Shown here piece after piece: positions 1-64,000 of a stretch of DNA of 64,000 nucleotides. Origin of the DNA: Anaerolineales bacterium. GTDB taxonomy: Bacteria > Chloroflexota > Anaerolineae > Anaerolineales > Villigracilaceae. The notes beneath the pieces are model-generated. The model saw only the letters and a list, made by a program, of their open reading frames with translations. It did no database searches and was not told where the DNA came from. How positions within the stretch are numbered: position 1 is the first letter of the stretch; the number at the start of each line of letters is the position of its first letter. A program made the translations under genes and the position numbers. The stretch spans positions 1 to 64,000 of the forward strand of contig JABARH010000018.1 in NCBI GenBank assembly GCA_019187665.1, in the 5' to 3' direction.

Positions 1-138
1 GCTTTTCTGGCGTGTGCCTATGGCGTTTACATGTATGGCTCGACCAGTTGGCGGTTGAGCAGGGAGTTCAACGGCTTGCTGCCGTCCCTGCCGAATATGG
101 CGCGGAGGTTGTTGGGATTGAGGAAGGTAGACAGGTAG
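1..138 (+). CDS. C-terminal tail of an unidentified protein (partial)
   Basis: The first reading frame is open from base 1 to a TAG at 136-138 and encodes 45 residues, beginning AFLACAYGVYMYGS and ending in an Arg/Lys-rich tail (ARRLLGLRKVDR). The start lies outside the window. The hydrophobic, aromatic opening followed by a basic tail would suit the end of a membrane protein, but I recognise no family. The stop codon lies within the first copies of the GTAGACA-type tandem repeat, so the repeat seems to have been captured into the 3' end of the gene. Confidence 0.4.
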   Translation, partial: AFLACAYGVYMYGSTSWRLSREFNGLLPSLPNMARRLLGLRKVDR

Positions 139-210
139 ACACGTAGACACGTAGACAGGTACACAAGTAGACACGTAGATAGGTACACAAGTAGACACGT
201 AGACAGGTCG
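127..210. repeat. GTAGACAC/GTACACAA short tandem repeat
   Basis: About ten degenerate copies of an 8-base word (gtagacac, gtagacag, gtacacaa) run head to tail. The same words return at 9761-9803, as an inverted pair, and at 11514-11580. There is no spacer structure, so this is not a CRISPR array. Confidence 0.8.
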
Positions 211-239
211 TTACGGGATATGTGCTCAGTAGTTATGGT

Positions 240-470
240 TTTGGCCTACGGTTGGTTCGGCGGGGATGAATCCCCCGCCTCAGTACATGAAAGTCCGTTG
301 AAACGGACTCGCCGCGCAATCCGCAGGATTTCCGCGAACTGAGCAAGCGGCTCTGCGAAGCGCCCTGTGGGTTAGCCCCGCTCACGGGCGGACGTTAGAG
401 AACGTCCGCTGCGCGTCCAAAATAAAATTTCCGCGTAGTGTGCGCTCTCTAGCGCACAAGTAATGAAACA
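240..470. repeat. REP-like palindrome cluster upstream of the Hdr/Etf genes
   Basis: The gap before the first complete gene is filled with short inverted repeats: ggcggggatgaatcccccgcc, gtccgttgaaacggac, and two copies of the TTAGAGAA/CTCTCTAG palindrome family (ggacgttagagaacgtcc near 392-409 and a relative, tgcgctctctagcgca, near 440-455). The first type recurs around the transposase at 7.3-8.6 kb, the second at 2.6, 6.3, 10.5 and 50.2 kb. No gene or obvious promoter is seen in 140-480. Confidence 0.7.
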
Positions 471-484
471 GGAGACCACATTTT

Positions 485-1765
485 ATGCCTGTCAAATACG
501 AAAAAGCAAAAGCGATAGAAAAAGAAAACGTCATCGTAGACGGCATTGACGTTTCGGGTCATTGGAACCGCATGTTCGAACAGCGGGTCATCACCGAGTA
601 CACGCCCGAACTGATCGAGAAGATCGCGGACATCCCGAACGCGGAGTCGTTTGCGAATTGTTATCAATGCGCCAAGTGCGTTGCCGTCTGCCCTGTAGAT
701 GTGGTCGGGAATTACGGTCCGCGCAAGTTGTATCGCTACGCCCAAACAGGCATGGACTTGACCGAAGCGCCCGAACTCTGGCTTTGCACGACGTGCGCGA
801 ATTGCCTGCGCGTGTGTCCCAAAGAAGTGAACATGGTCAAGATCATGCCCGCCGCGCGCGAGCAGGCGATCCTTGACGGAAAATTTGTCCCGCCCGAATT
901 ACAGCAGGCATTCGAGAACACCGCCAAGAGCGGCAATCCGCTCGGTCAGCCGCAACGCAAGCGCGATGCGTGGATTCAAAATGCGGGAGTGCCTGTGCCG
1001 ATCATCAAAGATGTGGCGCGTCCTGTGGACGTGCTTTGGTATGTCGGTTCGTATCCTTCGTATCATCCGCGCGGCATTGACGCGGCTTCGGCGGCGGCGA
1101 GAATCTTCAACGCGTTGGGAATTGATTTTGCAATTTTAGGCAAAGAAGAAAAAGACGACGCCGACTCCCAGCGTTTGGCTGGCGAGAAGGGTCTGTTCGA
1201 GATGATGACCGAGTACAACATCGAGACCTTCAATAAATATGAATGGAGGGAACTCGTGGTCACAGGTCCGCATGAGTTAAACGCGTTCAAGAATGTGTAT
1301 CCGAAATATGGCTTCAATCGCCCCGTCGTTCATTACACAACTTTCCTCGTTCGTTATCTCGATCAACTCAAGCCGATGTTGAAACACCCCGTCAATAAGA
1401 AGATCACCTATCACGATCCGTGCTATCTCGGGCGGCACAATGGCGAATATGAAGCGCCGCGCCAACTGCTGGAAGCCATCCCTGGCGTGGAACTGGTCGA
1501 GATGGGACGCAACCGCGAGAACGGATATTGTTGCGGCGGGGGCGGCGGCGGCATGTGGATGGACTCGTTCACCGCCAAGCACACCACCATGCGTCTCTCG
1601 GAAAAACGCGCCATGGAAGCCGCGTCCACGGGCGCGAACGTGCTGGCAGTGGCTTGTCCCTTCGAAGTCTCGCGCTTCGCGGATGCGGTCAAGTCCACGG
1701 GCAATGAGCATGTGGATGTGTTGGATATTTTGGAGTTGTTGGATAGGGCGATGAGGGGTGAGTGA
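485..1765 (+). CDS. HdrCB-like fused iron-sulfur/CCG-domain oxidoreductase
   Basis: Soluble 426-residue protein combining an HdrC-like ferredoxin domain with an HdrB/HdrD-like CCG part. Two [4Fe-4S] motifs are visible (C59-C62-C65-C69 and C101-C104-C107-C111). A C-terminal CCG domain has Cys313, the CC pair 349-350 in a Gly-rich loop, and Cys391 in ACPFE. The preceding CCG-like half (about 178-290) keeps the family landmarks (LGKEEK, GEKGLFEMM) but none of its cysteines, so at most one non-cubane cluster can form. No membrane segment is present. AGGAG lies nine to ten bases before the ATG. It leads a run with etfBA and the membrane Hdr-like protein, so it probably exchanges electrons with EtfAB. 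By the family it would act on thiol/disulfide or similar two-electron carriers; the lipoyl proteins downstream are candidate partners (inference). Confidence 0.88.
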   Translation: MPVKYEKAKAIEKENVIVDGIDVSGHWNRMFEQRVITEYTPELIEKIADIPNAESFANCYQCAKCVAVCPVDVVGNYGPRKLYRYAQTGMDLTEAPELWLCTTCANCLRVCPKEVNMVKIMPAAREQAILDGKFVPPELQQAFENTAKSGNPLGQPQRKRDAWIQNAGVPVPIIKDVARPVDVLWYVGSYPSYHPRGIDAASAAARIFNALGIDFAILGKEEKDDADSQRLAGEKGLFEMMTEYNIETFNKYEWRELVVTGPHELNAFKNVYPKYGFNRPVVHYTTFLVRYLDQLKPMLKHPVNKKITYHDPCYLGRHNGEYEAPRQLLEAIPGVELVEMGRNRENGYCCGGGGGGMWMDSFTAKHTTMRLSEKRAMEAASTGANVLAVACPFEVSRFADAVKSTGNEHVDVLDILELLDRAMRGE

Positions 1766-1773
1766 TCAATTCG

Positions 1774-1816
1774 TCGAAGGTCAAAAGTCGAAAGTCATTC
1801 GACCTTTGACCTTCGA
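1774..1816. repeat. Inverted repeat of tcgaaggtcaaa words
   Basis: Arms at 1774-1792 and 1798-1816 are nearly perfect inverted repeats built from the words tcgaaggtc and tcgactttc. The hairpin lies between the HdrCB-like gene and etfB and has no T-tract after it, so it looks like an mRNA-stabilising or repeat-element hairpin rather than a terminator. Confidence 0.7.
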
Positions 1817-1860
1817 CTTTCGACGTGAATTTGTAACTCAATCATAGGAGAGTGATTTTC

Positions 1861-2616
1861 ATGAACATCGTAGTAGCCATCAAACACATCCCCAGCATTG
1901 CCGATGACCTGCCCGTCAAAGGCAACAACGTGGATTTCGACTCGGTGGATTTTGTCCTCAATGAATGGGACGAACATTCCATCGAGCAAGCCGTTTTGAT
2001 CAAGGAAGCCGTCGGTGGGACGGTGACCGTGATCGGCGTGGACTTGATCGGGGAGTTGGACAACGCGCTTCATCTCGCGCTGGCAAAGGGCGCGGACAAA
2101 GTGGCAAAGATCACCGCTGACGATCCCGCCGCAGATTCGCATACGCAAGCCAAATGGCTGGCGGAAGCGGTCAAAGGCATGGGCGCGGATATGGTCTTCG
2201 CGGGCGTGCAGGCGTCGAACGATATTGACGGGCAGATCGGCGCGATGATCGCGGCGTATCTCGACATGCCCTACATCGGCGGGACGAGCGCGATCGAAGT
2301 CTCTGGAAGCGCGGCGACGGTCTCGAAGGAATTCCCTGGCGGCGTGGGGATGAAGTACTCGATCACGCTTCCATTCGTGGCGGGGGTGCAGTCCGCGCCG
2401 AAGCCGCCGCGTTATGCGCCCGTGAGCAAGGTCCGCCAGATGGCGCAGACTGCCACGGTGGAGAAGATCGCGCCGACGGGTGAGGCTTCATCGGGACTCG
2501 CGTTTAAGAAGATGGCTCCGCCTGTGGCGACGGGTCATGCCGAGATGATCGAAGGTTCGTCGAAGGAAGTGGCGGCGAAGATCGTGGAGTTGTTGAAGAG
2601 TAAGGGATTGGCGTAA
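1861..2616 (+). CDS. etfB: Electron transfer flavoprotein, beta subunit
   Basis: 251-residue EtfB. It begins MNIVVAIKHIPS and has the usual beta-subunit layout: NEWDEHSIEQAVLIKEA near residue 40, a Rossmann-like core, and the GADMVFAGVQASNDIDGQIGAMIAAYLDMPYI segment (about 106-137) where AMP or a second FAD binds. The ATG at 1861 is preferred over a GTG at 1852 because AGGAG (1845-1849) is better spaced from it. With EtfA it forms the heterodimer that carries electrons from dehydrogenases to a membrane oxidoreductase. Whether it is bifurcating cannot be settled by eye. Its position between the two Hdr-like proteins indicates one functional unit. Confidence 0.95.
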   Translation: MNIVVAIKHIPSIADDLPVKGNNVDFDSVDFVLNEWDEHSIEQAVLIKEAVGGTVTVIGVDLIGELDNALHLALAKGADKVAKITADDPAADSHTQAKWLAEAVKGMGADMVFAGVQASNDIDGQIGAMIAAYLDMPYIGGTSAIEVSGSAATVSKEFPGGVGMKYSITLPFVAGVQSAPKPPRYAPVSKVRQMAQTATVEKIAPTGEASSGLAFKKMAPPVATGHAEMIEGSSKEVAAKIVELLKSKGLA

Positions 2617-2790
2617 TGTCGGCATTAGAGAATGCCGAGTACGCATAAATTGCGTAGTGGACGCTCTCTAGCGTCCAGGTTCGGCGTTAGAGAACGCCGA
2701 GTACGCATAAAGCCGAGCATGCATAAATCGTGTAGTGGACGCTCTCTAGCGTCCCATCGGCGCAAGAGAGCGCCGAGTACGCATAAACGA
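2617..2790. repeat. Array of TTAGAGAA-type palindromes between etfB and etfA
   Basis: Five related imperfect palindromes fill the gap: gcattagagaatgc, gacgctctctagcgtc (twice), gcgttagagaacgc and gcgcaagagagcgc, several followed by gagtacgcataaa. The core is a hairpin around TAGAGA with compensating changes in the arms (gacg/cgtc, ggcg/cgcc), which means the stem is kept while the sequence drifts. The array ends just before the etfA ribosome-binding site. Confidence 0.85.
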
Positions 2791-2799
2791 GGAGATAAC

Positions 2800-3738
2800 A
2801 TGAGCAACGATGTATTTGTAATCACCGAACACATGGACGGAAAATTTTCGGATGTGTCGTTTGAGTTGGTGGGAAAAGCCAAAGAGTTGGCGAAGGCTTG
2901 GGGCGGGCAGGCAGTTGCCGTCGTGGTCGGAAGCGGAATCGCATCCAACGTGTTCGCGTCCGATTCGACGATCCACATTGACGACGCGGCGTTGAGTCAT
3001 TTCAATCCCGAAGCGTATGGGAAAGTTGTTGAAGCGCTGGTCAAAGAAAGATCGCCGCGGCTGGTGATGTTCGGCTGGACGGTGACGGGCATGGACATGG
3101 CGGCGTGGTTGTCGGCGCGGCTGGGCGTGGCGTGCGCGGCGTATGTCAAAAATATCGGCGCGGATCTGACGATGAGTTGCGCGGCGTACGGCGGAAAGTT
3201 GACAGCGGAGGTCGCGCCCGAAGGCGGCATGGCGATCGCGGCGTGCCTGGCGGGTTCGTTCCCTGTGGAAGCGGGGCAGGGCTCGACGGCGGCAGTGACG
3301 ATGGCTTCGCCCGTTGATCTGAATTCGTTGAAAATGAAATTTGTCGAGGCGACCAAACCCGCTGGCGGCGATGTGGACATTACGTCGCAAACGAAATTAG
3401 TTTCGATCGGGCGCGGCATTGGCGGAAAAGAAAATATGGAGTTGGCGGAAGAACTCGCGCAGAAGTTGGGCGCGGTGGTGTCAGCTTCGCGTCCCGTCGT
3501 GGATGCGGGCTGGCTGCCGCGCACGCGGCAGGTCGGCAAATCGGGACTCAAGGTCAAGCCGAAGTTGTATCTCATGCTCGGCATCTCTGGCGCGCCTGAA
3601 CATCTCGAAGGCATGCAGAGCGCGGAGTTGATCATCGCGGTCAACACCGATAAGAAGGCGCCGATCTTCAATGTGGCACATTATGGCGCGACGGCGGATC
3701 TGTTTGAAGTGGCTGAGGCGATGGTGGAGTTGTTGTAA
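2800..3738 (+). CDS. etfA: Electron transfer flavoprotein, alpha subunit
   Basis: 312-residue EtfA. The C-terminal FAD domain carries the family signature SRPVVDAGWLPRTRQVG (about residue 228 on), then GISGAPEHLEGM where most family members have GISGAIQH, then VNTDKKAPIF and the final HYGATADLFE. The reading frame is open upstream to 2632, but that extension only translates palindromic repeats; AGGAG just before the ATG at 2800 and homology fix the start. It pairs with EtfB directly upstream. The likely electron acceptor is the membrane Hdr-like protein that follows 79 bases downstream. Confidence 0.95.
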   Translation: MSNDVFVITEHMDGKFSDVSFELVGKAKELAKAWGGQAVAVVVGSGIASNVFASDSTIHIDDAALSHFNPEAYGKVVEALVKERSPRLVMFGWTVTGMDMAAWLSARLGVACAAYVKNIGADLTMSCAAYGGKLTAEVAPEGGMAIAACLAGSFPVEAGQGSTAAVTMASPVDLNSLKMKFVEATKPAGGDVDITSQTKLVSIGRGIGGKENMELAEELAQKLGAVVSASRPVVDAGWLPRTRQVGKSGLKVKPKLYLMLGISGAPEHLEGMQSAELIIAVNTDKKAPIFNVAHYGATADLFEVAEAMVELL

Positions 3739-3750
3739 ATCTTCGATACT

Positions 3751-3794
3751 CGATATTCGATATTTGGTTTTCGAATAACCAATATCGAATATCG
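3751..3794. repeat. Inverted repeat of cgatattcgatatt words
   Basis: Arms 3751-3768 and 3778-3794 pair over about 17 bases with one bulge and a short loop. The hairpin sits between etfA and the membrane Hdr-like gene, ahead of a strong GGGAGGG ribosome-binding site. Confidence 0.7.
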
Positions 3795-3817
3795 CTTTTC
3801 GTTTTCGGGAGGGCACG

Positions 3818-5902
3818 TTGCTCACAACGATTGAAAAAATCATTTTCATCATTCTCGCGCTGACATCGGCGGGGTTTACGTTTCATGGATTCAAAGTCAT
3901 CATCGACTCGATCCGTAGGGGACGACCCGCGCCTGAGTTGAAGAATGTTCCGCTGAGCCTGGTCAAAGCGGCGATCACCGTTTTGTTCCAGCGCACGATC
4001 TTCAAGGCGCGCAAAGGTCTTAGCGCGATCCACATGGGATTGTTCTTCGGTCTCATCACGTATGCGTTCGTGAATCTGTTCGACGCGCTCGAAGGACTCG
4101 TCCCTGGCTTTGATTTGATCTACGGCGGCAAACACATCCCCAACGCGCCAACTGGACTCGTCAACGCTTTCAATCTCATCGCCGACGTGATGAGCATATT
4201 CCTGCTTATCGCTATCACCGTATTTTTTGCGCGCCGTTTCATCGCCAAGGATAAGGCGCTTAACTATCGCGAAAATGTTTTGTTGAATCCAAAAGTCAAA
4301 GCGGGCGGGCAGGCGCGTGATTCTCTCATCGTGGATGTGTTCGTCGTCATGCACGTCATCGCGCACGTGTTAAGTCAAGCCTATCGTCTCACCGACGGCG
4401 CCGATCCGTTCATGCCGTTCGCAAGTTTTCTCAATTCCATTTTCGGCGCGTCGCAAACGGGCGTACATGTCGCGTGGTGGGTCAGCATCGGCTGGGTGAT
4501 GTTCATCATCCCGTATCTTTCGCGCAGTAAGCACACGCATTTTTTCATGTCGCCCATCAATCTCGGACTCGCCAAACAAAATCCGCGCGGTCAACTCGAC
4601 CCTGCGATTCCGCTCACGATGATCGAAGGACAAAAGTTCGACCCTGGCGCGAAACACATTCACGATCTTTCGTGGAAGCGCGTTTTGGATTCCTATGCCT
4701 GCGTGCAATGCAATCGTTGTCAGGATGTCTGCCCTGCGAATTTTTACGGGCGTCCGCTTTCGCCTTCGGCATTGGAGGTGAACAAGCGTTATCTTCTCAA
4801 GGATGCGACCTTCGGCTCTCATCCCGACCGACTCCTGCTTCCGCTTACGGAGACAGTTATCTCCCCCGAGGCTGTTTGGTCTTGCACAACCTGTTACGCG
4901 TGTGTCCGCGTGTGTCCCGTCGGCAATGAGCCGATGGCAGACATCGTGGACATCCGCCGCCGCATGTTGATTGACGGTTATGAAATTGACAGCGGTGTGC
5001 AGAACGCGCTTCAATCCCTTGCCACGAACGGCAACTGGATGAGCAAAGGCAAACGTCTGCGCGGACGCTGGGCGAAGGAGATGCAGTTCCCCGTCAAGAA
5101 CGCGACCGAGGAACCTGTCGAGCATTTGTGGTTTGTCGGCGATACGGCTTCGTTCGATGAGCGCGTCATCCCGAACACAAAACTGGTGGCGCAACTCTTC
5201 CATCAAGGCGGCTTGGACTTCGGCATTCTCTATCAAAGCGAATCCAACGCGGGCAACGACGTCCGCCGCGTGGGGGAGGAAGGTCTGTTCGAGCAGTTGG
5301 TCGAGCAGAACATGGAAGCGTTCGGCAAGGCGCAGTTCAAGCAGATCGTGACGACCGATCCGCATTCGTTCAACACGCTCAAGAACGAGTATCCGCAATT
5401 CGGCGGGACGTTTGAAGTGAAGCATTACACTGTGACCCTGCTCAAGTTAATTGAAGAGGGCAAACTCACGGTCAAGAATAAGTTGGCGAACTACAAAGTC
5501 ACCTTCCATGACCCGTGCTATCTCGGACGCTACAACGGCGGATTCACCGCTCCGCGCAAACTGCTTGAACTGCTCGGCGTGGAATTCGTCGAAATGCCGC
5601 GCAACTGTGAAAACTCATTCTGCTGCGGCGCGGGCGGCGGTCAGATCTGGATGGGCAAGGTCGCGCCTGGCGAACGTCCCGCAGAGAATCGAATCAAGGA
5701 GGCGTTGTCCACGTTTGGCGAAGGCGCAGGCGACAAAACTCAACTCTTCATCGTCACCTGTCCGAAGGACATGATCATGTACTCCGACGCGGTCAAGACT
5801 ACAGGCAACGAAGGCAGGATCGAAGTCCGCGATATTATTCAATTGGTGGCGGAGGCGGTCGGCGTGGACGAAGTTGTGGCGGCTGAATCCATTTCGGCTT
5901 AA
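3818..5902 (+). CDS. Membrane Hdr/DUF224-type Fe-S protein, probable EtfAB:menaquinone oxidoreductase
   Basis: 694 residues with a TTG start six bases after GGGAGGG. The N-terminal 270 residues hold about five membrane helices of the NarI/HdrE b-cytochrome type with candidate haem histidines. Two ferredoxin motifs follow (C295-C298-C301-C305 and C356-C359-C362-C366), then CCG-type domains. As in the soluble HdrCB-like protein, the first CCG-like half has lost its cysteines (the SNAGND and TDPHSFN regions) while the second keeps Cys567, CC602-603 and Cys648. This architecture is that of the membrane-bound ETF oxidoreductases described in syntrophic fatty-acid oxidisers (EMO, DUF224) and of mycobacterial EtfD. 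It should pass electrons from EtfAB to menaquinone at the inner face of the membrane. Linkage to etfBA supports this. Confidence 0.87.
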   Translation: MLTTIEKIIFIILALTSAGFTFHGFKVIIDSIRRGRPAPELKNVPLSLVKAAITVLFQRTIFKARKGLSAIHMGLFFGLITYAFVNLFDALEGLVPGFDLIYGGKHIPNAPTGLVNAFNLIADVMSIFLLIAITVFFARRFIAKDKALNYRENVLLNPKVKAGGQARDSLIVDVFVVMHVIAHVLSQAYRLTDGADPFMPFASFLNSIFGASQTGVHVAWWVSIGWVMFIIPYLSRSKHTHFFMSPINLGLAKQNPRGQLDPAIPLTMIEGQKFDPGAKHIHDLSWKRVLDSYACVQCNRCQDVCPANFYGRPLSPSALEVNKRYLLKDATFGSHPDRLLLPLTETVISPEAVWSCTTCYACVRVCPVGNEPMADIVDIRRRMLIDGYEIDSGVQNALQSLATNGNWMSKGKRLRGRWAKEMQFPVKNATEEPVEHLWFVGDTASFDERVIPNTKLVAQLFHQGGLDFGILYQSESNAGNDVRRVGEEGLFEQLVEQNMEAFGKAQFKQIVTTDPHSFNTLKNEYPQFGGTFEVKHYTVTLLKLIEEGKLTVKNKLANYKVTFHDPCYLGRYNGGFTAPRKLLELLGVEFVEMPRNCENSFCCGAGGGQIWMGKVAPGERPAENRIKEALSTFGEGAGDKTQLFIVTCPKDMIMYSDAVKTTGNEGRIEVRDIIQLVAEAVGVDEVVAAESISA

Positions 5903-5911
5903 GAGAGAAGC

Positions 5912-5980
5912 GATATTCGATACTCGATAATTCGAATATCGAATATCGAATATCGAATATTGAATATTGAATATTGAATA
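5912..5980. repeat. AT-rich gaatatc/gaatatt tandem repeat
   Basis: The 9-base word gaatatcga / gaatattga is repeated head to tail about seven times between the membrane Hdr-like gene and the zinc-finger gene. It uses the same vocabulary as the hairpin at 3751-3794. Confidence 0.8.
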
Positions 5981-5986
5981 TCAACC

Positions 5987-6268
5987 ATGTTCAAATGTCC
6001 CTATTGCGATTTTAGCGGCAAGCGTTCCGAAGTCCACAACCATCTGGCGGAGACGCATGGCGATACGCTGGGTGTGCGCGTGGACGAATTCACGGGTCAT
6101 ACGTTTTATGTGATCACTTGTCCCGTGTGCGGCGCGAGTTATGAACAGGTCACGAAGAAAGCGCGCCGCGATCCAAATTTTGTGTCAGAATACGAACATG
6201 AGATTCGGATGGTCGTTTTTGATTTGCTTTTGTATCATTTGCAAGGCGAGCATGGAATTGATGCGTAA
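5987..6268 (+). CDS. Small C2H2-type zinc-finger protein
   Basis: 93 residues with two Cys2-His2-like sites. The first is CPYC (residues 4-7) followed by HNHLAETHGD; the second is CPVC (about 46-49) paired with HLQGEH near the C-terminus. Such fingers are uncommon in bacteria. It has no signal peptide or membrane segment. It lies between the membrane Hdr-like gene and the first lipoyl-carrier gene on the same strand, so it may be an accessory or regulatory protein of this redox set, but no function is recognised. Start ATG at 5987 follows the repeat block without a clear ribosome-binding site. Confidence 0.7.
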   Translation: MFKCPYCDFSGKRSEVHNHLAETHGDTLGVRVDEFTGHTFYVITCPVCGASYEQVTKKARRDPNFVSEYEHEIRMVVFDLLLYHLQGEHGIDA

Positions 6269-6325
6269 GCGGCGCTCTCTTGCGCCGCCGCCGACGTTAG
6301 AGAACGTCGGCTACGCAATAACATT
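6268..6325. repeat. TTAGAGAA-type palindrome pair before the first lipoyl-carrier gene
   Basis: The palindromes ggcgctctcttgcgcc and cgacgttagagaacgtcg are followed by gctacgcaataa, just ahead of the GGAGG of the GcvH-like gene. The second is the same sequence that lies inside the ferredoxin-NrfD gene at 10478. Confidence 0.85.
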
Positions 6326-6336
6326 GGAGGCACAAC

Positions 6337-6774
6337 ATGGCAACTGTTCGTGGATGTAACATCCCTGAAGACCGCTTCTATTGGGTGGAGAAACATTGTT
6401 GGGCAATGCTCGAAGCGGACGGCACGGTGAGGATCGGCATCACTGACGTGGCGCAGAATCTGGCGAAGGGAATCGTCAACGTCACGCCGAAAGAGACGGG
6501 GCGCACTGTGCAGAAAGGCAAAAGCGCGGGGACTTTGGAAAGCGGCAAGTGGGTGGGTCCTGTCACGTCGCCTGTGACGGGCGAGATCGTCGAAGTGAAC
6601 GAAGCGGTCAAGGCGAAGCCGTCGCTGATCAACTCCGACCCGTACGGCGAAGGCTGGTTCGTCAAACTCAAGCCGACGGATTGGGCGGGCGAATCAGGCT
6701 CACTTGTCACGGGCGAAGCGGCGGCGGAAGCGTATCGGAAATTTATGGAAGAGCAAAACCTTAACTTCGAGTAA
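6337..6774 (+). CDS. Lipoyl-carrier protein, GcvH-like (first copy)
   Basis: 145 residues in the GcvH fold. The lipoylation hairpin is ESGKWVGPV with the acceptor Lys71, followed by SPVTGEIVEVNEAV and the NSDPYGEGWFVKLKP strand typical of H-proteins. GGAGG precedes the ATG. No genes for glycine decarboxylase P- or T-protein are present, so a role in glycine cleavage is not supported here. With a second copy next door, a lipoate ligase 2 kb downstream and Hdr/Etf proteins upstream, it more likely serves as a mobile lipoyl carrier, like the LbpA proteins of sulfur-oxidising Hdr-like systems (inference). The tail EAAAEAYRKFMEEQ is shared with the second copy. Confidence 0.9.
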   Translation: MATVRGCNIPEDRFYWVEKHCWAMLEADGTVRIGITDVAQNLAKGIVNVTPKETGRTVQKGKSAGTLESGKWVGPVTSPVTGEIVEVNEAVKAKPSLINSDPYGEGWFVKLKPTDWAGESGSLVTGEAAAEAYRKFMEEQNLNFE

Positions 6775-6841
6775 TCAGTATTCAGTTATCAGTGACCAGC
6801 GTTTGGCACAACTGATAACTGCTCACTGCTCACTGATAAAT
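6775..6841. repeat. cagttatcagtg/actgataactg word repeat
   Basis: Short words such as cagttatcagtg, aactgataactg and ctcactgctcactgat form direct and inverted copies in the 67 bases between the two lipoyl-carrier genes. Similar words (gagcagtggacagtaatcag) precede the ABC permease at 18110-18134, and cagttgacagttgac lies inside the molybdenum subunit gene. Confidence 0.7.
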
Positions 6842-7288
6842 GTGATTTACTACGCCTGCGACATTCCCGAAGACCTGACCTACGACATCGAACGCGATGT
6901 GTGGATTCGATTCGATGGCGACTTTGCGACTCTCGGCATGACCGACGTGGCGCAGACGCGCTGCGGGAAATTTGCGGCGGTCAGTTTTCGGGATGTCGGG
7001 AAGAAAGTCGCGCAAGGCAAGGCGCTGGCGACGATTGAATCCGCCAAATGGGTGGGACCGTTCCCTGCGCCGTTTTCGTGTGAGATTGTTGAGGTGAACG
7101 AATCGGGTTTTGCCCGCGACATTTTGCTCGCAAATAAAGACCCGTACGGAATCGGCTGGCTCGTCAAGGTGAGACCGATGAATCTCGAAGCGGAATCCAG
7201 CCATCTCGTCACGGGTGAAGCGGCGGCAGAGAAATATAAGGAAAGGATCAAAGAATTGAAGGTCAATTGTCTGAGATGTATTGATTGA
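6842..7288 (+). CDS. Lipoyl-carrier protein, GcvH-like (second copy)
   Basis: 148 residues from a GTG at 6842; longer upstream reading only translates repeat sequence. The lipoyl site is ESAKWVGPF with Lys69, and the NKDPYGIGWLVKVRP strand and EAAAEKYKERIKEL tail match the first copy, so the pair is an old duplication. Unlike its neighbour it ends NCLRCID, adding a CxxC at the very C-terminus. The two copies are otherwise quite diverged, suggesting different partners rather than dosage. Probable role: lipoyl redox carrier in the Hdr/Etf set (inference); catalysis in glycine cleavage is not supported by the context. Confidence 0.86.
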   Translation: MIYYACDIPEDLTYDIERDVWIRFDGDFATLGMTDVAQTRCGKFAAVSFRDVGKKVAQGKALATIESAKWVGPFPAPFSCEIVEVNESGFARDILLANKDPYGIGWLVKVRPMNLEAESSHLVTGEAAAEKYKERIKELKVNCLRCID

Positions 7289-7334
7289 ACGAGGAGAGGA
7301 TGATGGGTTTGTGGTTTTGCTTCGATGGCGAGGC

Positions 7335-7700
7335 GCGGCAGATTGGGGTTGAGCGGGGTTGAAACCCCTGCTCAGTTCATGGAAGCCCTGCGGGCTGGCG
7401 CACGGAGTCGGTTTCAACCGACTTTCATGCGCTGAGGCGGGGATTTCAATCCCCCGCCGAATCTCGTTACGCCGCGAACGCATCATCGAAGCGGGCATCC
7501 GAGCGGAATTGGGATCAAGCGGGGCTGAAGCCGCCTGCTCAGTTCATGGAAGCCCTACGGGCTGGCGCGCCGAGTCGGTTTCAACCGACTTCCATGTTCT
7601 GAGGCGGGGATTTCAATCCCCCGCCGAATCCCATTGCGCCGCGAGCGCCAATGAAGCCGCGATTCGCCTGCCATCGAATCGCCATCCGAGATCAAAAGAG
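7335..7700. repeat. Long palindrome-rich repeat, left of the transposase
   Basis: Two roughly 120-base copies (about 7340-7465 and 7505-7640) share gcggggttgaaacccctgct, gaagccctgcgggctggcgc, gtcggtttcaaccgac and ggcggggatttcaatccccc, each a small hairpin. Copies also lie right of the transposase and, shortened, at 240-330. This accounts for most of 7289-7714, where I see no gene. Confidence 0.85.
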
Positions 7701-7714
7701 AAAGGAACACGAAC

Positions 7715-8134
7715 GTGACCTACTGGCGACTTCATTACCACCTCATCTGGGCAACATTCCAGCGTGAACCCACACTCACGCTTGAACGCGAAAAGATGTT
7801 TTATGGTGTGTTGTACAACAAAGCAAAGGAGTTGGGAGTGAAAATCCACGCGGCAGGTAACATGGAAGATCATGCTCATGTAGCCGCGTCCATTCCGCCA
7901 AAACTTGCCGTGGCTGATTGTGTTCGTCATCTCAAAGGCGCAAGTTCATTCTCAATCAATCACATGCCAGGAAGCGACGGTCAATTCAAATGGCAGGAAG
8001 GCTACGGCGCGTTGAGCATTGGCGAACGATCGCTGGAGATGGTCAAGGAATATGTGGCAAGACAAAAGGAACATCATCGCGACGGAAAGGTGATTGAAGT
8101 GTATGAGAGAATTGATGAAGATGAAGGCGCGTGA
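7715..8134 (+). CDS. tnpA: IS200/IS605-type Y1 (HUH) transposase, REP-associated (RAYT-like)
   Basis: 139 residues, the usual length of a single-domain Y1 transposase. The HUH motif is H53-A-H55 in EDHAHVAASIPP, and the catalytic tyrosine is Y113 in KEYVARQKEHH, with Gln117 also conserved. These enzymes cut and rejoin single-stranded DNA at hairpin ends. No TnpB partner is present. The gene starts at a GTG after AAAGGA and is flanked on both sides by hundreds of bases of palindromic repeats, a setting typical of REP-associated transposases rather than a compact insertion sequence. It interrupts the spacing between the lipoyl-carrier genes and the lipoate ligase gene without breaking any of them. 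Confidence 0.88.
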   Translation: MTYWRLHYHLIWATFQREPTLTLEREKMFYGVLYNKAKELGVKIHAAGNMEDHAHVAASIPPKLAVADCVRHLKGASSFSINHMPGSDGQFKWQEGYGALSIGERSLEMVKEYVARQKEHHRDGKVIEVYERIDEDEGA

Positions 8135-8137
8135 AGA

Positions 8138-8585
8138 TCGGGATTGAGCGGGGTTGAAACCCCTGCTCAGTGCGTGGAAGCCCTGCGGGCTGGCGCGCCG
8201 AGCGGGATTGAGCGGGGCTGAAGCCGCCTGCTCAATTCATGGAAGCCCTGCGGGCTGGCGCGCCGAGTCGGTTTCAACCGACTTTCATGTGCTGAGGCGG
8301 GGATTTCAATCCCCCGCCGTGACCGATGAAACGGCAACTCACCTCCCGCCGAATCCCATTGCGCCGCAACCACCGACGGAATGGCAATTCATCCCCTGCC
8401 GAATCCCGTTGCGCCGCGAGCGCCGATGAAACGGCAACTCACCTCCCGCCGAATCCCGTTGCGCCGCAACCACCGATGGAATGGCAATTCATCCCTCGCC
8501 GAATCTCGTGCGCCGCAACCACCGATGGAATGGCAATTCATCCCCTGCCGAATCCCATTGCGCCGCGAAAACCCATCGCAAGTTA
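8138..8585. repeat. Long palindrome-rich repeat, right of the transposase
   Basis: The left-hand repeat recurs at about 8140-8320 in one partial and one full copy. It then passes into tandem units of roughly 50-60 bases (cgccgaatcccattgcgccgc plus accaccgatggaatggcaattcatcc) with at least four copies to 8575. Open frames here are translations of the repeat and have no gene-like features. The last 80 bases before the lipoate ligase gene look unique. Confidence 0.85.
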
Positions 8586-8663
8586 TCGCCTGCAATTTTA
8601 AAAACATGATTGCAGAAAAATGAACATATCGCAGCAAAATAAACCCACCAAAGGAGTCCCCCA

Positions 8664-9749
8664 ATGTCCAAGAAAATCCGTTTGCTCTACATGGAAGGCG
8701 TATCCCCGCTGCGTTCGCAGACCGTTTATCACGCGGTCGGGTACGCGATGAAGGAAGACACGCCGAACACCATCATCATGGTCTCGCCGAACGGACCGTA
8801 TGTCTCGATTGGCTATCATCAGGATATACAAAAAGAAGTTGACCTCGATTACTGCGAAAAACACAACCTGCCCGTTTATCGTCGCGAAGTGGGCGGCGGC
8901 GCGGTGTTTTTGGATAACGGTCAACTCTTTACGCAATGGATCTTCCACAAGGAAGACCTGCCTGCCACGCTCGAAGAACGCTTCAAACTTTACATTGACC
9001 CGCTCGTGCAAACCTATCAGGCGCTGGGCGTCAATGCGAATCATCGCCCGATCAACGATGTGCATGTCAACGGCAAGAAGATCGGCGGCACGGGCGCGGC
9101 GCAGATGGGTATTGCGGAAGTTCTTGTCGGCAGTCTCATGTACACCTTCGACAAGAAAACCATGTCGCAGGTGTTGAAAGTCCCGTCCGAGAAAATGCGC
9201 GACAAGATTTTTGAATCGCTCGAAGCCTACATGACCACCATGACCGAACAACTCGGCTCGACTCCCGACCGCGCCATGGTCAAGGATTTGTATATGAAGA
9301 AAGTCTCCGAAGCGCTGGGCATGGAAGTGTACGAAGGCGAATGGACGGAGGAGGAGGAAGCGATGGCAAAAGAGATCGACGCGCGCTTCGTCTCCGATGA
9401 ATGGCTGTATCAAAAAGGTCAACTCAAACAGCAGGGCGTGAAGATCCATCAGGATGTGCATATCGTCGAAGCGGCGTTCAAGTCGCAGGGCGGTCTGATC
9501 CGCATCATCGCCCGCCTGCGCGAGGGGCGCATTGACGACGTCGCCATCTCTGGCGATTTCACGCTGCTGCCCGTCTTCGCATTGGGCGCGCTCGAACAAT
9601 CGTTGCGCGGTGTCGCCGCCACGCCAGAGAATCTCAAATCGAAAATCGAGGAAGCGTATTACCGCCTCAACATCCAATCCCCTGGCGTCACGCCGACAGA
9701 TTTCACAACAGCGATCATGAATGCGGTCACACCTCCGCAAGCCACGTGA
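8664..9749 (+). CDS. lplA: Lipoate-protein ligase A family, with C-terminal accessory domain
   Basis: 361 residues. The BPL/LplA catalytic domain has the lipoyl-AMP loop RREVGGGAVFLDNG (about 73-86) and the catalytic lysine region NDVHVNGKKIGGTGAAQ (about 130-146). Residues about 265-355 form the LplA C-terminal accessory domain, so the enzyme looks able both to activate lipoate and to transfer it. AAGGAG precedes the ATG. It probably lipoylates the two GcvH-like carriers 1.4-2 kb upstream. In sulfur-oxidising Hdr-like loci a dedicated ligase accompanies the lipoate-binding protein in the same way (known of that system; the parallel is inference). No lipoyl synthase gene is in the window. Confidence 0.9.
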   Translation: MSKKIRLLYMEGVSPLRSQTVYHAVGYAMKEDTPNTIIMVSPNGPYVSIGYHQDIQKEVDLDYCEKHNLPVYRREVGGGAVFLDNGQLFTQWIFHKEDLPATLEERFKLYIDPLVQTYQALGVNANHRPINDVHVNGKKIGGTGAAQMGIAEVLVGSLMYTFDKKTMSQVLKVPSEKMRDKIFESLEAYMTTMTEQLGSTPDRAMVKDLYMKKVSEALGMEVYEGEWTEEEEAMAKEIDARFVSDEWLYQKGQLKQQGVKIHQDVHIVEAAFKSQGGLIRIIARLREGRIDDVAISGDFTLLPVFALGALEQSLRGVAATPENLKSKIEEAYYRLNIQSPGVTPTDFTTAIMNAVTPPQAT

Positions 9750-9760
9750 AAGCGCCCAGA

Positions 9761-9803
9761 TACACAGGTACACAAGTTCCGTGTTTACTTGTGTACCTGT
9801 GTA
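9761..9803. repeat. Perfect 17-bp inverted repeat of tacacaggtacacaagt
   Basis: Arms 9761-9777 and 9787-9803 are exact reverse complements around a 9-base loop. The arms are made of the same words as the tandem repeats at 127-210 and 11514-11580. It lies between the lipoate ligase and the ferredoxin-NrfD gene; no T-tract follows. Confidence 0.85.
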
Positions 9804-9828
9804 CCTGTCTACATGGTGAAAAAGCCTT

Positions 9829-11508
9829 ATGACCAATTACGGGTTTTTGATTGACCAAAGCAAGTGCATCGGCTGTCATGCGTGTTCCACCGCGTGCAAG
9901 TCCGAGAATCAAGTGCCGCTGGGCGTGTATCGCACGTGGGTCAAGTATGTGGAGACGGGCGCGTACCCCGATGTGCGCCGCCGCTTTCAAGTGACGCGCT
10001 GTAATCATTGCGCCAACCCGCCGTGCGTGCGCATTTGTCCCGTCACGGCGATGTATCAACGCGATGATGGCATCGTCGAATTCGATCCGAGCATTTGCAT
10101 TGGATGTAAATCCTGTATGCAAGCCTGCCCGTATGATTCGATCTATCTCGATCCCGAAACGAACACCGCCGCAAAATGTCATTTCTGCGCGCATCGTTTG
10201 GATGTGGGACTCGAACCCGCCTGCGTCGTCGTCTGTCCTGAGCACGCCATCCTCGCTGGAGATTTGAACGACCCCGCTTCAGAAATAAGCCGACGCCTGT
10301 CCACCGCGCAAGCGACCGTTCGCAAGCCCGAGCAGGGGACCGCCCCGAAGTTGTTTTACATCAACGGCAACGATTGGTCGCTGCATCCCTCCGCCGCGCC
10401 TGCCTCTGACTCTTACGTGTGGGCTGATAAAGTAACCGAACAAAACGTCTCCGCATATGCGTTGCCCGTTCACCAACCGACGTTAGAGAACGTCGGCTAC
10501 GCGGGTGGCGGGCGTAAGCGACGTTCTCTAACGTCGCATTCAGGCACACCTATCCGCACCCCGCAGCCACAGGGACAGCCGCTCAACGGTCCGATCCAGA
10601 TCGGCGGACGCGTCGCCGAGCATATGGTGCAGACCGCGTACAACGCACAGCATAACATCCAGTGGCATTGGGAACTGCCCGCGTATCTCGTCACAAAAAA
10701 CATCGCGGGCGGATTGTTCATGTTGTTGAGTCTTGGCGCGATGTTGAATCTCTTCCGCTTCGACTCAGCAACCTTCCTTGCCGCAGGATTTACCGCGATG
10801 CTCTTCATGCTCATCACTGTGATTTTGCTGATCAAAGATTTGTCACAACCCAAACGCTTCTTGAACATCCTGTTGCGTCCGCAATGGAAGTCGTGGGTGG
10901 CGAGAGGCGCGTTCATTTTGGTTGGCTTCACCGCCGTTGGGGGGGTGTGGTGGCTGATCGAAGGTGCGGCATCTTTGGGCTGGCTATCGAACGACATTGC
11001 ATCCGCATTGCGTCCGATCGCGGCGTGGTTAACATTCCCGCTCGCGTTGTTCTCTGTCATCTACACCGCCTTCCTGCTCGGTCAAGCCGAGGGACGCGAT
11101 ATGTGGCAGAGCAATTTGTTGCCGTTTCAACTTTTCTCCCAATCCATGATGGTTGCAAGCGGAGTATTCCTTGCGCTGAATCTCTTCGTCAACTTCCCCG
11201 CTGATCTAACTGCTTTGCTGACCATTCTCTTCCCAATAAGCATCGCCATCAATCTCCTCTTGACCTTCGCTGGCAAACTCAATTCCTTTCCGACCGATAC
11301 CGCCATGCTCGCCTCGCGCGAAATGACGCACGGAAAATTCCGCAATCATTACTGGTGGGGCGGGATCGCGCTGGGACATGTCATCCCGCTCGCGTTGATG
11401 ATCGCTTTCGCGCCCACGTTGCCTGTTGCTGTTCTCGCCGCGCTGATCGGCTTGTTCTTCTACGAATACGCCTTCGTGATGGCGCCGCAGTATATTCCGA
11501 ATTCGTAG
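9829..11508 (+). CDS. Fused ferredoxin (NrfC/DmsB-like) and NrfD-like membrane subunit
   Basis: 559 residues. The N-terminal 180 residues carry four [4Fe-4S] motifs (CIGCHACSTAC, CNHCANPPCVRIC, CIGCKSCMQAC and CHFC with PACVVVC), as in DmsB/PsrB/NrfC electron-transfer subunits. From about 285 to the end are eight or so hydrophobic helices of the NrfD/PsrC type that exchange electrons with quinone. Most relatives encode these as two proteins; here they are joined by a Pro-rich linker. That linker (about residues 217-239) is encoded by a TTAGAGAA-type palindromic repeat that stays in frame. It forms the electron-transfer and membrane part of a complex with the molybdenum subunit that follows. 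Confidence 0.9.
   Translation: MTNYGFLIDQSKCIGCHACSTACKSENQVPLGVYRTWVKYVETGAYPDVRRRFQVTRCNHCANPPCVRICPVTAMYQRDDGIVEFDPSICIGCKSCMQACPYDSIYLDPETNTAAKCHFCAHRLDVGLEPACVVVCPEHAILAGDLNDPASEISRRLSTAQATVRKPEQGTAPKLFYINGNDWSLHPSAAPASDSYVWADKVTEQNVSAYALPVHQPTLENVGYAGGGRKRRSLTSHSGTPIRTPQPQGQPLNGPIQIGGRVAEHMVQTAYNAQHNIQWHWELPAYLVTKNIAGGLFMLLSLGAMLNLFRFDSATFLAAGFTAMLFMLITVILLIKDLSQPKRFLNILLRPQWKSWVARGAFILVGFTAVGGVWWLIEGAASLGWLSNDIASALRPIAAWLTFPLALFSVIYTAFLLGQAEGRDMWQSNLLPFQLFSQSMMVASGVFLALNLFVNFPADLTALLTILFPISIAINLLLTFAGKLNSFPTDTAMLASREMTHGKFRNHYWWGGIALGHVIPLALMIAFAPTLPVAVLAALIGLFFYEYAFVMAPQYIPNS
10478..10545. repeat. TTAGAGAA-type palindromes inside a coding sequence
   Basis: The repeat cgacgttagagaacgtcg plus gctacgcgggt and an inverted copy (gcgacgttctctaacgtcgc) lie within the ferredoxin-NrfD gene. 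They keep the frame and encode PTLENVGYAGG and RRSLTSHSG in the linker. The same unit is intergenic at 6290-6312. Confidence 0.88.
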
Positions 11509-11513
11509 GGAAC

Positions 11514-11711
11514 GGAGACACGTAGACACGTACACGCGTACACACGTAGACACGTACACACGTAAACACGTAGACACGTAACTCGTATCTCGTAACCTGA
11601 AACTTGACACCTGAAACCTGAAACTTGACACCTGAAACCTGACACCTGAAACTTGACACCTGAAACCTGACACCTGAAACTTGACACCCGAAACCTGACA
11701 CCTGAAACCCT
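11514..11711. repeat. Two word-type tandem repeats before the molybdenum subunit gene
   Basis: Bases 11514-11580 repeat gtagacac/gtacacac. Bases 11590-11708 repeat the 13-15-base unit acacctgaaacctg / acacctgaaacttg about eight times. The array runs up to the ATG at 11712 and leaves no recognisable ribosome-binding site. Relatives of the second word (ggtgtcagg) occur at 19018-19085 in the opposite orientation. Confidence 0.85.
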
Positions 11712-14699
11712 ATGACCAAAATCCCTCAAACCTCCGCAGGAATCGCCCTCCCTCACTTCGCGGACTCTGACCGCAAGCCTGTCAAGCTGACCGAAGTCGT
11801 TCATCCCGACGGGCGCATCAGCCAGTACCCGCCTCCCGAAGTATGGGATGACTGGGTGGAATGGGACGGCAAGGAATGGCCCCGCAAAGTGGCGCGGCGT
11901 TATACGCTCGTGCCGACCGTCTGCTTCAACTGTGAAGCGGCATGCGGCTTGCTCGCGTATGTTGACAAAGAGACATACGAAATCCGCAAACTGGAAGGCA
12001 ACCCCGTCCATCCTGGCTCGCGCGGACGTAACTGCGCCAAGGGACCCGCCACCCACAACCAAGTCTATGATCCCGAGCGGATTCTGTATCCGCTGAAACG
12101 AGTCGGCAAGCGCGGCGAAGGGAAATGGGAACGCATCACGTGGGAGCAAGCCCTCAACGAGATCGCCGAAAAAATGCGCGAGAGCAAACTCCGCCGCCCG
12201 AATGGAATTGTCTATCACGTCGGTCGCCCAGGTGAAGATGGATACACCAATCGCGTCGTGCAGACCTGGGGCATGGATGGTCACAACAGTCACACCAACA
12301 TCTGCTCGTCGTCGTCACGCGCGGGCTACAACTTTTGGATCGGACAGGACAGACCGAGTCCCGACTTTGCAAATGCCAGAGTCATTCTGCTCATTTCGAG
12401 TCATCTCGAAACGGGACATTACTTCAACCCGCACGCGCAACGCATCATCGAAGCGAAGACCGACGGCGCAAAACTCATCACCTTTGACCCGCGGCTGAGC
12501 AACACCGCTTCCATGAGCGATGTCTGGCTTCCGACATATCCTGGCAGTGAAAATACGATTTTACTTGCGATTGCGAATCACTTAATTCAAAACGATCTTT
12601 ACAACAAAGACTTCATGCGGAAATGGGTTAACTGGAAGGAAACGCTGAAGGCAGTTGTCAGTGGACAGTTGACAGTTGACGACGACCAACTTGCGTCGGA
12701 GATTCGAAGCGCACTCGCTTCCACCGACCTGACACCTGAAACCTGGAACCTGAAACTTTTCCCGCTCTTCGACCGCCTCCTCAAATCCCTCTACTCCGAA
12801 TACACCTTCGAACGCGCCGCGCAAGAATCCGAAGTCCCCATCGAACGCATTCAGGAGACCGCGCGACTCGTCGCCAACTGCGAAGGGAAACTTGCCACGC
12901 ATGTTTGGCGTTCGGCGAGCGTTGGCAATCTCGGCGGATGGCAGGTTGCGCGTTGTCTCTTTTTCCTCAATGTCTTAACTGGAAGCGTTGGCAACAAGGG
13001 CGGCACATCCATGACCAACTGGAATAAGTTTGTTCCCAAGCCGTTCAAGGGCGCGCCCGCTCCTGAAACGTGGAACGAACTGCATTATCCAATCGAATAT
13101 CCGCTCGCGCATTACGAGATGTCCATTCTTCTGCCGCACATGCTCGAAGAAGGTCGCGGCGACATTGATGTTTATTTCACCCGCGTCTATAACCCGATGT
13201 GGGTCAACCCCGACGGCTTCATGTGGCTCAAGGCGCTCAAACGCGAAGACTCAAAAATAAAATGTTATGTCGCGCTCACGCCCACGTGGAACGAAACCGC
13301 ATGGTTTGCGGATTATGTTTTGCCCACAGGTCACGGACCCGAACGCCACGACCTGATGAGTCAGGAAACACATTCAAGCCAATGGATCGCGTTCCGCCAG
13401 CCTGTGCGCCGTGTGGCGATGGAACGCGCGGGCATCAATGTTGATTTCACCTACCAAGCCAACCCTGGCGAAGTGTGGGAAGAGAACGAGTGGTGGATTC
13501 AACTTTCCGCGCGCATGGACCCCGACGGGTCGCTCGGCATTCGTCAGTGGTTCGAGTCGCCGTATCGCAAGGGCGAGATCATCACTGTGGACGAATACTA
13601 TCAATGGATATTTGAAAACTCCGTGCCTGGACTCCCCGAAGCCGCCGCGCGTGAGGGCTTGACTCCGCTCGCGTATATGCGCAAGTATGGAGTCTTTGAA
13701 GTGAAGAAAGATAATTACGCGCCCTTCGAAAAGGTCATTGGTAAATTGGTGAATGGTAAATTAGTGAATGGCACAAACCAATCTACCGATTCCCAATCTA
13801 CCTTTGAAATTGATAGTTATGATCGCTTTATCAAAGATGGTCACGTTATTGGCGTAAATATTGACGGTGAAGTAAAAGCAGGCTTCGACACTCCATCGAA
13901 AAAACTCGAATTCTTCAGCGACACGCTCGCCAATTGGGGCTGGAGCGAAAAAGAAAACGTCATCCCCTGGGCAGTGAAGAGTCATGTGCACCCCGATACC
14001 ATCAACCGCGAAAAAGGCGAGATGATCCTTCTGCCCAACTTCCGTTTGCCGACACTGATCCACACGCGAAGCGCAAACGCGAAGTGGCTGTATGAAATCT
14101 CGCACAAGAATCCCATCTGGATGAATCCCGAAGACGCGCGCCGCCTCGGGCTTGAAACAGGCGACCTCACCAAAGTGGAGACGGAGATCGGTCACTTCGT
14201 GGATTCTGTTTGGATCACCGAAGGAATCAAGCCTGGCATCATCGCCATCAGTCATCACTTGGGACGCTGGCGTTTGAATGAAGACTCAGGCGTGAACAAA
14301 GGCTCATCGAATCTCGTCGAACTGCACGACGACGGCAAAGGCGGATTCCTCATGCGCGTCATTCACGGCGCAACGGCGTGGACATCCTCCGACCCCGACA
14401 CGAGCCGCATCTGGTGGAGCAACGTCGGCGTGAATCAGAATCTTGCTCATGCCGTGCATCCCGACCCCATCAGCGGCGTGCATTGCTGGCTTCAAAAAGT
14501 ATTCAAGGTTAGCAAAGCCGAAGCAGGCGAAAAAGCGGGCGACTTGTTTGTGGATACGAACAAATCAATGGAAAAGTATCGCGAGTGGCTGGCAATGACC
14601 CGCCCCGCAGATCAAGTCAGCCCCGATGGAAATCGCAGACCGTATTGGTTAACGCGTCCGCTCAAACCGACGAAAGAGGCGTATAAGTTGAAGAAGTAA
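11712..14699 (+). CDS. Molybdopterin oxidoreductase catalytic subunit (DMSO-reductase/PSR family)
   Basis: 995 residues. The N-terminal [4Fe-4S] site is C71-C74-C78 with the fourth Cys in NCAKG near 107. Mo/W-bis-pterin domains follow, with NICSSSSR where Cys198 is the likely metal ligand, and the C-terminal molydopterin-binding domain begins around 770 (MILLPNFRLPTLIHTRS). The nearest functional groups are polysulfide/thiosulfate/tetrathionate reductase-like enzymes; the substrate cannot be read from the sequence. No twin-arginine signal is visible at the N-terminus, so the subunit may stay in the cytoplasm. Two segments (about 314-350 and 676-698) look like repeat sequence absorbed in frame. 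It partners the fused subunit upstream. Confidence 0.88.
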   Translation: MTKIPQTSAGIALPHFADSDRKPVKLTEVVHPDGRISQYPPPEVWDDWVEWDGKEWPRKVARRYTLVPTVCFNCEAACGLLAYVDKETYEIRKLEGNPVHPGSRGRNCAKGPATHNQVYDPERILYPLKRVGKRGEGKWERITWEQALNEIAEKMRESKLRRPNGIVYHVGRPGEDGYTNRVVQTWGMDGHNSHTNICSSSSRAGYNFWIGQDRPSPDFANARVILLISSHLETGHYFNPHAQRIIEAKTDGAKLITFDPRLSNTASMSDVWLPTYPGSENTILLAIANHLIQNDLYNKDFMRKWVNWKETLKAVVSGQLTVDDDQLASEIRSALASTDLTPETWNLKLFPLFDRLLKSLYSEYTFERAAQESEVPIERIQETARLVANCEGKLATHVWRSASVGNLGGWQVARCLFFLNVLTGSVGNKGGTSMTNWNKFVPKPFKGAPAPETWNELHYPIEYPLAHYEMSILLPHMLEEGRGDIDVYFTRVYNPMWVNPDGFMWLKALKREDSKIKCYVALTPTWNETAWFADYVLPTGHGPERHDLMSQETHSSQWIAFRQPVRRVAMERAGINVDFTYQANPGEVWEENEWWIQLSARMDPDGSLGIRQWFESPYRKGEIITVDEYYQWIFENSVPGLPEAAAREGLTPLAYMRKYGVFEVKKDNYAPFEKVIGKLVNGKLVNGTNQSTDSQSTFEIDSYDRFIKDGHVIGVNIDGEVKAGFDTPSKKLEFFSDTLANWGWSEKENVIPWAVKSHVHPDTINREKGEMILLPNFRLPTLIHTRSANAKWLYEISHKNPIWMNPEDARRLGLETGDLTKVETEIGHFVDSVWITEGIKPGIIAISHHLGRWRLNEDSGVNKGSSNLVELHDDGKGGFLMRVIHGATAWTSSDPDTSRIWWSNVGVNQNLAHAVHPDPISGVHCWLQKVFKVSKAEAGEKAGDLFVDTNKSMEKYREWLAMTRPADQVSPDGNRRPYWLTRPLKPTKEAYKLKK
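12650..12765. repeat. Word-type repeat captured inside the molybdenum subunit gene
   Basis: The words cagttgtcagtggacagttgacagttg (12652-12680) and cctgacacctgaaacctggaacctgaaac (12727-12757) match the intergenic repeats at 6775-6841 and 11590-11708. Here they are translated in frame as VVSGQLTVDDDQ and DLTPETWNLKL. Confidence 0.75.
13738..13802. repeat. Second word-type repeat inside the molybdenum subunit gene
   Basis: The word ggtaaattggtgaat occurs twice in tandem, followed by caatctaccgattcccaatctacc. It encodes KLVNGKLVNGTNQSTDSQS, a low-complexity insert in an otherwise conserved family. Confidence 0.65.
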
Positions 14700-14754
14700 C
14701 GCGAAATTTATTTCGCAAGTCTGTTGCTGTGGCTTGCGCGAGATTTTGCGATAG

Positions 14755-14835
14755 AGCCAATCCCGAAGGGATGATCGGACTCTAGAATCATGGCGTGCCA
14801 TTCCGAATCCCAAAGGGATGACATGATTCACGCGA
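14755..14835. repeat. Paired cccgaagggatga repeats
   Basis: ccaatcccgaagggatgatc and gaatcccaaagggatgacatg are two copies of a short hairpin unit in the 208-base gap after the molybdenum subunit gene. Nothing else is recognised in the gap. Confidence 0.55.
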
Positions 14836-14907
14836 ATGTACGGTTCGCTCTGGCGAAACAGAATCAACTCAAGGTGAGTCGGAAGCCTCATCCAGAAAGA
14901 AAATCCT

Positions 14908-15981
14908 ATGCCAGTCAAATCTACGAAAGCAAAAAAGAATTCGAAAGTGGAACAACCCGAAGAGCCCGTTTGGACCTATCGCGGCTATCAACTCAAATCC
15001 AGTGAGTTTGTGACGGCGATGGTGCATTTGTTCCGCGCCGAAATTCAACGCGCCAATGTCTGGCGTCAACGGCTGGATACGACTACGAATTGGGCGGTGG
15101 TTGCCACAGGCGCCACGTTGTCCATCGCGTTCAGCCAGGCATCCGTGCATCACGCCATCATCCTCCTGAACACATTGTTGGTGTTGTGGTTCCTGTTCAT
15201 CGAGGCGCGGCGCTATCGTTATTACGAACTATGGAGTTACCGCGTGCGCTTGATGGAAACGGATTTTTACGCGGCGATGCTTGTGCCGCCGTTCCATCCC
15301 TCCCCCGAATGGGCAGAGAGCCTGGCGGAGAATCTGCTTTCTCCCAAGTTCCCCATTTCGATCTGGGAGGCGTTTGGCCGCCGTCTGCGTCGGAATTATT
15401 TTTGGATATTGCTCATCCTGTACGCGTCATGGGTGGCGAAGATCTGGTTGTTTCCAGAACCTGCAAAATCGTTCGCCGAATTCATCAACCGCAGCGCCAT
15501 CGGACCTGTGCCGGGACAGATCATGATCGTGGTTGGCATTGTATTTTATTTAACGCTCACGATCATTGCCGTGGCAACCGTCACAATGACGCGCGCCACA
15601 GGCGAGATCCTGCCGCGCTTTGGCGATGACGATACCGTCCAGGTCCTGTCCGCCGCCGAAGAAAAACCCAAAGGTCTGCGCGCGTTTCTCGCGCCGCGTA
15701 ACCGCCGCAGGCAATTGCTCGCGCTCGTGATCACCAGCCAGGCAGAGGCTGTTTCGAAACGCGTCCTCGCCGAGCTGAGGCGCGGCGTGACTGCGATGCA
15801 GGGCAAAGGAATGTATACAGGCAGCGAGCGTTCGATCTTGATCTGCGCGCTCACAGTCACCGAAGTTCACAACTTGAAATCGGCAGTCGCTAAGGAAGAC
15901 CCGCACGCATTCGTCATCGTTTCGCCCGCGCAGGAAATTTTAGGACGGGGCTTTAACCCGCTGGATTCAGAATCCAAATAG
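14908..15981 (+). CDS. DUF2270 membrane protein with C-terminal DUF2179-like domain
   Basis: 357 residues. The N-terminal part (about 23-240) is DUF2270-like: YRGYQLKSSEFVTAMVHLFRAEIQRANVWR, a TTTNWAVVATGA helix, FLFIEARRYRYYELW, and four membrane segments in total (two near 65-100, two near 155-230). After a basic linker, residues about 285-350 resemble the DUF2179 domain found at the end of YitT-type proteins (GVTAMQGKGMYTGSERSILICAL). The N-terminus is Lys-rich and cytoplasmic. Function is unknown. Its last 15 bases overlap the end of the convergent glycerate kinase gene. Confidence 0.75.
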   Translation: MPVKSTKAKKNSKVEQPEEPVWTYRGYQLKSSEFVTAMVHLFRAEIQRANVWRQRLDTTTNWAVVATGATLSIAFSQASVHHAIILLNTLLVLWFLFIEARRYRYYELWSYRVRLMETDFYAAMLVPPFHPSPEWAESLAENLLSPKFPISIWEAFGRRLRRNYFWILLILYASWVAKIWLFPEPAKSFAEFINRSAIGPVPGQIMIVVGIVFYLTLTIIAVATVTMTRATGEILPRFGDDDTVQVLSAAEEKPKGLRAFLAPRNRRRQLLALVITSQAEAVSKRVLAELRRGVTAMQGKGMYTGSERSILICALTVTEVHNLKSAVAKEDPHAFVIVSPAQEILGRGFNPLDSESK

Positions 15982-17214
15982 CAGAACCAGATCGTTGACA
16001 TTCGTCCCGCTCGGGCCGATTCGAATCAAATCCCCCAGATTTTTGAAGTAGGCATACGCATCATTCGTGGACAGGAAGGCGGGCGCGGCCATCGCCAGTG
16101 ACTCGGCCCGCGCGGCTGTTTCGCCGGTTGTCACCGCGCCCGCCGCGTCGGTGGGGCCATCCTCCCCATCGGTGGCCATGGACACAAGCATCACCTTGTT
16201 TATGTCGCGCAAGATATCCACCGCCGCCAGCGCGAATTCCTGGTTGCGTCCGCCCTGGCCCGTTCCGCGCACGGTCACGGTGGTCTCGCCGCCCGCGATC
16301 AGGCAGAAGGGGCGAAGCAGCCTGCGTGTAGCGAGAACGAGAGATTCCGCAAGAGACTTTCCCGCGTCACGCGCTTCCCCGGTCAATTCACGTTCGATAA
16401 TTTCCGCAAGGAATCCCTCGCGTCTGGCCTGGCGTTGCGCGGCCTCCAGAACCATGCGATTGTTCGCGATGATGCGATTCTCCACACGCGCGAAGATGGG
16501 GTCGCCGGGTTTGGGTGTTTCGCGGAAGGGCAGGGCGCGCCGCGCGATCTCTGCCGCGTCCGCGTTCGTTGTTGGATCCGGCGCGGTGGGGCCGGAGACG
16601 ATTGTTTCCAGGGAGTCGCCAACCACATCCGAAAGAATCAGGCTGATGACCCGCGCCTCGTTCGCCCGTTGAATCACTCCGCCGCCCTTGAGCCAGTCGA
16701 GGTGCCGCCGCACGGTGTTGACCTGCTGGATGGTCGCGCCGCTGGCAAGCAGGGAGGCGGTGAGCGCCTGTAATTCTTCCAATGCAATCACCGGATCGGC
16801 CATCAATGCAGAGCCGCCGCCGGAGAGCAGGCAGAGGAGCAGGTCGTCTGCTGTGAGGCGCGCCAGGAAGCGACGCGCGGCGCGCCCGGCCGCGAGACTG
16901 TCTGCGCCGGGGATGGGGTGGTTGCCCGCCACGACCGCGCCCGCCAGCCCGTCGAGGTGTGAAGCGTGCTTGGTGATGACGAGCGCGTCAGCGAGGCGTG
17001 TGGTCTGCGCGAGGGCGGAGGTCATCGCGGCGGAGGCTTTTCCCAGTCCAAAAGCAAAGATGCGTTTTGCTTTTGGGAGAGGCTGCGCGCGCAGGTATCT
17101 TTTTACGGCCCGGCCCGCGTCGGCGGCGCGCAGCGCGGCGTGGAGGATGCGCGTGACGGATGCGCGGCGCGGGTGGGCGGCGATGGAACGCGTGAGGAAG
17201 TTGTGCGGCTGCAT
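15967..17214 (-). CDS. Glycerate 2-kinase, MOFRL family
   Basis: 415 residues on the minus strand, full length for the family. The N-terminal DUF4147 half has FGLGKASAAMTSAL (about 54-67), NHPIPGADSL, and the glycine-rich LLSGGGSALMADP. The C-terminal MOFRL half has IAGGETTVTVRGTGQGGRNQEFALAA and TDGEDGPTDAAGA. It would phosphorylate D-glycerate to 2-phosphoglycerate. It is convergent with the DUF2270 gene and divergent from the NusG-like gene, with only 20 bases between the two start codons, so the promoter of the antiterminator gene must overlap its 5' end. Confidence 0.93.
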   Translation of the reverse strand: MQPHNFLTRSIAAHPRRASVTRILHAALRAADAGRAVKRYLRAQPLPKAKRIFAFGLGKASAAMTSALAQTTRLADALVITKHASHLDGLAGAVVAGNHPIPGADSLAAGRAARRFLARLTADDLLLCLLSGGGSALMADPVIALEELQALTASLLASGATIQQVNTVRRHLDWLKGGGVIQRANEARVISLILSDVVGDSLETIVSGPTAPDPTTNADAAEIARRALPFRETPKPGDPIFARVENRIIANNRMVLEAAQRQARREGFLAEIIERELTGEARDAGKSLAESLVLATRRLLRPFCLIAGGETTVTVRGTGQGGRNQEFALAAVDILRDINKVMLVSMATDGEDGPTDAAGAVTTGETAARAESLAMAAPAFLSTNDAYAYFKNLGDLIRIGPSGTNVNDLVLLFGF

Positions 17215-17228
17215 GGTCGTAGTATACT
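17201..17228 (+). promoter_or_regulatory. Promoter of the NusG-like gene, apparently leaderless
   Basis: TTGTGC (17201-17206), a 16-base spacer and TATACT (17223-17228) stand right before the ATG at 17235. Transcription would begin at or within a base or two of the start codon, and no ribosome-binding site is present. The -35 lies inside the 5' end of the divergent glycerate kinase gene. Confidence 0.55.
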
Positions 17229-17234
17229 AGCGGC

Positions 17235-17750
17235 ATGGACGCGCCCTGGTATGTGTTGCATAGTAAGCCGCGCAAGGAGGAATTTTTGCTTGACCAGCTG
17301 CGGTTGAATAAATTTACGGCCTATTGTCCGCTGTTGCGCGTTACACCGATAAACCCGCGCGCCCGCAAGGTGCGTCCGTATTTTCCCGGCTATGTTTTTG
17401 TGCAGGCCGACCTGACGCGCGAGAAGGCCTCCTCGTTGCAATGGATGCCGGGCGCGACCGGTTTTGTGGCCTTCGACGGGGCCCCGGCGCGCGTGCCGGA
17501 TGGATTCATGCCGCTCTTGCGTCAGCGCGTGGATGAGATCAACGCTTCGGGCGGCGAGACCCTGCATGAGATACGGCCCGGCGATACGGTGCGTTTGGTG
17601 GGCGGCATGTTCGCGGGCTATGAAGCGGTCTTCGATGCGCGCCTGCCGGGCAGCGAGCGTGTGCGTGTGTTGGTCCACATGCTTCAGCGCCGCGCCCTCC
17701 CGGTGGAACTGCCCGCCGGGCAGGTGAAGAAAAAGCCCGGTCGGAGTTAG
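17235..17750 (+). CDS. NusG paralogue (RfaH/LoaP-like antitermination factor)
   Basis: 171 residues. The NGN domain starts at WYVLHSKPRKEEFLLDQLRLNKFTAYCPL and includes RPYFPGYVFVQADL; the C-terminal KOW domain is about 112-165 (IRPGDTVRLVGGMFAGYEAVFDARLPG). Housekeeping nusG normally sits with secE and rplK. This copy instead stands at the head of a long polysaccharide cluster, like RfaH, LoaP and UpxY. It probably keeps RNA polymerase reading through the 25-kb operon. The terminator and structured leader immediately downstream are plausible targets. Confidence 0.88.
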   Translation: MDAPWYVLHSKPRKEEFLLDQLRLNKFTAYCPLLRVTPINPRARKVRPYFPGYVFVQADLTREKASSLQWMPGATGFVAFDGAPARVPDGFMPLLRQRVDEINASGGETLHEIRPGDTVRLVGGMFAGYEAVFDARLPGSERVRVLVHMLQRRALPVELPAGQVKKKPGRS

Positions 17751-17786
17751 CGGCGCGCGAAAAATTCGTTACGCCGCTTTTTTTTT
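17749..17786 (+). terminator. Intrinsic terminator after the NusG-like gene
   Basis: agcggcg (17749-17755) pairs with cgccgct (17772-17778), followed directly by nine T residues (17778-17786). The hairpin begins within the stop codon of the NusG-like gene. Confidence 0.8.
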
Positions 17787-17789
17787 GGG

Positions 17790-17795
17790 TATAAT
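17790..17795 (+). promoter_or_regulatory. -10 box for the polysaccharide operon
   Basis: A consensus TATAAT lies four bases after the terminator T-tract. The best -35 partner (tcgtta at 17766-17771, 18-base spacing) is poor, so the promoter may need an activator. It would give a leader of about 340 bases before the ABC permease gene. Confidence 0.5.
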
Positions 17796-17799
17796 ATCA

Positions 17800-18134
17800 G
17801 CGCTTCACGGAAGTGTGATTGGGCGGACCCTCCACCACGATTGCACTCTACGCGAAGAGCGTGGCCGCCGAATGTGACGCTCCCAACTGATGCAGGGAGG
17901 ACGCGCCTGATATTCCTTCACCGAGCTCGATCCCGTTTGTTTTTTTGCCTGAAAATTTCCTTGTGTGACCCGAAAGGCTGGCAATCGGGAAGCGCCTACG
18001 CGGCACGCGCCGTTTTTTCATCGAGAGGGGAGGCATGCATCTGAAGGTTCGCGTATATTCTGACATGGGTTCGTGTCGGAAGGGCGGATGCTTGGCGGGG
18101 GAGGCGGTGAGTAGAGAGCAGTGGACAGTAATCA
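17800..18134 (+). promoter_or_regulatory. Long untranslated leader of the polysaccharide operon, possible attenuator
   Basis: No gene is seen in this stretch. It contains a cccg...cggg stem near 17968-17988 and a cgcg/cgcg hairpin followed by TTTTTT (about 17999-18019) that could act as a weak terminator. It matches no riboswitch class I can recognise. Its position between a NusG-like antiterminator and the operon makes a role in antitermination likely (inference). Confidence 0.4.
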
Positions 18135-18140
18135 GTGAAT

Positions 18141-19013
18141 ATGGAACTCGTCGAATCAATCAATCCCTCTGAAGAATCCTGGGACATGGTCATTCGTCCG
18201 CAGCGCAGTCTCTTCGATCTGCGCCTGGGCGAACTGTGGCGTTACCGCGACCTGGTGGCGCTCTTTGTGCGGCGCGACTTTGTGGCGGTCTACAAACAGA
18301 CCGTTCTCGGCCCGTTGTGGTATCTCATTCAGCCGTTGTTGACGACGATCACGTTCACGGTCATCTTTGGAAATATCGCCAGCCTGCCCACAGATGGACT
18401 GCCTCAATTTTTGTTCTACATGTCCGGCACAGTGGTCTGGTCGTACTTTTCAGAATGTTTGAACAAAACCTCCAATACTTTTGTACAGAATGCCAACCTG
18501 TTTGGTAAGGTATATTTCCCGCGCATGGCGGTGCCGGTCTCGGTCCTGATCTCAAACCTGATCACGTTCGCGATCCAGTTCGTCCTGTTCCTGCTCTTTG
18601 TATTGTATTTTGCCTTGAGCGGTTCGGACATTCAGGTCCACTGGACCTGGGTCGTGCTCTCCCCGCTGTTGATCGCGATGATGGCGGGACTGGGACTCGG
18701 CTTCGGCATCATCATTTCCTCGCTGACCACCAAGTACCGCGACCTGCGCTTTCTCGTCACCTTCGGCGTGCAATTGTTGATGTACGCCACGCCGGTCATC
18801 TATCCGGTTTCGTCCATTCCGGAAAAATATCAATGGATCATCCTCGCCAACCCGATGACGCCCATCGTGGAAGCCTTTCGCTACGCCTTCCTTGGCGCGG
18901 GGGCGGTGGAGAGCGGCTACCTGCTTTATAGTTTTGGGTTTATGCTGGTGGTGGCGTTGATTGGGGCGGTGATCTTTAACCGGGTGGAACAGACGTTTAT
19001 GGATACGGTGTGA
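18141..19013 (+). CDS. ABC-2 type polysaccharide export permease (Wzm-like)
   Basis: 290 residues with six membrane helices, from LYIQ-type VLGPLWYLIQPLLTTITFTVIFG (about residue 55) to the C-terminal helix before FNRVEQTF. It starts with the cytoplasmic segment RLGELWRYRDLVALFVRRDFVAVYKQ typical of O-antigen/teichoic-acid exporters. A GTG at 18135 is an alternative start two codons earlier. With the ATPase downstream it should move a finished, lipid-linked glycan across the cytoplasmic membrane. Confidence 0.93.
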   Translation: MELVESINPSEESWDMVIRPQRSLFDLRLGELWRYRDLVALFVRRDFVAVYKQTVLGPLWYLIQPLLTTITFTVIFGNIASLPTDGLPQFLFYMSGTVVWSYFSECLNKTSNTFVQNANLFGKVYFPRMAVPVSVLISNLITFAIQFVLFLLFVLYFALSGSDIQVHWTWVVLSPLLIAMMAGLGLGFGIIISSLTTKYRDLRFLVTFGVQLLMYATPVIYPVSSIPEKYQWIILANPMTPIVEAFRYAFLGAGAVESGYLLYSFGFMLVVALIGAVIFNRVEQTFMDTV

Positions 19014-19092
19014 GGTAGGTGTCAAGTGTCAAGTGTCAGGCGTCAGGCGTCAGGTGTCAGGTGTCAGGTGTCAGGCGTCAGGTTCCAAGGAT
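19014..19092. repeat. gtgtcagg/cgtcagg tandem repeat between the ABC genes
   Basis: The 10-base word gtgtcaggcg / aggtgtcagg is repeated about seven times. An open frame reads through it in phase with the ATPase gene from 19033, but this only encodes repeat sequence (MSGVRRQVSGVRCQ). Confidence 0.8.
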
Positions 19093-19104
19093 TATGTGTT
19101 TAGC

Positions 19105-20418
19105 ATGAGCAATGTTGTAATCAGTGTCGAAAACCTTTCCAAATCCTACCGTCTCGGCCAGATCGGCACCGGCACCTTTGCCAACGACATGAAACTCTGG
19201 TGGGCGAAGGCGCGCGGCAAGCCCAATCCCCTGCTTCGCATCGGCGAGACCGACCACGGCAACCACGACGGCGAGGATTTGTGGGCGTTGAAAGATGTCT
19301 CCTTCACTGTCGAGCAAGGGGAGGTGATGGGAATCATCGGGCGTAATGGCGCAGGAAAAAGCACCCTGCTTAAGATTCTCTCGCGGGTTACCGCGCCCAC
19401 TTCGGGCAAGGTAAAAATCAAAGGACGCATCGCCAGCTTGCTGGAAGTCGGCACGGGCTTTCATCCCGAACTGACCGGGCGCGAAAATGTCTATCTCAAC
19501 GGCGCGATCCTCGGGATGAATCGCAGGGAGATTGACCGCAAGTTCGATGAGATCGTGGATTTTGCCGGAGTAGAGAAGTTTATTGATACGCCGGTGAAAC
19601 GCTTTTCGAGCGGGATGTATGTGCGCCTGGCCTTCGCGGTGGCGGCGTATCTGGAACCAGAAATTCTGGTGGTGGATGAAGTGTTGGCGGTGGGAGATGC
19701 TGAGTTTCAGAAGAAATGTTTGGGGAAAATGGGGGATGTGGCGAAAGAGGGACGGACGGTGTTGTTTGTGAGTCATAATATGGCGGCAATTGCATCTCTT
19801 ACACAACAAAGTCTTTGTATGGATGGCGGGAGAATCGTCTTGATGGGCAGCACGTCGGATGCTATCGAAAAATATCTGAAACAAACGCTTGGGCACGCCA
19901 ATGGTAGTCAAAGTGGATATATGAACTTGTCGTTACTAAAACGTTCTCCCAATATCATAAACCCCGATGCACAGTTTGAATGGGTATGTTTGCTCGATGG
20001 CAAGGAAAATCAGTCCGGTATTTTTTTTGAGGGAGAGCCGATTGTCATTCAACTAGGATTTCGTATTTCTCGCGAAACGCACAATCTCCAGTTTGGGTTT
20101 GGTGTTCGTAATCTTGAATTAGGAGTCGAGTTGTTTGTAACGCCATCGAGAACATATTACCAGGCCTATGCGCCCGGAAGATATTCGGTTCGCATGAATT
20201 TATCCCCAAATTATTTGCGGCCTGGAAAATACTCGGTGATTTTGAAAATGTTCGCCAATGGGCGCAGGCAGGAGACGTTTGGAGAAAGCGTTACATTCTT
20301 GGTGGAGAAGAGCCGGCGCGAGGATGGTGAAATGGGGCATGAGAGATGGCGATCTGGCTTATTGAGATTTGATTTTGCCTGGAGCGATATTAACAACCGC
20401 AGGAGTCAAGATGCTTGA
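19105..20418 (+). CDS. wzt: ABC-type polysaccharide export ATPase with C-terminal Wzt domain
   Basis: 437 residues. Nucleotide-binding domain: Walker A GRNGAGKST (about 79-87), signature FSSGMYVRLAFA and Walker B EILVVDEVLAVGD (about 187-199). Residues about 275-420 form a beta-sandwich Wzt-C domain, which in O-antigen exporters binds the modified non-reducing end of the glycan before export. A terminal modification such as methylation therefore probably controls chain length, and a methyltransferase gene follows directly. The ATG at 19105 is preferred to 19033, whose extension is repeat-derived. Confidence 0.93.
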   Translation: MSNVVISVENLSKSYRLGQIGTGTFANDMKLWWAKARGKPNPLLRIGETDHGNHDGEDLWALKDVSFTVEQGEVMGIIGRNGAGKSTLLKILSRVTAPTSGKVKIKGRIASLLEVGTGFHPELTGRENVYLNGAILGMNRREIDRKFDEIVDFAGVEKFIDTPVKRFSSGMYVRLAFAVAAYLEPEILVVDEVLAVGDAEFQKKCLGKMGDVAKEGRTVLFVSHNMAAIASLTQQSLCMDGGRIVLMGSTSDAIEKYLKQTLGHANGSQSGYMNLSLLKRSPNIINPDAQFEWVCLLDGKENQSGIFFEGEPIVIQLGFRISRETHNLQFGFGVRNLELGVELFVTPSRTYYQAYAPGRYSVRMNLSPNYLRPGKYSVILKMFANGRRQETFGESVTFLVEKSRREDGEMGHERWRSGLLRFDFAWSDINNRRSQDA

Positions 20419-21235
20419 TTTGTTCAACAGATTTTTGATTCGTGTTTTGTCATCACGGTTTGCCAGGCGGTGGTTCGCTGGTCTGTCATCAGAAGAACGT
20501 GCAACAGCGCTTTTGCAGTTCTGGCGCGGTGCGAACACCGGGTTAAACGATAAAGAGCGATATCTACTGGTCAGAAAAGCATATGATGACCGGCGGATGA
20601 AGAATTATGCGCTGCAAAGGTCTGGCCGTTATGCCCGAATCTACGGTTTTTTTCGGTTGATAGAAGAGTTGGGGCCTGTGCAAGGGGATATCGTCGAATG
20701 TGGTGTAGGAAGAGGCATATCGCTGGCTTGTCTGGTCTATGCCGTTTCCTTCTTTCGCCTCGAAAAAATGGTCTATGGTTTTGATTCCTTTTCCGGTTTT
20801 CCTCCTGCTACTGTTCAGGACATTGGAACAAGAGTTACAACGGTTGACAAGCCCCCAACCGGTTGGGGTGACACGTCTCCCGACTTGATACGTTCCATTT
20901 TCGAGTGTGATAGGGCTATCCCGGAAAGTTTGCTGCGCGCGCATGACGTGCGCCTCGAAATCGTCCCCGGATTCTTTCACGAAACTTTGTCCAATAACCT
21001 GCCGAAGCGCATCGCGTTTCTACATGTGGATTGTGACATGTACGAGTCCACCAAGATTGTCTTGGAACATGGATTACCGCGAATGTCACCGGGCGGTATC
21101 GTCATCTTTGACGAGTACCACGACGAACATTGGCCCGGCGCCAAGAAAGCGGCAGATGAAGTATGTGCAGCCCGGGGACTGAAGATTGAATACTTGGCGG
21201 TTGCCGGGCGCTACGGTATCAGAATTCCGCAATGA
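20411..21235 (+). CDS. TylF/MycF-family O-methyltransferase
   Basis: 274 residues. The SAM site is GDIVECGVGRGISLACLVYAV (about 90-110), followed by VYGFDSFSGFPPA and the metal-binding region FLHVDCDMYESTKIVLEHG and GGIVIFDEYHD, which are hallmarks of macrocin-type sugar O-methyltransferases. AGGAG precedes the ATG, which lies inside the wzt stop region (8-base overlap), so the two are translationally coupled. It may add the terminal methyl group recognised by the Wzt C-domain (inference). Confidence 0.85.
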   Translation: MLDLFNRFLIRVLSSRFARRWFAGLSSEERATALLQFWRGANTGLNDKERYLLVRKAYDDRRMKNYALQRSGRYARIYGFFRLIEELGPVQGDIVECGVGRGISLACLVYAVSFFRLEKMVYGFDSFSGFPPATVQDIGTRVTTVDKPPTGWGDTSPDLIRSIFECDRAIPESLLRAHDVRLEIVPGFFHETLSNNLPKRIAFLHVDCDMYESTKIVLEHGLPRMSPGGIVIFDEYHDEHWPGAKKAADEVCAARGLKIEYLAVAGRYGIRIPQ

Positions 21236-21366
21236 GTCAAACGGTTAACAGACTCCAAATCCTCGCCCTCATCCCCGCCTGCGGCGGCTCCAAGGGCATT
21301 CCCAACAATTTCGACGGCAAGTCGCCCCACGCTTTAGTGGGTGCTGCCATTCGTGCCAAGGGTTAG
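21232..21366 (+). pseudogene. Remnant of an N-acylneuraminate cytidylyltransferase (neuA-like)
   Basis: A 44-residue frame overlapping the previous stop (ATGA) encodes QILALIPACGGSKGIP and GKSPHALVGAAIRAKG. This matches the N-terminus of CMP-sialic acid synthetases (IPARGGSKGIP...GKPLIAYTI), but the conserved Arg is Cys, part of the loop is missing and the remaining 180 or so residues are gone. It is a decayed stub left by gene replacement in the cluster. Confidence 0.72.
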
Positions 21367-21372
21367 AAAGCA

Positions 21373-22710
21373 TTGAAAAAAAACAGCGCTGATATTATTT
21401 GGTTTATTGAGCACGTCTCCCGAGAATTGGATATTGCCTGCGCGGTCAAACATCTTCTCGAAAAGCGCCATGGAATTAGCATGGAGATTAAATCCCTGCA
21501 CTATGATTTGCCACAGACATTGAACGCGTATCGCCCGCCCGCGGCTGTGGTGGCGCCGTATCTTCATGCAGCCCAGGATACCGGCATCAAGGACATATTG
21601 ATGGCATGGCCGCGTACTGTGTTTGTTGACCTGGCCTTCGAACAGGTGTTGCAGAAGATTGATTATGAAATCAAGGCACCGCGGGACAAGTTTGCGCAGG
21701 AGGAGGCGCTTCATGTTGTCTGGAGCGAGCAGTTCAAGGAATTCCTGGAGGGATATGGTTCGCCCGAAGAGAACGTAATTGTCAATGGGAATCCCGTCTA
21801 TGAGCTATATCGCCCTCCCTATAACGGATATTTTCCGCCGCGCCAGCAGTTGGCAAATGACTTCAACCTGGATTCAAGCAAGAGATGGATTTTCATTCCT
21901 GAAAATTTTGGAGCGGCTTTCTTCCCAGAGTCGCGCATCAAGAAGTATATGAAGTTGGGGACGAGCGAAACGGATATCCGGAATTACAAACATTTCGCGA
22001 CCGAATCTCTGCAATGGACCGCCCAATGGCTGAAAAAAGCAGGGGAAGAGAACGATGTGGAGATTATCGTCCGCCCCCGTCCGTCCACCCCGAAGGCGGA
22101 TTTCGAGCGCTTTTGCCGCGAGGCGGCTGGCGCGTTTCCACCCAACATCCACATCATCAAGGATGGTACCGTCCGCGAGTGGATTATCGCCAGCGATCTG
22201 GTCGGTTCCTCCTACAGCACCACCTTGATCGAGGCGGCGGTCGCCCAACGGGAAATTTTCATGCTGGCTCCGGTGCCTTTCCCCGCTTTCATGCACAATG
22301 ATTGGTTCGGAATGGTTCCGCATGTACGATCTTATGGGGACCTGCTTTCGGTGATAAATAATCCTGCATCGCAGGACAATTGGAAACCTCTTCACAACTG
22401 GGCTGTTTCAACCATGCTTGGCAAGGGCGATGTCTTTATAAATCTAGCGAACTTGCTAGCGCGTATCTACCATCATGACGAGATAATACCGCGCCGGGTA
22501 TATCGCAGGAAACACCTGGTCGGGGTGACGGAAGCGTCTTTGCTATATCGTTCAAAACGTTTCTTGTCTCGCTTACGGGATCATGTATCAGGCAGGGTTA
22601 CGACGGCTGAAAAAAGAACGGTCAAGAATCCAAGGGATTTGGAGGCTGACCGCTTCGAAACGGAGGATGTGGAGTCTAGTGTCGAACGTTGGCGGCTCGT
22701 CCTTCAATGA
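21373..22710 (+). CDS. Surface-carbohydrate GT-B-like protein
   Basis: 445 residues from a TTG. The fold suggests a GT-B enzyme of the capsule/CDP-glycerol-transferase type: WSEQFKEFLEGYGSPEENVIVNGNPVYELY in the middle and an activated-donor-like segment ASDLVGSSYSTTLIEAAVAQREIFMLAP (about 273-300). The last 60 residues are charged and probably disordered. No membrane helix or signal is seen. A precise reaction cannot be given; transfer of a sugar or glycerol-phosphate unit onto the surface glycan is likely. Confidence 0.65.
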   Translation: MKKNSADIIWFIEHVSRELDIACAVKHLLEKRHGISMEIKSLHYDLPQTLNAYRPPAAVVAPYLHAAQDTGIKDILMAWPRTVFVDLAFEQVLQKIDYEIKAPRDKFAQEEALHVVWSEQFKEFLEGYGSPEENVIVNGNPVYELYRPPYNGYFPPRQQLANDFNLDSSKRWIFIPENFGAAFFPESRIKKYMKLGTSETDIRNYKHFATESLQWTAQWLKKAGEENDVEIIVRPRPSTPKADFERFCREAAGAFPPNIHIIKDGTVREWIIASDLVGSSYSTTLIEAAVAQREIFMLAPVPFPAFMHNDWFGMVPHVRSYGDLLSVINNPASQDNWKPLHNWAVSTMLGKGDVFINLANLLARIYHHDEIIPRRVYRRKHLVGVTEASLLYRSKRFLSRLRDHVSGRVTTAEKRTVKNPRDLEADRFETEDVESSVERWRLVLQ

Positions 22711-23930
22711 TGGCTAAACAAAAGATTGCCTACGTATCGCAATTGGTTTATCCACATTCCTCTGCGAATGCGTTACAAGCCATTCAGATGGCGGATGGCT
22801 TCTCCAGGAATGTGGACACAACCTTTTTTATCCGCGGTCTCACCCTGCATGAGTCCAAACTTCGGGAAATGCACAGGATTCCGCCCGCGCCGCTCCGCAT
22901 TTCCCCGGCATATTTCAACCTGCTTCCCTCGTTTGCACAGAAGTGGTACGGCTCGTTCCTGGGTATGTTGTTTGGAGTACATCCCGTTTGGCGGCGGAAC
23001 CGCCAGCAGAATATTCTGTTCGTGCGGCGCCCGGTCGACCTTTTATTTTGGGGCGCGGCGCGAAACCGTTATCACTGGCTTCGGGACTGGTTTTTTATCT
23101 TCGAGGCGCATGATATCGCGGGCCTGCCGCCAGAGGCCGCGTTCGAAGACAACCCATTCGAATCGAAATCGGAGGGGGCGGGCGGGGAGCGGCAGGAACT
23201 ACTTCGGGCCTTGTGTGCTTTTGATTTGATCGTCACTGTGACCCAGGCCCTGGCGGAGAATTTGGAAAAGTGGTCGCGCGGGAAAATAAAGCCGGTGGTT
23301 ATCCGTCATGCCAGCTCTCTTCCCCGTGTGGAATCTTGTCCCGATGTAAAACTGAAAAAGGATTCAATAATAATAGGCTATATAGGGACAATTGATCAAT
23401 ATCGGGGGGTAGATATCTTGATCCGTTCGGTCGCCCACCTGCCAGAAGGGTATCGCCTACGCCTGGTGGGACGGGTGGAGCAGGATGATCGCGGACATCC
23501 GGCTCCGTGGTTTCAAGAGTTGATTAACGATTCACGGATTGGTCCACGGATCGAAATTGTCGGGAGAGTTCCTGTTGGTCAGGTGACCGAACAAATAGAT
23601 CGTTGTGATATTCTGATTCAGACTGCCAGCAGTGACATCATTGATTCACGATATGCGTCCCCGTTGAAATCCTATGATTACATGGTGCGCGGCAAGCCGG
23701 TGGCTGTGGCAGACGTTCCCGTCCACCGTGAATTATTCCAGAATGAGATCAACGGGCTGTTTTATCAATATGACGATCCCCGCCATTTGGCGCGGGCTAT
23801 TATGCGTTTGGTCGAAGACCCGCCCCTTGCCAAAAGAATCGCGCAGAATGCCTGGGAACAGTCGGCGGATTACAATTACGACAGGCGGGCGCAGGCGATT
23901 CTGGCTCAGGTAACCGAGCGGCTTCACTGA
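22707..23930 (+). CDS. Glycosyltransferase, GT4-like
   Basis: 407 residues; the ATG overlaps the previous stop (ATGA). The N-terminal domain starts IAYVSQLVYPHSSANALQAIQMADGF; the C-terminal half has IGYIGTIDQYRGVDILIRSVAHLPEGYRLRLVGR and SRYASPLKSYDYMVRGKPVAVADVP, the donor-binding part of GT-B enzymes. The usual E-x7-E motif is degenerate (SPLKSYDYM). Cytoplasmic; it would add one sugar to the growing repeat unit. Confidence 0.83.
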   Translation: MMAKQKIAYVSQLVYPHSSANALQAIQMADGFSRNVDTTFFIRGLTLHESKLREMHRIPPAPLRISPAYFNLLPSFAQKWYGSFLGMLFGVHPVWRRNRQQNILFVRRPVDLLFWGAARNRYHWLRDWFFIFEAHDIAGLPPEAAFEDNPFESKSEGAGGERQELLRALCAFDLIVTVTQALAENLEKWSRGKIKPVVIRHASSLPRVESCPDVKLKKDSIIIGYIGTIDQYRGVDILIRSVAHLPEGYRLRLVGRVEQDDRGHPAPWFQELINDSRIGPRIEIVGRVPVGQVTEQIDRCDILIQTASSDIIDSRYASPLKSYDYMVRGKPVAVADVPVHRELFQNEINGLFYQYDDPRHLARAIMRLVEDPPLAKRIAQNAWEQSADYNYDRRAQAILAQVTERLH

Positions 23931-23949
23931 AAATTGGCGGTGATTTTTA

Positions 23950-24552
23950 ATGGAACAAATTCCTTCAACCTGGAAGGCGCTGCTTAAGGAAATTCTATGG
24001 GCATGTGGGGTGGAACCGCGCCACCGACCGCTTTTTTTCCATGGCATATCCCATTTTCTCTGGCGTATGGCTGATTTTGTTCCTGGCAGGCTGGGCATGT
24101 TCATTCGCAGGGGAGTCGGCAGGATGATGTTTGCCCATTTAGGCAGAGGCGCGCGGATCCGCGACCACAACATCATTTTTGACGGCAAGCGCCTGTTTAT
24201 CGGCGATAATTTTACGTCAGGGAAATATAATTACTTTGCGGGCGGCGAGATCAGGATAGGCGATAATGTTCGCATGGCGAATTTCGTGGTGATCGAAACT
24301 ACCAGCCATTATTTTAGCGACCCCACCACCCCGATTAAAAACCAGGGAGTGATTCGTGAGACAGTGACCATCGGGGATGACGTCTGGATCGCGGACCGGG
24401 TCGTTATTCTGCCGGGCGTGACGATCGGACGAGGTTCCATTATCGGGGCCGCAGGAGTGGTGACCAACGATATTCCGGCGTTCTCCGTTGCGGTGGGCCA
24501 TCCGGCGCAGGTGATCAAACATAGAGCGCCTGACAACCAGGAAAAGGGGTAA
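23950..24552 (+). CDS. Hexapeptide-repeat acyltransferase
   Basis: 200 residues. The left-handed beta-helix repeats run from about 60 to 185 (FIGDNFTSGKYNYFAGGEIRIGDNVRMANFVVIE, TIGDDVWIADRVVILPGVTIGRGSIIGAAGVV), with ETTSHYFSD as the likely catalytic His loop and the typical ending AVGHPAQVIK. It resembles O-acetyltransferases of the WcaF/NodL kind. It probably acetylates a sugar of the exported glycan. Confidence 0.85.
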   Translation: MEQIPSTWKALLKEILWACGVEPRHRPLFFHGISHFLWRMADFVPGRLGMFIRRGVGRMMFAHLGRGARIRDHNIIFDGKRLFIGDNFTSGKYNYFAGGEIRIGDNVRMANFVVIETTSHYFSDPTTPIKNQGVIRETVTIGDDVWIADRVVILPGVTIGRGSIIGAAGVVTNDIPAFSVAVGHPAQVIKHRAPDNQEKG

Positions 24553-24555
24553 GGC

Positions 24556-25668
24556 TTGGCGCACATTTTGTTCATTTCTCATACAGGAAGATTGGGCGGC
24601 CCCTCTCATAGCTTGTTGAAGTTGATCTCCCATCTTCGAGAAGGCCACGTGTTTCATGTGGCCGTTCCCGAGAGCGGGGAACTCTTCGATGTCTTGTCGG
24701 GGAACGGCATCGCCGCAACGGTTTTTCCGTTTCGCTATCGGAATATCCTTAAACTGGCATCTTTCATCCGGCGCAAGAAAATAGATTTGGTATATGGCAA
24801 TAATTTTAGCAATGACGCCTATATTTCCCTGCTGGCAGCCAAACTTGCTGGCAGATCGTTTGTCTGGCATATCCGTGAAGTGTTTAAAGGAACGAAGCAA
24901 CTGGAAAAAAAATACCGCCGCGTCAGGCTGGCGGATGCCGTCGTTTGCGTCTCGAGGGCCAGCGCGTCCACTGTTCAGAAGCATCTCCCACCGGGGCGGG
25001 ATATCAACGTCATCTACAATGGCATCGAACCGGCCGATTTTTCCATGAATCGGGAAGAAGCCCGGGAACGCCTGGAGCGCGAACTGGCCATTCCCCGGCG
25101 CAGCCCGCTCATCCTGATCGTTGGCAACCTTGGCGAACGGAAGAATCAGCGGGACGCGCTCATGGCCGCTGCGCGCGTGGCCCGGCGCGACTCTCCGTCA
25201 TGCTTTTGTTTCCTGGGGGCCACAGGAGACTCTGAGTATGTAGATCGGTTGAAACAACAGGCAGACGAACTGAATATCCGGCCGCTAATTTTACTGACCG
25301 GTTTTCGCAGCGACCCGGCGTTATTCTATTGTGCGGCGGATATCCTCCTGCATGTACCCAGGTGGGACCCTCACCCGCGAGTTATTGTGGAAGGCATGGC
25401 GGCCAAATTGCCTGTGGTGGCATATGCCGTGGACGGGATTGTGGAAACGGTGGAAGCCGGGCAAACGGGTTTCCTGGTTCCCTTTGGCGATATTGACGGC
25501 TTATCCGCCGCATTGCTGAAATTGATAGCCAACCCATCTTTGCGCAAGGAAATGGGGGAACGCGGATATCAAAGGGTCCTGCAAAGATTCACCGCGGAGC
25601 AGACCGCCCAGCAGGTGGAGCGGGTCATTCAAGGGGTTTTGAAGGACAGACGTGCCAAAGCCCATTGA
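24556..25668 (+). CDS. Glycosyltransferase, GT4
   Basis: 370 residues from a TTG. GT4 hallmarks: ILFISHTGRLGGPSHSLLKLI at the N-terminus, VYNGIEP-type linker (VIYNGIEPADFS), ILIVGNLGERKNQRDALMAA, and HVPRWDPHPRVIVEGMAAKLPVVAYAVDGIVETVEAGQTGFLVPFGD with the E-x7-E region. Retaining, nucleotide-sugar dependent by family. It sits three bases after the acyltransferase stop and overlaps the next glycosyltransferase. Confidence 0.88.
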   Translation: MAHILFISHTGRLGGPSHSLLKLISHLREGHVFHVAVPESGELFDVLSGNGIAATVFPFRYRNILKLASFIRRKKIDLVYGNNFSNDAYISLLAAKLAGRSFVWHIREVFKGTKQLEKKYRRVRLADAVVCVSRASASTVQKHLPPGRDINVIYNGIEPADFSMNREEARERLERELAIPRRSPLILIVGNLGERKNQRDALMAAARVARRDSPSCFCFLGATGDSEYVDRLKQQADELNIRPLILLTGFRSDPALFYCAADILLHVPRWDPHPRVIVEGMAAKLPVVAYAVDGIVETVEAGQTGFLVPFGDIDGLSAALLKLIANPSLRKEMGERGYQRVLQRFTAEQTAQQVERVIQGVLKDRRAKAH

Positions 25669-26866
25669 AGTCTGCCTTATTGCTAAGTATTTTTCCCCCA
25701 CATTCTCCGGCGCGGGCGAGCGTTTTCGCAGGTATGCCCCCGGTTTGAAAGAGAGGGGCATCAACCTGACGGTGTGGACCCTCCACCAGCCGGGGATGCC
25801 TGAACACGAAATGGTGGACGGCGGTATCGCCGTTCACAGGATCCCCATTCAGGCCAACCGTGACCAGTTGTCATTTCTCCTGTTACAGCAGACGGCGGAG
25901 TCCTTCCGCAAATACGGTTATCAACCAGATGTCCTTCACCTTCTGCATCATTCCACCCGCGGCGTTCCACTTTTATGGAAATTGCGGTGGTTCGGACTGC
26001 CCAGCGTCATCAGCCTCACCATGATGCCGCCGCAGATCTCCTCGCCATTATCCCGCCTGAAATTGACGCTCCGCAACTCATATCGTTTCAGCCCACTCTC
26101 CAGTGTAATTGTCAGCAGTCGAACAATGGCGCACAGGGCCGCGAAACAGGGGGTGGATTCCAAATTGATCGAAGTCATCCCTAATGGAGTGGACCTGTGC
26201 AGGTTTTCCCCGCTTGCCGGCAGGCAGGAGCGTGAGCGGTTGCGACTGCAACTCGGATTCAAGCCGGAGGACGAGATCATTCTATTCGTGGGCGCTTTAC
26301 GGCCTCGCAAGGGCGCGGATGTGTTGATCGCGGCCTGGGGGCAGATGGCCGGGGCCTTTCCCAGGAGCAGGCTGGTGATCGTGGGGCCGGCGTACGCAGC
26401 AGAAGAAAAAAAGCCTCTGAGTCACGAGGATCGAGAATTTTCCAAGAAAATTGAAAACCTTGTCTTTTCGACCCCCGCGCCGGAACGGATCAGCAGGCCG
26501 GGGGTGGCGGACAACGTTGAACAGTATATGAAATGCGCCGACGTGTTCGTTCTGCCCTCGAACCAGGAGGGAATGCCCAATGTTTTATTGGAGGCCATGG
26601 CGAGCGGGTTGCCATGCGTCCTGACACCTTTCGATGGTTTATCCGATGATTATGGTAGCGCGGGGGGCGAGTATCTCCTGGTTGAACGAGACACAACCGC
26701 GCTGGCCAACATGCTCATGGACGTATTGCAGGATGATGAAAGGCGCGCCCAGATTGGCCAGTCGGCGCGAATCTGGATGGAGAGGCGGATGGATGTGAAC
26801 GCCAGTCTGGACCGCATGGCACAGTTGTACCTCCATCTGGCACAGGTACCGAAGAGGAAACCGTAA
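25652..26866 (+). CDS. Glycosyltransferase, GT4
   Basis: 404 residues from a GTG after AAGGA, overlapping the previous gene by 17 bases. Motifs: VCLIAKYFSPTFSGAGERFRRYAPGLKERGI, VIPNGVDLCRFSP, ILFVGALRPRKGADVLIAAWG, and LPSNQEGMPNVLLEAMASGLPCVLTPFDGL containing the E-x7-E pair. Cytoplasmic, adds one sugar during assembly of the surface glycan. Confidence 0.9.
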   Translation: MPKPIEVCLIAKYFSPTFSGAGERFRRYAPGLKERGINLTVWTLHQPGMPEHEMVDGGIAVHRIPIQANRDQLSFLLLQQTAESFRKYGYQPDVLHLLHHSTRGVPLLWKLRWFGLPSVISLTMMPPQISSPLSRLKLTLRNSYRFSPLSSVIVSSRTMAHRAAKQGVDSKLIEVIPNGVDLCRFSPLAGRQERERLRLQLGFKPEDEIILFVGALRPRKGADVLIAAWGQMAGAFPRSRLVIVGPAYAAEEKKPLSHEDREFSKKIENLVFSTPAPERISRPGVADNVEQYMKCADVFVLPSNQEGMPNVLLEAMASGLPCVLTPFDGLSDDYGSAGGEYLLVERDTTALANMLMDVLQDDERRAQIGQSARIWMERRMDVNASLDRMAQLYLHLAQVPKRKP

Positions 26867-26867
26867 T

Positions 26868-28343
26868 ATGAAGGCAACCAGCCCCTTTCTCCGAACGAAA
26901 ATCCTGGTAATTGGCATGGGCCTGCTCGCGACCCTGTTGGTGGCAGGGAGCCTGGCATACTTTCCGCTGGATCGGTCCAATCCGGCTGTATTCCTTTTAG
27001 GAGGAATTTTTCTCCTCCTGGCTTTTCTGTATCCAGCCCTTGGCGTCTGGTTGCTGGTGATAACTCTCTGGCTGGACGAATTCTTTCGCTTCGACAGTTT
27101 ACTGACCTTAAACCGTGTATTGGGGCTGGTGATTTTAGCCGGAATGCTCCTGCAAAAAAGGTTTGGCGTGAATAGAAAGCCGCTGGTGTTCGGACGATTC
27201 GACTTTTTCTTTCTTGCATTCCTGGCAACAGCCATGATCAGTGTTCTGGTCAATGGCAGCGCGCCAGGCGACCAGTTTCGCAGTGTCATTATGGGCTACT
27301 TGTTCTATTTCCTGATCGTCAACACAATAGATGATTGGAAAAAACTGACCGTCTTACAGTGGGTGATGATTCTGTGCGCCATGCTCATTGCGGTCGGCGC
27401 GGTGGTGGAGGTCGTGACGATTCCGGCCGCGATGCGCAAGGAAAGATTGGGCGGCCTCTTCCAAAGCATCACCCCGGCGGCAAGATATTCTTTCATTTCC
27501 ATTATATTGTGCCTGTGGCTTCTGACCGCTTCGAAAGCATCCAAAGTTCAACGTGTGATTCTCTATATCAGTATTCCACTTTCGCTGGCAACCATTCTCA
27601 TTGGGGGGGAACGCACTGCGATGTTGAATCTGGGGTTGAGCGCGCTGGCCTTAATCTGGCTTCTTCCCAAAACCACCCAGGCATTAAAATTCATCGTTGT
27701 AAGCCTCCTTTTCCTGATTCTCGCCGTGCAATTGATTCTCCCGCTGGCGCCCCTCGCCGTGCAGAGAGCAGTCAGCGTTTTGCCGGGCTATGCCCAGATT
27801 TTCGACCCGGATGAAAAACAAATGTACGTCAACACGCGGGGATTCAGCTCCCGATCGTTATTGATCTCCTCAGGCTGGCACATGTTTCTCGACAAGCCCA
27901 TCTTTGGCGTAGGGTTTGGCAATTTTCGTGACCTGAGTGTGATCTACGAACCCAGGCTGCCCGGTAAACTTTCCGGGCATAACCTGATCTTCACTACATT
28001 GGGAGAGACCGGACTGGTCGGGGAAATCCTCCTGTTGTTGATGTTGGGAGAAATCATATTAAGCGTATGGAGAGCCCGAAAATATGCCAGCGGCGACAAT
28101 CTATACGCGCTGACGTATAATCTGCTCCTGATCGTCGGACTGGGCATCATTGATGCAAATTTGCATGCCCGCTACCTGGAACGGCCTGCGTTTGTCATAT
28201 TCGGAATGGGCGTGGCTGTTGTCCGGCTGGTATCGGAACAGCGGCGGCGGGAAGAGGCCGGGGAAAGCCCGGCGGCCCGCGAAAAAATTCACCATGAGGC
28301 GCGGGCCAGGTTAAGGAATGTCCGTTCATCGTTCAAATCATGA
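26868..28343 (+). CDS. O-antigen polymerase/ligase (Wzy/WaaL-like) membrane protein
   Basis: 491 residues with about 11-12 membrane helices. The large periplasmic loop region and the HNLIFTTLGETGLVGEILLLLML segment (about 370-395) are typical of the O-antigen ligase/polymerase superfamily, as is FGVGFGNFRDLS just before it. It either polymerises repeat units or links the glycan to an acceptor on the outer face. The C-terminal 45 residues are charged and cytoplasmic. Confidence 0.87.
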   Translation: MKATSPFLRTKILVIGMGLLATLLVAGSLAYFPLDRSNPAVFLLGGIFLLLAFLYPALGVWLLVITLWLDEFFRFDSLLTLNRVLGLVILAGMLLQKRFGVNRKPLVFGRFDFFFLAFLATAMISVLVNGSAPGDQFRSVIMGYLFYFLIVNTIDDWKKLTVLQWVMILCAMLIAVGAVVEVVTIPAAMRKERLGGLFQSITPAARYSFISIILCLWLLTASKASKVQRVILYISIPLSLATILIGGERTAMLNLGLSALALIWLLPKTTQALKFIVVSLLFLILAVQLILPLAPLAVQRAVSVLPGYAQIFDPDEKQMYVNTRGFSSRSLLISSGWHMFLDKPIFGVGFGNFRDLSVIYEPRLPGKLSGHNLIFTTLGETGLVGEILLLLMLGEIILSVWRARKYASGDNLYALTYNLLLIVGLGIIDANLHARYLERPAFVIFGMGVAVVRLVSEQRRREEAGESPAAREKIHHEARARLRNVRSSFKS

Positions 28344-29502
28344 GCGTTCCACCTGGATGATCTCTTCCAGTTTTTACCCGATCATCGGAGGCTCTGAAAA
28401 CTCCATCCGCCGGATGTCGCAATACCTGGTGGAGCATTACGCATTGCCCATCCGTGTGTTGACCCGCAGATATAACACCGGCCCTGGCGGAATTCTCCCT
28501 GCCAGGGATACGGTGGATGGAGTGCCTGTAACGCGGGTCTGGAGTCCGGGCGAAACCGGTTTTTCGATATTTGCTTTTTTTTGTTTCGGGCTCTGGCATC
28601 TGCTCTGGAATGGACGCCGGGGCATCTATGAAGCGCACGACTTCAAAGGGTCAAACTGGATTGCTGTCTTTGCCAAATACCTGTACCGGGGAAAGGCGGT
28701 CATTCGTTTGCGGACGGGGCGTTATCGTTATGAGATTTTGCTTCGTTCCGGGTTTACCCGCTGGCAGATCCTGGCATCCCTGCGGCTGGCAGACCGGATC
28801 ATTGTCGTGAACGATGAAATGGCCCGATATCTGTCTGAAATGGGATTCGGGACGGACAAGGTGGTGCGCATCACCAACGCCATAGAGACTCGTCTGTTTA
28901 CCCCCAATCCCGGGACGGATAAAACTGCACTGCGGAAGAAACTTGGATTGCCGGCGGATAAAAAAATCTTCCTGTACACCGGCCGCCCGAAGCGCATCAA
29001 AGGCTTTGACCTCCTTTTGCAAGCCTGGGCGCTCCTTCCCGGTCAGATAAGAGACTCTTCTGTTTTGATTGCGGTTGGCATGAGAGAAGGCGAAGATCCC
29101 GTAAACGAATTTCTGGGAAACGGGAACGAGATGAAATCCATTGTGCTGGTCGGCTTGCAGGAGGATGTGCGGGAATATTACCGGGCCGCCGATGTTTTTG
29201 TGCTGGCTTCCCGCACAGAAGGCATGTCCAATTCACTCCTGGAGGCCATGGCCAGCGGCCTGCCAGCGCTGGCTTCCAATGTTGGGGGAGCGGCGGATCT
29301 TATCGAAGACGGGCGGAATGGATACCTGTTCGAGACCGGAAACCCGCTTCATTTATCGGAAAAAATTCTTGCCCTGCTGGATCGGGAAGCCGACTGGCAA
29401 GATATGGGAAAACACGCCCGCCAGGCGGTCATTGATCAGGCGGAAATGGAACTTTGCGCGCAAAAACGCCGGGAACTTTATTCTCAACTAGCGCTTTCAT
29501 GA
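28318..29502 (+). CDS. Glycosyltransferase, GT4
   Basis: 394 residues; ATG five bases after AAGGA and overlapping the upstream gene by 26 bases. Motifs: WMISSSFYPIIGGSENSIRRMSQYL, RITNAIETRLFTP, FLYTGRPKRIKGFDLLLQAW, and LASRTEGMSNSLLEAMASGLPALASNVGGAADLIEDGRNGYLFETGN with the full E-x7-E motif. It is clearly related to the gene at 33522, with the same HAHD/EAHDFKG and FRTGR-type segments, suggesting a duplication within the cluster. Confidence 0.9.
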   Translation: MSVHRSNHERSTWMISSSFYPIIGGSENSIRRMSQYLVEHYALPIRVLTRRYNTGPGGILPARDTVDGVPVTRVWSPGETGFSIFAFFCFGLWHLLWNGRRGIYEAHDFKGSNWIAVFAKYLYRGKAVIRLRTGRYRYEILLRSGFTRWQILASLRLADRIIVVNDEMARYLSEMGFGTDKVVRITNAIETRLFTPNPGTDKTALRKKLGLPADKKIFLYTGRPKRIKGFDLLLQAWALLPGQIRDSSVLIAVGMREGEDPVNEFLGNGNEMKSIVLVGLQEDVREYYRAADVFVLASRTEGMSNSLLEAMASGLPALASNVGGAADLIEDGRNGYLFETGNPLHLSEKILALLDREADWQDMGKHARQAVIDQAEMELCAQKRRELYSQLALS

Positions 29503-31913
29503 ATACGATGAGCACCGATGCGGTTTACATTCGCCGGCTGGCCGGTGATGAAGATATTCATGCGGATATCTTTGGCAACAAAACCTCCGTTCTGGCCCGG
29601 CTTTTCCGGGCCGGTTACCCTGTCCCGCATGGGTTTTGTATTCCGGTTGGATACTATTATGAACATGTCGAACGGGCGAAAGCGGAAATAACGGTCGCGC
29701 ATGTGTCCATGAAGGAGGCCGTTCTTGCCGCGCCTCTTGATCCCGCCTTTTCCGCCTTGCTGGTTTCCGGGTATCGCGCCCTGACCGAAAAAAATCCGGG
29801 GCCGGTAGCCGTGCGGTCCTCTTCCCTGGCGGAGGATCTGCCCGGCCATAGCTTTGCCGGACTCTACGAGACCATTCTGGGAGTCCATGACGAGGACGCG
29901 CTGACCGCGGCGGTGAAGCGCTGCTGGGCCTCTTATTGGAATGAGGAGGCAGTCCTCTACCGTCGGGAGGCGGGCATCCCCGACGACCGCCAGGGAATGG
30001 CGGTATTGGTGCAAACCATGATCGCTCCGCGATGCGCAGGGGTCCTTTTTACCCGCAACCCGCTTGCCCCGCGCGAAGAAACGCTGGTGATCGAGGCGCT
30101 CCCGAAGCAGGGAGAAGCCGTCGTCAGTGGGGAGGAGCGGGCTGAACGGTATTTTGTCGGACGCGCCTCCCAATCGCCGGCTGAGATCAAACGCTCGCCG
30201 GAGGGTTGCCTATCGCTCGCGGATTGCCGGCGCCTGGCCGAACTGGGCCTGGCAATCGAGCGGCTCCAGGGCGCCCCGCAGGATATCGAATGGTGCATAG
30301 ACCGGGACAATCTCCTGTGGATTTTGCAATCCAGGCCGATGACCCGCAAGAAAGAGGCAGGCGCGGTGAATGGAGAGCCGGGCTGGATACGGTCCTATCC
30401 TGAGCCGTTTTCCACGCTGGGAGCCGATCTTGCCATCCAACGCCATGCCGCCTGGGTGCGGGCGATCAATTCCTATTACAGGACGCGCTTCCGATCCGAA
30501 ATGAAAAGCACCGGTTTGGTTCTCTATCATACCGACCCCTGGATGAATCCGGGCCGGGCGACCGCTTTTTCCATGAACACCTGGAAGGCCATCCGCTGGT
30601 TTCAAGGCGGGGCCATCCATCGCCGCTTCAGCCGCGGCATCCTGCCCGCGTTCGAACAGCGCTTGAGGAAACTCAAAGACGCGAGCCTGTCCGACTTGGA
30701 AGACCGCGAGATCGAATATGGATTGCGAGAAGCGATCGAAGAATACCTGCAGTTTCAGGTGGACAGCCTGCCCATGGTGAAGATCGCCATTGCTTCCGCC
30801 AGTGTACTGCGGCGATTTTGCCAACTGGTCATGGGAAACGAGGAGGGAACACAAGCCTTTGCCGGCTTGATGACCGGCCTCGATAACCTGACCGTGGAAC
30901 GCGACCTGGCCTTGCAATCCCTGTCCCGCCTTTTGCGCGGCGCGCTCGACCCCGACGAACGCCAGGACTTGAGTTACGCGGCGCTTGAGAAACTTGGCGG
31001 GCAATCTCCGCGTGGGCGCGAGTTCTGGCAGGCGTTGGAGAAATTTCAAGAACGTTTTGGCTACATCTGGGCGGACCGCTATCCCCGCGACCCGGCCTGG
31101 GAGATCAATGACGAGGCGCTGGCAATATCGCTTGCCTCCCTTGTATTTCATGATCAAGGGCGCGACCTGGAGGCGAATCGCAAGGGGCGCGAGCGAGAGC
31201 GCATAGAACGGGTGGCTGGGATCCGCGCCAAGGTCGCATCTGGAGGGAGGGCCGCCTGGTTTCCCGCCCGCCTCGCGCTCTTCGATGCGTTGTCGAAAAA
31301 AGCGGCGGAATATTTCCCCTATCGGGAGGATCGCAATCATTACGTATATTGGGCGGTGATGGTGATTCGCAGGTATGCCCGCGAATGGGGAAGGCGTTTG
31401 GCAGAGAGGAAAATGATCCCGGCGCCTGAGGATATATTCTTCCTGACGATGGAGGAACTTCGCTCCACGTTCCATTCTCCCGCGTCCGCTTCGATGGAAA
31501 AAATTTCCGCACGCCGCGCAGAATATGAGCGGGCGCGGCAATTGTTACAGGTGGAAACCCGCGCCGGTCGTTCCCCGGATAAGGCGGGCGGGCGCACGAT
31601 CCGCGGCGACGCGTGCAGTCCGGGAATCGCGAGCGGACGCGCCCACATCGTCTCCGGTTTGCACGATCTCTCCTCCACCCGCCCCGGCGATGTATTGATA
31701 TGCCGGACGGTGCGCCCGGCCTATAGCTTTGTGTTCGCCCGCGTCCAGGGGCTGGTGTGCGAGACCGGCAGCCTGCTTTCTCATGGGGCCACCCTGGCGC
31801 GCGAATACGGCGTGCCGGCGGTGATGAATATTCCCGACCTGTTTGACCGGGTCGGCGAAGGGGACGAATTGATCGTGGATGGAAGCAATGGGAGCGTTCG
31901 GGTTGTCCGCTGA
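29499..31913 (+). CDS. PEP-synthase-like dikinase (rifampin-phosphotransferase architecture)
   Basis: 804 residues, coupled by ATGA overlap. Residues 1-290 form the pyruvate phosphate dikinase-type ATP-grasp domain (FGNKTSVLARLFRAGYPVPHGF, PVAVRSSSLAEDLPGHSFAGLYET). About 300-690 is a long mostly helical middle domain, and 700-804 the swivelling phosphohistidine domain with SLLSHGATLAREYGVPAVMN. The order ATP domain - middle domain - His domain is that of rifampin phosphotransferase and differs from true PpsA, whose C-terminal PEP/pyruvate barrel is absent. It should move the beta-phosphate of ATP through the His onto a small acceptor held by the middle domain. In this setting a sugar or alcohol is a plausible acceptor (inference). 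Confidence 0.8.
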   Translation: MNTMSTDAVYIRRLAGDEDIHADIFGNKTSVLARLFRAGYPVPHGFCIPVGYYYEHVERAKAEITVAHVSMKEAVLAAPLDPAFSALLVSGYRALTEKNPGPVAVRSSSLAEDLPGHSFAGLYETILGVHDEDALTAAVKRCWASYWNEEAVLYRREAGIPDDRQGMAVLVQTMIAPRCAGVLFTRNPLAPREETLVIEALPKQGEAVVSGEERAERYFVGRASQSPAEIKRSPEGCLSLADCRRLAELGLAIERLQGAPQDIEWCIDRDNLLWILQSRPMTRKKEAGAVNGEPGWIRSYPEPFSTLGADLAIQRHAAWVRAINSYYRTRFRSEMKSTGLVLYHTDPWMNPGRATAFSMNTWKAIRWFQGGAIHRRFSRGILPAFEQRLRKLKDASLSDLEDREIEYGLREAIEEYLQFQVDSLPMVKIAIASASVLRRFCQLVMGNEEGTQAFAGLMTGLDNLTVERDLALQSLSRLLRGALDPDERQDLSYAALEKLGGQSPRGREFWQALEKFQERFGYIWADRYPRDPAWEINDEALAISLASLVFHDQGRDLEANRKGRERERIERVAGIRAKVASGGRAAWFPARLALFDALSKKAAEYFPYREDRNHYVYWAVMVIRRYAREWGRRLAERKMIPAPEDIFFLTMEELRSTFHSPASASMEKISARRAEYERARQLLQVETRAGRSPDKAGGRTIRGDACSPGIASGRAHIVSGLHDLSSTRPGDVLICRTVRPAYSFVFARVQGLVCETGSLLSHGATLAREYGVPAVMNIPDLFDRVGEGDELIVDGSNGSVRVVR

Positions 31914-32730
31914 ACCGGCCCTGCCGCGCGCTCGCGAAAGTCAGGGCCGTTGTCTTGGGTGCGGAACGCTGCTCGAAGAAATCTGGAGCGAAGAGGAATT
32001 CTCCGCTGGCCTTTGTCCGCGGTGCGGCCTGATTTTTTCCGAAACGGGCGGCGCGGCGACAGATTATGATGAAAATTATTTTCATAACATGATGCGTTCC
32101 GAGAGAAGCCGGGTGGAGCATTTCCGCCGCTTGCTCGCTGGTCTACCCCATCCCCTGCAATCTCCGTTGCTGGATGTGGGAGCCGGGCTTGGACACTTTC
32201 TACTTGCTTTGCCGCCGCGCCTGAGACCGGGCGCAACACTTGTGGAACCATCGGGTTCTGCTAGGGCATATATGGAACGCGCTCTTGGAATCAAAGCCTA
32301 CCCCGATTTGGAGAGTGTCTCCACCGAACGCATGCCATTTGCCGCCGTTACCTTGTGGGATGTATTGGCGCATGTACCCGATCCCCGCGCCATGTTGGTG
32401 CAGATACGAACCCGCATGCAAAACGGCGGCGCGCTGGTGATTAAAACCCCCCACCATCCGCGTCGTCTTTTTACGGCTGCCAGTTTGTTAAGACCGATCA
32501 AAAAGGGCAGAAGCCTGCTTCATATTCCAAGCATGAGGACGCATTTCACTCCCTCGAGTTTGCAGAAATTATTGGCGGCCGCCGGATTCCAACCGCTTTC
32601 GTGGCAGTGGGTTTCTGAAACCCCTTTGCAGCCCCGGGCGTGGTTTGGGAAAAGCGCCCTGTTACATGCCGCGCGGCGGATTGTCCTGTTGCACATTAGC
32701 TTTATTGTAACGGCTTCACCGGTTTCCTAA
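31879..32730 (+). CDS. SAM methyltransferase with N-terminal zinc ribbon
   Basis: 283 residues overlapping the preceding gene by 35 bases. The N-terminal CLGC...CPRC ribbon (about 25-52) is followed by a class I methyltransferase: LLDVGAGLGHFLLALP (about 95-110), LWDVLAHVPDP, and GGALVIKTPHHPRRL. This zinc-ribbon plus Methyltransf_23 layout is common among sugar C- or N-methyltransferases of surface-glycan clusters. The substrate is unknown. Confidence 0.83.
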   Translation: MEAMGAFGLSAEPALPRARESQGRCLGCGTLLEEIWSEEEFSAGLCPRCGLIFSETGGAATDYDENYFHNMMRSERSRVEHFRRLLAGLPHPLQSPLLDVGAGLGHFLLALPPRLRPGATLVEPSGSARAYMERALGIKAYPDLESVSTERMPFAAVTLWDVLAHVPDPRAMLVQIRTRMQNGGALVIKTPHHPRRLFTAASLLRPIKKGRSLLHIPSMRTHFTPSSLQKLLAAAGFQPLSWQWVSETPLQPRAWFGKSALLHAARRIVLLHISFIVTASPVS

Positions 32731-32736
32731 ATCATA

Positions 32737-33525
32737 ATGAACACTGCTGAACGAAAATATTATTATTACCGGCCGCTCATTCTGGCCTATCACAGCGTCA
32801 GCGATCGTTACGATGGAAACCTGGCCGTGCCGCCGGCGGTTTTCGAACGGCAGATGGCTTTTCTCTCCCAGCGCGGTTATCGTTCCATGACCCTTGAGAC
32901 ATTCGTTCGGCAGCCGCTTGCGCGGCCGGAAAAGATCGTCATTCTGACATTCGATGATGGATATGCAGATAACCATGCGGTTGCCTTTCCAATATTGAAG
33001 AAATACGGATTGACCGGCACGATTTTTGTGACGGCTGATTATGTCAATACCGATCATATTTACTCGTGGGATAAGAACAGGATCAAATCTCCGGAAGACG
33101 AGGCAGCCTATCGTTTGCTCACTCTGGATCAGATCTTCGAGATGATGGAGTATGGCATGGAATTCGGCTCGCACACCAGCACGCACGCCATTCTTCCGAT
33201 TCTTTCCGAGGAACAATGCTGGCGCGAAATTCACGCTTCGCGCGAATCCCTTTCCAGGATGCTTGATCAGCCCGTTACTTCCTTTTGCTACCCGGAAGGG
33301 AAACTGAACGACCGAATCGTTCAAATGGTCGCGGGCGCCGGTTATGCCTGTGGCGTCGTTACGCCGCCGCGCGCCGGTCTCCCGCTTTCCCGTTACACGC
33401 TTCGCCGCGCAGGCGTGTACCGTTCCACAAGCCCGCTGGCTTTCCGTTTGAAGATGTCGCCTTTCGTTATGCGCTATCGCGAATTGTTTATGCAGCGTCA
33501 ATCCGGGTCGGCAGTTTCGGCATGA
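32737..33525 (+). CDS. Polysaccharide deacetylase (NodB/CE4)
   Basis: 262 residues. CE4 motifs: ILTFDDGYADNH (about 68-80, with the catalytic Asp and metal-binding Asp) and GSHTSTHAIL (metal-binding His pair). A third segment is FCYPEGKLNDR. It lacks a recognisable signal peptide, so it may act on lipid-linked intermediates inside the cell. It would remove N- or O-acetyl groups from amino sugars of the glycan. Confidence 0.9.
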   Translation: MNTAERKYYYYRPLILAYHSVSDRYDGNLAVPPAVFERQMAFLSQRGYRSMTLETFVRQPLARPEKIVILTFDDGYADNHAVAFPILKKYGLTGTIFVTADYVNTDHIYSWDKNRIKSPEDEAAYRLLTLDQIFEMMEYGMEFGSHTSTHAILPILSEEQCWREIHASRESLSRMLDQPVTSFCYPEGKLNDRIVQMVAGAGYACGVVTPPRAGLPLSRYTLRRAGVYRSTSPLAFRLKMSPFVMRYRELFMQRQSGSAVSA

Positions 33526-34724
33526 AGGCTCCGGCGCATCGTCCAAAAATCTGGATGTTGATTCCCACGTATCATCCTGTGGTTGGCGGCGCGCAGACCC
33601 AGGTGCGCCGCCTGTCCAGCCTGCTGAAAGGCCGGGGCTGGGATGTGGAAATCCTCACGCGCCGTCACTGGATGAACCATTTGCCAAATGTGGCGGCGCA
33701 TGAAATTGTGGATGGCGCCGCGGTCACGCGCCTTTCCAGCCGCGGGGGCGTCACATCCGGCTCCATCTTATATGTTCTTGGAGGTCTGTGGTACCTGGCG
33801 CGCTTCGGGCAGAAAGGGATCTACCACGCGCACGATATTGGGGCGGCCGGCTGGCTGGCTGTGATGGCGGCGCGCCTATTCGGTGGACATTCCCTCCTGA
33901 AATTTCGCACAGGGCGATCCAGCTATGAAAAAAGACTGGACTCCCTCCTCGGCCGGCGGCAGTTAATGGCGCTTTTACACAAGACAGACCGGGCAATCGT
34001 AGTAAATGAGGCAGTGTATTCGCTGCTTATCGCTCTGGGAGCGCCTGCAGAACGAGTGGCGTTTATTCCGAATGCCGTGGATGTGGATTATTTTCAACCG
34101 GCTCTCCCGGAAGAAAAGCGAAAGGCGCGTGCGCGATTGGGGCTTCCCGCTGAACAACCGGTGATCCTCTATGTGGGACGCCTGAGTCATATTAAGGGAG
34201 TTGACATTTTGTTGCAGGCATGGGCGCTCCTTTCGGACGCGACGCGTGGCGGCATTAACCTGACCTTGGTGGGCGACGGGGAAGAGCGTGCAGGACTGGA
34301 AAAATTAATGGTACGCCTGGGAATTGCCGATCGTGTACGCTTGGCGGGAATGCAGGAGAATGTGCGCGATTATTATTGGGCCGCGGATATCCTCGTTCTC
34401 CCCTCCCGCCAGGAAGGGATGTCGAATGTGATGATGGAAGCGATGGGGTGCGGTTTGCCCGTCCTTGCCTCGGCCACGGGGGGCGCGCTGGATGTGATTG
34501 TGGATGGGAAAAATGGGTGGCTCTTCGAAACAGAGAATCCCTCGCGCCTATGCGACGCGCTTCTCCGATGCTTGCAGGAAAGACCGCGCTGGTACGGGAT
34601 GGGACGGGAAGCCCGCCTCAAGGTCTGCGAAGCGGCGGATATTGAAGTCATCGTGGAAAAACTGGAAACCATATATCGCCGCCTTGCCTGCGCGCCGGGC
34701 GGCGGTCAAAGCGAGGCCTCCTAA
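33522..34724 (+). CDS. Glycosyltransferase, GT4
   Basis: 400 residues; the ATG overlaps the deacetylase stop (ATGA). A longer open frame back to 33285 is only the deacetylase gene in another phase. Motifs: WMLIPTYHPVVGGAQTQVRRLSSLL, FIPNAVDVDYFQP, ILYVGRLSHIKGVDILLQAWALL, LPSRQEGMSNVMMEAMGCGLPVLASATGGALDVI. It closely parallels the enzyme at 28318. Confidence 0.91.
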   Translation: MKAPAHRPKIWMLIPTYHPVVGGAQTQVRRLSSLLKGRGWDVEILTRRHWMNHLPNVAAHEIVDGAAVTRLSSRGGVTSGSILYVLGGLWYLARFGQKGIYHAHDIGAAGWLAVMAARLFGGHSLLKFRTGRSSYEKRLDSLLGRRQLMALLHKTDRAIVVNEAVYSLLIALGAPAERVAFIPNAVDVDYFQPALPEEKRKARARLGLPAEQPVILYVGRLSHIKGVDILLQAWALLSDATRGGINLTLVGDGEERAGLEKLMVRLGIADRVRLAGMQENVRDYYWAADILVLPSRQEGMSNVMMEAMGCGLPVLASATGGALDVIVDGKNGWLFETENPSRLCDALLRCLQERPRWYGMGREARLKVCEAADIEVIVEKLETIYRRLACAPGGGQSEAS

Positions 34725-36667
34725 TGTGCGGTATTTGCGGTGAATTTACCTTTGCAGGCGCGGCCCAGCCGCCGCGTTATGAAACGCTCGAGCGCATGTG
34801 CCGGACGATCATCCATCGCGGGCCGGACAGCCAGGGAATCAAGATCGTGGACGGGCGGGCGGGGCTGGGGATGCGCCGCCTTGCCATCATTGATCTTTCC
34901 ACCGGCGACCAGCCCATGACCAACGAAGACGGAACGTTGTGGATTATCTTCAACGGCGAGATCTATAATTACCGGGGACTGCGGCAGGAAATGCTCCGGG
35001 CCGGCCACGTTTTTCGCACGCAGAGCGACACGGAAGTAATGCTGCACATGTATGAAGAATATGGGGAGACATTCATCGAACGCTGCAATGGCATGTTCGC
35101 CTTGTGTATCTACGACTCGGCCCGCCAGCGCCTCTATCTGGCACGCGACCGTATGGGGAAGAAACCTCTCTTCTATCACCATGCGGCGGACCGCTTTATT
35201 TTCGGAAGCGAGATCAAGGCGCTGCTCGCCCACGGGACGATCCCGCGCCGGGTTAACCGGGACGGACTGGCAGACTTCCTGACCTTTGGCTTTGTCGCCA
35301 ACCCGGCCACCGCCTTCGAGGGAATTCATCAACTCGAACCGGCCCATTATCTGGTTGTGGAATCGGATGGGCGGACTCGCAAGCGGGAATACTGGTCCCT
35401 GGAAGGCAAGCGAGTCATCCGCCGTTCCTTGCGCGACGCTCAGTCGGAATATATTGAGTTGTTATCTGCCAGCGTGCAGGATCGCCTCATTTCCGATGTG
35501 CCAGTCGGCTTGTTGCTGAGCGGCGGCATCGACTCCGGCTCGATTCTGGCGATGATGAGTCGGGACAATGCTGCCGTCCCGACATTCACGATCCGCTTCG
35601 GTGACCCGGAAAAAGACGAGGGTCCGGTCGCCCGGGCCATGGCAAATCACGCAGGCTCCCGCCACGAGGAACTCTTCGTTAATACGGATGAAGCCTGGCG
35701 TATCCTGCCGCTTTTGACATGGCATTACGAACAGCCATTCGGGGATTCCTCCGCCATCCCCAGTTATTACGTGGCGCAGATGGCCCGCAAACACGTTACC
35801 GTCGTGCTTGCGGGCGATGGCGGGGACGAACTGTTTGGCGGATACTATTACAACCTACTTAACGTTTGGCTGCGTCGCTCTCGTTTTATTCCGGCTTTTC
35901 TGTGGCGACTAGGGTCGAAACTGGGAGAGTATGCAACCCAAATCACCGGTCGCCAGGGTCCCCGCGAGTGGCTTAAGCGTATGCAGACCGCTTCATTAAA
36001 CGCCGGTGAGTTCGATTCTGCCATCAGTTGGTTGTCTTATACCCATCAACAGACAAGTCGCTTGCGGAACAAAAAAAACAATGAAGGCAATTATGATCCC
36101 CTTGCCGCTCCGCGTTCGTATTGGGAAACGGGGAATGGAATGAGTTACTTGAATCGCGTGCTGTATAGCTGCTATTTGCGTTTTAAATTGGTGGATGATT
36201 TTCTGGTCAAGATAGATCGGGCCATGATGTCCAATTCGCTCGAGGGCCGCAGTCCTTTCCTGGATTATCGGCTGGTCGAGTTTGCCGCCAGCTTGCCAGA
36301 TCACTGGAAGGTGAGGGGATTACAGACCAAGTGGTTTGCCAAAAAAGCAATGACCAAATACCTGCCATCCGAAGTTCTTCGAAAACGCAAATCGGGGTTT
36401 GGTGTCCCGCGCCGCAAGTGGATGGCGGGCGAATTCGGCCCGCGCGCCTGGGAGGTGCTCCTGTCAGAACGGGCATTGGCGCGCGGCTATTTTCAACCGG
36501 ATGCGCTGCTGCGGGTGCGCGATGGATCCATGGGAAGCGGGGACAACTTTTCATTGGTCTATCATTTAGTGATGTTGGAATTATGGCATCGCTTGTTTAT
36601 TGATGATTTTTCTGAGATAAACTTGTCCCTGGAGAAAGACCGCTGGTGTGATATCCGGGTTGGCTGA
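34724..36667 (+). CDS. asnB: Glutamine-hydrolysing asparagine synthetase, AsnB type
   Basis: 647 residues. The class II glutaminase domain begins MCGICGEF with the catalytic Cys2; the synthetase domain has the PP-loop LLSGGIDSGSILAMM (about 263-277), GDGGDELFGGYYY, and SLEGRSPFLDYRLVEFAASLPDHWK. All features of an active enzyme are present. In surface-glycan clusters, such enzymes are thought to amidate sugar acids or a peptide substituent as well as aspartate, so the true acceptor is open. The start overlaps the previous stop by one base (TAATG). A broken relative lies 2.5 kb downstream. Confidence 0.9.
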   Translation: MCGICGEFTFAGAAQPPRYETLERMCRTIIHRGPDSQGIKIVDGRAGLGMRRLAIIDLSTGDQPMTNEDGTLWIIFNGEIYNYRGLRQEMLRAGHVFRTQSDTEVMLHMYEEYGETFIERCNGMFALCIYDSARQRLYLARDRMGKKPLFYHHAADRFIFGSEIKALLAHGTIPRRVNRDGLADFLTFGFVANPATAFEGIHQLEPAHYLVVESDGRTRKREYWSLEGKRVIRRSLRDAQSEYIELLSASVQDRLISDVPVGLLLSGGIDSGSILAMMSRDNAAVPTFTIRFGDPEKDEGPVARAMANHAGSRHEELFVNTDEAWRILPLLTWHYEQPFGDSSAIPSYYVAQMARKHVTVVLAGDGGDELFGGYYYNLLNVWLRRSRFIPAFLWRLGSKLGEYATQITGRQGPREWLKRMQTASLNAGEFDSAISWLSYTHQQTSRLRNKKNNEGNYDPLAAPRSYWETGNGMSYLNRVLYSCYLRFKLVDDFLVKIDRAMMSNSLEGRSPFLDYRLVEFAASLPDHWKVRGLQTKWFAKKAMTKYLPSEVLRKRKSGFGVPRRKWMAGEFGPRAWEVLLSERALARGYFQPDALLRVRDGSMGSGDNFSLVYHLVMLELWHRLFIDDFSEINLSLEKDRWCDIRVG

Positions 36668-36678
36668 AAAGGAACGCC

Positions 36679-37251
36679 ATGTTCAAGATATTTAATACGC
36701 TGTTCCACATGTTCTTGAAATCTTATAGCAACCAGACCAGGTTGTGGTATGCGCGTCGCCTTGGGGTGCATGTCGGCGAGGATTGCCGGTTATATTCGGT
36801 GCGATTTGGCAGCGAGCCGTATTTGATCTCTATTGGGAACCACGTTACAATCACCAGGGAAGTTACATTGCTGACCCATGATGGAGGGGTATGGGTCTGG
36901 CGGCACCAGGATCCGACGATTGATTACATCCGCCCGATCGTGATCGAAGACAATGTTTTCATCGGCGTCCAGGCCATTATCCTGCCGGGCGTTGTGATTG
37001 GCAGAGACAGCATCGTCGGCGCGGGCGCGATTGTCACAAAATCCGTGCCGCCTGGTTCTGTCGTGGTCGGGGCGCCGGCGCGCATTGTCTCCACCACAGA
37101 TGCCTACATGCAGAAACTCAAGCAGGGGATCAGCACGAAAGGCATGTCTCCACAAGACAAGCGAGAGACATTGCTTCGGACCTGGGGCAGCACGCCGGAA
37201 GAGTGGAAAACGAAGCTGGCTGAATTAAGCGCCGGGACACTGGACGCATGA
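36679..37251 (+). CDS. Hexapeptide-repeat O-acetyltransferase
   Basis: 190 residues. Beta-helix repeats from about 40 to 130 (ISIGNHVTITREVTLLTHDGG with the catalytic His, VIEDNVFIGVQAIILPGVVIGRDSIVGAGAIVTKSVPPGSVVVGAPARIV). The C-terminal 55 residues are helical. A member of the xenobiotic/maltose acetyltransferase group; it likely acetylates a glycan residue. Confidence 0.86.
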   Translation: MFKIFNTLFHMFLKSYSNQTRLWYARRLGVHVGEDCRLYSVRFGSEPYLISIGNHVTITREVTLLTHDGGVWVWRHQDPTIDYIRPIVIEDNVFIGVQAIILPGVVIGRDSIVGAGAIVTKSVPPGSVVVGAPARIVSTTDAYMQKLKQGISTKGMSPQDKRETLLRTWGSTPEEWKTKLAELSAGTLDA

Positions 37252-38402
37252 GGATTTGCCGCATCGCGCGCATTTATCCGCGCACCACCAGCCCGGGCTC
37301 CGGGTTGATGGCTTACAAGTTGAGTGAATATTTGCCGCATCCCTGTCTGTATGTGGCGAAGCAACTGGACGGAACGCCCCTGCCATTTCCATCGCATGTG
37401 AGGCTCCTTCTGATTGATTACCCAGAACCTCGATCATCGAAGACGGGACGATTTGCCGGCCTTCGTACAGCCGTCGCCTCCCTGGGCAGAATCATCGGGA
37501 ATCTATGGCTTGCCATTCTGGGCCTGCCTCATATCTGGCGTTTTCGCCCGGATATTCTTCATGTTCATACCCCGCTGCCCCTCTTGCTGGGAATCTTCGC
37601 AAAACTCACACTGCATTGCCCGCTGGTGCTGTCGTTCCATGGAACGGATTATTACCGCTTTCGGAACAACCGTTTTCTGGTTCGACTGGCAGGTTGGTTT
37701 GTGGATCATGTGATTTGCATTGCGCCTGGTATGAAAACGGAATTGGAGAATCTGCTGCCGGGGGCGCCGGTGTCCTATTTTCCGAACGGTGTAGACCTTG
37801 ATCTCTTTTCCCCGGATTCCACGATTCAGAAGAAAAAACAAATTGTCTCGGTCGGCCGCCTGTTCTGGCAGAAGGGATATCCCGACCTGCTTTCTGCCAT
37901 TATGCGCGTGTTCGAGAAAGACCCAACCTATACGATGGTCATTGTAGGAGACGGACCACTGCGAGCCGAGTTGGAAGAGATAGTGGCGCGCGCGCGCCTA
38001 CAGGAGCGGGTCGAGTTCACAGGAGTTGTCTCTCAGGCGCAGGTTGTCAGAATATTGCGGGAGAGCGAACTGTTTGTAATGGCATCTGTGTCAGAAGGAT
38101 TCCCGAAGGCGTTAATCGAAGCCATGGCCTGCGGGCTTCCGGTGGTTACCACACGTGTTGGAGCCTGCGAAGATGTAGTGAAAGAGGCACAGTGTGGAAT
38201 CGTGGTTCAGCCCAATGCCCCCGATCATCTGGCAGGGGCGATCTATGAAATTCTTGCATCTCCAGCGTTGCGTCAACGGTATGCCTCCCAGGCGGTTTTG
38301 GCGAGCAGAAAATATGCCTGGCAGGACCAGGCGGAAAAAGTCGCTCGGTTATATAAACAGTTGTTATCTGTATCCACGCCTCTGAAAGGAAAGCCGCAAT
38401 AA
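37248..38402 (+). CDS. Glycosyltransferase, GT4
   Basis: 384 residues with ATGA overlap to the acyltransferase. Motifs: ILHVHTPLPLLLGIFAKLTLHCPLVLSFHGTDYYRF, YFPNGVDLDLFSP, IVSVGRLFWQKGYPDLLSAI, VMASVSEGFPKALIEAMACGLPVVTTRVGACEDVV with E-x7-E. Standard cytoplasmic retaining glycosyltransferase. Confidence 0.91.
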   Translation: MRICRIARIYPRTTSPGSGLMAYKLSEYLPHPCLYVAKQLDGTPLPFPSHVRLLLIDYPEPRSSKTGRFAGLRTAVASLGRIIGNLWLAILGLPHIWRFRPDILHVHTPLPLLLGIFAKLTLHCPLVLSFHGTDYYRFRNNRFLVRLAGWFVDHVICIAPGMKTELENLLPGAPVSYFPNGVDLDLFSPDSTIQKKKQIVSVGRLFWQKGYPDLLSAIMRVFEKDPTYTMVIVGDGPLRAELEEIVARARLQERVEFTGVVSQAQVVRILRESELFVMASVSEGFPKALIEAMACGLPVVTTRVGACEDVVKEAQCGIVVQPNAPDHLAGAIYEILASPALRQRYASQAVLASRKYAWQDQAEKVARLYKQLLSVSTPLKGKPQ

Positions 38403-39121
38403 TGTCTCTGCAAAACCAGGTTACCCTAAAACGACTTCGGGAGGTAGATCCACCGGAGAAATGGAAACGCGCATCGTTTATGGTACAGATCTTCTTTCGT
38501 CCCGTTTCTTATCCCGTTACCTGGCTGTTGGTAAAACTGGGCTTTGCCGCCAATCATGCCACGTATCTTTCCGGGTTGGTTTCGGTGTGCGGGGCTGCCC
38601 TGCTCATTGCCGCAAACCGCGAAATGAATGTGGCCGGGGCTGTATTATTCAATCTCTGGGCTGTCTTGGATTGCGTTGACGGCACATTGGCGCGTTACCG
38701 GGGAAGTTCCAGCAAACATGGGGATTTTGTTGACACGGTGTTTGGCTACCTCGCCTTCGGGATCGTATTTATCGCGATGGGCGTAACCGCTGAAAACACC
38801 AAAGCGCTTGGCCCAATTCCGCTGGGCCACATCAATTTTATTATCATTGGCGCATTTGCCTCCATGGGCGACTTGTTCATGAGGCTGGTTTATCAACGTT
38901 TTTTTTCCGCTTATCAAAACGCATTGTACGGCGAAAAAACTTCGAATCGCAGGCTTGGCAAGGAATTTGCCCTCACCGGTCTCCTGGCGCCATTATTGTT
39001 GGTTTCAGTGATATTCAACGTAACGACCTGGCTCGTGTTGTTCTATGCGGCCTTCAATATAGGCGCCTGTTCTTTGAGCGCGTTCAATATGCTGAGAAAA
39101 TCCGAAACGCTGGGAAAATAA
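38402..39121 (+). CDS. CDP-alcohol phosphatidyltransferase family membrane protein
   Basis: 239 residues with about six membrane helices. The CDP-alcohol motif reads DCVDGTLAR, eight residues, G, DFV, D, TVF, G (about residues 93-119). In the family consensus the final position is the fourth Asp, the proposed catalytic base; here it is Gly. The first three Asp are intact. With the nucleotidyltransferase downstream it would form a route that makes and transfers a CDP-activated polyol or alcohol phosphate. Either the catalytic residue is displaced or the protein is impaired. Confidence 0.82.
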   Translation: MSLQNQVTLKRLREVDPPEKWKRASFMVQIFFRPVSYPVTWLLVKLGFAANHATYLSGLVSVCGAALLIAANREMNVAGAVLFNLWAVLDCVDGTLARYRGSSSKHGDFVDTVFGYLAFGIVFIAMGVTAENTKALGPIPLGHINFIIIGAFASMGDLFMRLVYQRFFSAYQNALYGEKTSNRRLGKEFALTGLLAPLLLVSVIFNVTTWLVLFYAAFNIGACSLSAFNMLRKSETLGK

Positions 39122-39569
39122 TGGGGGCTTCTGTAGAAGCCAGAGTCCCCTTTGTTGATCATGCATTAGTGGAGTTTCTGTCTTCGGTCCCATTTCATTA
39201 TAAAATTCGATGGAAATCATTGCTGCATGAGGTGATGGCGGGCGTTTCCAATTCTGATGAAATTAGCGAACGATACGACACCACAAAATACATCCTGCGC
39301 CGGGCATTTATGAACGACTTGCCAGATGCGGTTCTTGAACGGCGGAAGGTCGGCTTTCCGGTGCCATTAAGCCAGTGGTTTGACAAGCGCTATCGCGCGC
39401 ACCTTCATGAAATACTGCTGGACCCCTCGTTATCGAGGTGGGCCTGTTAAACAAGACAGAACTGGAAAAGTGGTTGGAAAACGCAGGCAATAGTCAAGAT
39501 CCCAGGCACGGGATAAAATCCTGGATGTTGATGAATCTTATTCTTTGGTTACAGAGCCGGTCTCCATAA
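39121..39569 (+). pseudogene. Truncated, frameshifted asparagine synthetase (asnB-like) remnant
   Basis: The open frame 39121-39450 encodes only the C-terminal synthetase region of AsnB (GASVEARVPFVDHALVEFLSSVPFHYKIR, then VLERRKVGFPVPLSQWF). At about 39437 homology shifts to the next frame, which continues GLLNKTELEKWLENAG and ends at a TAA at 39567-39569. The glutaminase domain and PP-loop are absent. The start codon overlaps the previous stop (TAATG). It is a remnant of a second asnB, probably left by recombination that brought in the CDP-alcohol gene. Confidence 0.85.
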
Positions 39570-39588
39570 AGTCACAAAAGAGGTAAAA

Positions 39589-40362
39589 ATGCAATTGGTG
39601 GTCCTGGCCGCAGGCCGCGGCGAACGTCTTTGGCCTTTAACCCGAAATACTCCAAAGTGCCTGCTTGAACTGGCAAATGGCATGTCGGTGTTGGATATGC
39701 AGTTACAATCGCTAAAAGAGATCTCCGAGATCAGTGAGATTATCTTTGTATTGGGGTACCTGGCGGAACAGGTCGAGGCCAAGTTAATTCATTATGCCAA
39801 TCTCCAGTTAAATATCCGCACCGTCTACAACCCGTTTTTTGCGGAAAGCAACAACCTGATCTCGCTCTGGTACGCCCTGCCATACTTGGGAGACAATTTC
39901 ATCGTGGTCAATGGCGATGACGTCTATGATAGTCGCGTGCCTCAGGGGCTGGTGCAAGTGGACGGCGACAAAGATGTGGTGATGACCATTGACCGGAAGG
40001 AAAAATACGATCTTGACGACATGAAGGTTATTACCCGGGGCGAGCGGGTCTTGCAGGTTGGAAAACAGATCGCCCCGGCGGAGGCCAACGGGGAATCCAT
40101 CGGGATGATCCGTTTCCGCGCAAACGGAGCATCCCGTTTCAAGGAGATTCTGAATCAGGTTGTGCGCCTTCCAAGCGGAAAAACCGTTTTCTGGCTCTAC
40201 GCTGTTCAGGAGTTGATCAATCGCGGATATACCGTCAATTGGTATGAGTGCAAGCCGGGCGACTGGGCCGAAATAGATTTTCACCCTGATCTGGATCTGG
40301 TGCGCGGTTCACTGACCGAAAACTATGCTGCTTTGATAAAGAAATGGTCTCAGAGAGATTGA
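39589..40362 (+). CDS. Nucleotidyltransferase (CTP-type, sugar/alcohol-phosphate)
   Basis: 257 residues. The N-terminal signature LVVLAAGRGERLWPLTRNTPKCLLEL and the VVNGDDVYD Asp pair are those of NTP-transferase/MobA-like cytidylyl- or uridylyltransferases such as LicC or inositol-1-phosphate cytidylyltransferases. The C-terminal segment ends with WYECKPGDWAEIDFHPDLDL. It is close to the CDP-alcohol transferase, so a CDP-alcohol product is the simplest idea (inference). AGAGG precedes the ATG. Confidence 0.83.
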   Translation: MQLVVLAAGRGERLWPLTRNTPKCLLELANGMSVLDMQLQSLKEISEISEIIFVLGYLAEQVEAKLIHYANLQLNIRTVYNPFFAESNNLISLWYALPYLGDNFIVVNGDDVYDSRVPQGLVQVDGDKDVVMTIDRKEKYDLDDMKVITRGERVLQVGKQIAPAEANGESIGMIRFRANGASRFKEILNQVVRLPSGKTVFWLYAVQELINRGYTVNWYECKPGDWAEIDFHPDLDLVRGSLTENYAALIKKWSQRD

Positions 40363-40416
40363 TTGGCCCTTGCGCAATTCAGAGGCATTGGAGAGCGCCC
40401 CAAACCCGGTGCATGA

Positions 40417-40878
40417 TCATGCTTTTCCTGGGGAGGCGTTTGTTTGACGTGTAGATTGCAAGACCCCTTTAATTTCCATAAGATTTTCCTGCGATGCCGC
40501 GTCGCCCCCCATTTGGGGAAAGGACGGCCAGCCTTGATCCACCCAGGTTTTGCCCGCGCAGATCCGAGAGGCGGCATAGCGCGGGATAACATGAAAATGC
40601 AGATGGGGATCAACCATCATAAGCATGAGATAGTTGATTTTGTCGTAGTGAAAGGATTTCTCCAGGCAATCTTCAACAACTCCGACGATCGCCGCGAAAT
40701 CCCCCCCTTCAGGCCCGTTCAAGTCGGATAATCTTTCGCTGTATCTTCTTAAAGACAATATCCCCGCGCCGAGCGTGCATTGAACCGGGCGAAGAGACCA
40801 TCTCCAGTAGTCAGTCTCATAAATCGTTAATTCGTTGATCAGAAACTTGTCTTGAAATGCCGCAAAATTCTTATGCAT
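40417..40878 (-). CDS. HIT-family hydrolase/transferase
   Basis: 153 residues on the minus strand, the only reverse gene in the glycan cluster. The HIT motif is HLHFHVIPRY (His-x-His-x-His). The ATG at 40878 follows GGAGG by eight bases and is preferred to 40911. Family members cleave or transfer nucleotidyl groups (Ap4A hydrolase, GalT branch). A role in nucleotide-sugar or CDP-alcohol turnover is possible given the adjacent nucleotidyltransferase, but not shown. Confidence 0.84.
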   Translation of the reverse strand: MHKNFAAFQDKFLINELTIYETDYWRWSLRPVQCTLGAGILSLRRYSERLSDLNGPEGGDFAAIVGVVEDCLEKSFHYDKINYLMLMMVDPHLHFHVIPRYAASRICAGKTWVDQGWPSFPQMGGDAASQENLMEIKGVLQSTRQTNASPGKA

Positions 40879-40985
40879 TACCTGTGCCTCCATCCATGGA
40901 TACCCATCCACGCTAACGGTTGGATCGAAATGAAGAATCTATTTTTGTTTTTTGCATAGCGTCTGTTGTTGCCGAGGCAGTCACC

Positions 40986-42158
40986 GTGTTATCCAGGGTT
41001 TTACTTGTCGGCGGTCCCGACGTGGACGCACGCATCGAGTTGATGCGGCGCTTGATGGATTTCAAGTTGCTTGCGGCAGGCACATCGCGCCGCCTTGTCG
41101 GAACATTTTCCATGGCAGGGCTGGAGTTTCATTATTATCCCATGACGCGGGGGTTGAATCCAATCCGGGATCTATATTCGTTTCTCTCGCTGACGGTTTT
41201 ATTCCTTCGTCTGAAGCCTCACATCGTTCACACCTATGATACCAAACCAGCGGTCTTTGCGCGCATCGCGGCCCGGCTTGCCCGCGTTCCGATTGTGATC
41301 GGCACCCTGCCGGGACTGGGTTCATTATATTCCGGGAACGATCCCAAGTCTGCCTGGATTCGCCGCATCTATGAGCCCCTTCAAAAACTGTCCTGCCATC
41401 TTTCCGATCTCACTATTTTTCAAAACCCGGAAGACACAGAACTGTTCATTCAAAAAAGAATTGTCCCCAGACAAAAGACAGCGACTCTGCCCGGCTCGGG
41501 GGTGGATGTGAAACAGTTCGACCCGCGACGAAGCGATTACCGGGAAAGAAAGACCCTGCGCGCCAACCTGGGGCTGGACGATTTCAGCATCATCGTCATC
41601 ATGATCTCGCGCCTGCTTCGTTCGAAGGGCGTGCTTGAATTTGCGGACGTCGCTCGCTCCATCAAAGACGCGCATCCAGATATCGCCTTCCTGCTTGCGG
41701 GGCAGGATGACCCTGAAAGCATGGACGCCCTGACCGAGACCGAGAAAGAACACCTTCAACGATCCGTAACCTGGCTGGGACCCAGAAATGACATTCCGCA
41801 GTTGCTGGCGCTTTCCGATATCTTTACGCTGCCCACGTACTACCGGGAGGGAATTCCGCGCGTGCTTTTGGAGGCCGCCTCGATGGGGCTGCCGATCGTC
41901 ACAACTCAATCTCCGGGGTGCATGGAAGTCGTCGAACAGAACATGAACGGTTTTCTGACGCCAGCCCGCGATGAGAATGCATTAAAGGACGCCATCTTGA
42001 AATTGGCGCTTGATCCATCGCTGCGACGCCGAATGGGAGAAACGTCCCGCCAGCGCGCCGTCGCCCGCTTCGACCTGTCCATCATCGCCCAACAAACCGC
42101 CTCCATTTACCGTCACTTATTGGCAAGGAAGGGATATGGAAACCCGGCGCATCCTTGA
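40986..42158 (+). CDS. Glycosyltransferase, GT4
   Basis: 390 residues from a GTG with GAGG nine bases upstream; the frame is open to a TTG at 40920, whose extra 22 residues do not fit the family. Motifs: IVHTYDTKPAVFARIAARLARVPIVIGTLPGLG (the WbpX/PglA-like HTHxxKAG region), LPGSGVDVKQFDP, MISRLLRSKGVLEFADVA, LPTYYREGIPRVLLEAASMGLPIVTTQSPGCMEVV. This matches enzymes that transfer HexNAc to undecaprenyl-linked saccharides (PglA-like). Confidence 0.88.
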   Translation: MLSRVLLVGGPDVDARIELMRRLMDFKLLAAGTSRRLVGTFSMAGLEFHYYPMTRGLNPIRDLYSFLSLTVLFLRLKPHIVHTYDTKPAVFARIAARLARVPIVIGTLPGLGSLYSGNDPKSAWIRRIYEPLQKLSCHLSDLTIFQNPEDTELFIQKRIVPRQKTATLPGSGVDVKQFDPRRSDYRERKTLRANLGLDDFSIIVIMISRLLRSKGVLEFADVARSIKDAHPDIAFLLAGQDDPESMDALTETEKEHLQRSVTWLGPRNDIPQLLALSDIFTLPTYYREGIPRVLLEAASMGLPIVTTQSPGCMEVVEQNMNGFLTPARDENALKDAILKLALDPSLRRRMGETSRQRAVARFDLSIIAQQTASIYRHLLARKGYGNPAHP

Positions 42159-42819
42159 CGAATACCAAAGGCGGAAGGCCAACCGTCGGAACGCGTTGTA
42201 TTGCTACGAAGATCTCGCGCACTTGTTTAGAACGCAGGGACGTTATCGCGCGACCCTGCTCCTGCTCCAGGCGCGCGGCTGCCATCCACTGACCGATCTG
42301 CAAATTTTAGATGTGGGCTGCGGTGATGGAAACATGCTTCGCCAATTTTTGCAATGGGGCGCGCGGCCTGAAAACCTTGCCGGCGTCGAACTGCGCCCGG
42401 AACCCGTCGAATACGCGCGGAAATTAAATCCAAACCTGAATATCCGCTGCGCCTCCGCAACGGAACTCCCCTGGCCGGACAATTCGATGGACCTGGTCAG
42501 CCAGCACACGGTCTTTTCCTCGATCCTGGATCCGGAAATGAAATCACAGATCGCCTCCGATATGCTGCGCGTCCTGCGCCCCTCCGGCCTGATCCTGTGG
42601 TACGACTTCTGGCTCAACCCCACCAATCCGCAGACGCGCGGCATCCGCCCCAGCGAGATCAAACGTCTCTTTCCTGGCTGTCGTTACGAGTTTCATAAGA
42701 TCACCCTCGCGCCTCCCATCGCCCGCCGGGTTGTTCCGATTTCCTGGGTGCTGGCGTTAGTCCTCGAAAACTTGAAAATCTTCAACACCCACTACCTGGC
42801 CGTCATCCAACCGCGCTGA
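42136..42819 (+). CDS. SAM-dependent methyltransferase
   Basis: 227 residues; ATG preceded by AAGGAAGGG and overlapping the glycosyltransferase by 23 bases. Class I motifs: ILDVGCGDGNMLRQFL (about 57-72), VELRPEPVEYAR, LPWPDNSMDLVSQHTVFSSI and RVLRPSGLILWYDFW. The substrate is unknown; it closes the polysaccharide part before the lasso-peptide genes. Confidence 0.88.
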   Translation: METRRILDEYQRRKANRRNALYCYEDLAHLFRTQGRYRATLLLLQARGCHPLTDLQILDVGCGDGNMLRQFLQWGARPENLAGVELRPEPVEYARKLNPNLNIRCASATELPWPDNSMDLVSQHTVFSSILDPEMKSQIASDMLRVLRPSGLILWYDFWLNPTNPQTRGIRPSEIKRLFPGCRYEFHKITLAPPIARRVVPISWVLALVLENLKIFNTHYLAVIQPR

Positions 42820-42917
42820 GCGCCGCTCACCAATCGCCAAATGGGGGAAATCCACACAAGCGCCAATCCGAGCGGAGAGACGTTTCCCCACTCTACGCTT
42901 CGGCCTCCCCTGCCACC

Positions 42918-44126
42918 ATGCCTGACAACAAAAACAGCCCCGCCCGCCACACCGATCTGCGCGCCCTGAGCGCGATCATCAGCGGCCGCCTCGCGCAGGC
43001 TGGTTGGGAATCGTTCACCGAAGAGGCGTGGGAAGCGTTGATCGCCGGGTCGCGCCGGCAGGGGGTCGCGCCGCTCCTCTACTGGGTGTTTTCCCAGTCC
43101 GGCAATTTGGCCCGCCTGCCCGAAACCGTTCGCGACCCGCTGCGCCTGTCATACGCCCGCACGCTGATGCAGAACCAATTGTGCTTTCGAGAGTTGGAGT
43201 CCCTATCGCGCGCGTACGCACAGGCGCGCATCCCGCTCGTGCTTCTCAAAGGCGCCTGCTACGCGCTGACCGTCTATCCCGACGCGGGACTGCGCCCGAT
43301 GGCCGACCTGGATGTGCTGGTCCCGATTGCCCGTCTGGATGAAGCGGTCGGCCTAGCCTGCTCGCTCGGCTACCGGGCAACGCGTCCTGAAGCCTCGCCC
43401 GGTCTGAACGAACTGTTCAGCCACGAAGTCCTTCTGCAAAAAGAATTTCCTCACCCCATGGCGCTGGAAGTGCATTTCAGCCTGGTGGCCGACCGTACCT
43501 TTCAATATGCTGTTTCTGTAGACTGGTTTTGGGAGCAGGTCGAGCCGCTTGATTCTCCCTCCGCCGGGCGGTTCGAAAACCTGCTGATGTTGACCCCTAC
43601 CGCCCAGGTGTTGTACGCCGCCTCACATGCCATGCTCCAGCACGGAGGCCACAACGCCCCGCTGCGCTGGTTCTTCGATCTCGATCAGTTGGTTCGCCGG
43701 TACGCAACGCGGCTGGACTGGGAGCTGCTCGTTTCGCAGGCCGGGACCTTTGAGTGGGGTTCGGCGCTGCGCGCCGCCCTCGTCCAGACCGAGGCTTATT
43801 TCGAGACTCCCATTCCCCCTTCCGCGCGCACCGCGCTCTTCGCACAAACAGATCGTCACGCGGAGCTGGTCGCGTTTAAGCAGTCTTCTCCCGAAACGCA
43901 TATTCTCGCCGAGACTCGTGCGCTAGCTTCCCTCAATTGGTGGGGACGCCTGCGCTTGATTTTCGCGCTGCTGATGCCCGGCCCGGCCTATATGCGCTGG
44001 CGGTATAATTTTCAGAACAACTGGCTTTTGCCGCGTTATTATTTGTTGCGCTGGTGGGGCATTTTTAAGGACCTGCTGCGCACCCTGTCTGTGTTGTTGA
44101 AAAGGCGTTCGTCCACGAACGCGTAG
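42918..44126 (+). CDS. Nucleotidyltransferase-family protein of lasso-peptide clusters (PF14907-like)
   Basis: 402 residues. The segment LVLLKGACYALTVYPDAGLRPMADLDVLVPI (about 105-135) contains the KG and DxDxLV pattern of the uncharacterised nucleotidyltransferase family often found beside lasso-peptide genes. LEVHFSL and RWFFDLDQLVRRY follow. The C-terminal 50 residues include a basic amphipathic region. It may modify the peptide with a nucleotide or sugar-phosphate group, which is unproven. It is 17 bases from the B2 gene. Confidence 0.78.
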   Translation: MPDNKNSPARHTDLRALSAIISGRLAQAGWESFTEEAWEALIAGSRRQGVAPLLYWVFSQSGNLARLPETVRDPLRLSYARTLMQNQLCFRELESLSRAYAQARIPLVLLKGACYALTVYPDAGLRPMADLDVLVPIARLDEAVGLACSLGYRATRPEASPGLNELFSHEVLLQKEFPHPMALEVHFSLVADRTFQYAVSVDWFWEQVEPLDSPSAGRFENLLMLTPTAQVLYAASHAMLQHGGHNAPLRWFFDLDQLVRRYATRLDWELLVSQAGTFEWGSALRAALVQTEAYFETPIPPSARTALFAQTDRHAELVAFKQSSPETHILAETRALASLNWWGRLRLIFALLMPGPAYMRWRYNFQNNWLLPRYYLLRWWGIFKDLLRTLSVLLKRRSSTNA

Positions 44127-44143
44127 ATTCCTCATTTGCGCCC

Positions 44144-44602
44144 ATGTCCAAGAGTCATGAAAACATGGTCTTCCTTGTAGATCGGCTGCGCCGCGCCGCC
44201 CGTCTCTCTCCTGCGGAATGGCTGGACTTTTTCCGGGCCTGGTTCTGGCTGCTATTCTTCGACATTGCCCTGCGCCTGCGCCCCTTCCCGGAATTGCAGG
44301 CATTTGCCTCCCGCCTCGTCTCCCGCCCGACTCCCGCCCCCGCGCGCGTTCAGCAGATTCTCCGCCTCCTCCCGCTGGCGGTGGAGCGCGCCCGCGCCCG
44401 CCATCTGCGCCCGATGACCTGCCTGCGGCGGTCGCTTGCCTTGCAAAAAATGTTCGCTCAAAAAGGCGTGCCCACCGATCTCAAGATCGGCGTTCGCAAG
44501 GAAGGCGGCCAGATCAGCGCGCATGCCTGGTTGGAATATGAAGGCAATTTACTGGGAGAGCCAGAAAAGATCACAGAGCAATATGCCGTTCTACAAAAGT
44601 AG
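44144..44602 (+). CDS. Lasso-peptide leader peptidase (B2 protein, transglutaminase-like)
   Basis: 152 residues. The C-terminal half carries the B2 signature: RPMTCLRRSLALQKMFAQKG with catalytic Cys93, DLKIGVRKEGG, and SAHAWLEYEG with catalytic His127. This matches the cysteine-protease domain that removes the leader of lasso precursors, as in McjB. The N-terminus, about 75 residues, is helical and has no RRE (PqqD-like) domain, so the recognition element must come from elsewhere. Product and precursor lie 3 kb downstream. Confidence 0.9.
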   Translation: MSKSHENMVFLVDRLRRAARLSPAEWLDFFRAWFWLLFFDIALRLRPFPELQAFASRLVSRPTPAPARVQQILRLLPLAVERARARHLRPMTCLRRSLALQKMFAQKGVPTDLKIGVRKEGGQISAHAWLEYEGNLLGEPEKITEQYAVLQK

Positions 44603-44608
44603 CCCGCC

Positions 44609-45163
44609 ATGAAAAGCGATCTTCCGAACACCCTGACCAACGCCAACCAGCTATGCGTGGAGTGTGGATTATGCTGTACCGGTCACCTGTTTACCCATTT
44701 AACGTTGAAGCCAGGGGAAGAAGCCAAAGCCGATTTTTTAGGACTGGAACATTCGGACCCGGCGGCTAAGATTCGCCTTGTATTTCCATGTCACCTGTGG
44801 AATGGAAACTGCTCCATCTACGCTCACCCATCCAAGCCCAATATTTGCGACGCGTACCAATGCGGCCTGCTCAAAAAAGTGACCGCCCAACAGGTTGACC
44901 TGCCGGAAGCGTTGAAGGCGGTACGACAAATCAAACAGGTAATTTCCGAATTGGAACCCATGCTGGAAGGGAAGCCTGATCAGGCCTTTCTCAAACGCCT
45001 GATCGACCAGGTATCCAGCCTGGAATCATCCGGGCATGGGAATGCAGACGAATTGAATTTCCGTCTCAAAGCGGGGGTCGTACTGGTTCTTTTCAAAAAA
45101 TATTTCGACAGGCGCGAATTCAAGGCGCAGCGGCCCGTCAGCAACGAGGAATCCATTCCATGA
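44609..45163 (+). CDS. YkgJ-family Cys-cluster (zinc/iron-binding) protein
   Basis: 184 residues. The Cys pattern CVECGLCCTGHLF, CHLWNGNCSIYAHPSKPNICDAYQCGLL gives eight cysteines in the order of the YkgJ / CxxCxxCC family. The rest is a helical C-terminal part. The gene overlaps the lasso cyclase start (ATGA), so it is translationally coupled to it. It may bind metal and take part in peptide maturation or folding, but no function is established for the family in this setting. Confidence 0.85.
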   Translation: MKSDLPNTLTNANQLCVECGLCCTGHLFTHLTLKPGEEAKADFLGLEHSDPAAKIRLVFPCHLWNGNCSIYAHPSKPNICDAYQCGLLKKVTAQQVDLPEALKAVRQIKQVISELEPMLEGKPDQAFLKRLIDQVSSLESSGHGNADELNFRLKAGVVLVLFKKYFDRREFKAQRPVSNEESIP

Positions 45164-47061
45164 GCCGCATCTGTGGCATCTTCCACCTTGACGGCTCGCC
45201 CATAGAGCCGGAACAACTTAATCAAATGGCAGAGGCCGCCGCCTACAACGGGCTGGACGGTCCCCGAATCTGGACCGAAAAAAACGCCGGGCTGGCCCAC
45301 CTGGCCCTGCACACCACCCCCGAAGCGCGCTTCGAACAGCAACCAATGCGCGACCCGCACACCGGCGCGATCTGGGCCGCAGATGCCCGTGTAGATAATC
45401 GCGCTGAACTGATCGAGTTCTTTCGCAAGACGGGCGATATCATGGGCGATGAGATCGTCACAGATATAGAATTGCTGATATATGCCTACCGCCACTGGGG
45501 AGAGGATTTCCTTCCGCATATTTATGGAAACTATGCATTTGTGATGTGGGACCCGGCTCGGCAGCGCGTCTTCGCTGGCCGCGACTTTCTGGGATTGCGC
45601 CCCCTGTTCTATATGCGCCGCGGCCAGACTGTTTATTTTGCCTCCGTCCTTCGTTCTATCCTGGCGATATTGCCCGAACGTCCGCCATTGAACGAACTGT
45701 TGATCGCCGACTATTATCGCTACAACTTCGAGCGTTGGGTGGCCGAGACCGTCTACCTGCCCATCCGCCGCCTGCCCGCCGCCTGCCAGGTTGTTGTGGA
45801 TGCTCAGCGCGCAGACATTAAGCAGCACTGGATGATCGTGAATGGGCCGATTTTGCAGTACCAGAACGATCAGGATTATTATGATGAATTTCTCGAACGC
45901 TTCGAGTCGGCGCTGAAAGCCTGCGCGCGCACCGCTGACCCGCTTGGTATTCAACTCAGCGGGGGCGTTGATTCGTCTTCGGTCGTCTGTGTCTTGCATA
46001 AACTATGGGTGGAAAACCGACTGCAGGGCGGCATCCCTCCATCGGTACACTTGTTGTACATGCACTATGCCAACGAACGAATCGAGGACGAGATCGAATA
46101 TTATGATACCGTGAGTAAAGCCTGTCCTCAATTTGTGTCTACGGTGCTGCCGGGCGAAAATTATTGGGGGTTACAAGAGGCCGGCCGCGAAAACAATTAC
46201 CGCCTGGATGAGCCCGAACTGCAGGTGATGAGGAGCTCCGCGACGGCGCTGGCCCGCAGGTTGAGGCAGGAGGGGGGGCGGGTGGCGCTTCAGGGGAGCG
46301 GGGGCGATGAACTCTTTGAGATATACTATACCGATATAAAGTTACTGCGAGACCTGCCATTTGCAAAATGGCCCAAGGCCTTTAAGTTCTCCCGCCAATT
46401 TATGGGGCCGGCTGGAAATCTTCGGCTGGCCGGGCGGGCAATCCTTCAAGTCGCCGGGCTATTGCCTGCGTGGCGCAGGTTGCGCGGTGCCTTTCCCCGC
46501 TGGGTGCGCCAGGAATGGGTCCGAAAAGCGGAGGCGAACCCGCCCGATTTTAAACTGGCGATTCCGGATGGGTTCAGCAATGAATTACAGCGCATCCGGC
46601 AGGACGGCATGTTTACCGGGGGACAGTATCTTTCCGGGCTGCAGGGCGTACAATATCATGCGGCGGAGCATGGCCTGGAAGTCCGCTGCCCCTTCCTGGA
46701 TCGTTCGCTGATCGAGTTTACCTTTCGACTGCCCACAGAACGTCTGATGAATTATGAATCTGTATTCAAACCCTTTCTCAAAGCAGCCTTACGCGGAATC
46801 CTGCCCGATGCGATCACAAAACGTACCGACCACGCGGTCGTTGACCCGACGATTCACCTCGGTTTGAGAAACAAAGAGGCCGCAAAAGCGTCTCGCCTGC
46901 TCGACCGGGCGCGGGCGGAACAGATTGACTTCTTGAAATTTTTTGAATATAATGCGCACTGGAAGCGTTACACGGAGGGTGTAACGCGCTTACAGGGCGC
47001 GTTGTTCGCCCCCTTATTATTCCAGGCCTGGATGGATGATTCCTGGCATGAGGTTGGTTAG
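45160..47061 (+). CDS. Lasso-peptide cyclase (C protein, asparagine synthetase-like)
   Basis: 633 residues. AsnB-like, but the N-terminal nucleophile is missing: the protein begins MSRICGIF, so Cys is not at position 2 and the glutaminase domain should be inactive, as in McjC-type cyclases. The PP-loop is QLSGGVDSSSVVCVL (about 265-279) and GSGGDELFEIYY marks the second ATP site. It adenylates the side-chain carboxylate of a ring Asp or Glu and joins it to the N-terminal amine of the core. The precursor gene starts nine bases after its stop. AsnB homologues of primary metabolism keep Cys2, as the gene at 34724 does. Confidence 0.93.
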   Translation: MSRICGIFHLDGSPIEPEQLNQMAEAAAYNGLDGPRIWTEKNAGLAHLALHTTPEARFEQQPMRDPHTGAIWAADARVDNRAELIEFFRKTGDIMGDEIVTDIELLIYAYRHWGEDFLPHIYGNYAFVMWDPARQRVFAGRDFLGLRPLFYMRRGQTVYFASVLRSILAILPERPPLNELLIADYYRYNFERWVAETVYLPIRRLPAACQVVVDAQRADIKQHWMIVNGPILQYQNDQDYYDEFLERFESALKACARTADPLGIQLSGGVDSSSVVCVLHKLWVENRLQGGIPPSVHLLYMHYANERIEDEIEYYDTVSKACPQFVSTVLPGENYWGLQEAGRENNYRLDEPELQVMRSSATALARRLRQEGGRVALQGSGGDELFEIYYTDIKLLRDLPFAKWPKAFKFSRQFMGPAGNLRLAGRAILQVAGLLPAWRRLRGAFPRWVRQEWVRKAEANPPDFKLAIPDGFSNELQRIRQDGMFTGGQYLSGLQGVQYHAAEHGLEVRCPFLDRSLIEFTFRLPTERLMNYESVFKPFLKAALRGILPDAITKRTDHAVVDPTIHLGLRNKEAAKASRLLDRARAEQIDFLKFFEYNAHWKRYTEGVTRLQGALFAPLLFQAWMDDSWHEVG

Positions 47062-47069
47062 GAGGCATC

Positions 47070-47264
47070 ATGGATACTCAAGACAATTTGAATGAACGAA
47101 GTGCAGATGAACAGCAGGCGGAAACGGTCGTTCGCCTGCAATATAAAACACCGGTTCTCGAAGCGCACGGCGATTTTGACGCATTAACACAGGGTTGGAC
47201 CTCCGGCAAGTATAACGATCCCTACCCCGGCGGAAAAGGCTCTCTTTACATTACCAAAGTATGA
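47070..47264 (+). CDS. Lasso-peptide precursor (A protein)
   Basis: 64 residues. The leader (1-41) has the recognition motif YKTPVLEAHG (Y25, P28, L30, G34) and the conserved Thr40 at position -2. The predicted core starts at Gly42: ring GWTSGKYND closes from Gly1 to Asp9 (Asp50), and the 14-residue tail is PYPGGKGSLYITKV. The 9-residue ring and absence of cysteines indicate a class II lasso peptide of 23 residues. GGAGG precedes the ATG. The tail has Leu-Tyr-Ile as likely steric plugs. The sequence matches no lasso peptide I know. Confidence 0.92.
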   Translation: MDTQDNLNERSADEQQAETVVRLQYKTPVLEAHGDFDALTQGWTSGKYNDPYPGGKGSLYITKV

Positions 47265-47465
47265 TTATTTTGCCGGCCTTGAGCGGGCGGCGCGGTCCTT
47301 GTGCCGCGCGCATGGGGCTGCCTGGGTTGAGCGCCTTTCAAGCCTTTTAAACCCTGATTTCGCCGGGCCAGGGAAGTGGCTTCCGGGTGGCTGGGGCGGT
47401 GAGCGCCTCTCTTTTTCGCGGGAGCGCGTCGGGCCGATGTACGTTCTGGCGCTGGATCACCCTCG

Positions 47466-48401
47466 ATGAATGATTACCGGCTGTTTGGCTTCGCCGTGCG
47501 CAGCGTGTTGAATTTCGACTCGCAGTTGGAACGAATTCGATGCGACCAGCCAGACTGCGAAATCGTGGACTCGCCGGTCCCCTTCGATGAAATCGAGGGG
47601 GACCTATGGTATGAAACTCCCGATACAGATGCGAAAACACAGCGGCCCCATATGTTGCTGTATTCATCGGCGAGGGGGGCGCTCCTGTCTTATCCCGCTT
47701 TCGGACAATTTGAAATACAGGCGGACCACATCCGCTATTACCTGAACGGCGACTTGGATATTCAGACCCTGGAGGCCATCCTGTTTCGGGCGGCGTTGAT
47801 CCTGTGGCTGGAATGGAACAATATGCCGGTGATGCACGCCTCCAGCGTCGTGATTGATGATTCGGCCATCGGTTTTCTGGCCGAAAGCGCTGGCGGGAAA
47901 AGCACGTTGGCGGCCGCGTTTGTGAGCGGTGGCGCCCGGTTGCTGGCCGACGATATTCTGCCCATTCGACACACGCATGAATATCAGGCGCGCCCCGGAT
48001 ATGTGTTTTTAAGACTCCGACCGGAAACAGCCGCGGCATTGAATTTTCTCAATGGCAGGACGTTCGAGACGGATCCGCCGAAGCAGGTGATACGGCTCAG
48101 TGAAAGCCGCGGCCAGGTTTGTCTTGATCCAACCCCGCTGGCGGCGCTGTACTTCCCTGTGCGACGGGACGATGTTGCCGCGATCTCCATTGAAACAATG
48201 TCGCCCCGCCAGACGTACCTGCGCTTGCTTCACTACACGTTTACCGGCTCGATTCTGACGCGCAGCCCACTCATGCCCCGCCGGATGAGTTTTCTGGCCC
48301 ATCTGGCGAAGGAGATCCCAATCAAGCGACTGGTCTATCCCTCCGGTTACGAACATTTGCCGGCGGTTGTAGATGCCGTCCGGCAGGACCTCGGTCTATA
48401 A
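47466..48401 (+). CDS. HprK-like kinase of the lasso cluster
   Basis: 311 residues. The P-loop is ESAGGKSTL (about 139-148), followed by GARLLADDILPI, which is the (H)RLVADD signature of HPr kinases; VMHASSVV precedes it. The N-terminal third resembles the non-catalytic part of HprK-related proteins. Such kinases in lasso clusters phosphorylate a C-terminal Ser of the precursor; here the precursor ends in Val, so the target might be Ser17 or Thr21 of the core, or something else (inference). It starts 201 bases after the precursor stop, a gap with no convincing gene. Confidence 0.83.
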   Translation: MNDYRLFGFAVRSVLNFDSQLERIRCDQPDCEIVDSPVPFDEIEGDLWYETPDTDAKTQRPHMLLYSSARGALLSYPAFGQFEIQADHIRYYLNGDLDIQTLEAILFRAALILWLEWNNMPVMHASSVVIDDSAIGFLAESAGGKSTLAAAFVSGGARLLADDILPIRHTHEYQARPGYVFLRLRPETAAALNFLNGRTFETDPPKQVIRLSESRGQVCLDPTPLAALYFPVRRDDVAAISIETMSPRQTYLRLLHYTFTGSILTRSPLMPRRMSFLAHLAKEIPIKRLVYPSGYEHLPAVVDAVRQDLGL

Positions 48402-48577
48402 AAACAGACGCTTGTTCTTCGCCCATGGCTGGAAGACGCTGACCCGGCTCTGACGTTTCGGGCGTAAGCGGCGCTTCCTTGTGTTGAAGGCAGGCAGGCG
48501 AAAGTCCTGAAAAATGTGCGACGCGGGCAATAAAAATGGAAGCCAGTTGTAGCGAATCCACCCAGAAGGTTCAACGA

Positions 48578-50050
48578 ATGTCCACTTCAGATATGCGCGC
48601 CTGGGGAGACCGTGTTTTAAAGCGCGGCTTTGACATTTTTCTATCTGCGCTTGGGCTGCTGTTCCTCGCGCCTTTCTTCGGCCTGATCGCCATCCTCATC
48701 AAACGCGAGGATGCGGGCCCCGTCTTCTTTCACGGGTCCCGCGTGGGGCTTGGTGGGCGTGAATTTAACATCCTCAAATTTCGTACCATGCGCGAAGCCC
48801 CGGAAAGTTATAACGGCCCGCGCGTCACGGCCCGCAACGACCAGCGCGTCACGCCGCTGGGCAGGTGGTTGCGCGACACCAAACTCAACGAACTACCCCA
48901 ACTGTGGAATGTATTAAAAGGTGAAATGAGTCTGGTCGGGCCGCGTCCTGAAGACCCACAGATCGCCGCGGAGTGGCCCGAAGAGGTCCGCCGCGAGATA
49001 CTCTCCATCCGCCCCGGAGTCACCAGCCCGGCCAGCATCTCCTACCGAAACGAGGAGGAACGCCTTTCTGCTGACGACCCGATAGCGCAATATCTGCACG
49101 AGATCCTTCCCGACAAAATGCGCCTGGATCGCCTCTATATCCGCCATCATTCCTTCCTTGGCGATCTCGATATATTGTTTTGGACCGCTATCGCGCTGCT
49201 GCCCGCGGCCGAACAGCGCATCCCTGAAAGTAAACTATTTGCCGGCCCCTTCAATGGGCTGATACGTCGAAACGTACGCTGGTTCTTCATTGACCTGGTC
49301 GTGTCCATGCTTGGCGTCTCGCTCGCGGGTTTGCTCTGGCGCGCTTTTAAAGTAATTGATTGGGGACTGCCCTCTCTAGCCTTTCTGGCGGTGTTGATCG
49401 CGCTGGTGTTCAGCCTGGTCAATCATTTCTTCGGCCTCGACCGTGTCCTGTGGTCGCGGGCGGGCGTCGAGGATGGAGCGGTGTTGGTTTTTGCGAATCT
49501 GTTGGCCACAGGAATGATACTGGCGGCCAATTTCTTCCACGTCTCCAATCTTGCCTGGCTGCCTTATCCGGCGCTCTCGAATCAATTGATCTTTTTAATC
49601 GGGCTGTTTACCGCGCTGGGCGGATTACTGTCGCGCTTTCGCCTGCGCCTGATCACCGGATTTGCCGCCCGCTGGATTCGCCTGCGCGGCAGAAGCGGCG
49701 ACATCGGCGAACGCGTGATCATTCTGGGCGCGGGCGAGGGGGGGCAGATTGTCAACTGGTTGCTGCATCGCCAGTCATTACATCGTGCGTTCTCTGTGAT
49801 CGGCATGGTGGATGACGACCCTGCCAAACAGGACATGCGCATTGATGGCTGTTCCGTGCTGGGCAACACATCCGACCTTCCCGCCCTTGTCGCCAAACAC
49901 GATATCGGCGTAATCATCTTTGCCATCGCCAACCTTTCCCGCAAGGAACATGCCCGTCTCTCGCGCCTGTGCGAGATTCCCGGCGTGCGCGTGGTTTTCC
50001 TCAACGACATTCTAGGGACGATGCAGAGTCGTCTGGTCTCGTCCGCGTGA
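48578..50050 (+). CDS. Sugar-phosphate transferase with C-terminal membrane and Rossmann domains
   Basis: 490 residues from an ATG eight bases after AGAAGG. Residues 10-205 form a bacterial sugar transferase (LKRGFDIFLSALGLLFLAPF, NILKFRTM, TKLNELPQLWNVLKGEMSLVGPRPED). About four membrane helices follow (about 225-350), and residues 375-490 form a CoA-binding-like Rossmann domain (ERVIILGAGEGGQIVNWLL, VIGMVDDDPAKQDMRIDGCSVLG). In WbaP-type enzymes the membrane/Rossmann part precedes the transferase; here the order is reversed. It should start glycan synthesis by moving hexose-1-phosphate to undecaprenyl phosphate. Confidence 0.87.
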   Translation: MSTSDMRAWGDRVLKRGFDIFLSALGLLFLAPFFGLIAILIKREDAGPVFFHGSRVGLGGREFNILKFRTMREAPESYNGPRVTARNDQRVTPLGRWLRDTKLNELPQLWNVLKGEMSLVGPRPEDPQIAAEWPEEVRREILSIRPGVTSPASISYRNEEERLSADDPIAQYLHEILPDKMRLDRLYIRHHSFLGDLDILFWTAIALLPAAEQRIPESKLFAGPFNGLIRRNVRWFFIDLVVSMLGVSLAGLLWRAFKVIDWGLPSLAFLAVLIALVFSLVNHFFGLDRVLWSRAGVEDGAVLVFANLLATGMILAANFFHVSNLAWLPYPALSNQLIFLIGLFTALGGLLSRFRLRLITGFAARWIRLRGRSGDIGERVIILGAGEGGQIVNWLLHRQSLHRAFSVIGMVDDDPAKQDMRIDGCSVLGNTSDLPALVAKHDIGVIIFAIANLSRKEHARLSRLCEIPGVRVVFLNDILGTMQSRLVSSA

Positions 50051-50154
50051 ATGGGGCGTCGCTGCCCACGGCTTCACCCGCTTCAAGGCGCTCGCGATAT
50101 GCAGAGCGTTAAAAACAGAGGACGCTTTTCCCGTGTGTACGCAGAGATTGTCGT

Positions 50155-50215
50155 CCATACGACGCTAGAGAGCGTCTCTTGCTGACACTGGCATCAGCGG
50201 ACGTTCTCTCGCCTC
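50155..50215. repeat. CTAGAGAG-type palindromes
   Basis: gacgctagagagcgtctc near 50161 and gcggacgttctctcgcc near 50198 belong to the same TTAGAGAA/CTCTCTAG family as at 390-455 and 2617-2790, 40 kb away. They lie in the gap (50051-50278) before the Wzc-like gene; no gene is seen there. Confidence 0.7.
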
Positions 50216-50278
50216 CACTGACATGTCTTGCGTGCATACCTTTTCCATTTTGCCTGTGCGGATGAGTGACTCTTAAAG

Positions 50279-50284
50279 TATAAT
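50279..50284 (+). promoter_or_regulatory. -10 box upstream of the Wzc-like gene
   Basis: TATAAT lies 54 bases before the chosen ATG at 50338. No convincing -35 is seen at the expected spacing. Confidence 0.4.
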
Positions 50285-50337
50285 GACAATTGCATTGCAA
50301 AGCGGACCGGTTCCGTTTTGTTGGAGATTTTATCTAC

Positions 50338-52284
50338 ATGGAATTAAAACATTATTTCGCTCTCATTCGCCGCTGGCTCTGGCTGGGCATTCTAGGGATG
50401 CTCCTGGGCGGAGTGGCCGGTTTTTTTGTCAGCATCAATCTGTCTCCTGTGTACCAGGCGACTACGCGTTTTGTGATTCTGCGCGCGGCTCAATCCAGCA
50501 TGGATTACACCGCCTACCTGGAAAGCCAGCAACTGGTGGAGACCTACGCTCAATTGCTCAGCACAGACTCGGTGCTGGAAGCGGTATCGCAAGAGTTGGG
50601 ATATACTGTCAATGAAAAACAAACGACAGCCAGCAGAGTGGTGGATACACAATTTGTCGTGCTGACGGTGGAAGACGGCAACCCGCAACATGCGGCCGAT
50701 ATTGCCAATGCATTGGTGGCGATATTGGTTCAGAAAAACGATGAGCTGCAGGCGGTTCGATACCAGGCGACCGAGGAAAATTTGCAACGACAGTTGGATC
50801 AGGTCCTGGCCCAGATCAACACCCTTCAGACCCAGATCAACGAGATCTCCAGCGCCACCGTTGCCGACCAATTGAAGCAGGTGCAGACACAGATCGATTC
50901 GCTGCAGACCCAGATCACCGACTTGGAAACGCAGATCGCCAACCTGCAAAAAAAATTCCGAACACCCGAACTGACCGCCGAGATTGCCGACAAAGAAGCC
51001 ACACTGGCGCAACTCCAACCTGTATTGGCGCTCTACCAGCAGGTGTATACCAACCTTGTCGTTCTCGGCAAGCCGGTGGACAGCGCCGATGCCACCACAA
51101 CCCGGCTGGAGCAGTTGCGCACCACACTCGACCTATACCAGCAGATCTATGTCAATCTGCTCAGCAGCCTCGAAGCGGTGCGTTTATCGCGAATACAGAG
51201 CACGCCGACGGTGAAGCAGGTGGAAATCGCCTCTGTCCCAGTGGCGCCCATTCGCCCGCAACCGCTGCAAACGACCGCGTTGGCGGCCATCGTCGGGTTG
51301 ATGCTCGCGGCCGGCGCGGCTTTTCTGATTGAATACCTCGACACCACGCTCAAGACCATGGATGACATCGAGCGGGTTTTGGGCCTGCCGGTCATTGGTT
51401 ATATCGCGCAGATCTACCACAAGAAGGGCAGCGATGAAAGTCTGTACGTCACGCGTCAGCCGCGGTCGCCGGTCTCGGAGGCCTTCCGCTCCCTGCGCGC
51501 CAACCTCGAGTTTGCAGGCGTTGACAAACCCATACGCCGCGTACTGATCACCAGCGCCGGCCCCAATGAGGGAAAGAGCACCATCTCCACCAATCTGGCG
51601 GCCATCATCGCCCAGGGCGGGAAGAAGGTTGTCCTGATAGACGCAGACCTGCGCCGCCCGAAAGTGCATCACTTCCTTCAGATGTCCAACCAGTTCGGGT
51701 TGACCGATCTGTTTCGCAGCGCCATGCCGATGAGCGCGGTGGCGCAAAAGACCGAAGCACACGAGAACCTTCACGTCATCACCAGCGGCGCCCTGCCGCC
51801 CAATCCGGCCGAACTCCTCGCGTCTGAGCGCATGAATGCTTTGCTGAAAGAAGCAGACAAAGGGGCCGACATGGTGGTTATTGACAGCCCGCCGAGCCTT
51901 GTTGCCGACGCGCAAGTGCTGTCTTCGAAAGTGGATGGCGTGATCATGGTTGTTTACCCCGGCCACACGCACTCCGACGCGGCCCTGGCGACGCTCGAGC
52001 AACTCAAGCGGGCGGGTGCGCGCGTGGTGGGTGTGGTACTCAACCGCATCCCGCGCAACCGCGCCGATTACTACGGCGGCTATCGCCATTATTCACCGTA
52101 CTACTACTCCGGCTACCATTATTACTCCGCTGAAGAAGGCTCGCAAAGACGCAAAGCCTCCGGTCTGGGACGCTTCTTTCGCTTTGGCCCCTCCAGCAAC
52201 AACGGAAGTAATGGAAAGAACGGACACAAAAACGGCGAAAAAACAGAGACCGACGAAGCAATAAAACCGGGCAAAACCGGGTAA
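50338..52284 (+). CDS. Wzc/CpsCD-like polysaccharide copolymerase and tyrosine autokinase
   Basis: 648 residues. The N-terminal Wzz domain has membrane helices near 15-38 and 325-345 enclosing a long coiled coil with QINTLQTQINE-type heptads (about 150-230). The C-terminal BY-kinase has Walker A SAGPNEGKSTIST (about 405-417), Walker A' VLIDADLRRPK and Walker B MVVIDSPPSLVAD. The tail contains a Tyr cluster (YYGGYRHYSPYYYSGYHYY) for autophosphorylation, then a Gly/Asn/Lys-rich end. It controls chain length and export in Wzy-type systems. An upstream in-frame start at 50290 has no ribosome-binding site. Confidence 0.92.
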   Translation: MELKHYFALIRRWLWLGILGMLLGGVAGFFVSINLSPVYQATTRFVILRAAQSSMDYTAYLESQQLVETYAQLLSTDSVLEAVSQELGYTVNEKQTTASRVVDTQFVVLTVEDGNPQHAADIANALVAILVQKNDELQAVRYQATEENLQRQLDQVLAQINTLQTQINEISSATVADQLKQVQTQIDSLQTQITDLETQIANLQKKFRTPELTAEIADKEATLAQLQPVLALYQQVYTNLVVLGKPVDSADATTTRLEQLRTTLDLYQQIYVNLLSSLEAVRLSRIQSTPTVKQVEIASVPVAPIRPQPLQTTALAAIVGLMLAAGAAFLIEYLDTTLKTMDDIERVLGLPVIGYIAQIYHKKGSDESLYVTRQPRSPVSEAFRSLRANLEFAGVDKPIRRVLITSAGPNEGKSTISTNLAAIIAQGGKKVVLIDADLRRPKVHHFLQMSNQFGLTDLFRSAMPMSAVAQKTEAHENLHVITSGALPPNPAELLASERMNALLKEADKGADMVVIDSPPSLVADAQVLSSKVDGVIMVVYPGHTHSDAALATLEQLKRAGARVVGVVLNRIPRNRADYYGGYRHYSPYYYSGYHYYSAEEGSQRRKASGLGRFFRFGPSSNNGSNGKNGHKNGEKTETDEAIKPGKTG

Positions 52285-52303
52285 TTCCACTCTCGTTTCC
52301 GTC

Positions 52304-53338
52304 ATGGCGACTTCCGTCAACGCCTCATCCGGCATCTTTCAACGTTGCCCCCACCTGGGATTACAGGACGATCGTTCCACGTTACTAGCCTATCCATCAA
52401 CGTGGAACTATTGTTACCGCGCTGTTCCGCCGGAATCAGTGGCGCTGTTCCACCAGGAAGCAGTCTGCCTGGCTGCCGCACATCAGCAATGCCCGGTGTT
52501 TTTGCGCGCCCAGAAAGGACCTCTCCCCGCGGAGTTGAGAGGACAGCATTCGGCGGCCGCGCCTGTCGGCGGGAGGGGCGGCTGGATCGTGTTCGCGATT
52601 CTCCTGCTCGTTCTTGCCGCGGGAATTTTCCTGTTTTTCCCTCGTCCCGCTGTTCCGCCCGCGAATCCCACCGCTACCGTTGTGCTCCTCACGCAGACCC
52701 ACCCCTCCACCGCGACGAATACACACGGCAGCGATCCGATTAGTGAGATCATCGCCTCCTTCACCGCCGAAGCGGGGACGCGCATTGCGAACTTTTCACC
52801 CACCCCGTTATTTACCGGCACCCCTCCAACTGCCACACGGACCTTCACGCCTACGCGTACATTCACGCCCTCGCGCACTCCCACACGGACATTGACTCCC
52901 ACCATCACGCTCAGCCCCCAGCCCACCTCCACGCGCACGTTGGCGCCGCCCCCGGTGGACGGCGTTTTCTGTGGCTATGAACTGGACGCCCCGTTTGGCG
53001 GCGCAAAGAAATTTCTGCTTCACCGTGTCCTGCCGGGCGAGAACCTGACCATCTATGCCGATACGTACGGCACAACCACGACCGCGATCCTGGCGGTCAA
53101 CTATCGCCTGCCGTTGCCGGTCTGGGCCGACTGGGTGGTTGTGATTCCCTATCAGACTACGGACGTTACCAGCCTGCCCTTGTTCGAACCCTATCAAGCG
53201 GTGGACGCGCGTATTTCCATTGAGGAACTGGCAAGACAGTTGAACGCCAATGCTTCCACCTTAAAGCAATACAACGACTTTCAGGAACCCTGCGCCATTT
53301 TTTCCGGCTGGCTGCTGGTGCCTCGCCCCATTCCATAA
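52304..53338 (+). CDS. LysM-like protein with N-terminal CPHLG Cys motif and one membrane helix
   Basis: 344 residues. Residues 15-63 carry Cys15-PHLGL, Cys37-YR, Cys55 and QCys63-PVF, a four-cysteine module repeatedly joined to LysM or membrane parts in Anaerolineae. A helix follows at about 94-112, then a Thr/Pro-rich stretch with TPT/TRT repeats (about 150-215). The C-terminal 110 residues contain two LysM-like units (HRVLPGENLTIYADTYGTTTTAILAVNYRLPLPVW and ISIEELARQLNANASTLKQYNDF). The Cys module is cytoplasmic and the LysM part outside, presumably binding the cell wall or glycan. Confidence 0.78.
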   Translation: MATSVNASSGIFQRCPHLGLQDDRSTLLAYPSTWNYCYRAVPPESVALFHQEAVCLAAAHQQCPVFLRAQKGPLPAELRGQHSAAAPVGGRGGWIVFAILLLVLAAGIFLFFPRPAVPPANPTATVVLLTQTHPSTATNTHGSDPISEIIASFTAEAGTRIANFSPTPLFTGTPPTATRTFTPTRTFTPSRTPTRTLTPTITLSPQPTSTRTLAPPPVDGVFCGYELDAPFGGAKKFLLHRVLPGENLTIYADTYGTTTTAILAVNYRLPLPVWADWVVVIPYQTTDVTSLPLFEPYQAVDARISIEELARQLNANASTLKQYNDFQEPCAIFSGWLLVPRPIP

Positions 53339-53352
53339 CCCCGACGTTTACG

Positions 53353-55929
53353 ATGCCTTTTTTACAGTTTAATGCGGAGTCGTTGAAAACGATTCTCGAA
53401 CAGATTGACGATCCTGGCGCGCTGGATTCCCATCCGTGGGCAGACGCCGCGTTCGTGCAGGAGTTTGTGACGCGCAACCCAAACTGGGAGGAGGCGAGTC
53501 GCGGCCGTCAATTGGCTCACGCGCTCGAAGAAGTGTTCGCGAATACGCGGCCGGCCGTCCCGCCGCGGCGCGGCAAACGACTGGATACCAGCTGGGGAGA
53601 ATTTGGCCTGCTGGCCGCGCTGTATTTTGCCCCGCTTCAATTTGGCGCGCCCATTCCCGAATCGTTTCGCGACGCGTGGGGGCGCATTGACCATTCCATT
53701 TTGTTATACACCTTTGGCCGCGCCGACGGGGTGCCCGCGCAGCAGGCGCAAACTTATAAACTGGTCGGCGACGAACTGCAGGTCGCTTCGAACAGCACGC
53801 TCAGCGACTGGCATCGAAAGGGGATTCAACAATTGGTCGAAGCGGTCCACGCTCGCGAACGCTTCGCGCAGGAAGCCGCCTCCACGCCGAATCAGGCGGC
53901 GGCTCCGGGGCGAAGCGAGGCGGGAAAGGCGCCCAACCGAGTGAGACGGAAAATCACATGGGTTGTCGCACTATCCCTGTTCCTTCTACTGCTCGCCTGG
54001 GCTGGATTCAAAGCCTGGCGAATTTACAACCTTGCGGCCGTTGTGTGGGAGGATGTCAATGCAATGCGCGGCCTGGGACTGACCGAACCGGATGTGGCCG
54101 CGTTGCAGGCGGCCGGGCCAAAACTTTCCGTGTTGCGCGAAGACGTTCACGCGCTGCACGAGGAGGTTGAGCCGCTTCTTTGGATGGGGCCTTTGCTTCA
54201 ATGGGTGCCGGCGTATGGCGGCGAACTGGCTGAGGCGCGGAATTTATTGATTATGGCCGATTCTACGCTTGCGGCCACAGATGGTTTATATCGGGCGTTT
54301 TCACCGCTGTTGGATACGATCGCAGACACCGACGCCGGTTCGAATTTTGACCTGGCGAAAATCACTCAACTTATGAGCGACGCCCGCCCGCAATTGATCG
54401 AGGCGCAAGCATGGGTGGAGGAGGCCGCCCAGGCCCGTGAACGAATTGACCTGGAACGGCTTTCGCCGCGTACCCGTGAGGCCATGCTGCTTGCCGACAA
54501 GGCGCTCCCATGGATGCAGGATGGAATTGTCATTGCTCTTGAATTTCCGCATATGATGGGCGCCACGGATCAGGGCCCAAAGACCTATCTCCTGCTCGCT
54601 CAGAATGAGGATGAGCTGCGCCCGACCGGGGGATTTATTACCGCCGCGGGAACTTTAATGATGCAGGATGCGCAAATAGGCAATTTGACGTTTCAAGGTT
54701 CAGGAACCCTCGATGACTGGACGAAGGCCTACCCCTCCGCGCCGTGGCAACTGCATCAATATATGAACAGCGAGGTGCTGGTGTTGCGCGACGTGAACTG
54801 GTTTGCCGATTATCGCGTGGCGGCCTTATACGCGGAGACGTTCTATGCCTATCAGAACGACCATTCGGTGGATGGCGTGATCGTCATAGACCAGCATTTG
54901 CTGGTGGAACTGTTGCGCGTGACCGGGCCGGTCCATGTGGAAGGTTCGACTGAACTCATTGGAGCCGATGGCGTGGTGGAATATATGCGCGCCCAAAAGA
55001 TCCCGCCCTGGGAGATCACCGAGGCCAATTCGGCTTTGTGGGACAACAAAGAGTTTATCAACAGGCTGACCACTGCCCTGCTAAACCGGATTCTCGACGG
55101 CGGTTTTGAATTGGAGCAAATGATGCGCGTGCTGCTACAGATGCTCGATGAACATCATATCCTGCTTCAATTCGACAACCCCGCATTGACTCCGGTTCTC
55201 GTCCGCCGCGGCTGGGATGGGGCGATTCGCCCCGGCACGGGTGATTTCCTCATGGCAGTGGATTTCAATTCCGGCTTCAACAAGACCAATGCGGTTGTGG
55301 AAAGACGGCTGGGATACGAAGTGAATCTGTCCCGCCCGGATGCTCCGGGCGCGCAGCTGAGTATTACGCATGTGAACCAGGCCGCTAAGCTTCCCTGCCT
55401 GCCTGAGTTTTTGATGACGCCCATATTGAATGAGATCGAGAAACAACAATACGCGGAGGAAAATTATCCCATCAACCGCTGTTACTGGGCGTATGTGCGC
55501 GTCTATACCGCGCCCGGAACCGAGTTGCTGGACGCCAACCCGCAGACCATTTCCGGCGAGACCCTGCTCAGCGGATTCGATGTCCCGCCGCAGGTGGACG
55601 CGCTGGGCAGGGAGGAGGAACTTCAGGGCGTGCAGGGATTTGGCTTCCTCAAACTGGTGCAAGGCGGCGAAACGGTGGAGACGAACCTCCGCTTTGGGCT
55701 GCCTGCTTTTGTGGTCGTGCAGGAGGCGGATGGATCGTGGAAATATCAACTGCGCGTGCAGAAACAGCCCGGCACGGTCGCGGTTCCGTTCGTGTTACGC
55801 GTCCAATTGCCGACGGGCGCGGTTGTCCAATCCATGCCGGAAGAGGCCGTTTTCGAAAATGGAACGGTCGTTTTGCAGACCGACCTGCAGCTGGATTTGA
55901 ATTTGGAAATTTTGTTCACCGTTCCGTAA
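53353..55929 (+). CDS. DUF4012 membrane-anchored protein
   Basis: 858 residues. A cytoplasmic part of about 200 residues precedes one membrane helix (about 200-222, TWVVALSLFLLLLAWAGF). The outside part contains the DUF4012 signature YLLLAQNEDELRPTGGFITAAGTLMMQDAQIGNLTFQGSGTL (about 415-455) and GVIVIDQHLLVELLRVTGPVHVEG. DUF4012 proteins recur in polysaccharide clusters of Chloroflexota and Actinobacteria; their reaction is not known. It follows the LysM gene by 14 bases, in the same operon. Confidence 0.82.
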   Translation: MPFLQFNAESLKTILEQIDDPGALDSHPWADAAFVQEFVTRNPNWEEASRGRQLAHALEEVFANTRPAVPPRRGKRLDTSWGEFGLLAALYFAPLQFGAPIPESFRDAWGRIDHSILLYTFGRADGVPAQQAQTYKLVGDELQVASNSTLSDWHRKGIQQLVEAVHARERFAQEAASTPNQAAAPGRSEAGKAPNRVRRKITWVVALSLFLLLLAWAGFKAWRIYNLAAVVWEDVNAMRGLGLTEPDVAALQAAGPKLSVLREDVHALHEEVEPLLWMGPLLQWVPAYGGELAEARNLLIMADSTLAATDGLYRAFSPLLDTIADTDAGSNFDLAKITQLMSDARPQLIEAQAWVEEAAQARERIDLERLSPRTREAMLLADKALPWMQDGIVIALEFPHMMGATDQGPKTYLLLAQNEDELRPTGGFITAAGTLMMQDAQIGNLTFQGSGTLDDWTKAYPSAPWQLHQYMNSEVLVLRDVNWFADYRVAALYAETFYAYQNDHSVDGVIVIDQHLLVELLRVTGPVHVEGSTELIGADGVVEYMRAQKIPPWEITEANSALWDNKEFINRLTTALLNRILDGGFELEQMMRVLLQMLDEHHILLQFDNPALTPVLVRRGWDGAIRPGTGDFLMAVDFNSGFNKTNAVVERRLGYEVNLSRPDAPGAQLSITHVNQAAKLPCLPEFLMTPILNEIEKQQYAEENYPINRCYWAYVRVYTAPGTELLDANPQTISGETLLSGFDVPPQVDALGREEELQGVQGFGFLKLVQGGETVETNLRFGLPAFVVVQEADGSWKYQLRVQKQPGTVAVPFVLRVQLPTGAVVQSMPEEAVFENGTVVLQTDLQLDLNLEILFTVP

Positions 55930-56015
55930 ATCCGGCTCAAATCCGAACCAGATAATTCTTAATTAACGAGTAAAATCCGAGACGATATTTCCAAAATTCT
56001 GAAAGGAGAAATCTG

Positions 56016-57017
56016 ATGAAACATTTGGTTCCAATTCTGGTTGTCGTTGCTCTCGTGCTGGCGGTGATTGGCGTAGCCAACGCCGGTCAACTGGCAAAGG
56101 GCAACACGGCAGGCGATAGTTCGCTCTTTCCGAAGTCCATCGTGGTGACCGGCTCCGGCTTCTTCAATGTCGGCGGCGTCTGCACCCTGGACATTAATTA
56201 CAAGGTCGAGAACCTGAAGAACAACATCGACTCCGAAATCCCCATCAGAGAGTCGCAGCAGGTTCCGTGGGCATATTCCCCGCGCGAACTGTTCTACCCC
56301 GGTTGCCACGTTGTCCACTTCAAGAACGATCAGGAAGTCAAACAGGCTGACGCCAACGACGGTTCGTGGACGGTCTGCTTTGGCAACCGCTCTGAACTGG
56401 ATGACAAGATCTATTACTACGCCGACAAGCCCGACAATGGCGTCCGCGAGTGGATCGAACTGCCCACCACCGTGAGCGGCACGTACATCTGCACGGATGC
56501 CATTTACAGCGGCGTATACATGCCCGCTGGTCTGGTCGAACCGACGCCGCGTCCCGGCGGGGTAGGCGAGGGAACGCCTGCGCCCACGCCGCTGCCCGGC
56601 TCAATTCAGCCTCCGCCTCCCTCCAACCGCATCACCGAATCCGGGTCGTACTCGATCGGCGGCATCTGCTCCATCATCGTTCTTTACAAATGGCCCAACC
56701 TTTCCGATGACGTGTGGGTGGAGCCTCTCACGCAGGACACCAAAACCATCCCCTTCCCGCACGATACGGATGTGTTGTACCTGCCCGGCTGTCACGTGAT
56801 TCACTACGAGCCGGTCTATCTCGAGACCACGGAAGAGATGGGCGAATGGAAGATCTGCTTTGCTGAACGCCCCGGAAAAGAAATGACCATTTACTACTAC
56901 ACCGACGATCTCGACTCGATCATCCCGCCGTGGACGCCGCTCCCGACCACCAGCGAGAATGGCCAGGCTTGCGCCCCCGCCAACTGGACCGGCGTGTACG
57001 TCCCAGCCGGACGCTGA
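56016..57017 (+). CDS. Secreted protein with two related Cys-rich domains
   Basis: 333 residues. A signal peptide (1 to about 24, LVPILVVVALVLAVIGVANAG) precedes two copies of a roughly 140-residue domain joined by a Pro-rich linker (about 170-205). Matching segments are GGVCTLDI / GGICSIIV, YPGCHVVHF / LPGCHVIHY, WTVCFG / WKICFA and YICTDAIYSGVYMPAG / QACAPANWTGVYVPAG, so each copy has four cysteines in register, probably two disulfides. Aromatic-rich strands suggest a beta-sandwich. GAAAGGAG precedes the ATG. No known family is recognised; a secreted adhesin or glycan-binding role is only a guess. Confidence 0.8.
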   Translation: MKHLVPILVVVALVLAVIGVANAGQLAKGNTAGDSSLFPKSIVVTGSGFFNVGGVCTLDINYKVENLKNNIDSEIPIRESQQVPWAYSPRELFYPGCHVVHFKNDQEVKQADANDGSWTVCFGNRSELDDKIYYYADKPDNGVREWIELPTTVSGTYICTDAIYSGVYMPAGLVEPTPRPGGVGEGTPAPTPLPGSIQPPPPSNRITESGSYSIGGICSIIVLYKWPNLSDDVWVEPLTQDTKTIPFPHDTDVLYLPGCHVIHYEPVYLETTEEMGEWKICFAERPGKEMTIYYYTDDLDSIIPPWTPLPTTSENGQACAPANWTGVYVPAGR

Positions 57018-57092
57018 TCGCACCTCGCGTACTTCGACATGCTCCGTTGACGAACAGGGCAGAGGATCTCCTCTGCCCTGTTTTAATACCCA

Positions 57093-58526
57093 ATGCGATC
57101 CCGCTTCGCTCCTCCCGCGTTGCTCGTCGCGGCCCTCTTGTGGGTCTATGGCTCGACTCTCGCGCCCGGCCTGACATGGTCGCACGGCGGCGCGGACGGC
57201 GGCGACCTGATCGCTGCGACCGCGACCGGCGGCGTGCCGCATCCCACCGGCTACCCGCTCTATCTCCTGCTCGCGGGGATGTTCCAGCGCCTGCCAATCG
57301 GCCCGCTGGCTTTTCGCACGAACCTGCTTTCCGCGTGCGCGATGATCGGAGCGGCGCTGCTGGTGTTTTTTCTGGTCGAGCAATATTTTTTGCGCGCATC
57401 GCGCCTGGTGGCTGCCTCTTCTGGGTTGGCGGCCGCGTTCTCGTTCGCGCTTGCGCCGCTGGTCTGGTCGCAGGCGGTCATCACCGAAGTGTATGCCCTG
57501 CACGCGCTGTTCGTCGCCGCGCTATTGTTTTTGTGTTCGGGCGTGGCTCCCAATCTGTTAGAAAATAAATTGGATTATGTCACCGGGCTGGCCTGCGGCC
57601 TGGCGATCGGGAATCATCTTACTTCAATCTTTCTGCTCCCGCTGGCCTTATTTTGGAAGCAGGATTGGGCAACGCTTTGGAGACGGATCGCATTCATCGC
57701 GCTCGGACTCTCCTCCTACCTGATCCTCCCATTGCGCGCGGCGGGACATGCGCCGGTCAATTGGGGCAACGCGTCCACCTGGAACGGATTCCTCTGGTTG
57801 GTGTCGGGACGCCTGTACCAGGATGACGTTCTCGCATTGACCATGCCCGGCTTCCTGGAGCGGATTCAGACGTTTGCATCTTTATTGCTCAAACAGTTTG
57901 GTGCGGCCGGGTTGATCCTTGCGCTCCTCGGCGCGGTGATATTTTTTGCGCGGTCGCGCTTTCACGTGAACCTGATCTGGTCGGCGGCTGTTTTTTCGAT
58001 CTTTTCCCTGTTGTATGCCGCGCGTGACTGGCAGGTATATTTAATCCCCACCTTTTTATGTTTTGCGGTCTGGATCGGGATCGCGCTCGGCAACCTGATG
58101 CAACGCTGGCCGCGCAGACAGCTTTGGCTGGCCGGCCTTTTTGGCGTGTGGCTGATCTTTTCCGCCGCGCACACCTGGCCGCACGTAGACCTGTCTCGCG
58201 ACCTGCAAGCCGAACAATTCGGCGCGTCGATTCTCGCGCAAACGCCGCAGGAAGCCATGCTCTTTGTTACCGGCGATGAGGCCGTCTTCACTCTCTGGTA
58301 TTTCCATTTTGCCCTGGGAGAACGCCCCGATGCAGCGGTCGTCGCCGCGGACCTGCTGCACTTCGACTGGTACCAGCAAACGCTGCGGGCGGCGTACCCG
58401 GCCCTGGTTGTGCCGGGCCCGCTTCCCTTTGTCGAGAGCGTACGGCAGGCCAACCCCTCCCGACCGGCCTGTTATGTTGTTTTTCCGCAGGAGGCGCCCA
58501 TTGAATGTCTCGAAGCCTCGCGTTGA
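57093..58526 (+). CDS. DUF2723-family membrane glycosyltransferase-like protein
   Basis: 477 residues with about ten membrane helices. The DUF2723 start is visible: YGSTLAPGLTWSHGGADGGDLIAATATGGVPHPTGYPLYLLLAGMF, with the Asp pair equivalent to the catalytic DG/DE loop of PMT-like GT-C enzymes. The C-terminal 130 residues are extracytoplasmic. It probably transfers sugar from a polyprenyl donor on the outer face. Its acceptor is unknown. Confidence 0.83.
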   Translation: MRSRFAPPALLVAALLWVYGSTLAPGLTWSHGGADGGDLIAATATGGVPHPTGYPLYLLLAGMFQRLPIGPLAFRTNLLSACAMIGAALLVFFLVEQYFLRASRLVAASSGLAAAFSFALAPLVWSQAVITEVYALHALFVAALLFLCSGVAPNLLENKLDYVTGLACGLAIGNHLTSIFLLPLALFWKQDWATLWRRIAFIALGLSSYLILPLRAAGHAPVNWGNASTWNGFLWLVSGRLYQDDVLALTMPGFLERIQTFASLLLKQFGAAGLILALLGAVIFFARSRFHVNLIWSAAVFSIFSLLYAARDWQVYLIPTFLCFAVWIGIALGNLMQRWPRRQLWLAGLFGVWLIFSAAHTWPHVDLSRDLQAEQFGASILAQTPQEAMLFVTGDEAVFTLWYFHFALGERPDAAVVAADLLHFDWYQQTLRAAYPALVVPGPLPFVESVRQANPSRPACYVVFPQEAPIECLEASR

Positions 58527-58592
58527 ATCCAGCGCAACGTCTTCCGTTCGATTTCGTAATTAGAGCGTAAGGTAACATCGTTCAAACGCCGG

Positions 58593-58598
58593 TATACT
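58593..58598 (+). promoter_or_regulatory. -10 box immediately before the kinase gene, apparently leaderless
   Basis: TATACT ends five bases before the ATG at 58604, the same arrangement as at the NusG-like gene. No ribosome-binding site is seen, so the transcript would start at or next to the start codon. A -35 is not obvious. Confidence 0.4.
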
Positions 58599-58603
58599 GT
58601 CGT

Positions 58604-60589
58604 ATGGCCTCCCAATCTGCCACGCCATCCACCGCCACCCATACTTCGTTGAAGAATCGCCCCGCCCTGCGGCTGACCTTACAGGCGGTGTGGATGTTGG
58701 CTGCCGCGTACGTGTTATACATGGTCGCGCAGGGCGGAAGCGCCTACTTCGACAGAATGTTCCGGGGGACAAACCTGTTCATGCAGATCGCGCAGTTCGG
58801 CTTGAATCTGTTCACATTTTCCACGGTCGAAATTTTCAGCGACATTTACGTGCTGCTCGGGTACATCGGACTGGCAGTGATTCTCTTCATCCGTCGTTCA
58901 GACGATTGGTTTGCGATCCTGCTCTCAATCCTCATCATGGCTTTTGGCGTGCGGTTGACCAGCCTCGGCAATGAACTGGCGACCGCGCCGGCTTCGCGCT
59001 ATTGGGCCAGCCCGGTGATGATGCTCGCCGATACGGGGATCGTTCTCTTTGGCTGGCTCTACCCAGACGGACGCTTTGCCCCGCGCTGGACGAAGCGCCT
59101 TGTCCCGTTTATGCTCGTGACGATCATTTTGATCTACTGGCCTGGCTCCCCGCTCCATGCCAGCCGTTTGCATTTGGCCGCATATGCCGGCATTCTGCTG
59201 GCATGGTACGCTGCCTCGCTTTACGGCGCGTTGTATCGTTATCGTACCCGCGCCAGCGCCAACCAGCGGCAGCAGATTCGCTGGGCCTTTGTGGGGTTGA
59301 TGGGTCCGCTGTTTTGGTTCATCCTGTTCAGTTTACTGACCGTTCTTGTGCCTGCGTTTCGAGACCAGGATACTCTTGCGTTTGCCGTTTTTCAGGTGAC
59401 TGCGCGCATCCTGGGTATTTTTATGTTTTTGGCGTTCCCGGTCTGTTTGACGATCGCCATCGCCCGCTTCGGACTCTTCGACCTCGACTTGATCATCAAT
59501 CGCGCCATCGTCTATGGCGGCGTGACGGTGGCTCTGGTTTCAATATTTGCCCTGCTGCTGATTCTCGACAGTATCGCGCTGAACCTGCTTCTGGGCGGAC
59601 AGGGCATCACCATCGGCATGATGCTCTCCGCCATCGCGGCGGGCGCGCTCTTTCAACCGGCGCGCAAGGCGCTTCAGCGTTTTGTAGACCGCACCTTCTA
59701 TCATATCAACATTGATTATTTGAAGACTCCGGCCGGGGAAAAGGGCGGGGCGCTGCACACCGATACGATCACCCGCGCACCGACCCTCTTTTCCGGATAT
59801 CATAACCTGTCCCTCCTCGGGCGCGGCGGCATGGCCGAAGTGTATCGCGCCGAGCAGACCACCACCCAGCGGATGGTCGCCATCAAGGTATTGTTGTCCA
59901 ACCTGGCGGAGGACGCGCAGTTTCGCAAACGCTTCCAGCGCGAATCGCAGACCCTGGCCGCGCTGGAGCATCCGAACATCGTCCGCATCTACGATTATGG
60001 TTTTGAAAACGAACTGTATTTCATGGTAATGGAGTTTTTGAACGGAGATAACCTTTCGACCCTGCTTAAATCGCGCGGAGCGATGCCTCCCGCCGACCTG
60101 CTGCCGATTCTGCGCGATATTTCGAGCGCGCTCGATTACGCCCACCGCTCCGGGCTGGTACATCGCGATATCAAACCCTCCAATGTGGTGCTGGATTCCA
60201 CACCGACCGCTTCACGCGCCGTTCTGACGGATTTCGGCATTGCCAAGTTTTCGCATGCCATGACGAATATCACCGCCTCGGCCGTGCTTGGCACCTTCGA
60301 CTATATCGCGCCGGAACAGATCGAAGCCGCCACCGATGTAAGTCCTCGCGCCGATATTTATTCCCTCGGCGTGATGACGTACCAGTTGTTGACCGGCGCG
60401 CTGCCTTTTAAACGCTCCAGCACGGGCGCGGTGCTGCTGGCGCACATGACCGCGCCGCCCCCCGATCCGCGCGAGACCATGCCGGGCCTGCCGCGTTCGA
60501 TCGGGCAGGCTATTCAACGCGCGATGGCGAAGAATCCGCTGGAGCGCTTCGCGACCGCTGGAGAGTTTGTGGCCGCGCTGCTGACCTAG
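58604..60589 (+). CDS. Ser/Thr protein kinase with N-terminal sensor-type membrane domain
   Basis: 661 residues. The N-terminal 370 residues hold eight to ten membrane helices. They end in RFGLFDLDLIINRAIVYGGVTVAL and ARKALQRFVDRTFYHINIDYLK, segments usually seen in front of histidine kinases. A Hanks-type kinase domain follows (about 398-661): LLGRGGMAEVY, AIKVL with the ATP Lys, VHRDIKPSN (about 519), DFGIAKF, GTFDYIAPEQ and DIYSLGVMTYQLLTGALPF. The kinase is inside the cell. No PASTA or other outer sensor is present. The combination of a two-component sensor module with a Ser/Thr kinase is unusual. Confidence 0.88.
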   Translation: MASQSATPSTATHTSLKNRPALRLTLQAVWMLAAAYVLYMVAQGGSAYFDRMFRGTNLFMQIAQFGLNLFTFSTVEIFSDIYVLLGYIGLAVILFIRRSDDWFAILLSILIMAFGVRLTSLGNELATAPASRYWASPVMMLADTGIVLFGWLYPDGRFAPRWTKRLVPFMLVTIILIYWPGSPLHASRLHLAAYAGILLAWYAASLYGALYRYRTRASANQRQQIRWAFVGLMGPLFWFILFSLLTVLVPAFRDQDTLAFAVFQVTARILGIFMFLAFPVCLTIAIARFGLFDLDLIINRAIVYGGVTVALVSIFALLLILDSIALNLLLGGQGITIGMMLSAIAAGALFQPARKALQRFVDRTFYHINIDYLKTPAGEKGGALHTDTITRAPTLFSGYHNLSLLGRGGMAEVYRAEQTTTQRMVAIKVLLSNLAEDAQFRKRFQRESQTLAALEHPNIVRIYDYGFENELYFMVMEFLNGDNLSTLLKSRGAMPPADLLPILRDISSALDYAHRSGLVHRDIKPSNVVLDSTPTASRAVLTDFGIAKFSHAMTNITASAVLGTFDYIAPEQIEAATDVSPRADIYSLGVMTYQLLTGALPFKRSSTGAVLLAHMTAPPPDPRETMPGLPRSIGQAIQRAMAKNPLERFATAGEFVAALLT

Positions 60590-60616
60590 CCGCTCCGCTC
60601 CCCTGTTCAGACCAAG

Positions 60617-60648
60617 ACCCGCCCTGGAAAGACTGGGGTGGGTTTTTC
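60617..60648 (+). terminator. Intrinsic terminator after the kinase gene
   Basis: acccgccc (60617-60624) pairs with ggggtgggt (60634-60642) in an 8-bp stem with one G-U pair, followed by TTTTT. It lies 28 bases after the kinase stop. Confidence 0.78.
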
Positions 60649-60649
60649 C

Positions 60650-60905
60650 ATTTTAAAGAACTGATGGTACGCAGTCTCAGTCTGCAATTTTCAAGTTGCA
60701 TCGAGGAACGCAAGATAAATCTTGTAATACTGCGTAAGGTGAGTCAGGACGTACGCAAAACCTTGCGTAGGGCGCGCCGAAGGTCTAACGCGCCTGCTGG
60801 CGTTACGCCTGCCTGATTTGCCTGGCAAATCACGGGCGGTGCCAGGGGAGAACGCCAATTATGTGTAAGTTCTGTGAGTTAAAGAAACCGTGCGCAACCG
60901 CGTCG
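60650..60905. repeat. Palindrome-rich spacer between convergent genes
   Basis: The spacer between the kinase and the GH4 gene contains several small inverted repeats (gcgcgccgaaggtctaacgcgc, tgatttgcctggcaaatca, tacgcagtctcagtctgca) but none of the TTAGAGAA core. No gene is seen. Confidence 0.45.
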
Positions 60906-60910
60906 CCGGG

Positions 60911-62305
60911 TCACTTCCAGAATTGAGGCAGATATGCGCGGAAGGTGACGAGAATATCGTCGAGGATGTTTTTCGTGGTTTGAATGTCGCGCGCCGTTGG
61001 ATCGAGCAGCAGGCATTGCAGCGCCTTTTCGCGCGAGCCTTCGAGCGCCGCCTCGACGCACAGCTGCGCGACGGTCAATTCGCGGCGGCAGAGTTCGGCG
61101 ATGGGTTCGGGCAGCGCGCCCATGTGGACCGGATGGATCCCCGCGCCGTCTACGATGGCGGGAGTTTCGACAGTGGCGCCGATCGGCAGGTTGGTGATTT
61201 GCCCAGCGTTGGGGAGGTTTACGGCAGGATGATAATGCGTTGTCCCGCCGGAGATATTTTCGATCATTTCGAGCGCGCCCTCCGAATCTGTCTCGCGCAG
61301 GCCGTCGAGCGTCAATTCGCCGTTCGCCATGGATTCGAGACGGTTTTGTTTGAAGGCGCGCACGGCGGCCATCATTTCCCAGTCGTAGAGTTTGATATCG
61401 TATTTTTCCCACGGACGGGTTGAGGGATCGCTGACCCAGGGCAGATATTCGCACAGGTGCGTATCGCCCGGCACCGGGCACAGGCCAAAAGCCTCGAATA
61501 CGTCGCGCGTCAGCGGCTCGAAAGCCGGGTCCATTTCGCGGAGGCGTTTGCGGAAGAGCGGGTAGAGGTCCTCGCCCGTTTGCCGGTCGCGGATAGAAAG
61601 CATCCATGTGAAGTGATTCGTGCCGGCTGCGCGGATGTCTACGCGTGGGACGATCTGCTGGCGCACCTGGTATTGCGCCATGTACTGGTCGGGCGCGGCG
61701 TGCAGGCCGTTCAATTCGGGCGGGACTTCGATGCCCAAATCCTGAGCGAGCGCCGCGCCGACCATAACGTAGCCCGCGTAGATTTGATGGCACAGGCCCA
61801 CCACTCTGATTTTGCTATGACGGTTGACCGCCTCGCACAGGCGCACCATCGGGTTGCTGAAGTTAACGAACCAGGCCTGCGGACAGAGAGTCTCCATGTC
61901 GCGGATGATTTCCATCAGCGGGAGGAGGTTGCGCGCCGCGTGCGCGAACGCGCCCGGCCCGCCGTTTTCTCCGTAAGGCTGGCGCAGACCATGTTTGAGG
62001 GTCAACTCGAAATCCTTCCTCCAAAGTTCCTCGCGCGGACCGACCTCGATGGCCGAGACGACGAACTGCGCGCCCTCCAGCGCCTCGCGGTGATGTGGAT
62101 ACGCGCGCAGGACGATGTTGCTGTTCCACTCGCGATTGATGCGCTCCGCCAGCCCGCGGCTGGCTTTGAGCATTTCAGCGTTGATGTCTACTAGCGAGAG
62201 TGTGCTGCCGCGCAGGCGCTCGCAGGCCATGATGCTTGAGAATGTATTTTCGGCGAATTCTGCGCTTCCCGCGCCGATGATTACGATGTTGGTTGGCAGG
62301 GTCAT
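60911..62305 (-). CDS. GH4-family glycosidase (NAD- and metal-dependent)
   Basis: 464 residues on the minus strand. The NAD-binding start is IVIIGAGSAEFAENTF; further GH4 landmarks are NFSNPMVRLCEAVNR, VGLCHQIYAGY with the metal-binding Cys-His, and AGTNHFTWML. GH4 enzymes open alpha- or beta-glycosidic bonds by an oxidation-elimination route using NAD+ and Mn2+. This one resembles the alpha-galactosidase/alpha-glucosidase side rather than the 6-phospho-glucosidases, but the substrate is uncertain. It is divergent from the oxidase gene. Confidence 0.92.
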   Translation of the reverse strand: MTLPTNIVIIGAGSAEFAENTFSSIMACERLRGSTLSLVDINAEMLKASRGLAERINREWNSNIVLRAYPHHREALEGAQFVVSAIEVGPREELWRKDFELTLKHGLRQPYGENGGPGAFAHAARNLLPLMEIIRDMETLCPQAWFVNFSNPMVRLCEAVNRHSKIRVVGLCHQIYAGYVMVGAALAQDLGIEVPPELNGLHAAPDQYMAQYQVRQQIVPRVDIRAAGTNHFTWMLSIRDRQTGEDLYPLFRKRLREMDPAFEPLTRDVFEAFGLCPVPGDTHLCEYLPWVSDPSTRPWEKYDIKLYDWEMMAAVRAFKQNRLESMANGELTLDGLRETDSEGALEMIENISGGTTHYHPAVNLPNAGQITNLPIGATVETPAIVDGAGIHPVHMGALPEPIAELCRRELTVAQLCVEAALEGSREKALQCLLLDPTARDIQTTKNILDDILVTFRAYLPQFWK

Positions 62306-62698
62306 GGATCGGTCTCCAGAGTGTGAATCAAGACTTTCACTTGTCCGTAAATCGGCGCGCGAGAGCGCCTGTTATGCTCAAAGAATTCGAGTCCAGTTGG
62401 CGCTCTTGAACGCTGGATGAAGCGAAAGTCCGGTGAGTAGGACGCATCTGTTTTCAGGTTGGGCGCTTGTCCGCGGCAAGCACAATCATATCACCGCCGC
62501 CAACATGCCCGGCGCTGATCGTGGAATAGTACAGTCCATGGGTTTTCGAGTCTGCCCATTCACGCCCCCGGTGAATTTCACCGGGGGCGTATTGGATTCA
62601 GCCGCTCCGCGCGATATCCGACTCTGCCATGAATATTTTGAACGCGTCTCCGATTCTTTGCTTTGACCAATTCCCAACTTTGCCATTAAACTTGACGC
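62306..62698. other. Divergent intergenic region between GH4 and oxidase genes
   Basis: About 390 bases without a convincing gene. It should hold the promoters of both divergent genes. The main visible structure is the palindrome at 62563-62589. An open frame at 62433-62666 translates through that palindrome and has no recognisable features. Confidence 0.5.
62563..62589. repeat. Perfect 27-base palindrome
   Basis: cgcccccggtgaa and ttcaccgggggcg are exact reverse complements around a single T. No T-tract follows (tattgg), and it lies about 110 bases before the oxidase gene. It could be a regulator-binding site or a hairpin of a repeat family. Confidence 0.75.
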
Positions 62699-64000
62699 AT
62701 GATTTACTCCAACCACCCCCGTCCCGCCGACCTGAAGGCGATCTCCGACGTTACCCTCTCCCCGTTCTGGCTCACCGATCCCGCGCGGCCCGCAGCCGGC
62801 GCCCCCCTCAGCGGCGCGCATGCGGCCGACCTGGTCGTTGTCGGCGCGGGATTCAGCGGCTTGTGGAGCGCCCTGCTCGCCAAAGAGGCCGACCCGGCCC
62901 GCGAGGTGATCGTGCTTGAAGCGGAGCGCGTCGCTTCCGGCGCCAGTGGCAGGAACGGCGGCTTTTGTTCGGCTTCGCTGACCCATTCTTTTGAAAACGG
63001 GCTGGGCCGCTGGCCGCGTGAAATGCCCGCATTGCTGCGCATGGGACTGGAAAACCTCAACGGGATCGAAGAGACCGTGCGGCGTTATTCCATTGATTGC
63101 GATTTCACCCGCTCCGGTGAATTGACCGCCGCGCTCAATGAAAGTGAGGCGCAGGACTTCAAGCGCGAAGTGGAACAGGGCGCGCGTTTTGGAAAAACCT
63201 TCATCCTCCTCGACCGCCAGCAGATGCAGGCGCGCGTTAACTCGCCGCTCTATCAGGCCGGGGTGTTGGACCCGGACGCGGCCATGCTCAACCCGGCGCG
63301 TCTGGCGTGGGGCTTGCGGCGCGCCTGCCTTGGGCTGGGAGTCCGCTTGTTCGAGCAGAGCCCGGTTCAACGTTTGGAAGAGACGCGCAGCGCGGTCATC
63401 CTCCACACGCCGCAGGGGCATGTTCGCGCCCGCCGCGTGGCGCTGGCTACAAATGCCTATCCGCCGCTGGTGAAACATCTTTCGTTGTACATGGCGCCGG
63501 TTTATGATTATGTGTTGATGACCGAGCCGCTCACAGAGAGCCAGCGTGCGGCCATTGGCTGGCGCGGGCGCGAGGGGTTGGGCGATTCGGCAAACCAATT
63601 CCATTATTCACAGATCACGGCCGACGGGCGGATTTTGTGGGGCGGATACGACGCCATATATCATTGGAACAACGGCTTCCGCCCGGAGTTGGAAAACCGG
63701 CCCGAGACGTTCGCCCGCCTGTCGGCTCATTTCTTCCAAACCTTTCCGCAGCTTGAGGGCCTGCGCTTCACCCACGCCTGGGGCGGCGTGATAGATACCT
63801 GCTCGCGCTTCACCGCTTTTTGGGGAAAGGCAATGGGCGGGAAACTTGCCTATGTGTTGGGCTATACCGGCCTGGGCGTGGGCGCTTCGCGCTTTGGCGC
63901 GCAGGTGATGCTTGACCTGTTGGATGGCTGCGCCACCGAACGCGCCGCGCTGACCATGACGCGGACGCGCCCCATTCCGTTTCCGCCGGAGCCGTTCCGT
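62699..64000 (+). CDS. FAD-dependent amine/amino-acid oxidase, DadA/PuuB-like (partial)
   Basis: 434 residues to the window edge without a stop. The FAD-binding motif is ADLVVVGAGFSGLWSALLAKE (about 43-62), then EAERVASGASGRNGGFCSA, the flavin-contact segment of glycine oxidase and gamma-glutamylputrescine oxidase. LATNAYPP and a C-terminal LGYTGLGVGASRFGAQ follow. It should oxidise a primary or secondary amine, or an amino acid, with O2 or another acceptor. The neighbouring GH4 gene is divergent, so no operon is inferred. Confidence 0.88.
   Translation, partial: MIYSNHPRPADLKAISDVTLSPFWLTDPARPAAGAPLSGAHAADLVVVGAGFSGLWSALLAKEADPAREVIVLEAERVASGASGRNGGFCSASLTHSFENGLGRWPREMPALLRMGLENLNGIEETVRRYSIDCDFTRSGELTAALNESEAQDFKREVEQGARFGKTFILLDRQQMQARVNSPLYQAGVLDPDAAMLNPARLAWGLRRACLGLGVRLFEQSPVQRLEETRSAVILHTPQGHVRARRVALATNAYPPLVKHLSLYMAPVYDYVLMTEPLTESQRAAIGWRGREGLGDSANQFHYSQITADGRILWGGYDAIYHWNNGFRPELENRPETFARLSAHFFQTFPQLEGLRFTHAWGGVIDTCSRFTAFWGKAMGGKLAYVLGYTGLGVGASRFGAQVMLDLLDGCATERAALTMTRTRPIPFPPEPFR

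Follow-up and report, generated by a model that had tools for sequence, protein, structure and literature searches.

The window, a 64,000-nucleotide stretch of an Anaerolineales genome, carries between positions 42918 and 48401 six genes on the forward strand that encode, in order, a nucleotidyltransferase, a B2 leader peptidase, a YkgJ-like protein, a macrolactam synthetase (cyclase), a precursor peptide (precursor A) and an HprK-like kinase (Table 1). This is a genuine lasso-peptide operon that is incomplete by itself, with no B1 gene. A sequence-only reading had recognised a lasso cluster here, and family searches bear it out: the precursor and B2 score above the cut-offs of NF033521 and NF033537, and NF033535 is the best family for the cyclase. 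All the genes it named are present where it placed them. Its list omitted the YkgJ-like gene and, having no B1, fell short of a full lasso pathway, a lack that it passed over; the complementary half-cluster, which contains B1 and lies on another contig (C43), was also overlooked.

Table 1. Features of the lasso operon in the window and of the second operon on contig C43.
Feature	Position	Strand	Evidence or remark
NTP_transf_5 nucleotidyltransferase, 402 aa	42918..44126	+	PF14907 E 7e-49
Lasso B2 leader peptidase, 152 aa	44144..44602	+	NF033537 74 bits, cut-off 33
YkgJ-like Cys-cluster protein, 184 aa	44609..45163	+	PF03692 E 4e-4, just under cut-off
Lasso macrolactam synthetase/cyclase C, 633 aa	45160..47061	+	NF033535 best NCBIfam match
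Promoter-like TTGACT-17-TATAAT, 117 bp 5' of precursor start	46925..46953	+	consensus match only, 11/12
Lasso precursor A, 64 aa	47070..47264	+	NF033521 lasso leader 22.8 bits, cut-off 19; AGGAGG ribosome-binding site
A-K gap (~200 bp), split open frames, terminator-like hairpin 47393-47409	47261..47469	+	no homologue
HprK-like kinase K, 311 aa	47466..48401	+	PF07475 E 0.0016, TIGR04352 E 2e-5 (weak but consistent)
Bacterial sugar transferase, polysaccharide locus, neighbour outside lasso operon	48536..50050	+	PF02397
C43 HprK-like kinase	1071-2138	same strand as rest of C43 operon	
C43 precursor A2, YHSPLLNEWGDLQSRTL/GGFNKFDD...	2300-2524	same strand as rest of C43 operon	
C43 cyclase	2535-4436	same strand as rest of C43 operon	
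C43 B1	4491-4775	same strand as rest of C43 operon	lasso PqqD chaperone models best, under their cut-offs

As had been noted from the sequence, the operon stands between surface-polysaccharide genes on the same strand. Glycosyltransferases, Wzy_C, an asparagine synthase-type protein and methyltransferases are encoded on its 5' side, and the sugar transferase, a Wzz/tyrosine-kinase-type protein and a DUF4012 protein on its 3' side. This association of lasso and polysaccharide genes is recurrent, and peptide and glycan might, as the sequence-only reading suggested, be co-expressed. In two other genomes of the same family (loci L073 and L074), lasso B1-B2 genes lie immediately 5' of homologues of the window genes at 53353, 56016 and 57093, and several lasso loci of other Chloroflexota and of cyanobacteria are likewise flanked by Wzz-type genes. 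The open-access literature offered no equivalent when searched for a lasso operon in Anaerolineae, for lasso genes combined with YkgJ or with polysaccharide genes, or for split or orphan lasso clusters, and gave little on lasso peptides in the phylum Chloroflexota as a whole.

The leader of precursor A, YKTPVLEAHGDFDALTQ, has Y-17, P-14, L-12, G-8 and T-2 at the canonical spacing, with YKTP as its YxxP motif, in agreement with the YxxP leader and Thr -2 described earlier. The strict motif Y..P.[LIV].{9}T.G.{5,7}[DE] has a single match when all six frames of the window are read, and none in 60 Markov-shuffled copies. The core, GWTSGKYNDPYPGGKGSLYITKV, consists of the ring GWTSGKYND and the tail PYPGGKGSLYITKV, and its C-terminus is ITKV, with Val as the last residue. 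Since Asp9 is the sole acidic residue of the core, a lasso ring here can only comprise nine residues, which upholds the proposed Gly1-Asp9 linkage. The predicted mass of the cyclised core (9-residue ring and 14-residue tail) is 2469.233 Da before tailoring, and the product, having no cysteine, is best explained as a putative class II lasso peptide.

Among some 300 genomes of the phylum we found no relative of precursor A, bar one marginal leader match. Its best PDB sequence match, 8ITG chain B (the MS-271 precursor), covers the leader and not the core, and is suggestive, not significant, because its E-value is only 0.45. The core thus appears to be undescribed, as had been claimed, and would represent a new lasso peptide of known class. 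Precursors of the same leader type with different cores and various C-terminal residues adjoin the cyclases of relatives (L027, L028, L029, L036, L073 and L080), that of L027 having the leader YASPKLHEYGRLADLTQ and a core starting GTYKFGYKD. An argument against the cluster from the absence of conserved precursors beside related cyclases therefore fails. Codon scores are coding-like for precursor A, B2 and the YkgJ-like gene, and intermediate for the orphan frame in the A-K gap, which may be a decayed gene or an untranslated region. The promoter-like site 5' of the precursor and the terminator-like hairpin 3' of it, both consensus matches only, could allow separate and stronger expression of the precursor.

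The B2 protein has a Cys in MTCLRR, a His in AHAW and an acidic residue in GEP; an alignment shows the Cys/His pair reported earlier to be kept in its relatives. In the cyclase, Ser2 (MSRI...) replaces the catalytic Cys2 and the motif SGGVDSS is present, so the earlier description of a cyclase without Cys2 holds. It scores 316 bits against NF033535, under the strict cut-off of 525, and is 29-33% identical to the cyclases of B1-B2-C-A-K clusters. As a single-protein query it found no match in the genome contigs; an alignment-based search did, and its closest relatives proved to be from Chloroflexota. The seven other same-genus genomes searched contain no close relative. Kinase K has the Walker A sequence SAGGKST and is homologous to kinases in the lasso clusters of relatives. 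The nucleotidyltransferase is a possible tailoring enzyme. Both are present, as the sequence-only reading had said in comparing the locus to modified lasso clusters; the gain of 80 Da that it suggested for phosphate is weakly founded, since paeninodin-type C-terminal phosphorylation is unlikely on a core that ends in Val and not Ser.

The YkgJ-like gene shares 4 nt with the start of the cyclase gene. Alignment of the YkgJ-like protein shows an invariant CxxCGxCC...C...C...C pattern. The gene is missing from the other lasso loci examined, and can be rejected as a standard lasso gene. As its homologues in the family adjoin unrelated genes, in housekeeping contexts, it looks recruited; metal-dependent tailoring, metal delivery or immunity would be guesses at its role.

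No B1 (the RiPP recognition element, or RRE) was found in the window, with PF05402 applied genome-wide and a home-made B1 profile applied to all six frames. The frame 47239-47469 was considered for this part and rejected, having no match to PqqD or another family and no convincing homologue in 22 genomes, as were radical-SAM-like proteins on contig C19, whose weak N-terminal PqqD-like domains are not stand-alone lasso RREs. Cutting of the leader by B2 requires leader-bound B1 (PMC5067487). The whole genome (57 contigs, 98.45% complete) encodes one stand-alone PqqD-family protein above cut-off, on C43, and one lasso B2 above cut-off, that of the window. The C43 gene belongs to an operon (L009) of B1, cyclase, precursor A2 and kinase, on a single strand and without B2. 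The operons form two halves that complement each other, B2 being in the window and B1 on C43. Y-17, P-14, L-12, G-8, D-7 and T-2 occur at matching positions in both leaders, that of A and that of A2 (6/17 residues identical).

C43 is a contig of 10.6 kb that ends 1.07 kb past the kinase gene. A 114-nt inverted repeat lies on either side of its operon (951-1064 and 4924-5037, 94%) and has 40 scored matches over many contigs of the genome, including C9 at 83302. A gene neighbouring the operon has a relative 82% identical in the same genus and one 72% identical in another genome of the family. C43 is taken as native because it shares the repeat family with C9 and has the 82% relative in the genus; a contaminant contig is argued against by the dispersed repeat and the congener gene.

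B1 lies within 5 kb in 21 of the 23 loci of this class that have B2 and cyclase within 5 kb and a B2 not cut by a contig end, a selection by similarity of B2 or cyclase rather than a random sample; L032 was left out because its B2 is at a contig edge. The two exceptions are the window and L080, a B2-C-A-K locus of genome G643, which is assembled in 5 contigs and has a single PqqD (E below 1e-5), standing alone on a different contig. Loci with B1-C-K and no B2 recur in Chloroflexota, Cyanobacteria and Acidobacteriota (L119, L121, L127, L134, L149, L162, L164 and L190). B2 is present elsewhere in all 12 genomes tested, eight of them with B1-C-K loci lacking B2, and often adjoins another B1; a further locus in one genome (G754) has a precursor, a kinase-like gene, B1 and B2, with no cyclase detected. 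Judged by gene content, trans complementation would be possible in most genomes, and only the window genome and G643 appear to have their sole B1 unlinked to B2 and cyclase.

The reading that we favour, at a probability of about 0.62, is that the locus specifies a lasso peptide which is itself new but belongs to a known class, its production relying on two operons that share B1 and B2 in trans. Since the window encodes no B1, this protein would be supplied from the C43 operon and would bind both leaders, A and A2. B2 of the window would cut precursor A after Gln(-1), once its leader is bound by the RRE, and would also serve the C43 operon, which has no B2 and would borrow this one. Each cyclase would close the ring of its own operon's precursor, that of the window joining the Gly1 amine to the Asp9 side chain. 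Kinase K may phosphorylate the peptide at other Ser/Thr residues, the known C-terminal Ser site being missing. We infer the exchange of B1 and B2, the threading, and the support or tailoring by the kinase, nucleotidyltransferase and YkgJ-like protein. Cross-recognition of leaders is plausible because the RRE FusB1 binds non-cognate leaders, both YxxP and WxxP; other RREs discriminate strongly among leaders (PMC13381572). Such discrimination, with only 6 of 17 residues in common between the two leaders, counts against sharing.

The lack of a B1 could also mean that the operon once had its own and lost it, the peptide being no longer made. Such decay would fit the ~200 bp that separate A from K, which contain a broken or orphan frame with intermediate codon scores. 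The remaining genes, however, are all undamaged and closely spaced, the codon scores of A, B2 and the YkgJ-like gene resemble those of coding sequence, the precursor keeps a strong ribosome-binding site, an intact leader and a plausible ring, and the genome does encode a B1; we regard decay as unlikely. Less probable again is a gap in the assembly, by which both operons would really be complete. A B2 past the end of C43 or a B1 in a gap is conceivable because the genome is in 57 contigs, is 98.45% complete and has its short C43 contig stop 1.07 kb after the kinase, but the gene order of the window is unbroken for tens of kb on both sides, C43 has no space for B2 at the usual B1/C position, and in G643, assembled in 5 contigs, the only B1 lies away from the B2-C-A-K locus.

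That B1 is dispensable, the leader being bound in cis by the YkgJ-like protein or by B2 or C themselves, seems slightly more doubtful still. The 4-nt overlap with the cyclase gene, in an operon that is alone among the lasso loci examined in having a YkgJ-like gene, gives the idea some colour; against this, the family consists of Cys-cluster metal-binding proteins without PqqD similarity, its homologues lie in housekeeping contexts, the precursor A leader retains the conserved Y/P/L/T positions, and L080, the other B2 locus without B1, has no YkgJ-like gene. Least probable, and very improbable in our view, is a product other than a threaded lasso: an unthreaded, branched macrolactam, or a peptide that is processed but stays linear. 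Threading is not predictable from sequence and the divergent cyclase falls under the strict NF033535 cut-off, yet B2 and the cyclase fit lasso families, as do the leader and the ring position, and relatives keep conserved precursors.

Beyond the sharing of B1 and B2 in trans, a stronger and more tentative form of the idea, to which we give about one chance in three, makes the two operons obligate partners, one B1 serving two leaders and one B2 two precursors, so that the two lasso peptides are tied to each other. This would amount to a general split lasso organisation, overlooked by single-cluster mining and perhaps linked to polysaccharide production. Genome mining for lasso peptides looks for B1, B2 and C in one place. 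Should distant operons routinely have B1 and B2 in common, many clusters classed as incomplete may work, and heterologous expression of one cluster alone would fail, predictably. The operon pair is a natural and directly testable case of RRE cross-recognition.

The MS-271/siamycin-type precursor (8ITG chain B), with the leader YEPPMLQEVGDFDELTK, is identical to the precursor A leader at 9/17 positions (YxxPxLxxxGDFDxLTx) and has the same Asp9 ring position; MS-271 is a Cys-containing tricyclic peptide, whereas the core of precursor A has no Cys. Lasso clusters with a kinase and a nucleotidyltransferase are already known (PMC7533575). The pseudomycoidin cluster, as cited there, also carries a nucleotidyltransferase (PsmN), a likeness of gene type; the window operon differs in having an HprK-like kinase as well and in being without B1. 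Paeninodin-type clusters of Bacillota (C-A-K-B1-B2-D; PMC5067487) likewise have a split B, an HprK-like kinase and the same core enzyme set. The window operon differs from them in having YxxP where paeninodin has WxxP, a hallmark of its leader (PMC13381572), in lacking B1 and a transporter, in its additional nucleotidyltransferase and YkgJ-like genes, and in a core that ends in Val, not Ser; the characterised paeninodin-type kinase phosphorylates a C-terminal Ser, a site that precursor A is without. The Chloroflexota B1-B2-C-A-K clusters L026-L029 have a homologous B2 (41-43%), cyclase (30-33%) and kinase (33-37%) and a conserved leader; in three of the four, A and K are separated by a phosphoribosyltransferase-RRE fusion. 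In these clusters B1 adjoins B2, unlike in the window operon, and it is the placement of B1 and B2 in two complementary operons that appears to be new here.

In lasso loci of several phyla, a phosphoribosyltransferase domain and a C-terminal PqqD/RRE domain are joined in one fused protein, the phosphoribosyltransferase domain of which carries a conserved loop of the VVVDDxxxSG type. The fusion gene lies between precursor and kinase in three Chloroflexota lasso clusters (L026-L028). The fusion protein is a candidate for an unreported tailoring enzyme.

Phosphoribosyltransferase-PqqD/RRE fusions (PRT-RRE) and DUF4012 / TMEM260-like polysaccharide modules, by locus
Feature	Locus	Position	Strand
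PRT-RRE	L026	9526-10509	
PRT-RRE	L027	9830-10813	
PRT-RRE	L028	7122-8102	-
PRT-RRE	L113	8135-9319	
PRT-RRE	L115	8123-9040	
PRT-RRE	L127	8260-9162	
PRT-RRE	L152	11402-12679	
PRT-RRE	L159, L164, L169, L116		
Module	window	53353-58526	
Module	L073	10156-15392	
Module	L074	1177-6113	

In the window, precursor and kinase are separated by approximately 200 bp (47261-47469) in which the open frames are split, with ATGA overlaps at each end and intermediate codon scores; a decayed gene, a frameshift and an untranslated region are alternative readings. The same DUF4012 / TMEM260-like polysaccharide module adjoins the lasso genes in three genomes of the family. The polysaccharide locus of the window includes a 109-residue piece of an asparagine synthase-type protein (39121-39450), an apparent remnant.

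Elsewhere in the genome of the window, a 114-bp repeat, possibly a MITE-like element, flanks the lasso operon of contig C43 on both sides as an inverted pair (L009 951-1064 and 4924-5037), and has at least 40 matches in this genome. Two radical-SAM-like proteins are encoded side by side on contig C19 (29367-32149; L002, L003); each has a weak PqqD-like domain at its N-terminus, and the pair perhaps represents another peptide-modifying system. In genome G754, one locus (L196 6716-8532) has a precursor, a kinase-like gene, B1 and B2, with no cyclase detected, and a second (L119) has B1, cyclase and kinase without B2; together they are another split arrangement.
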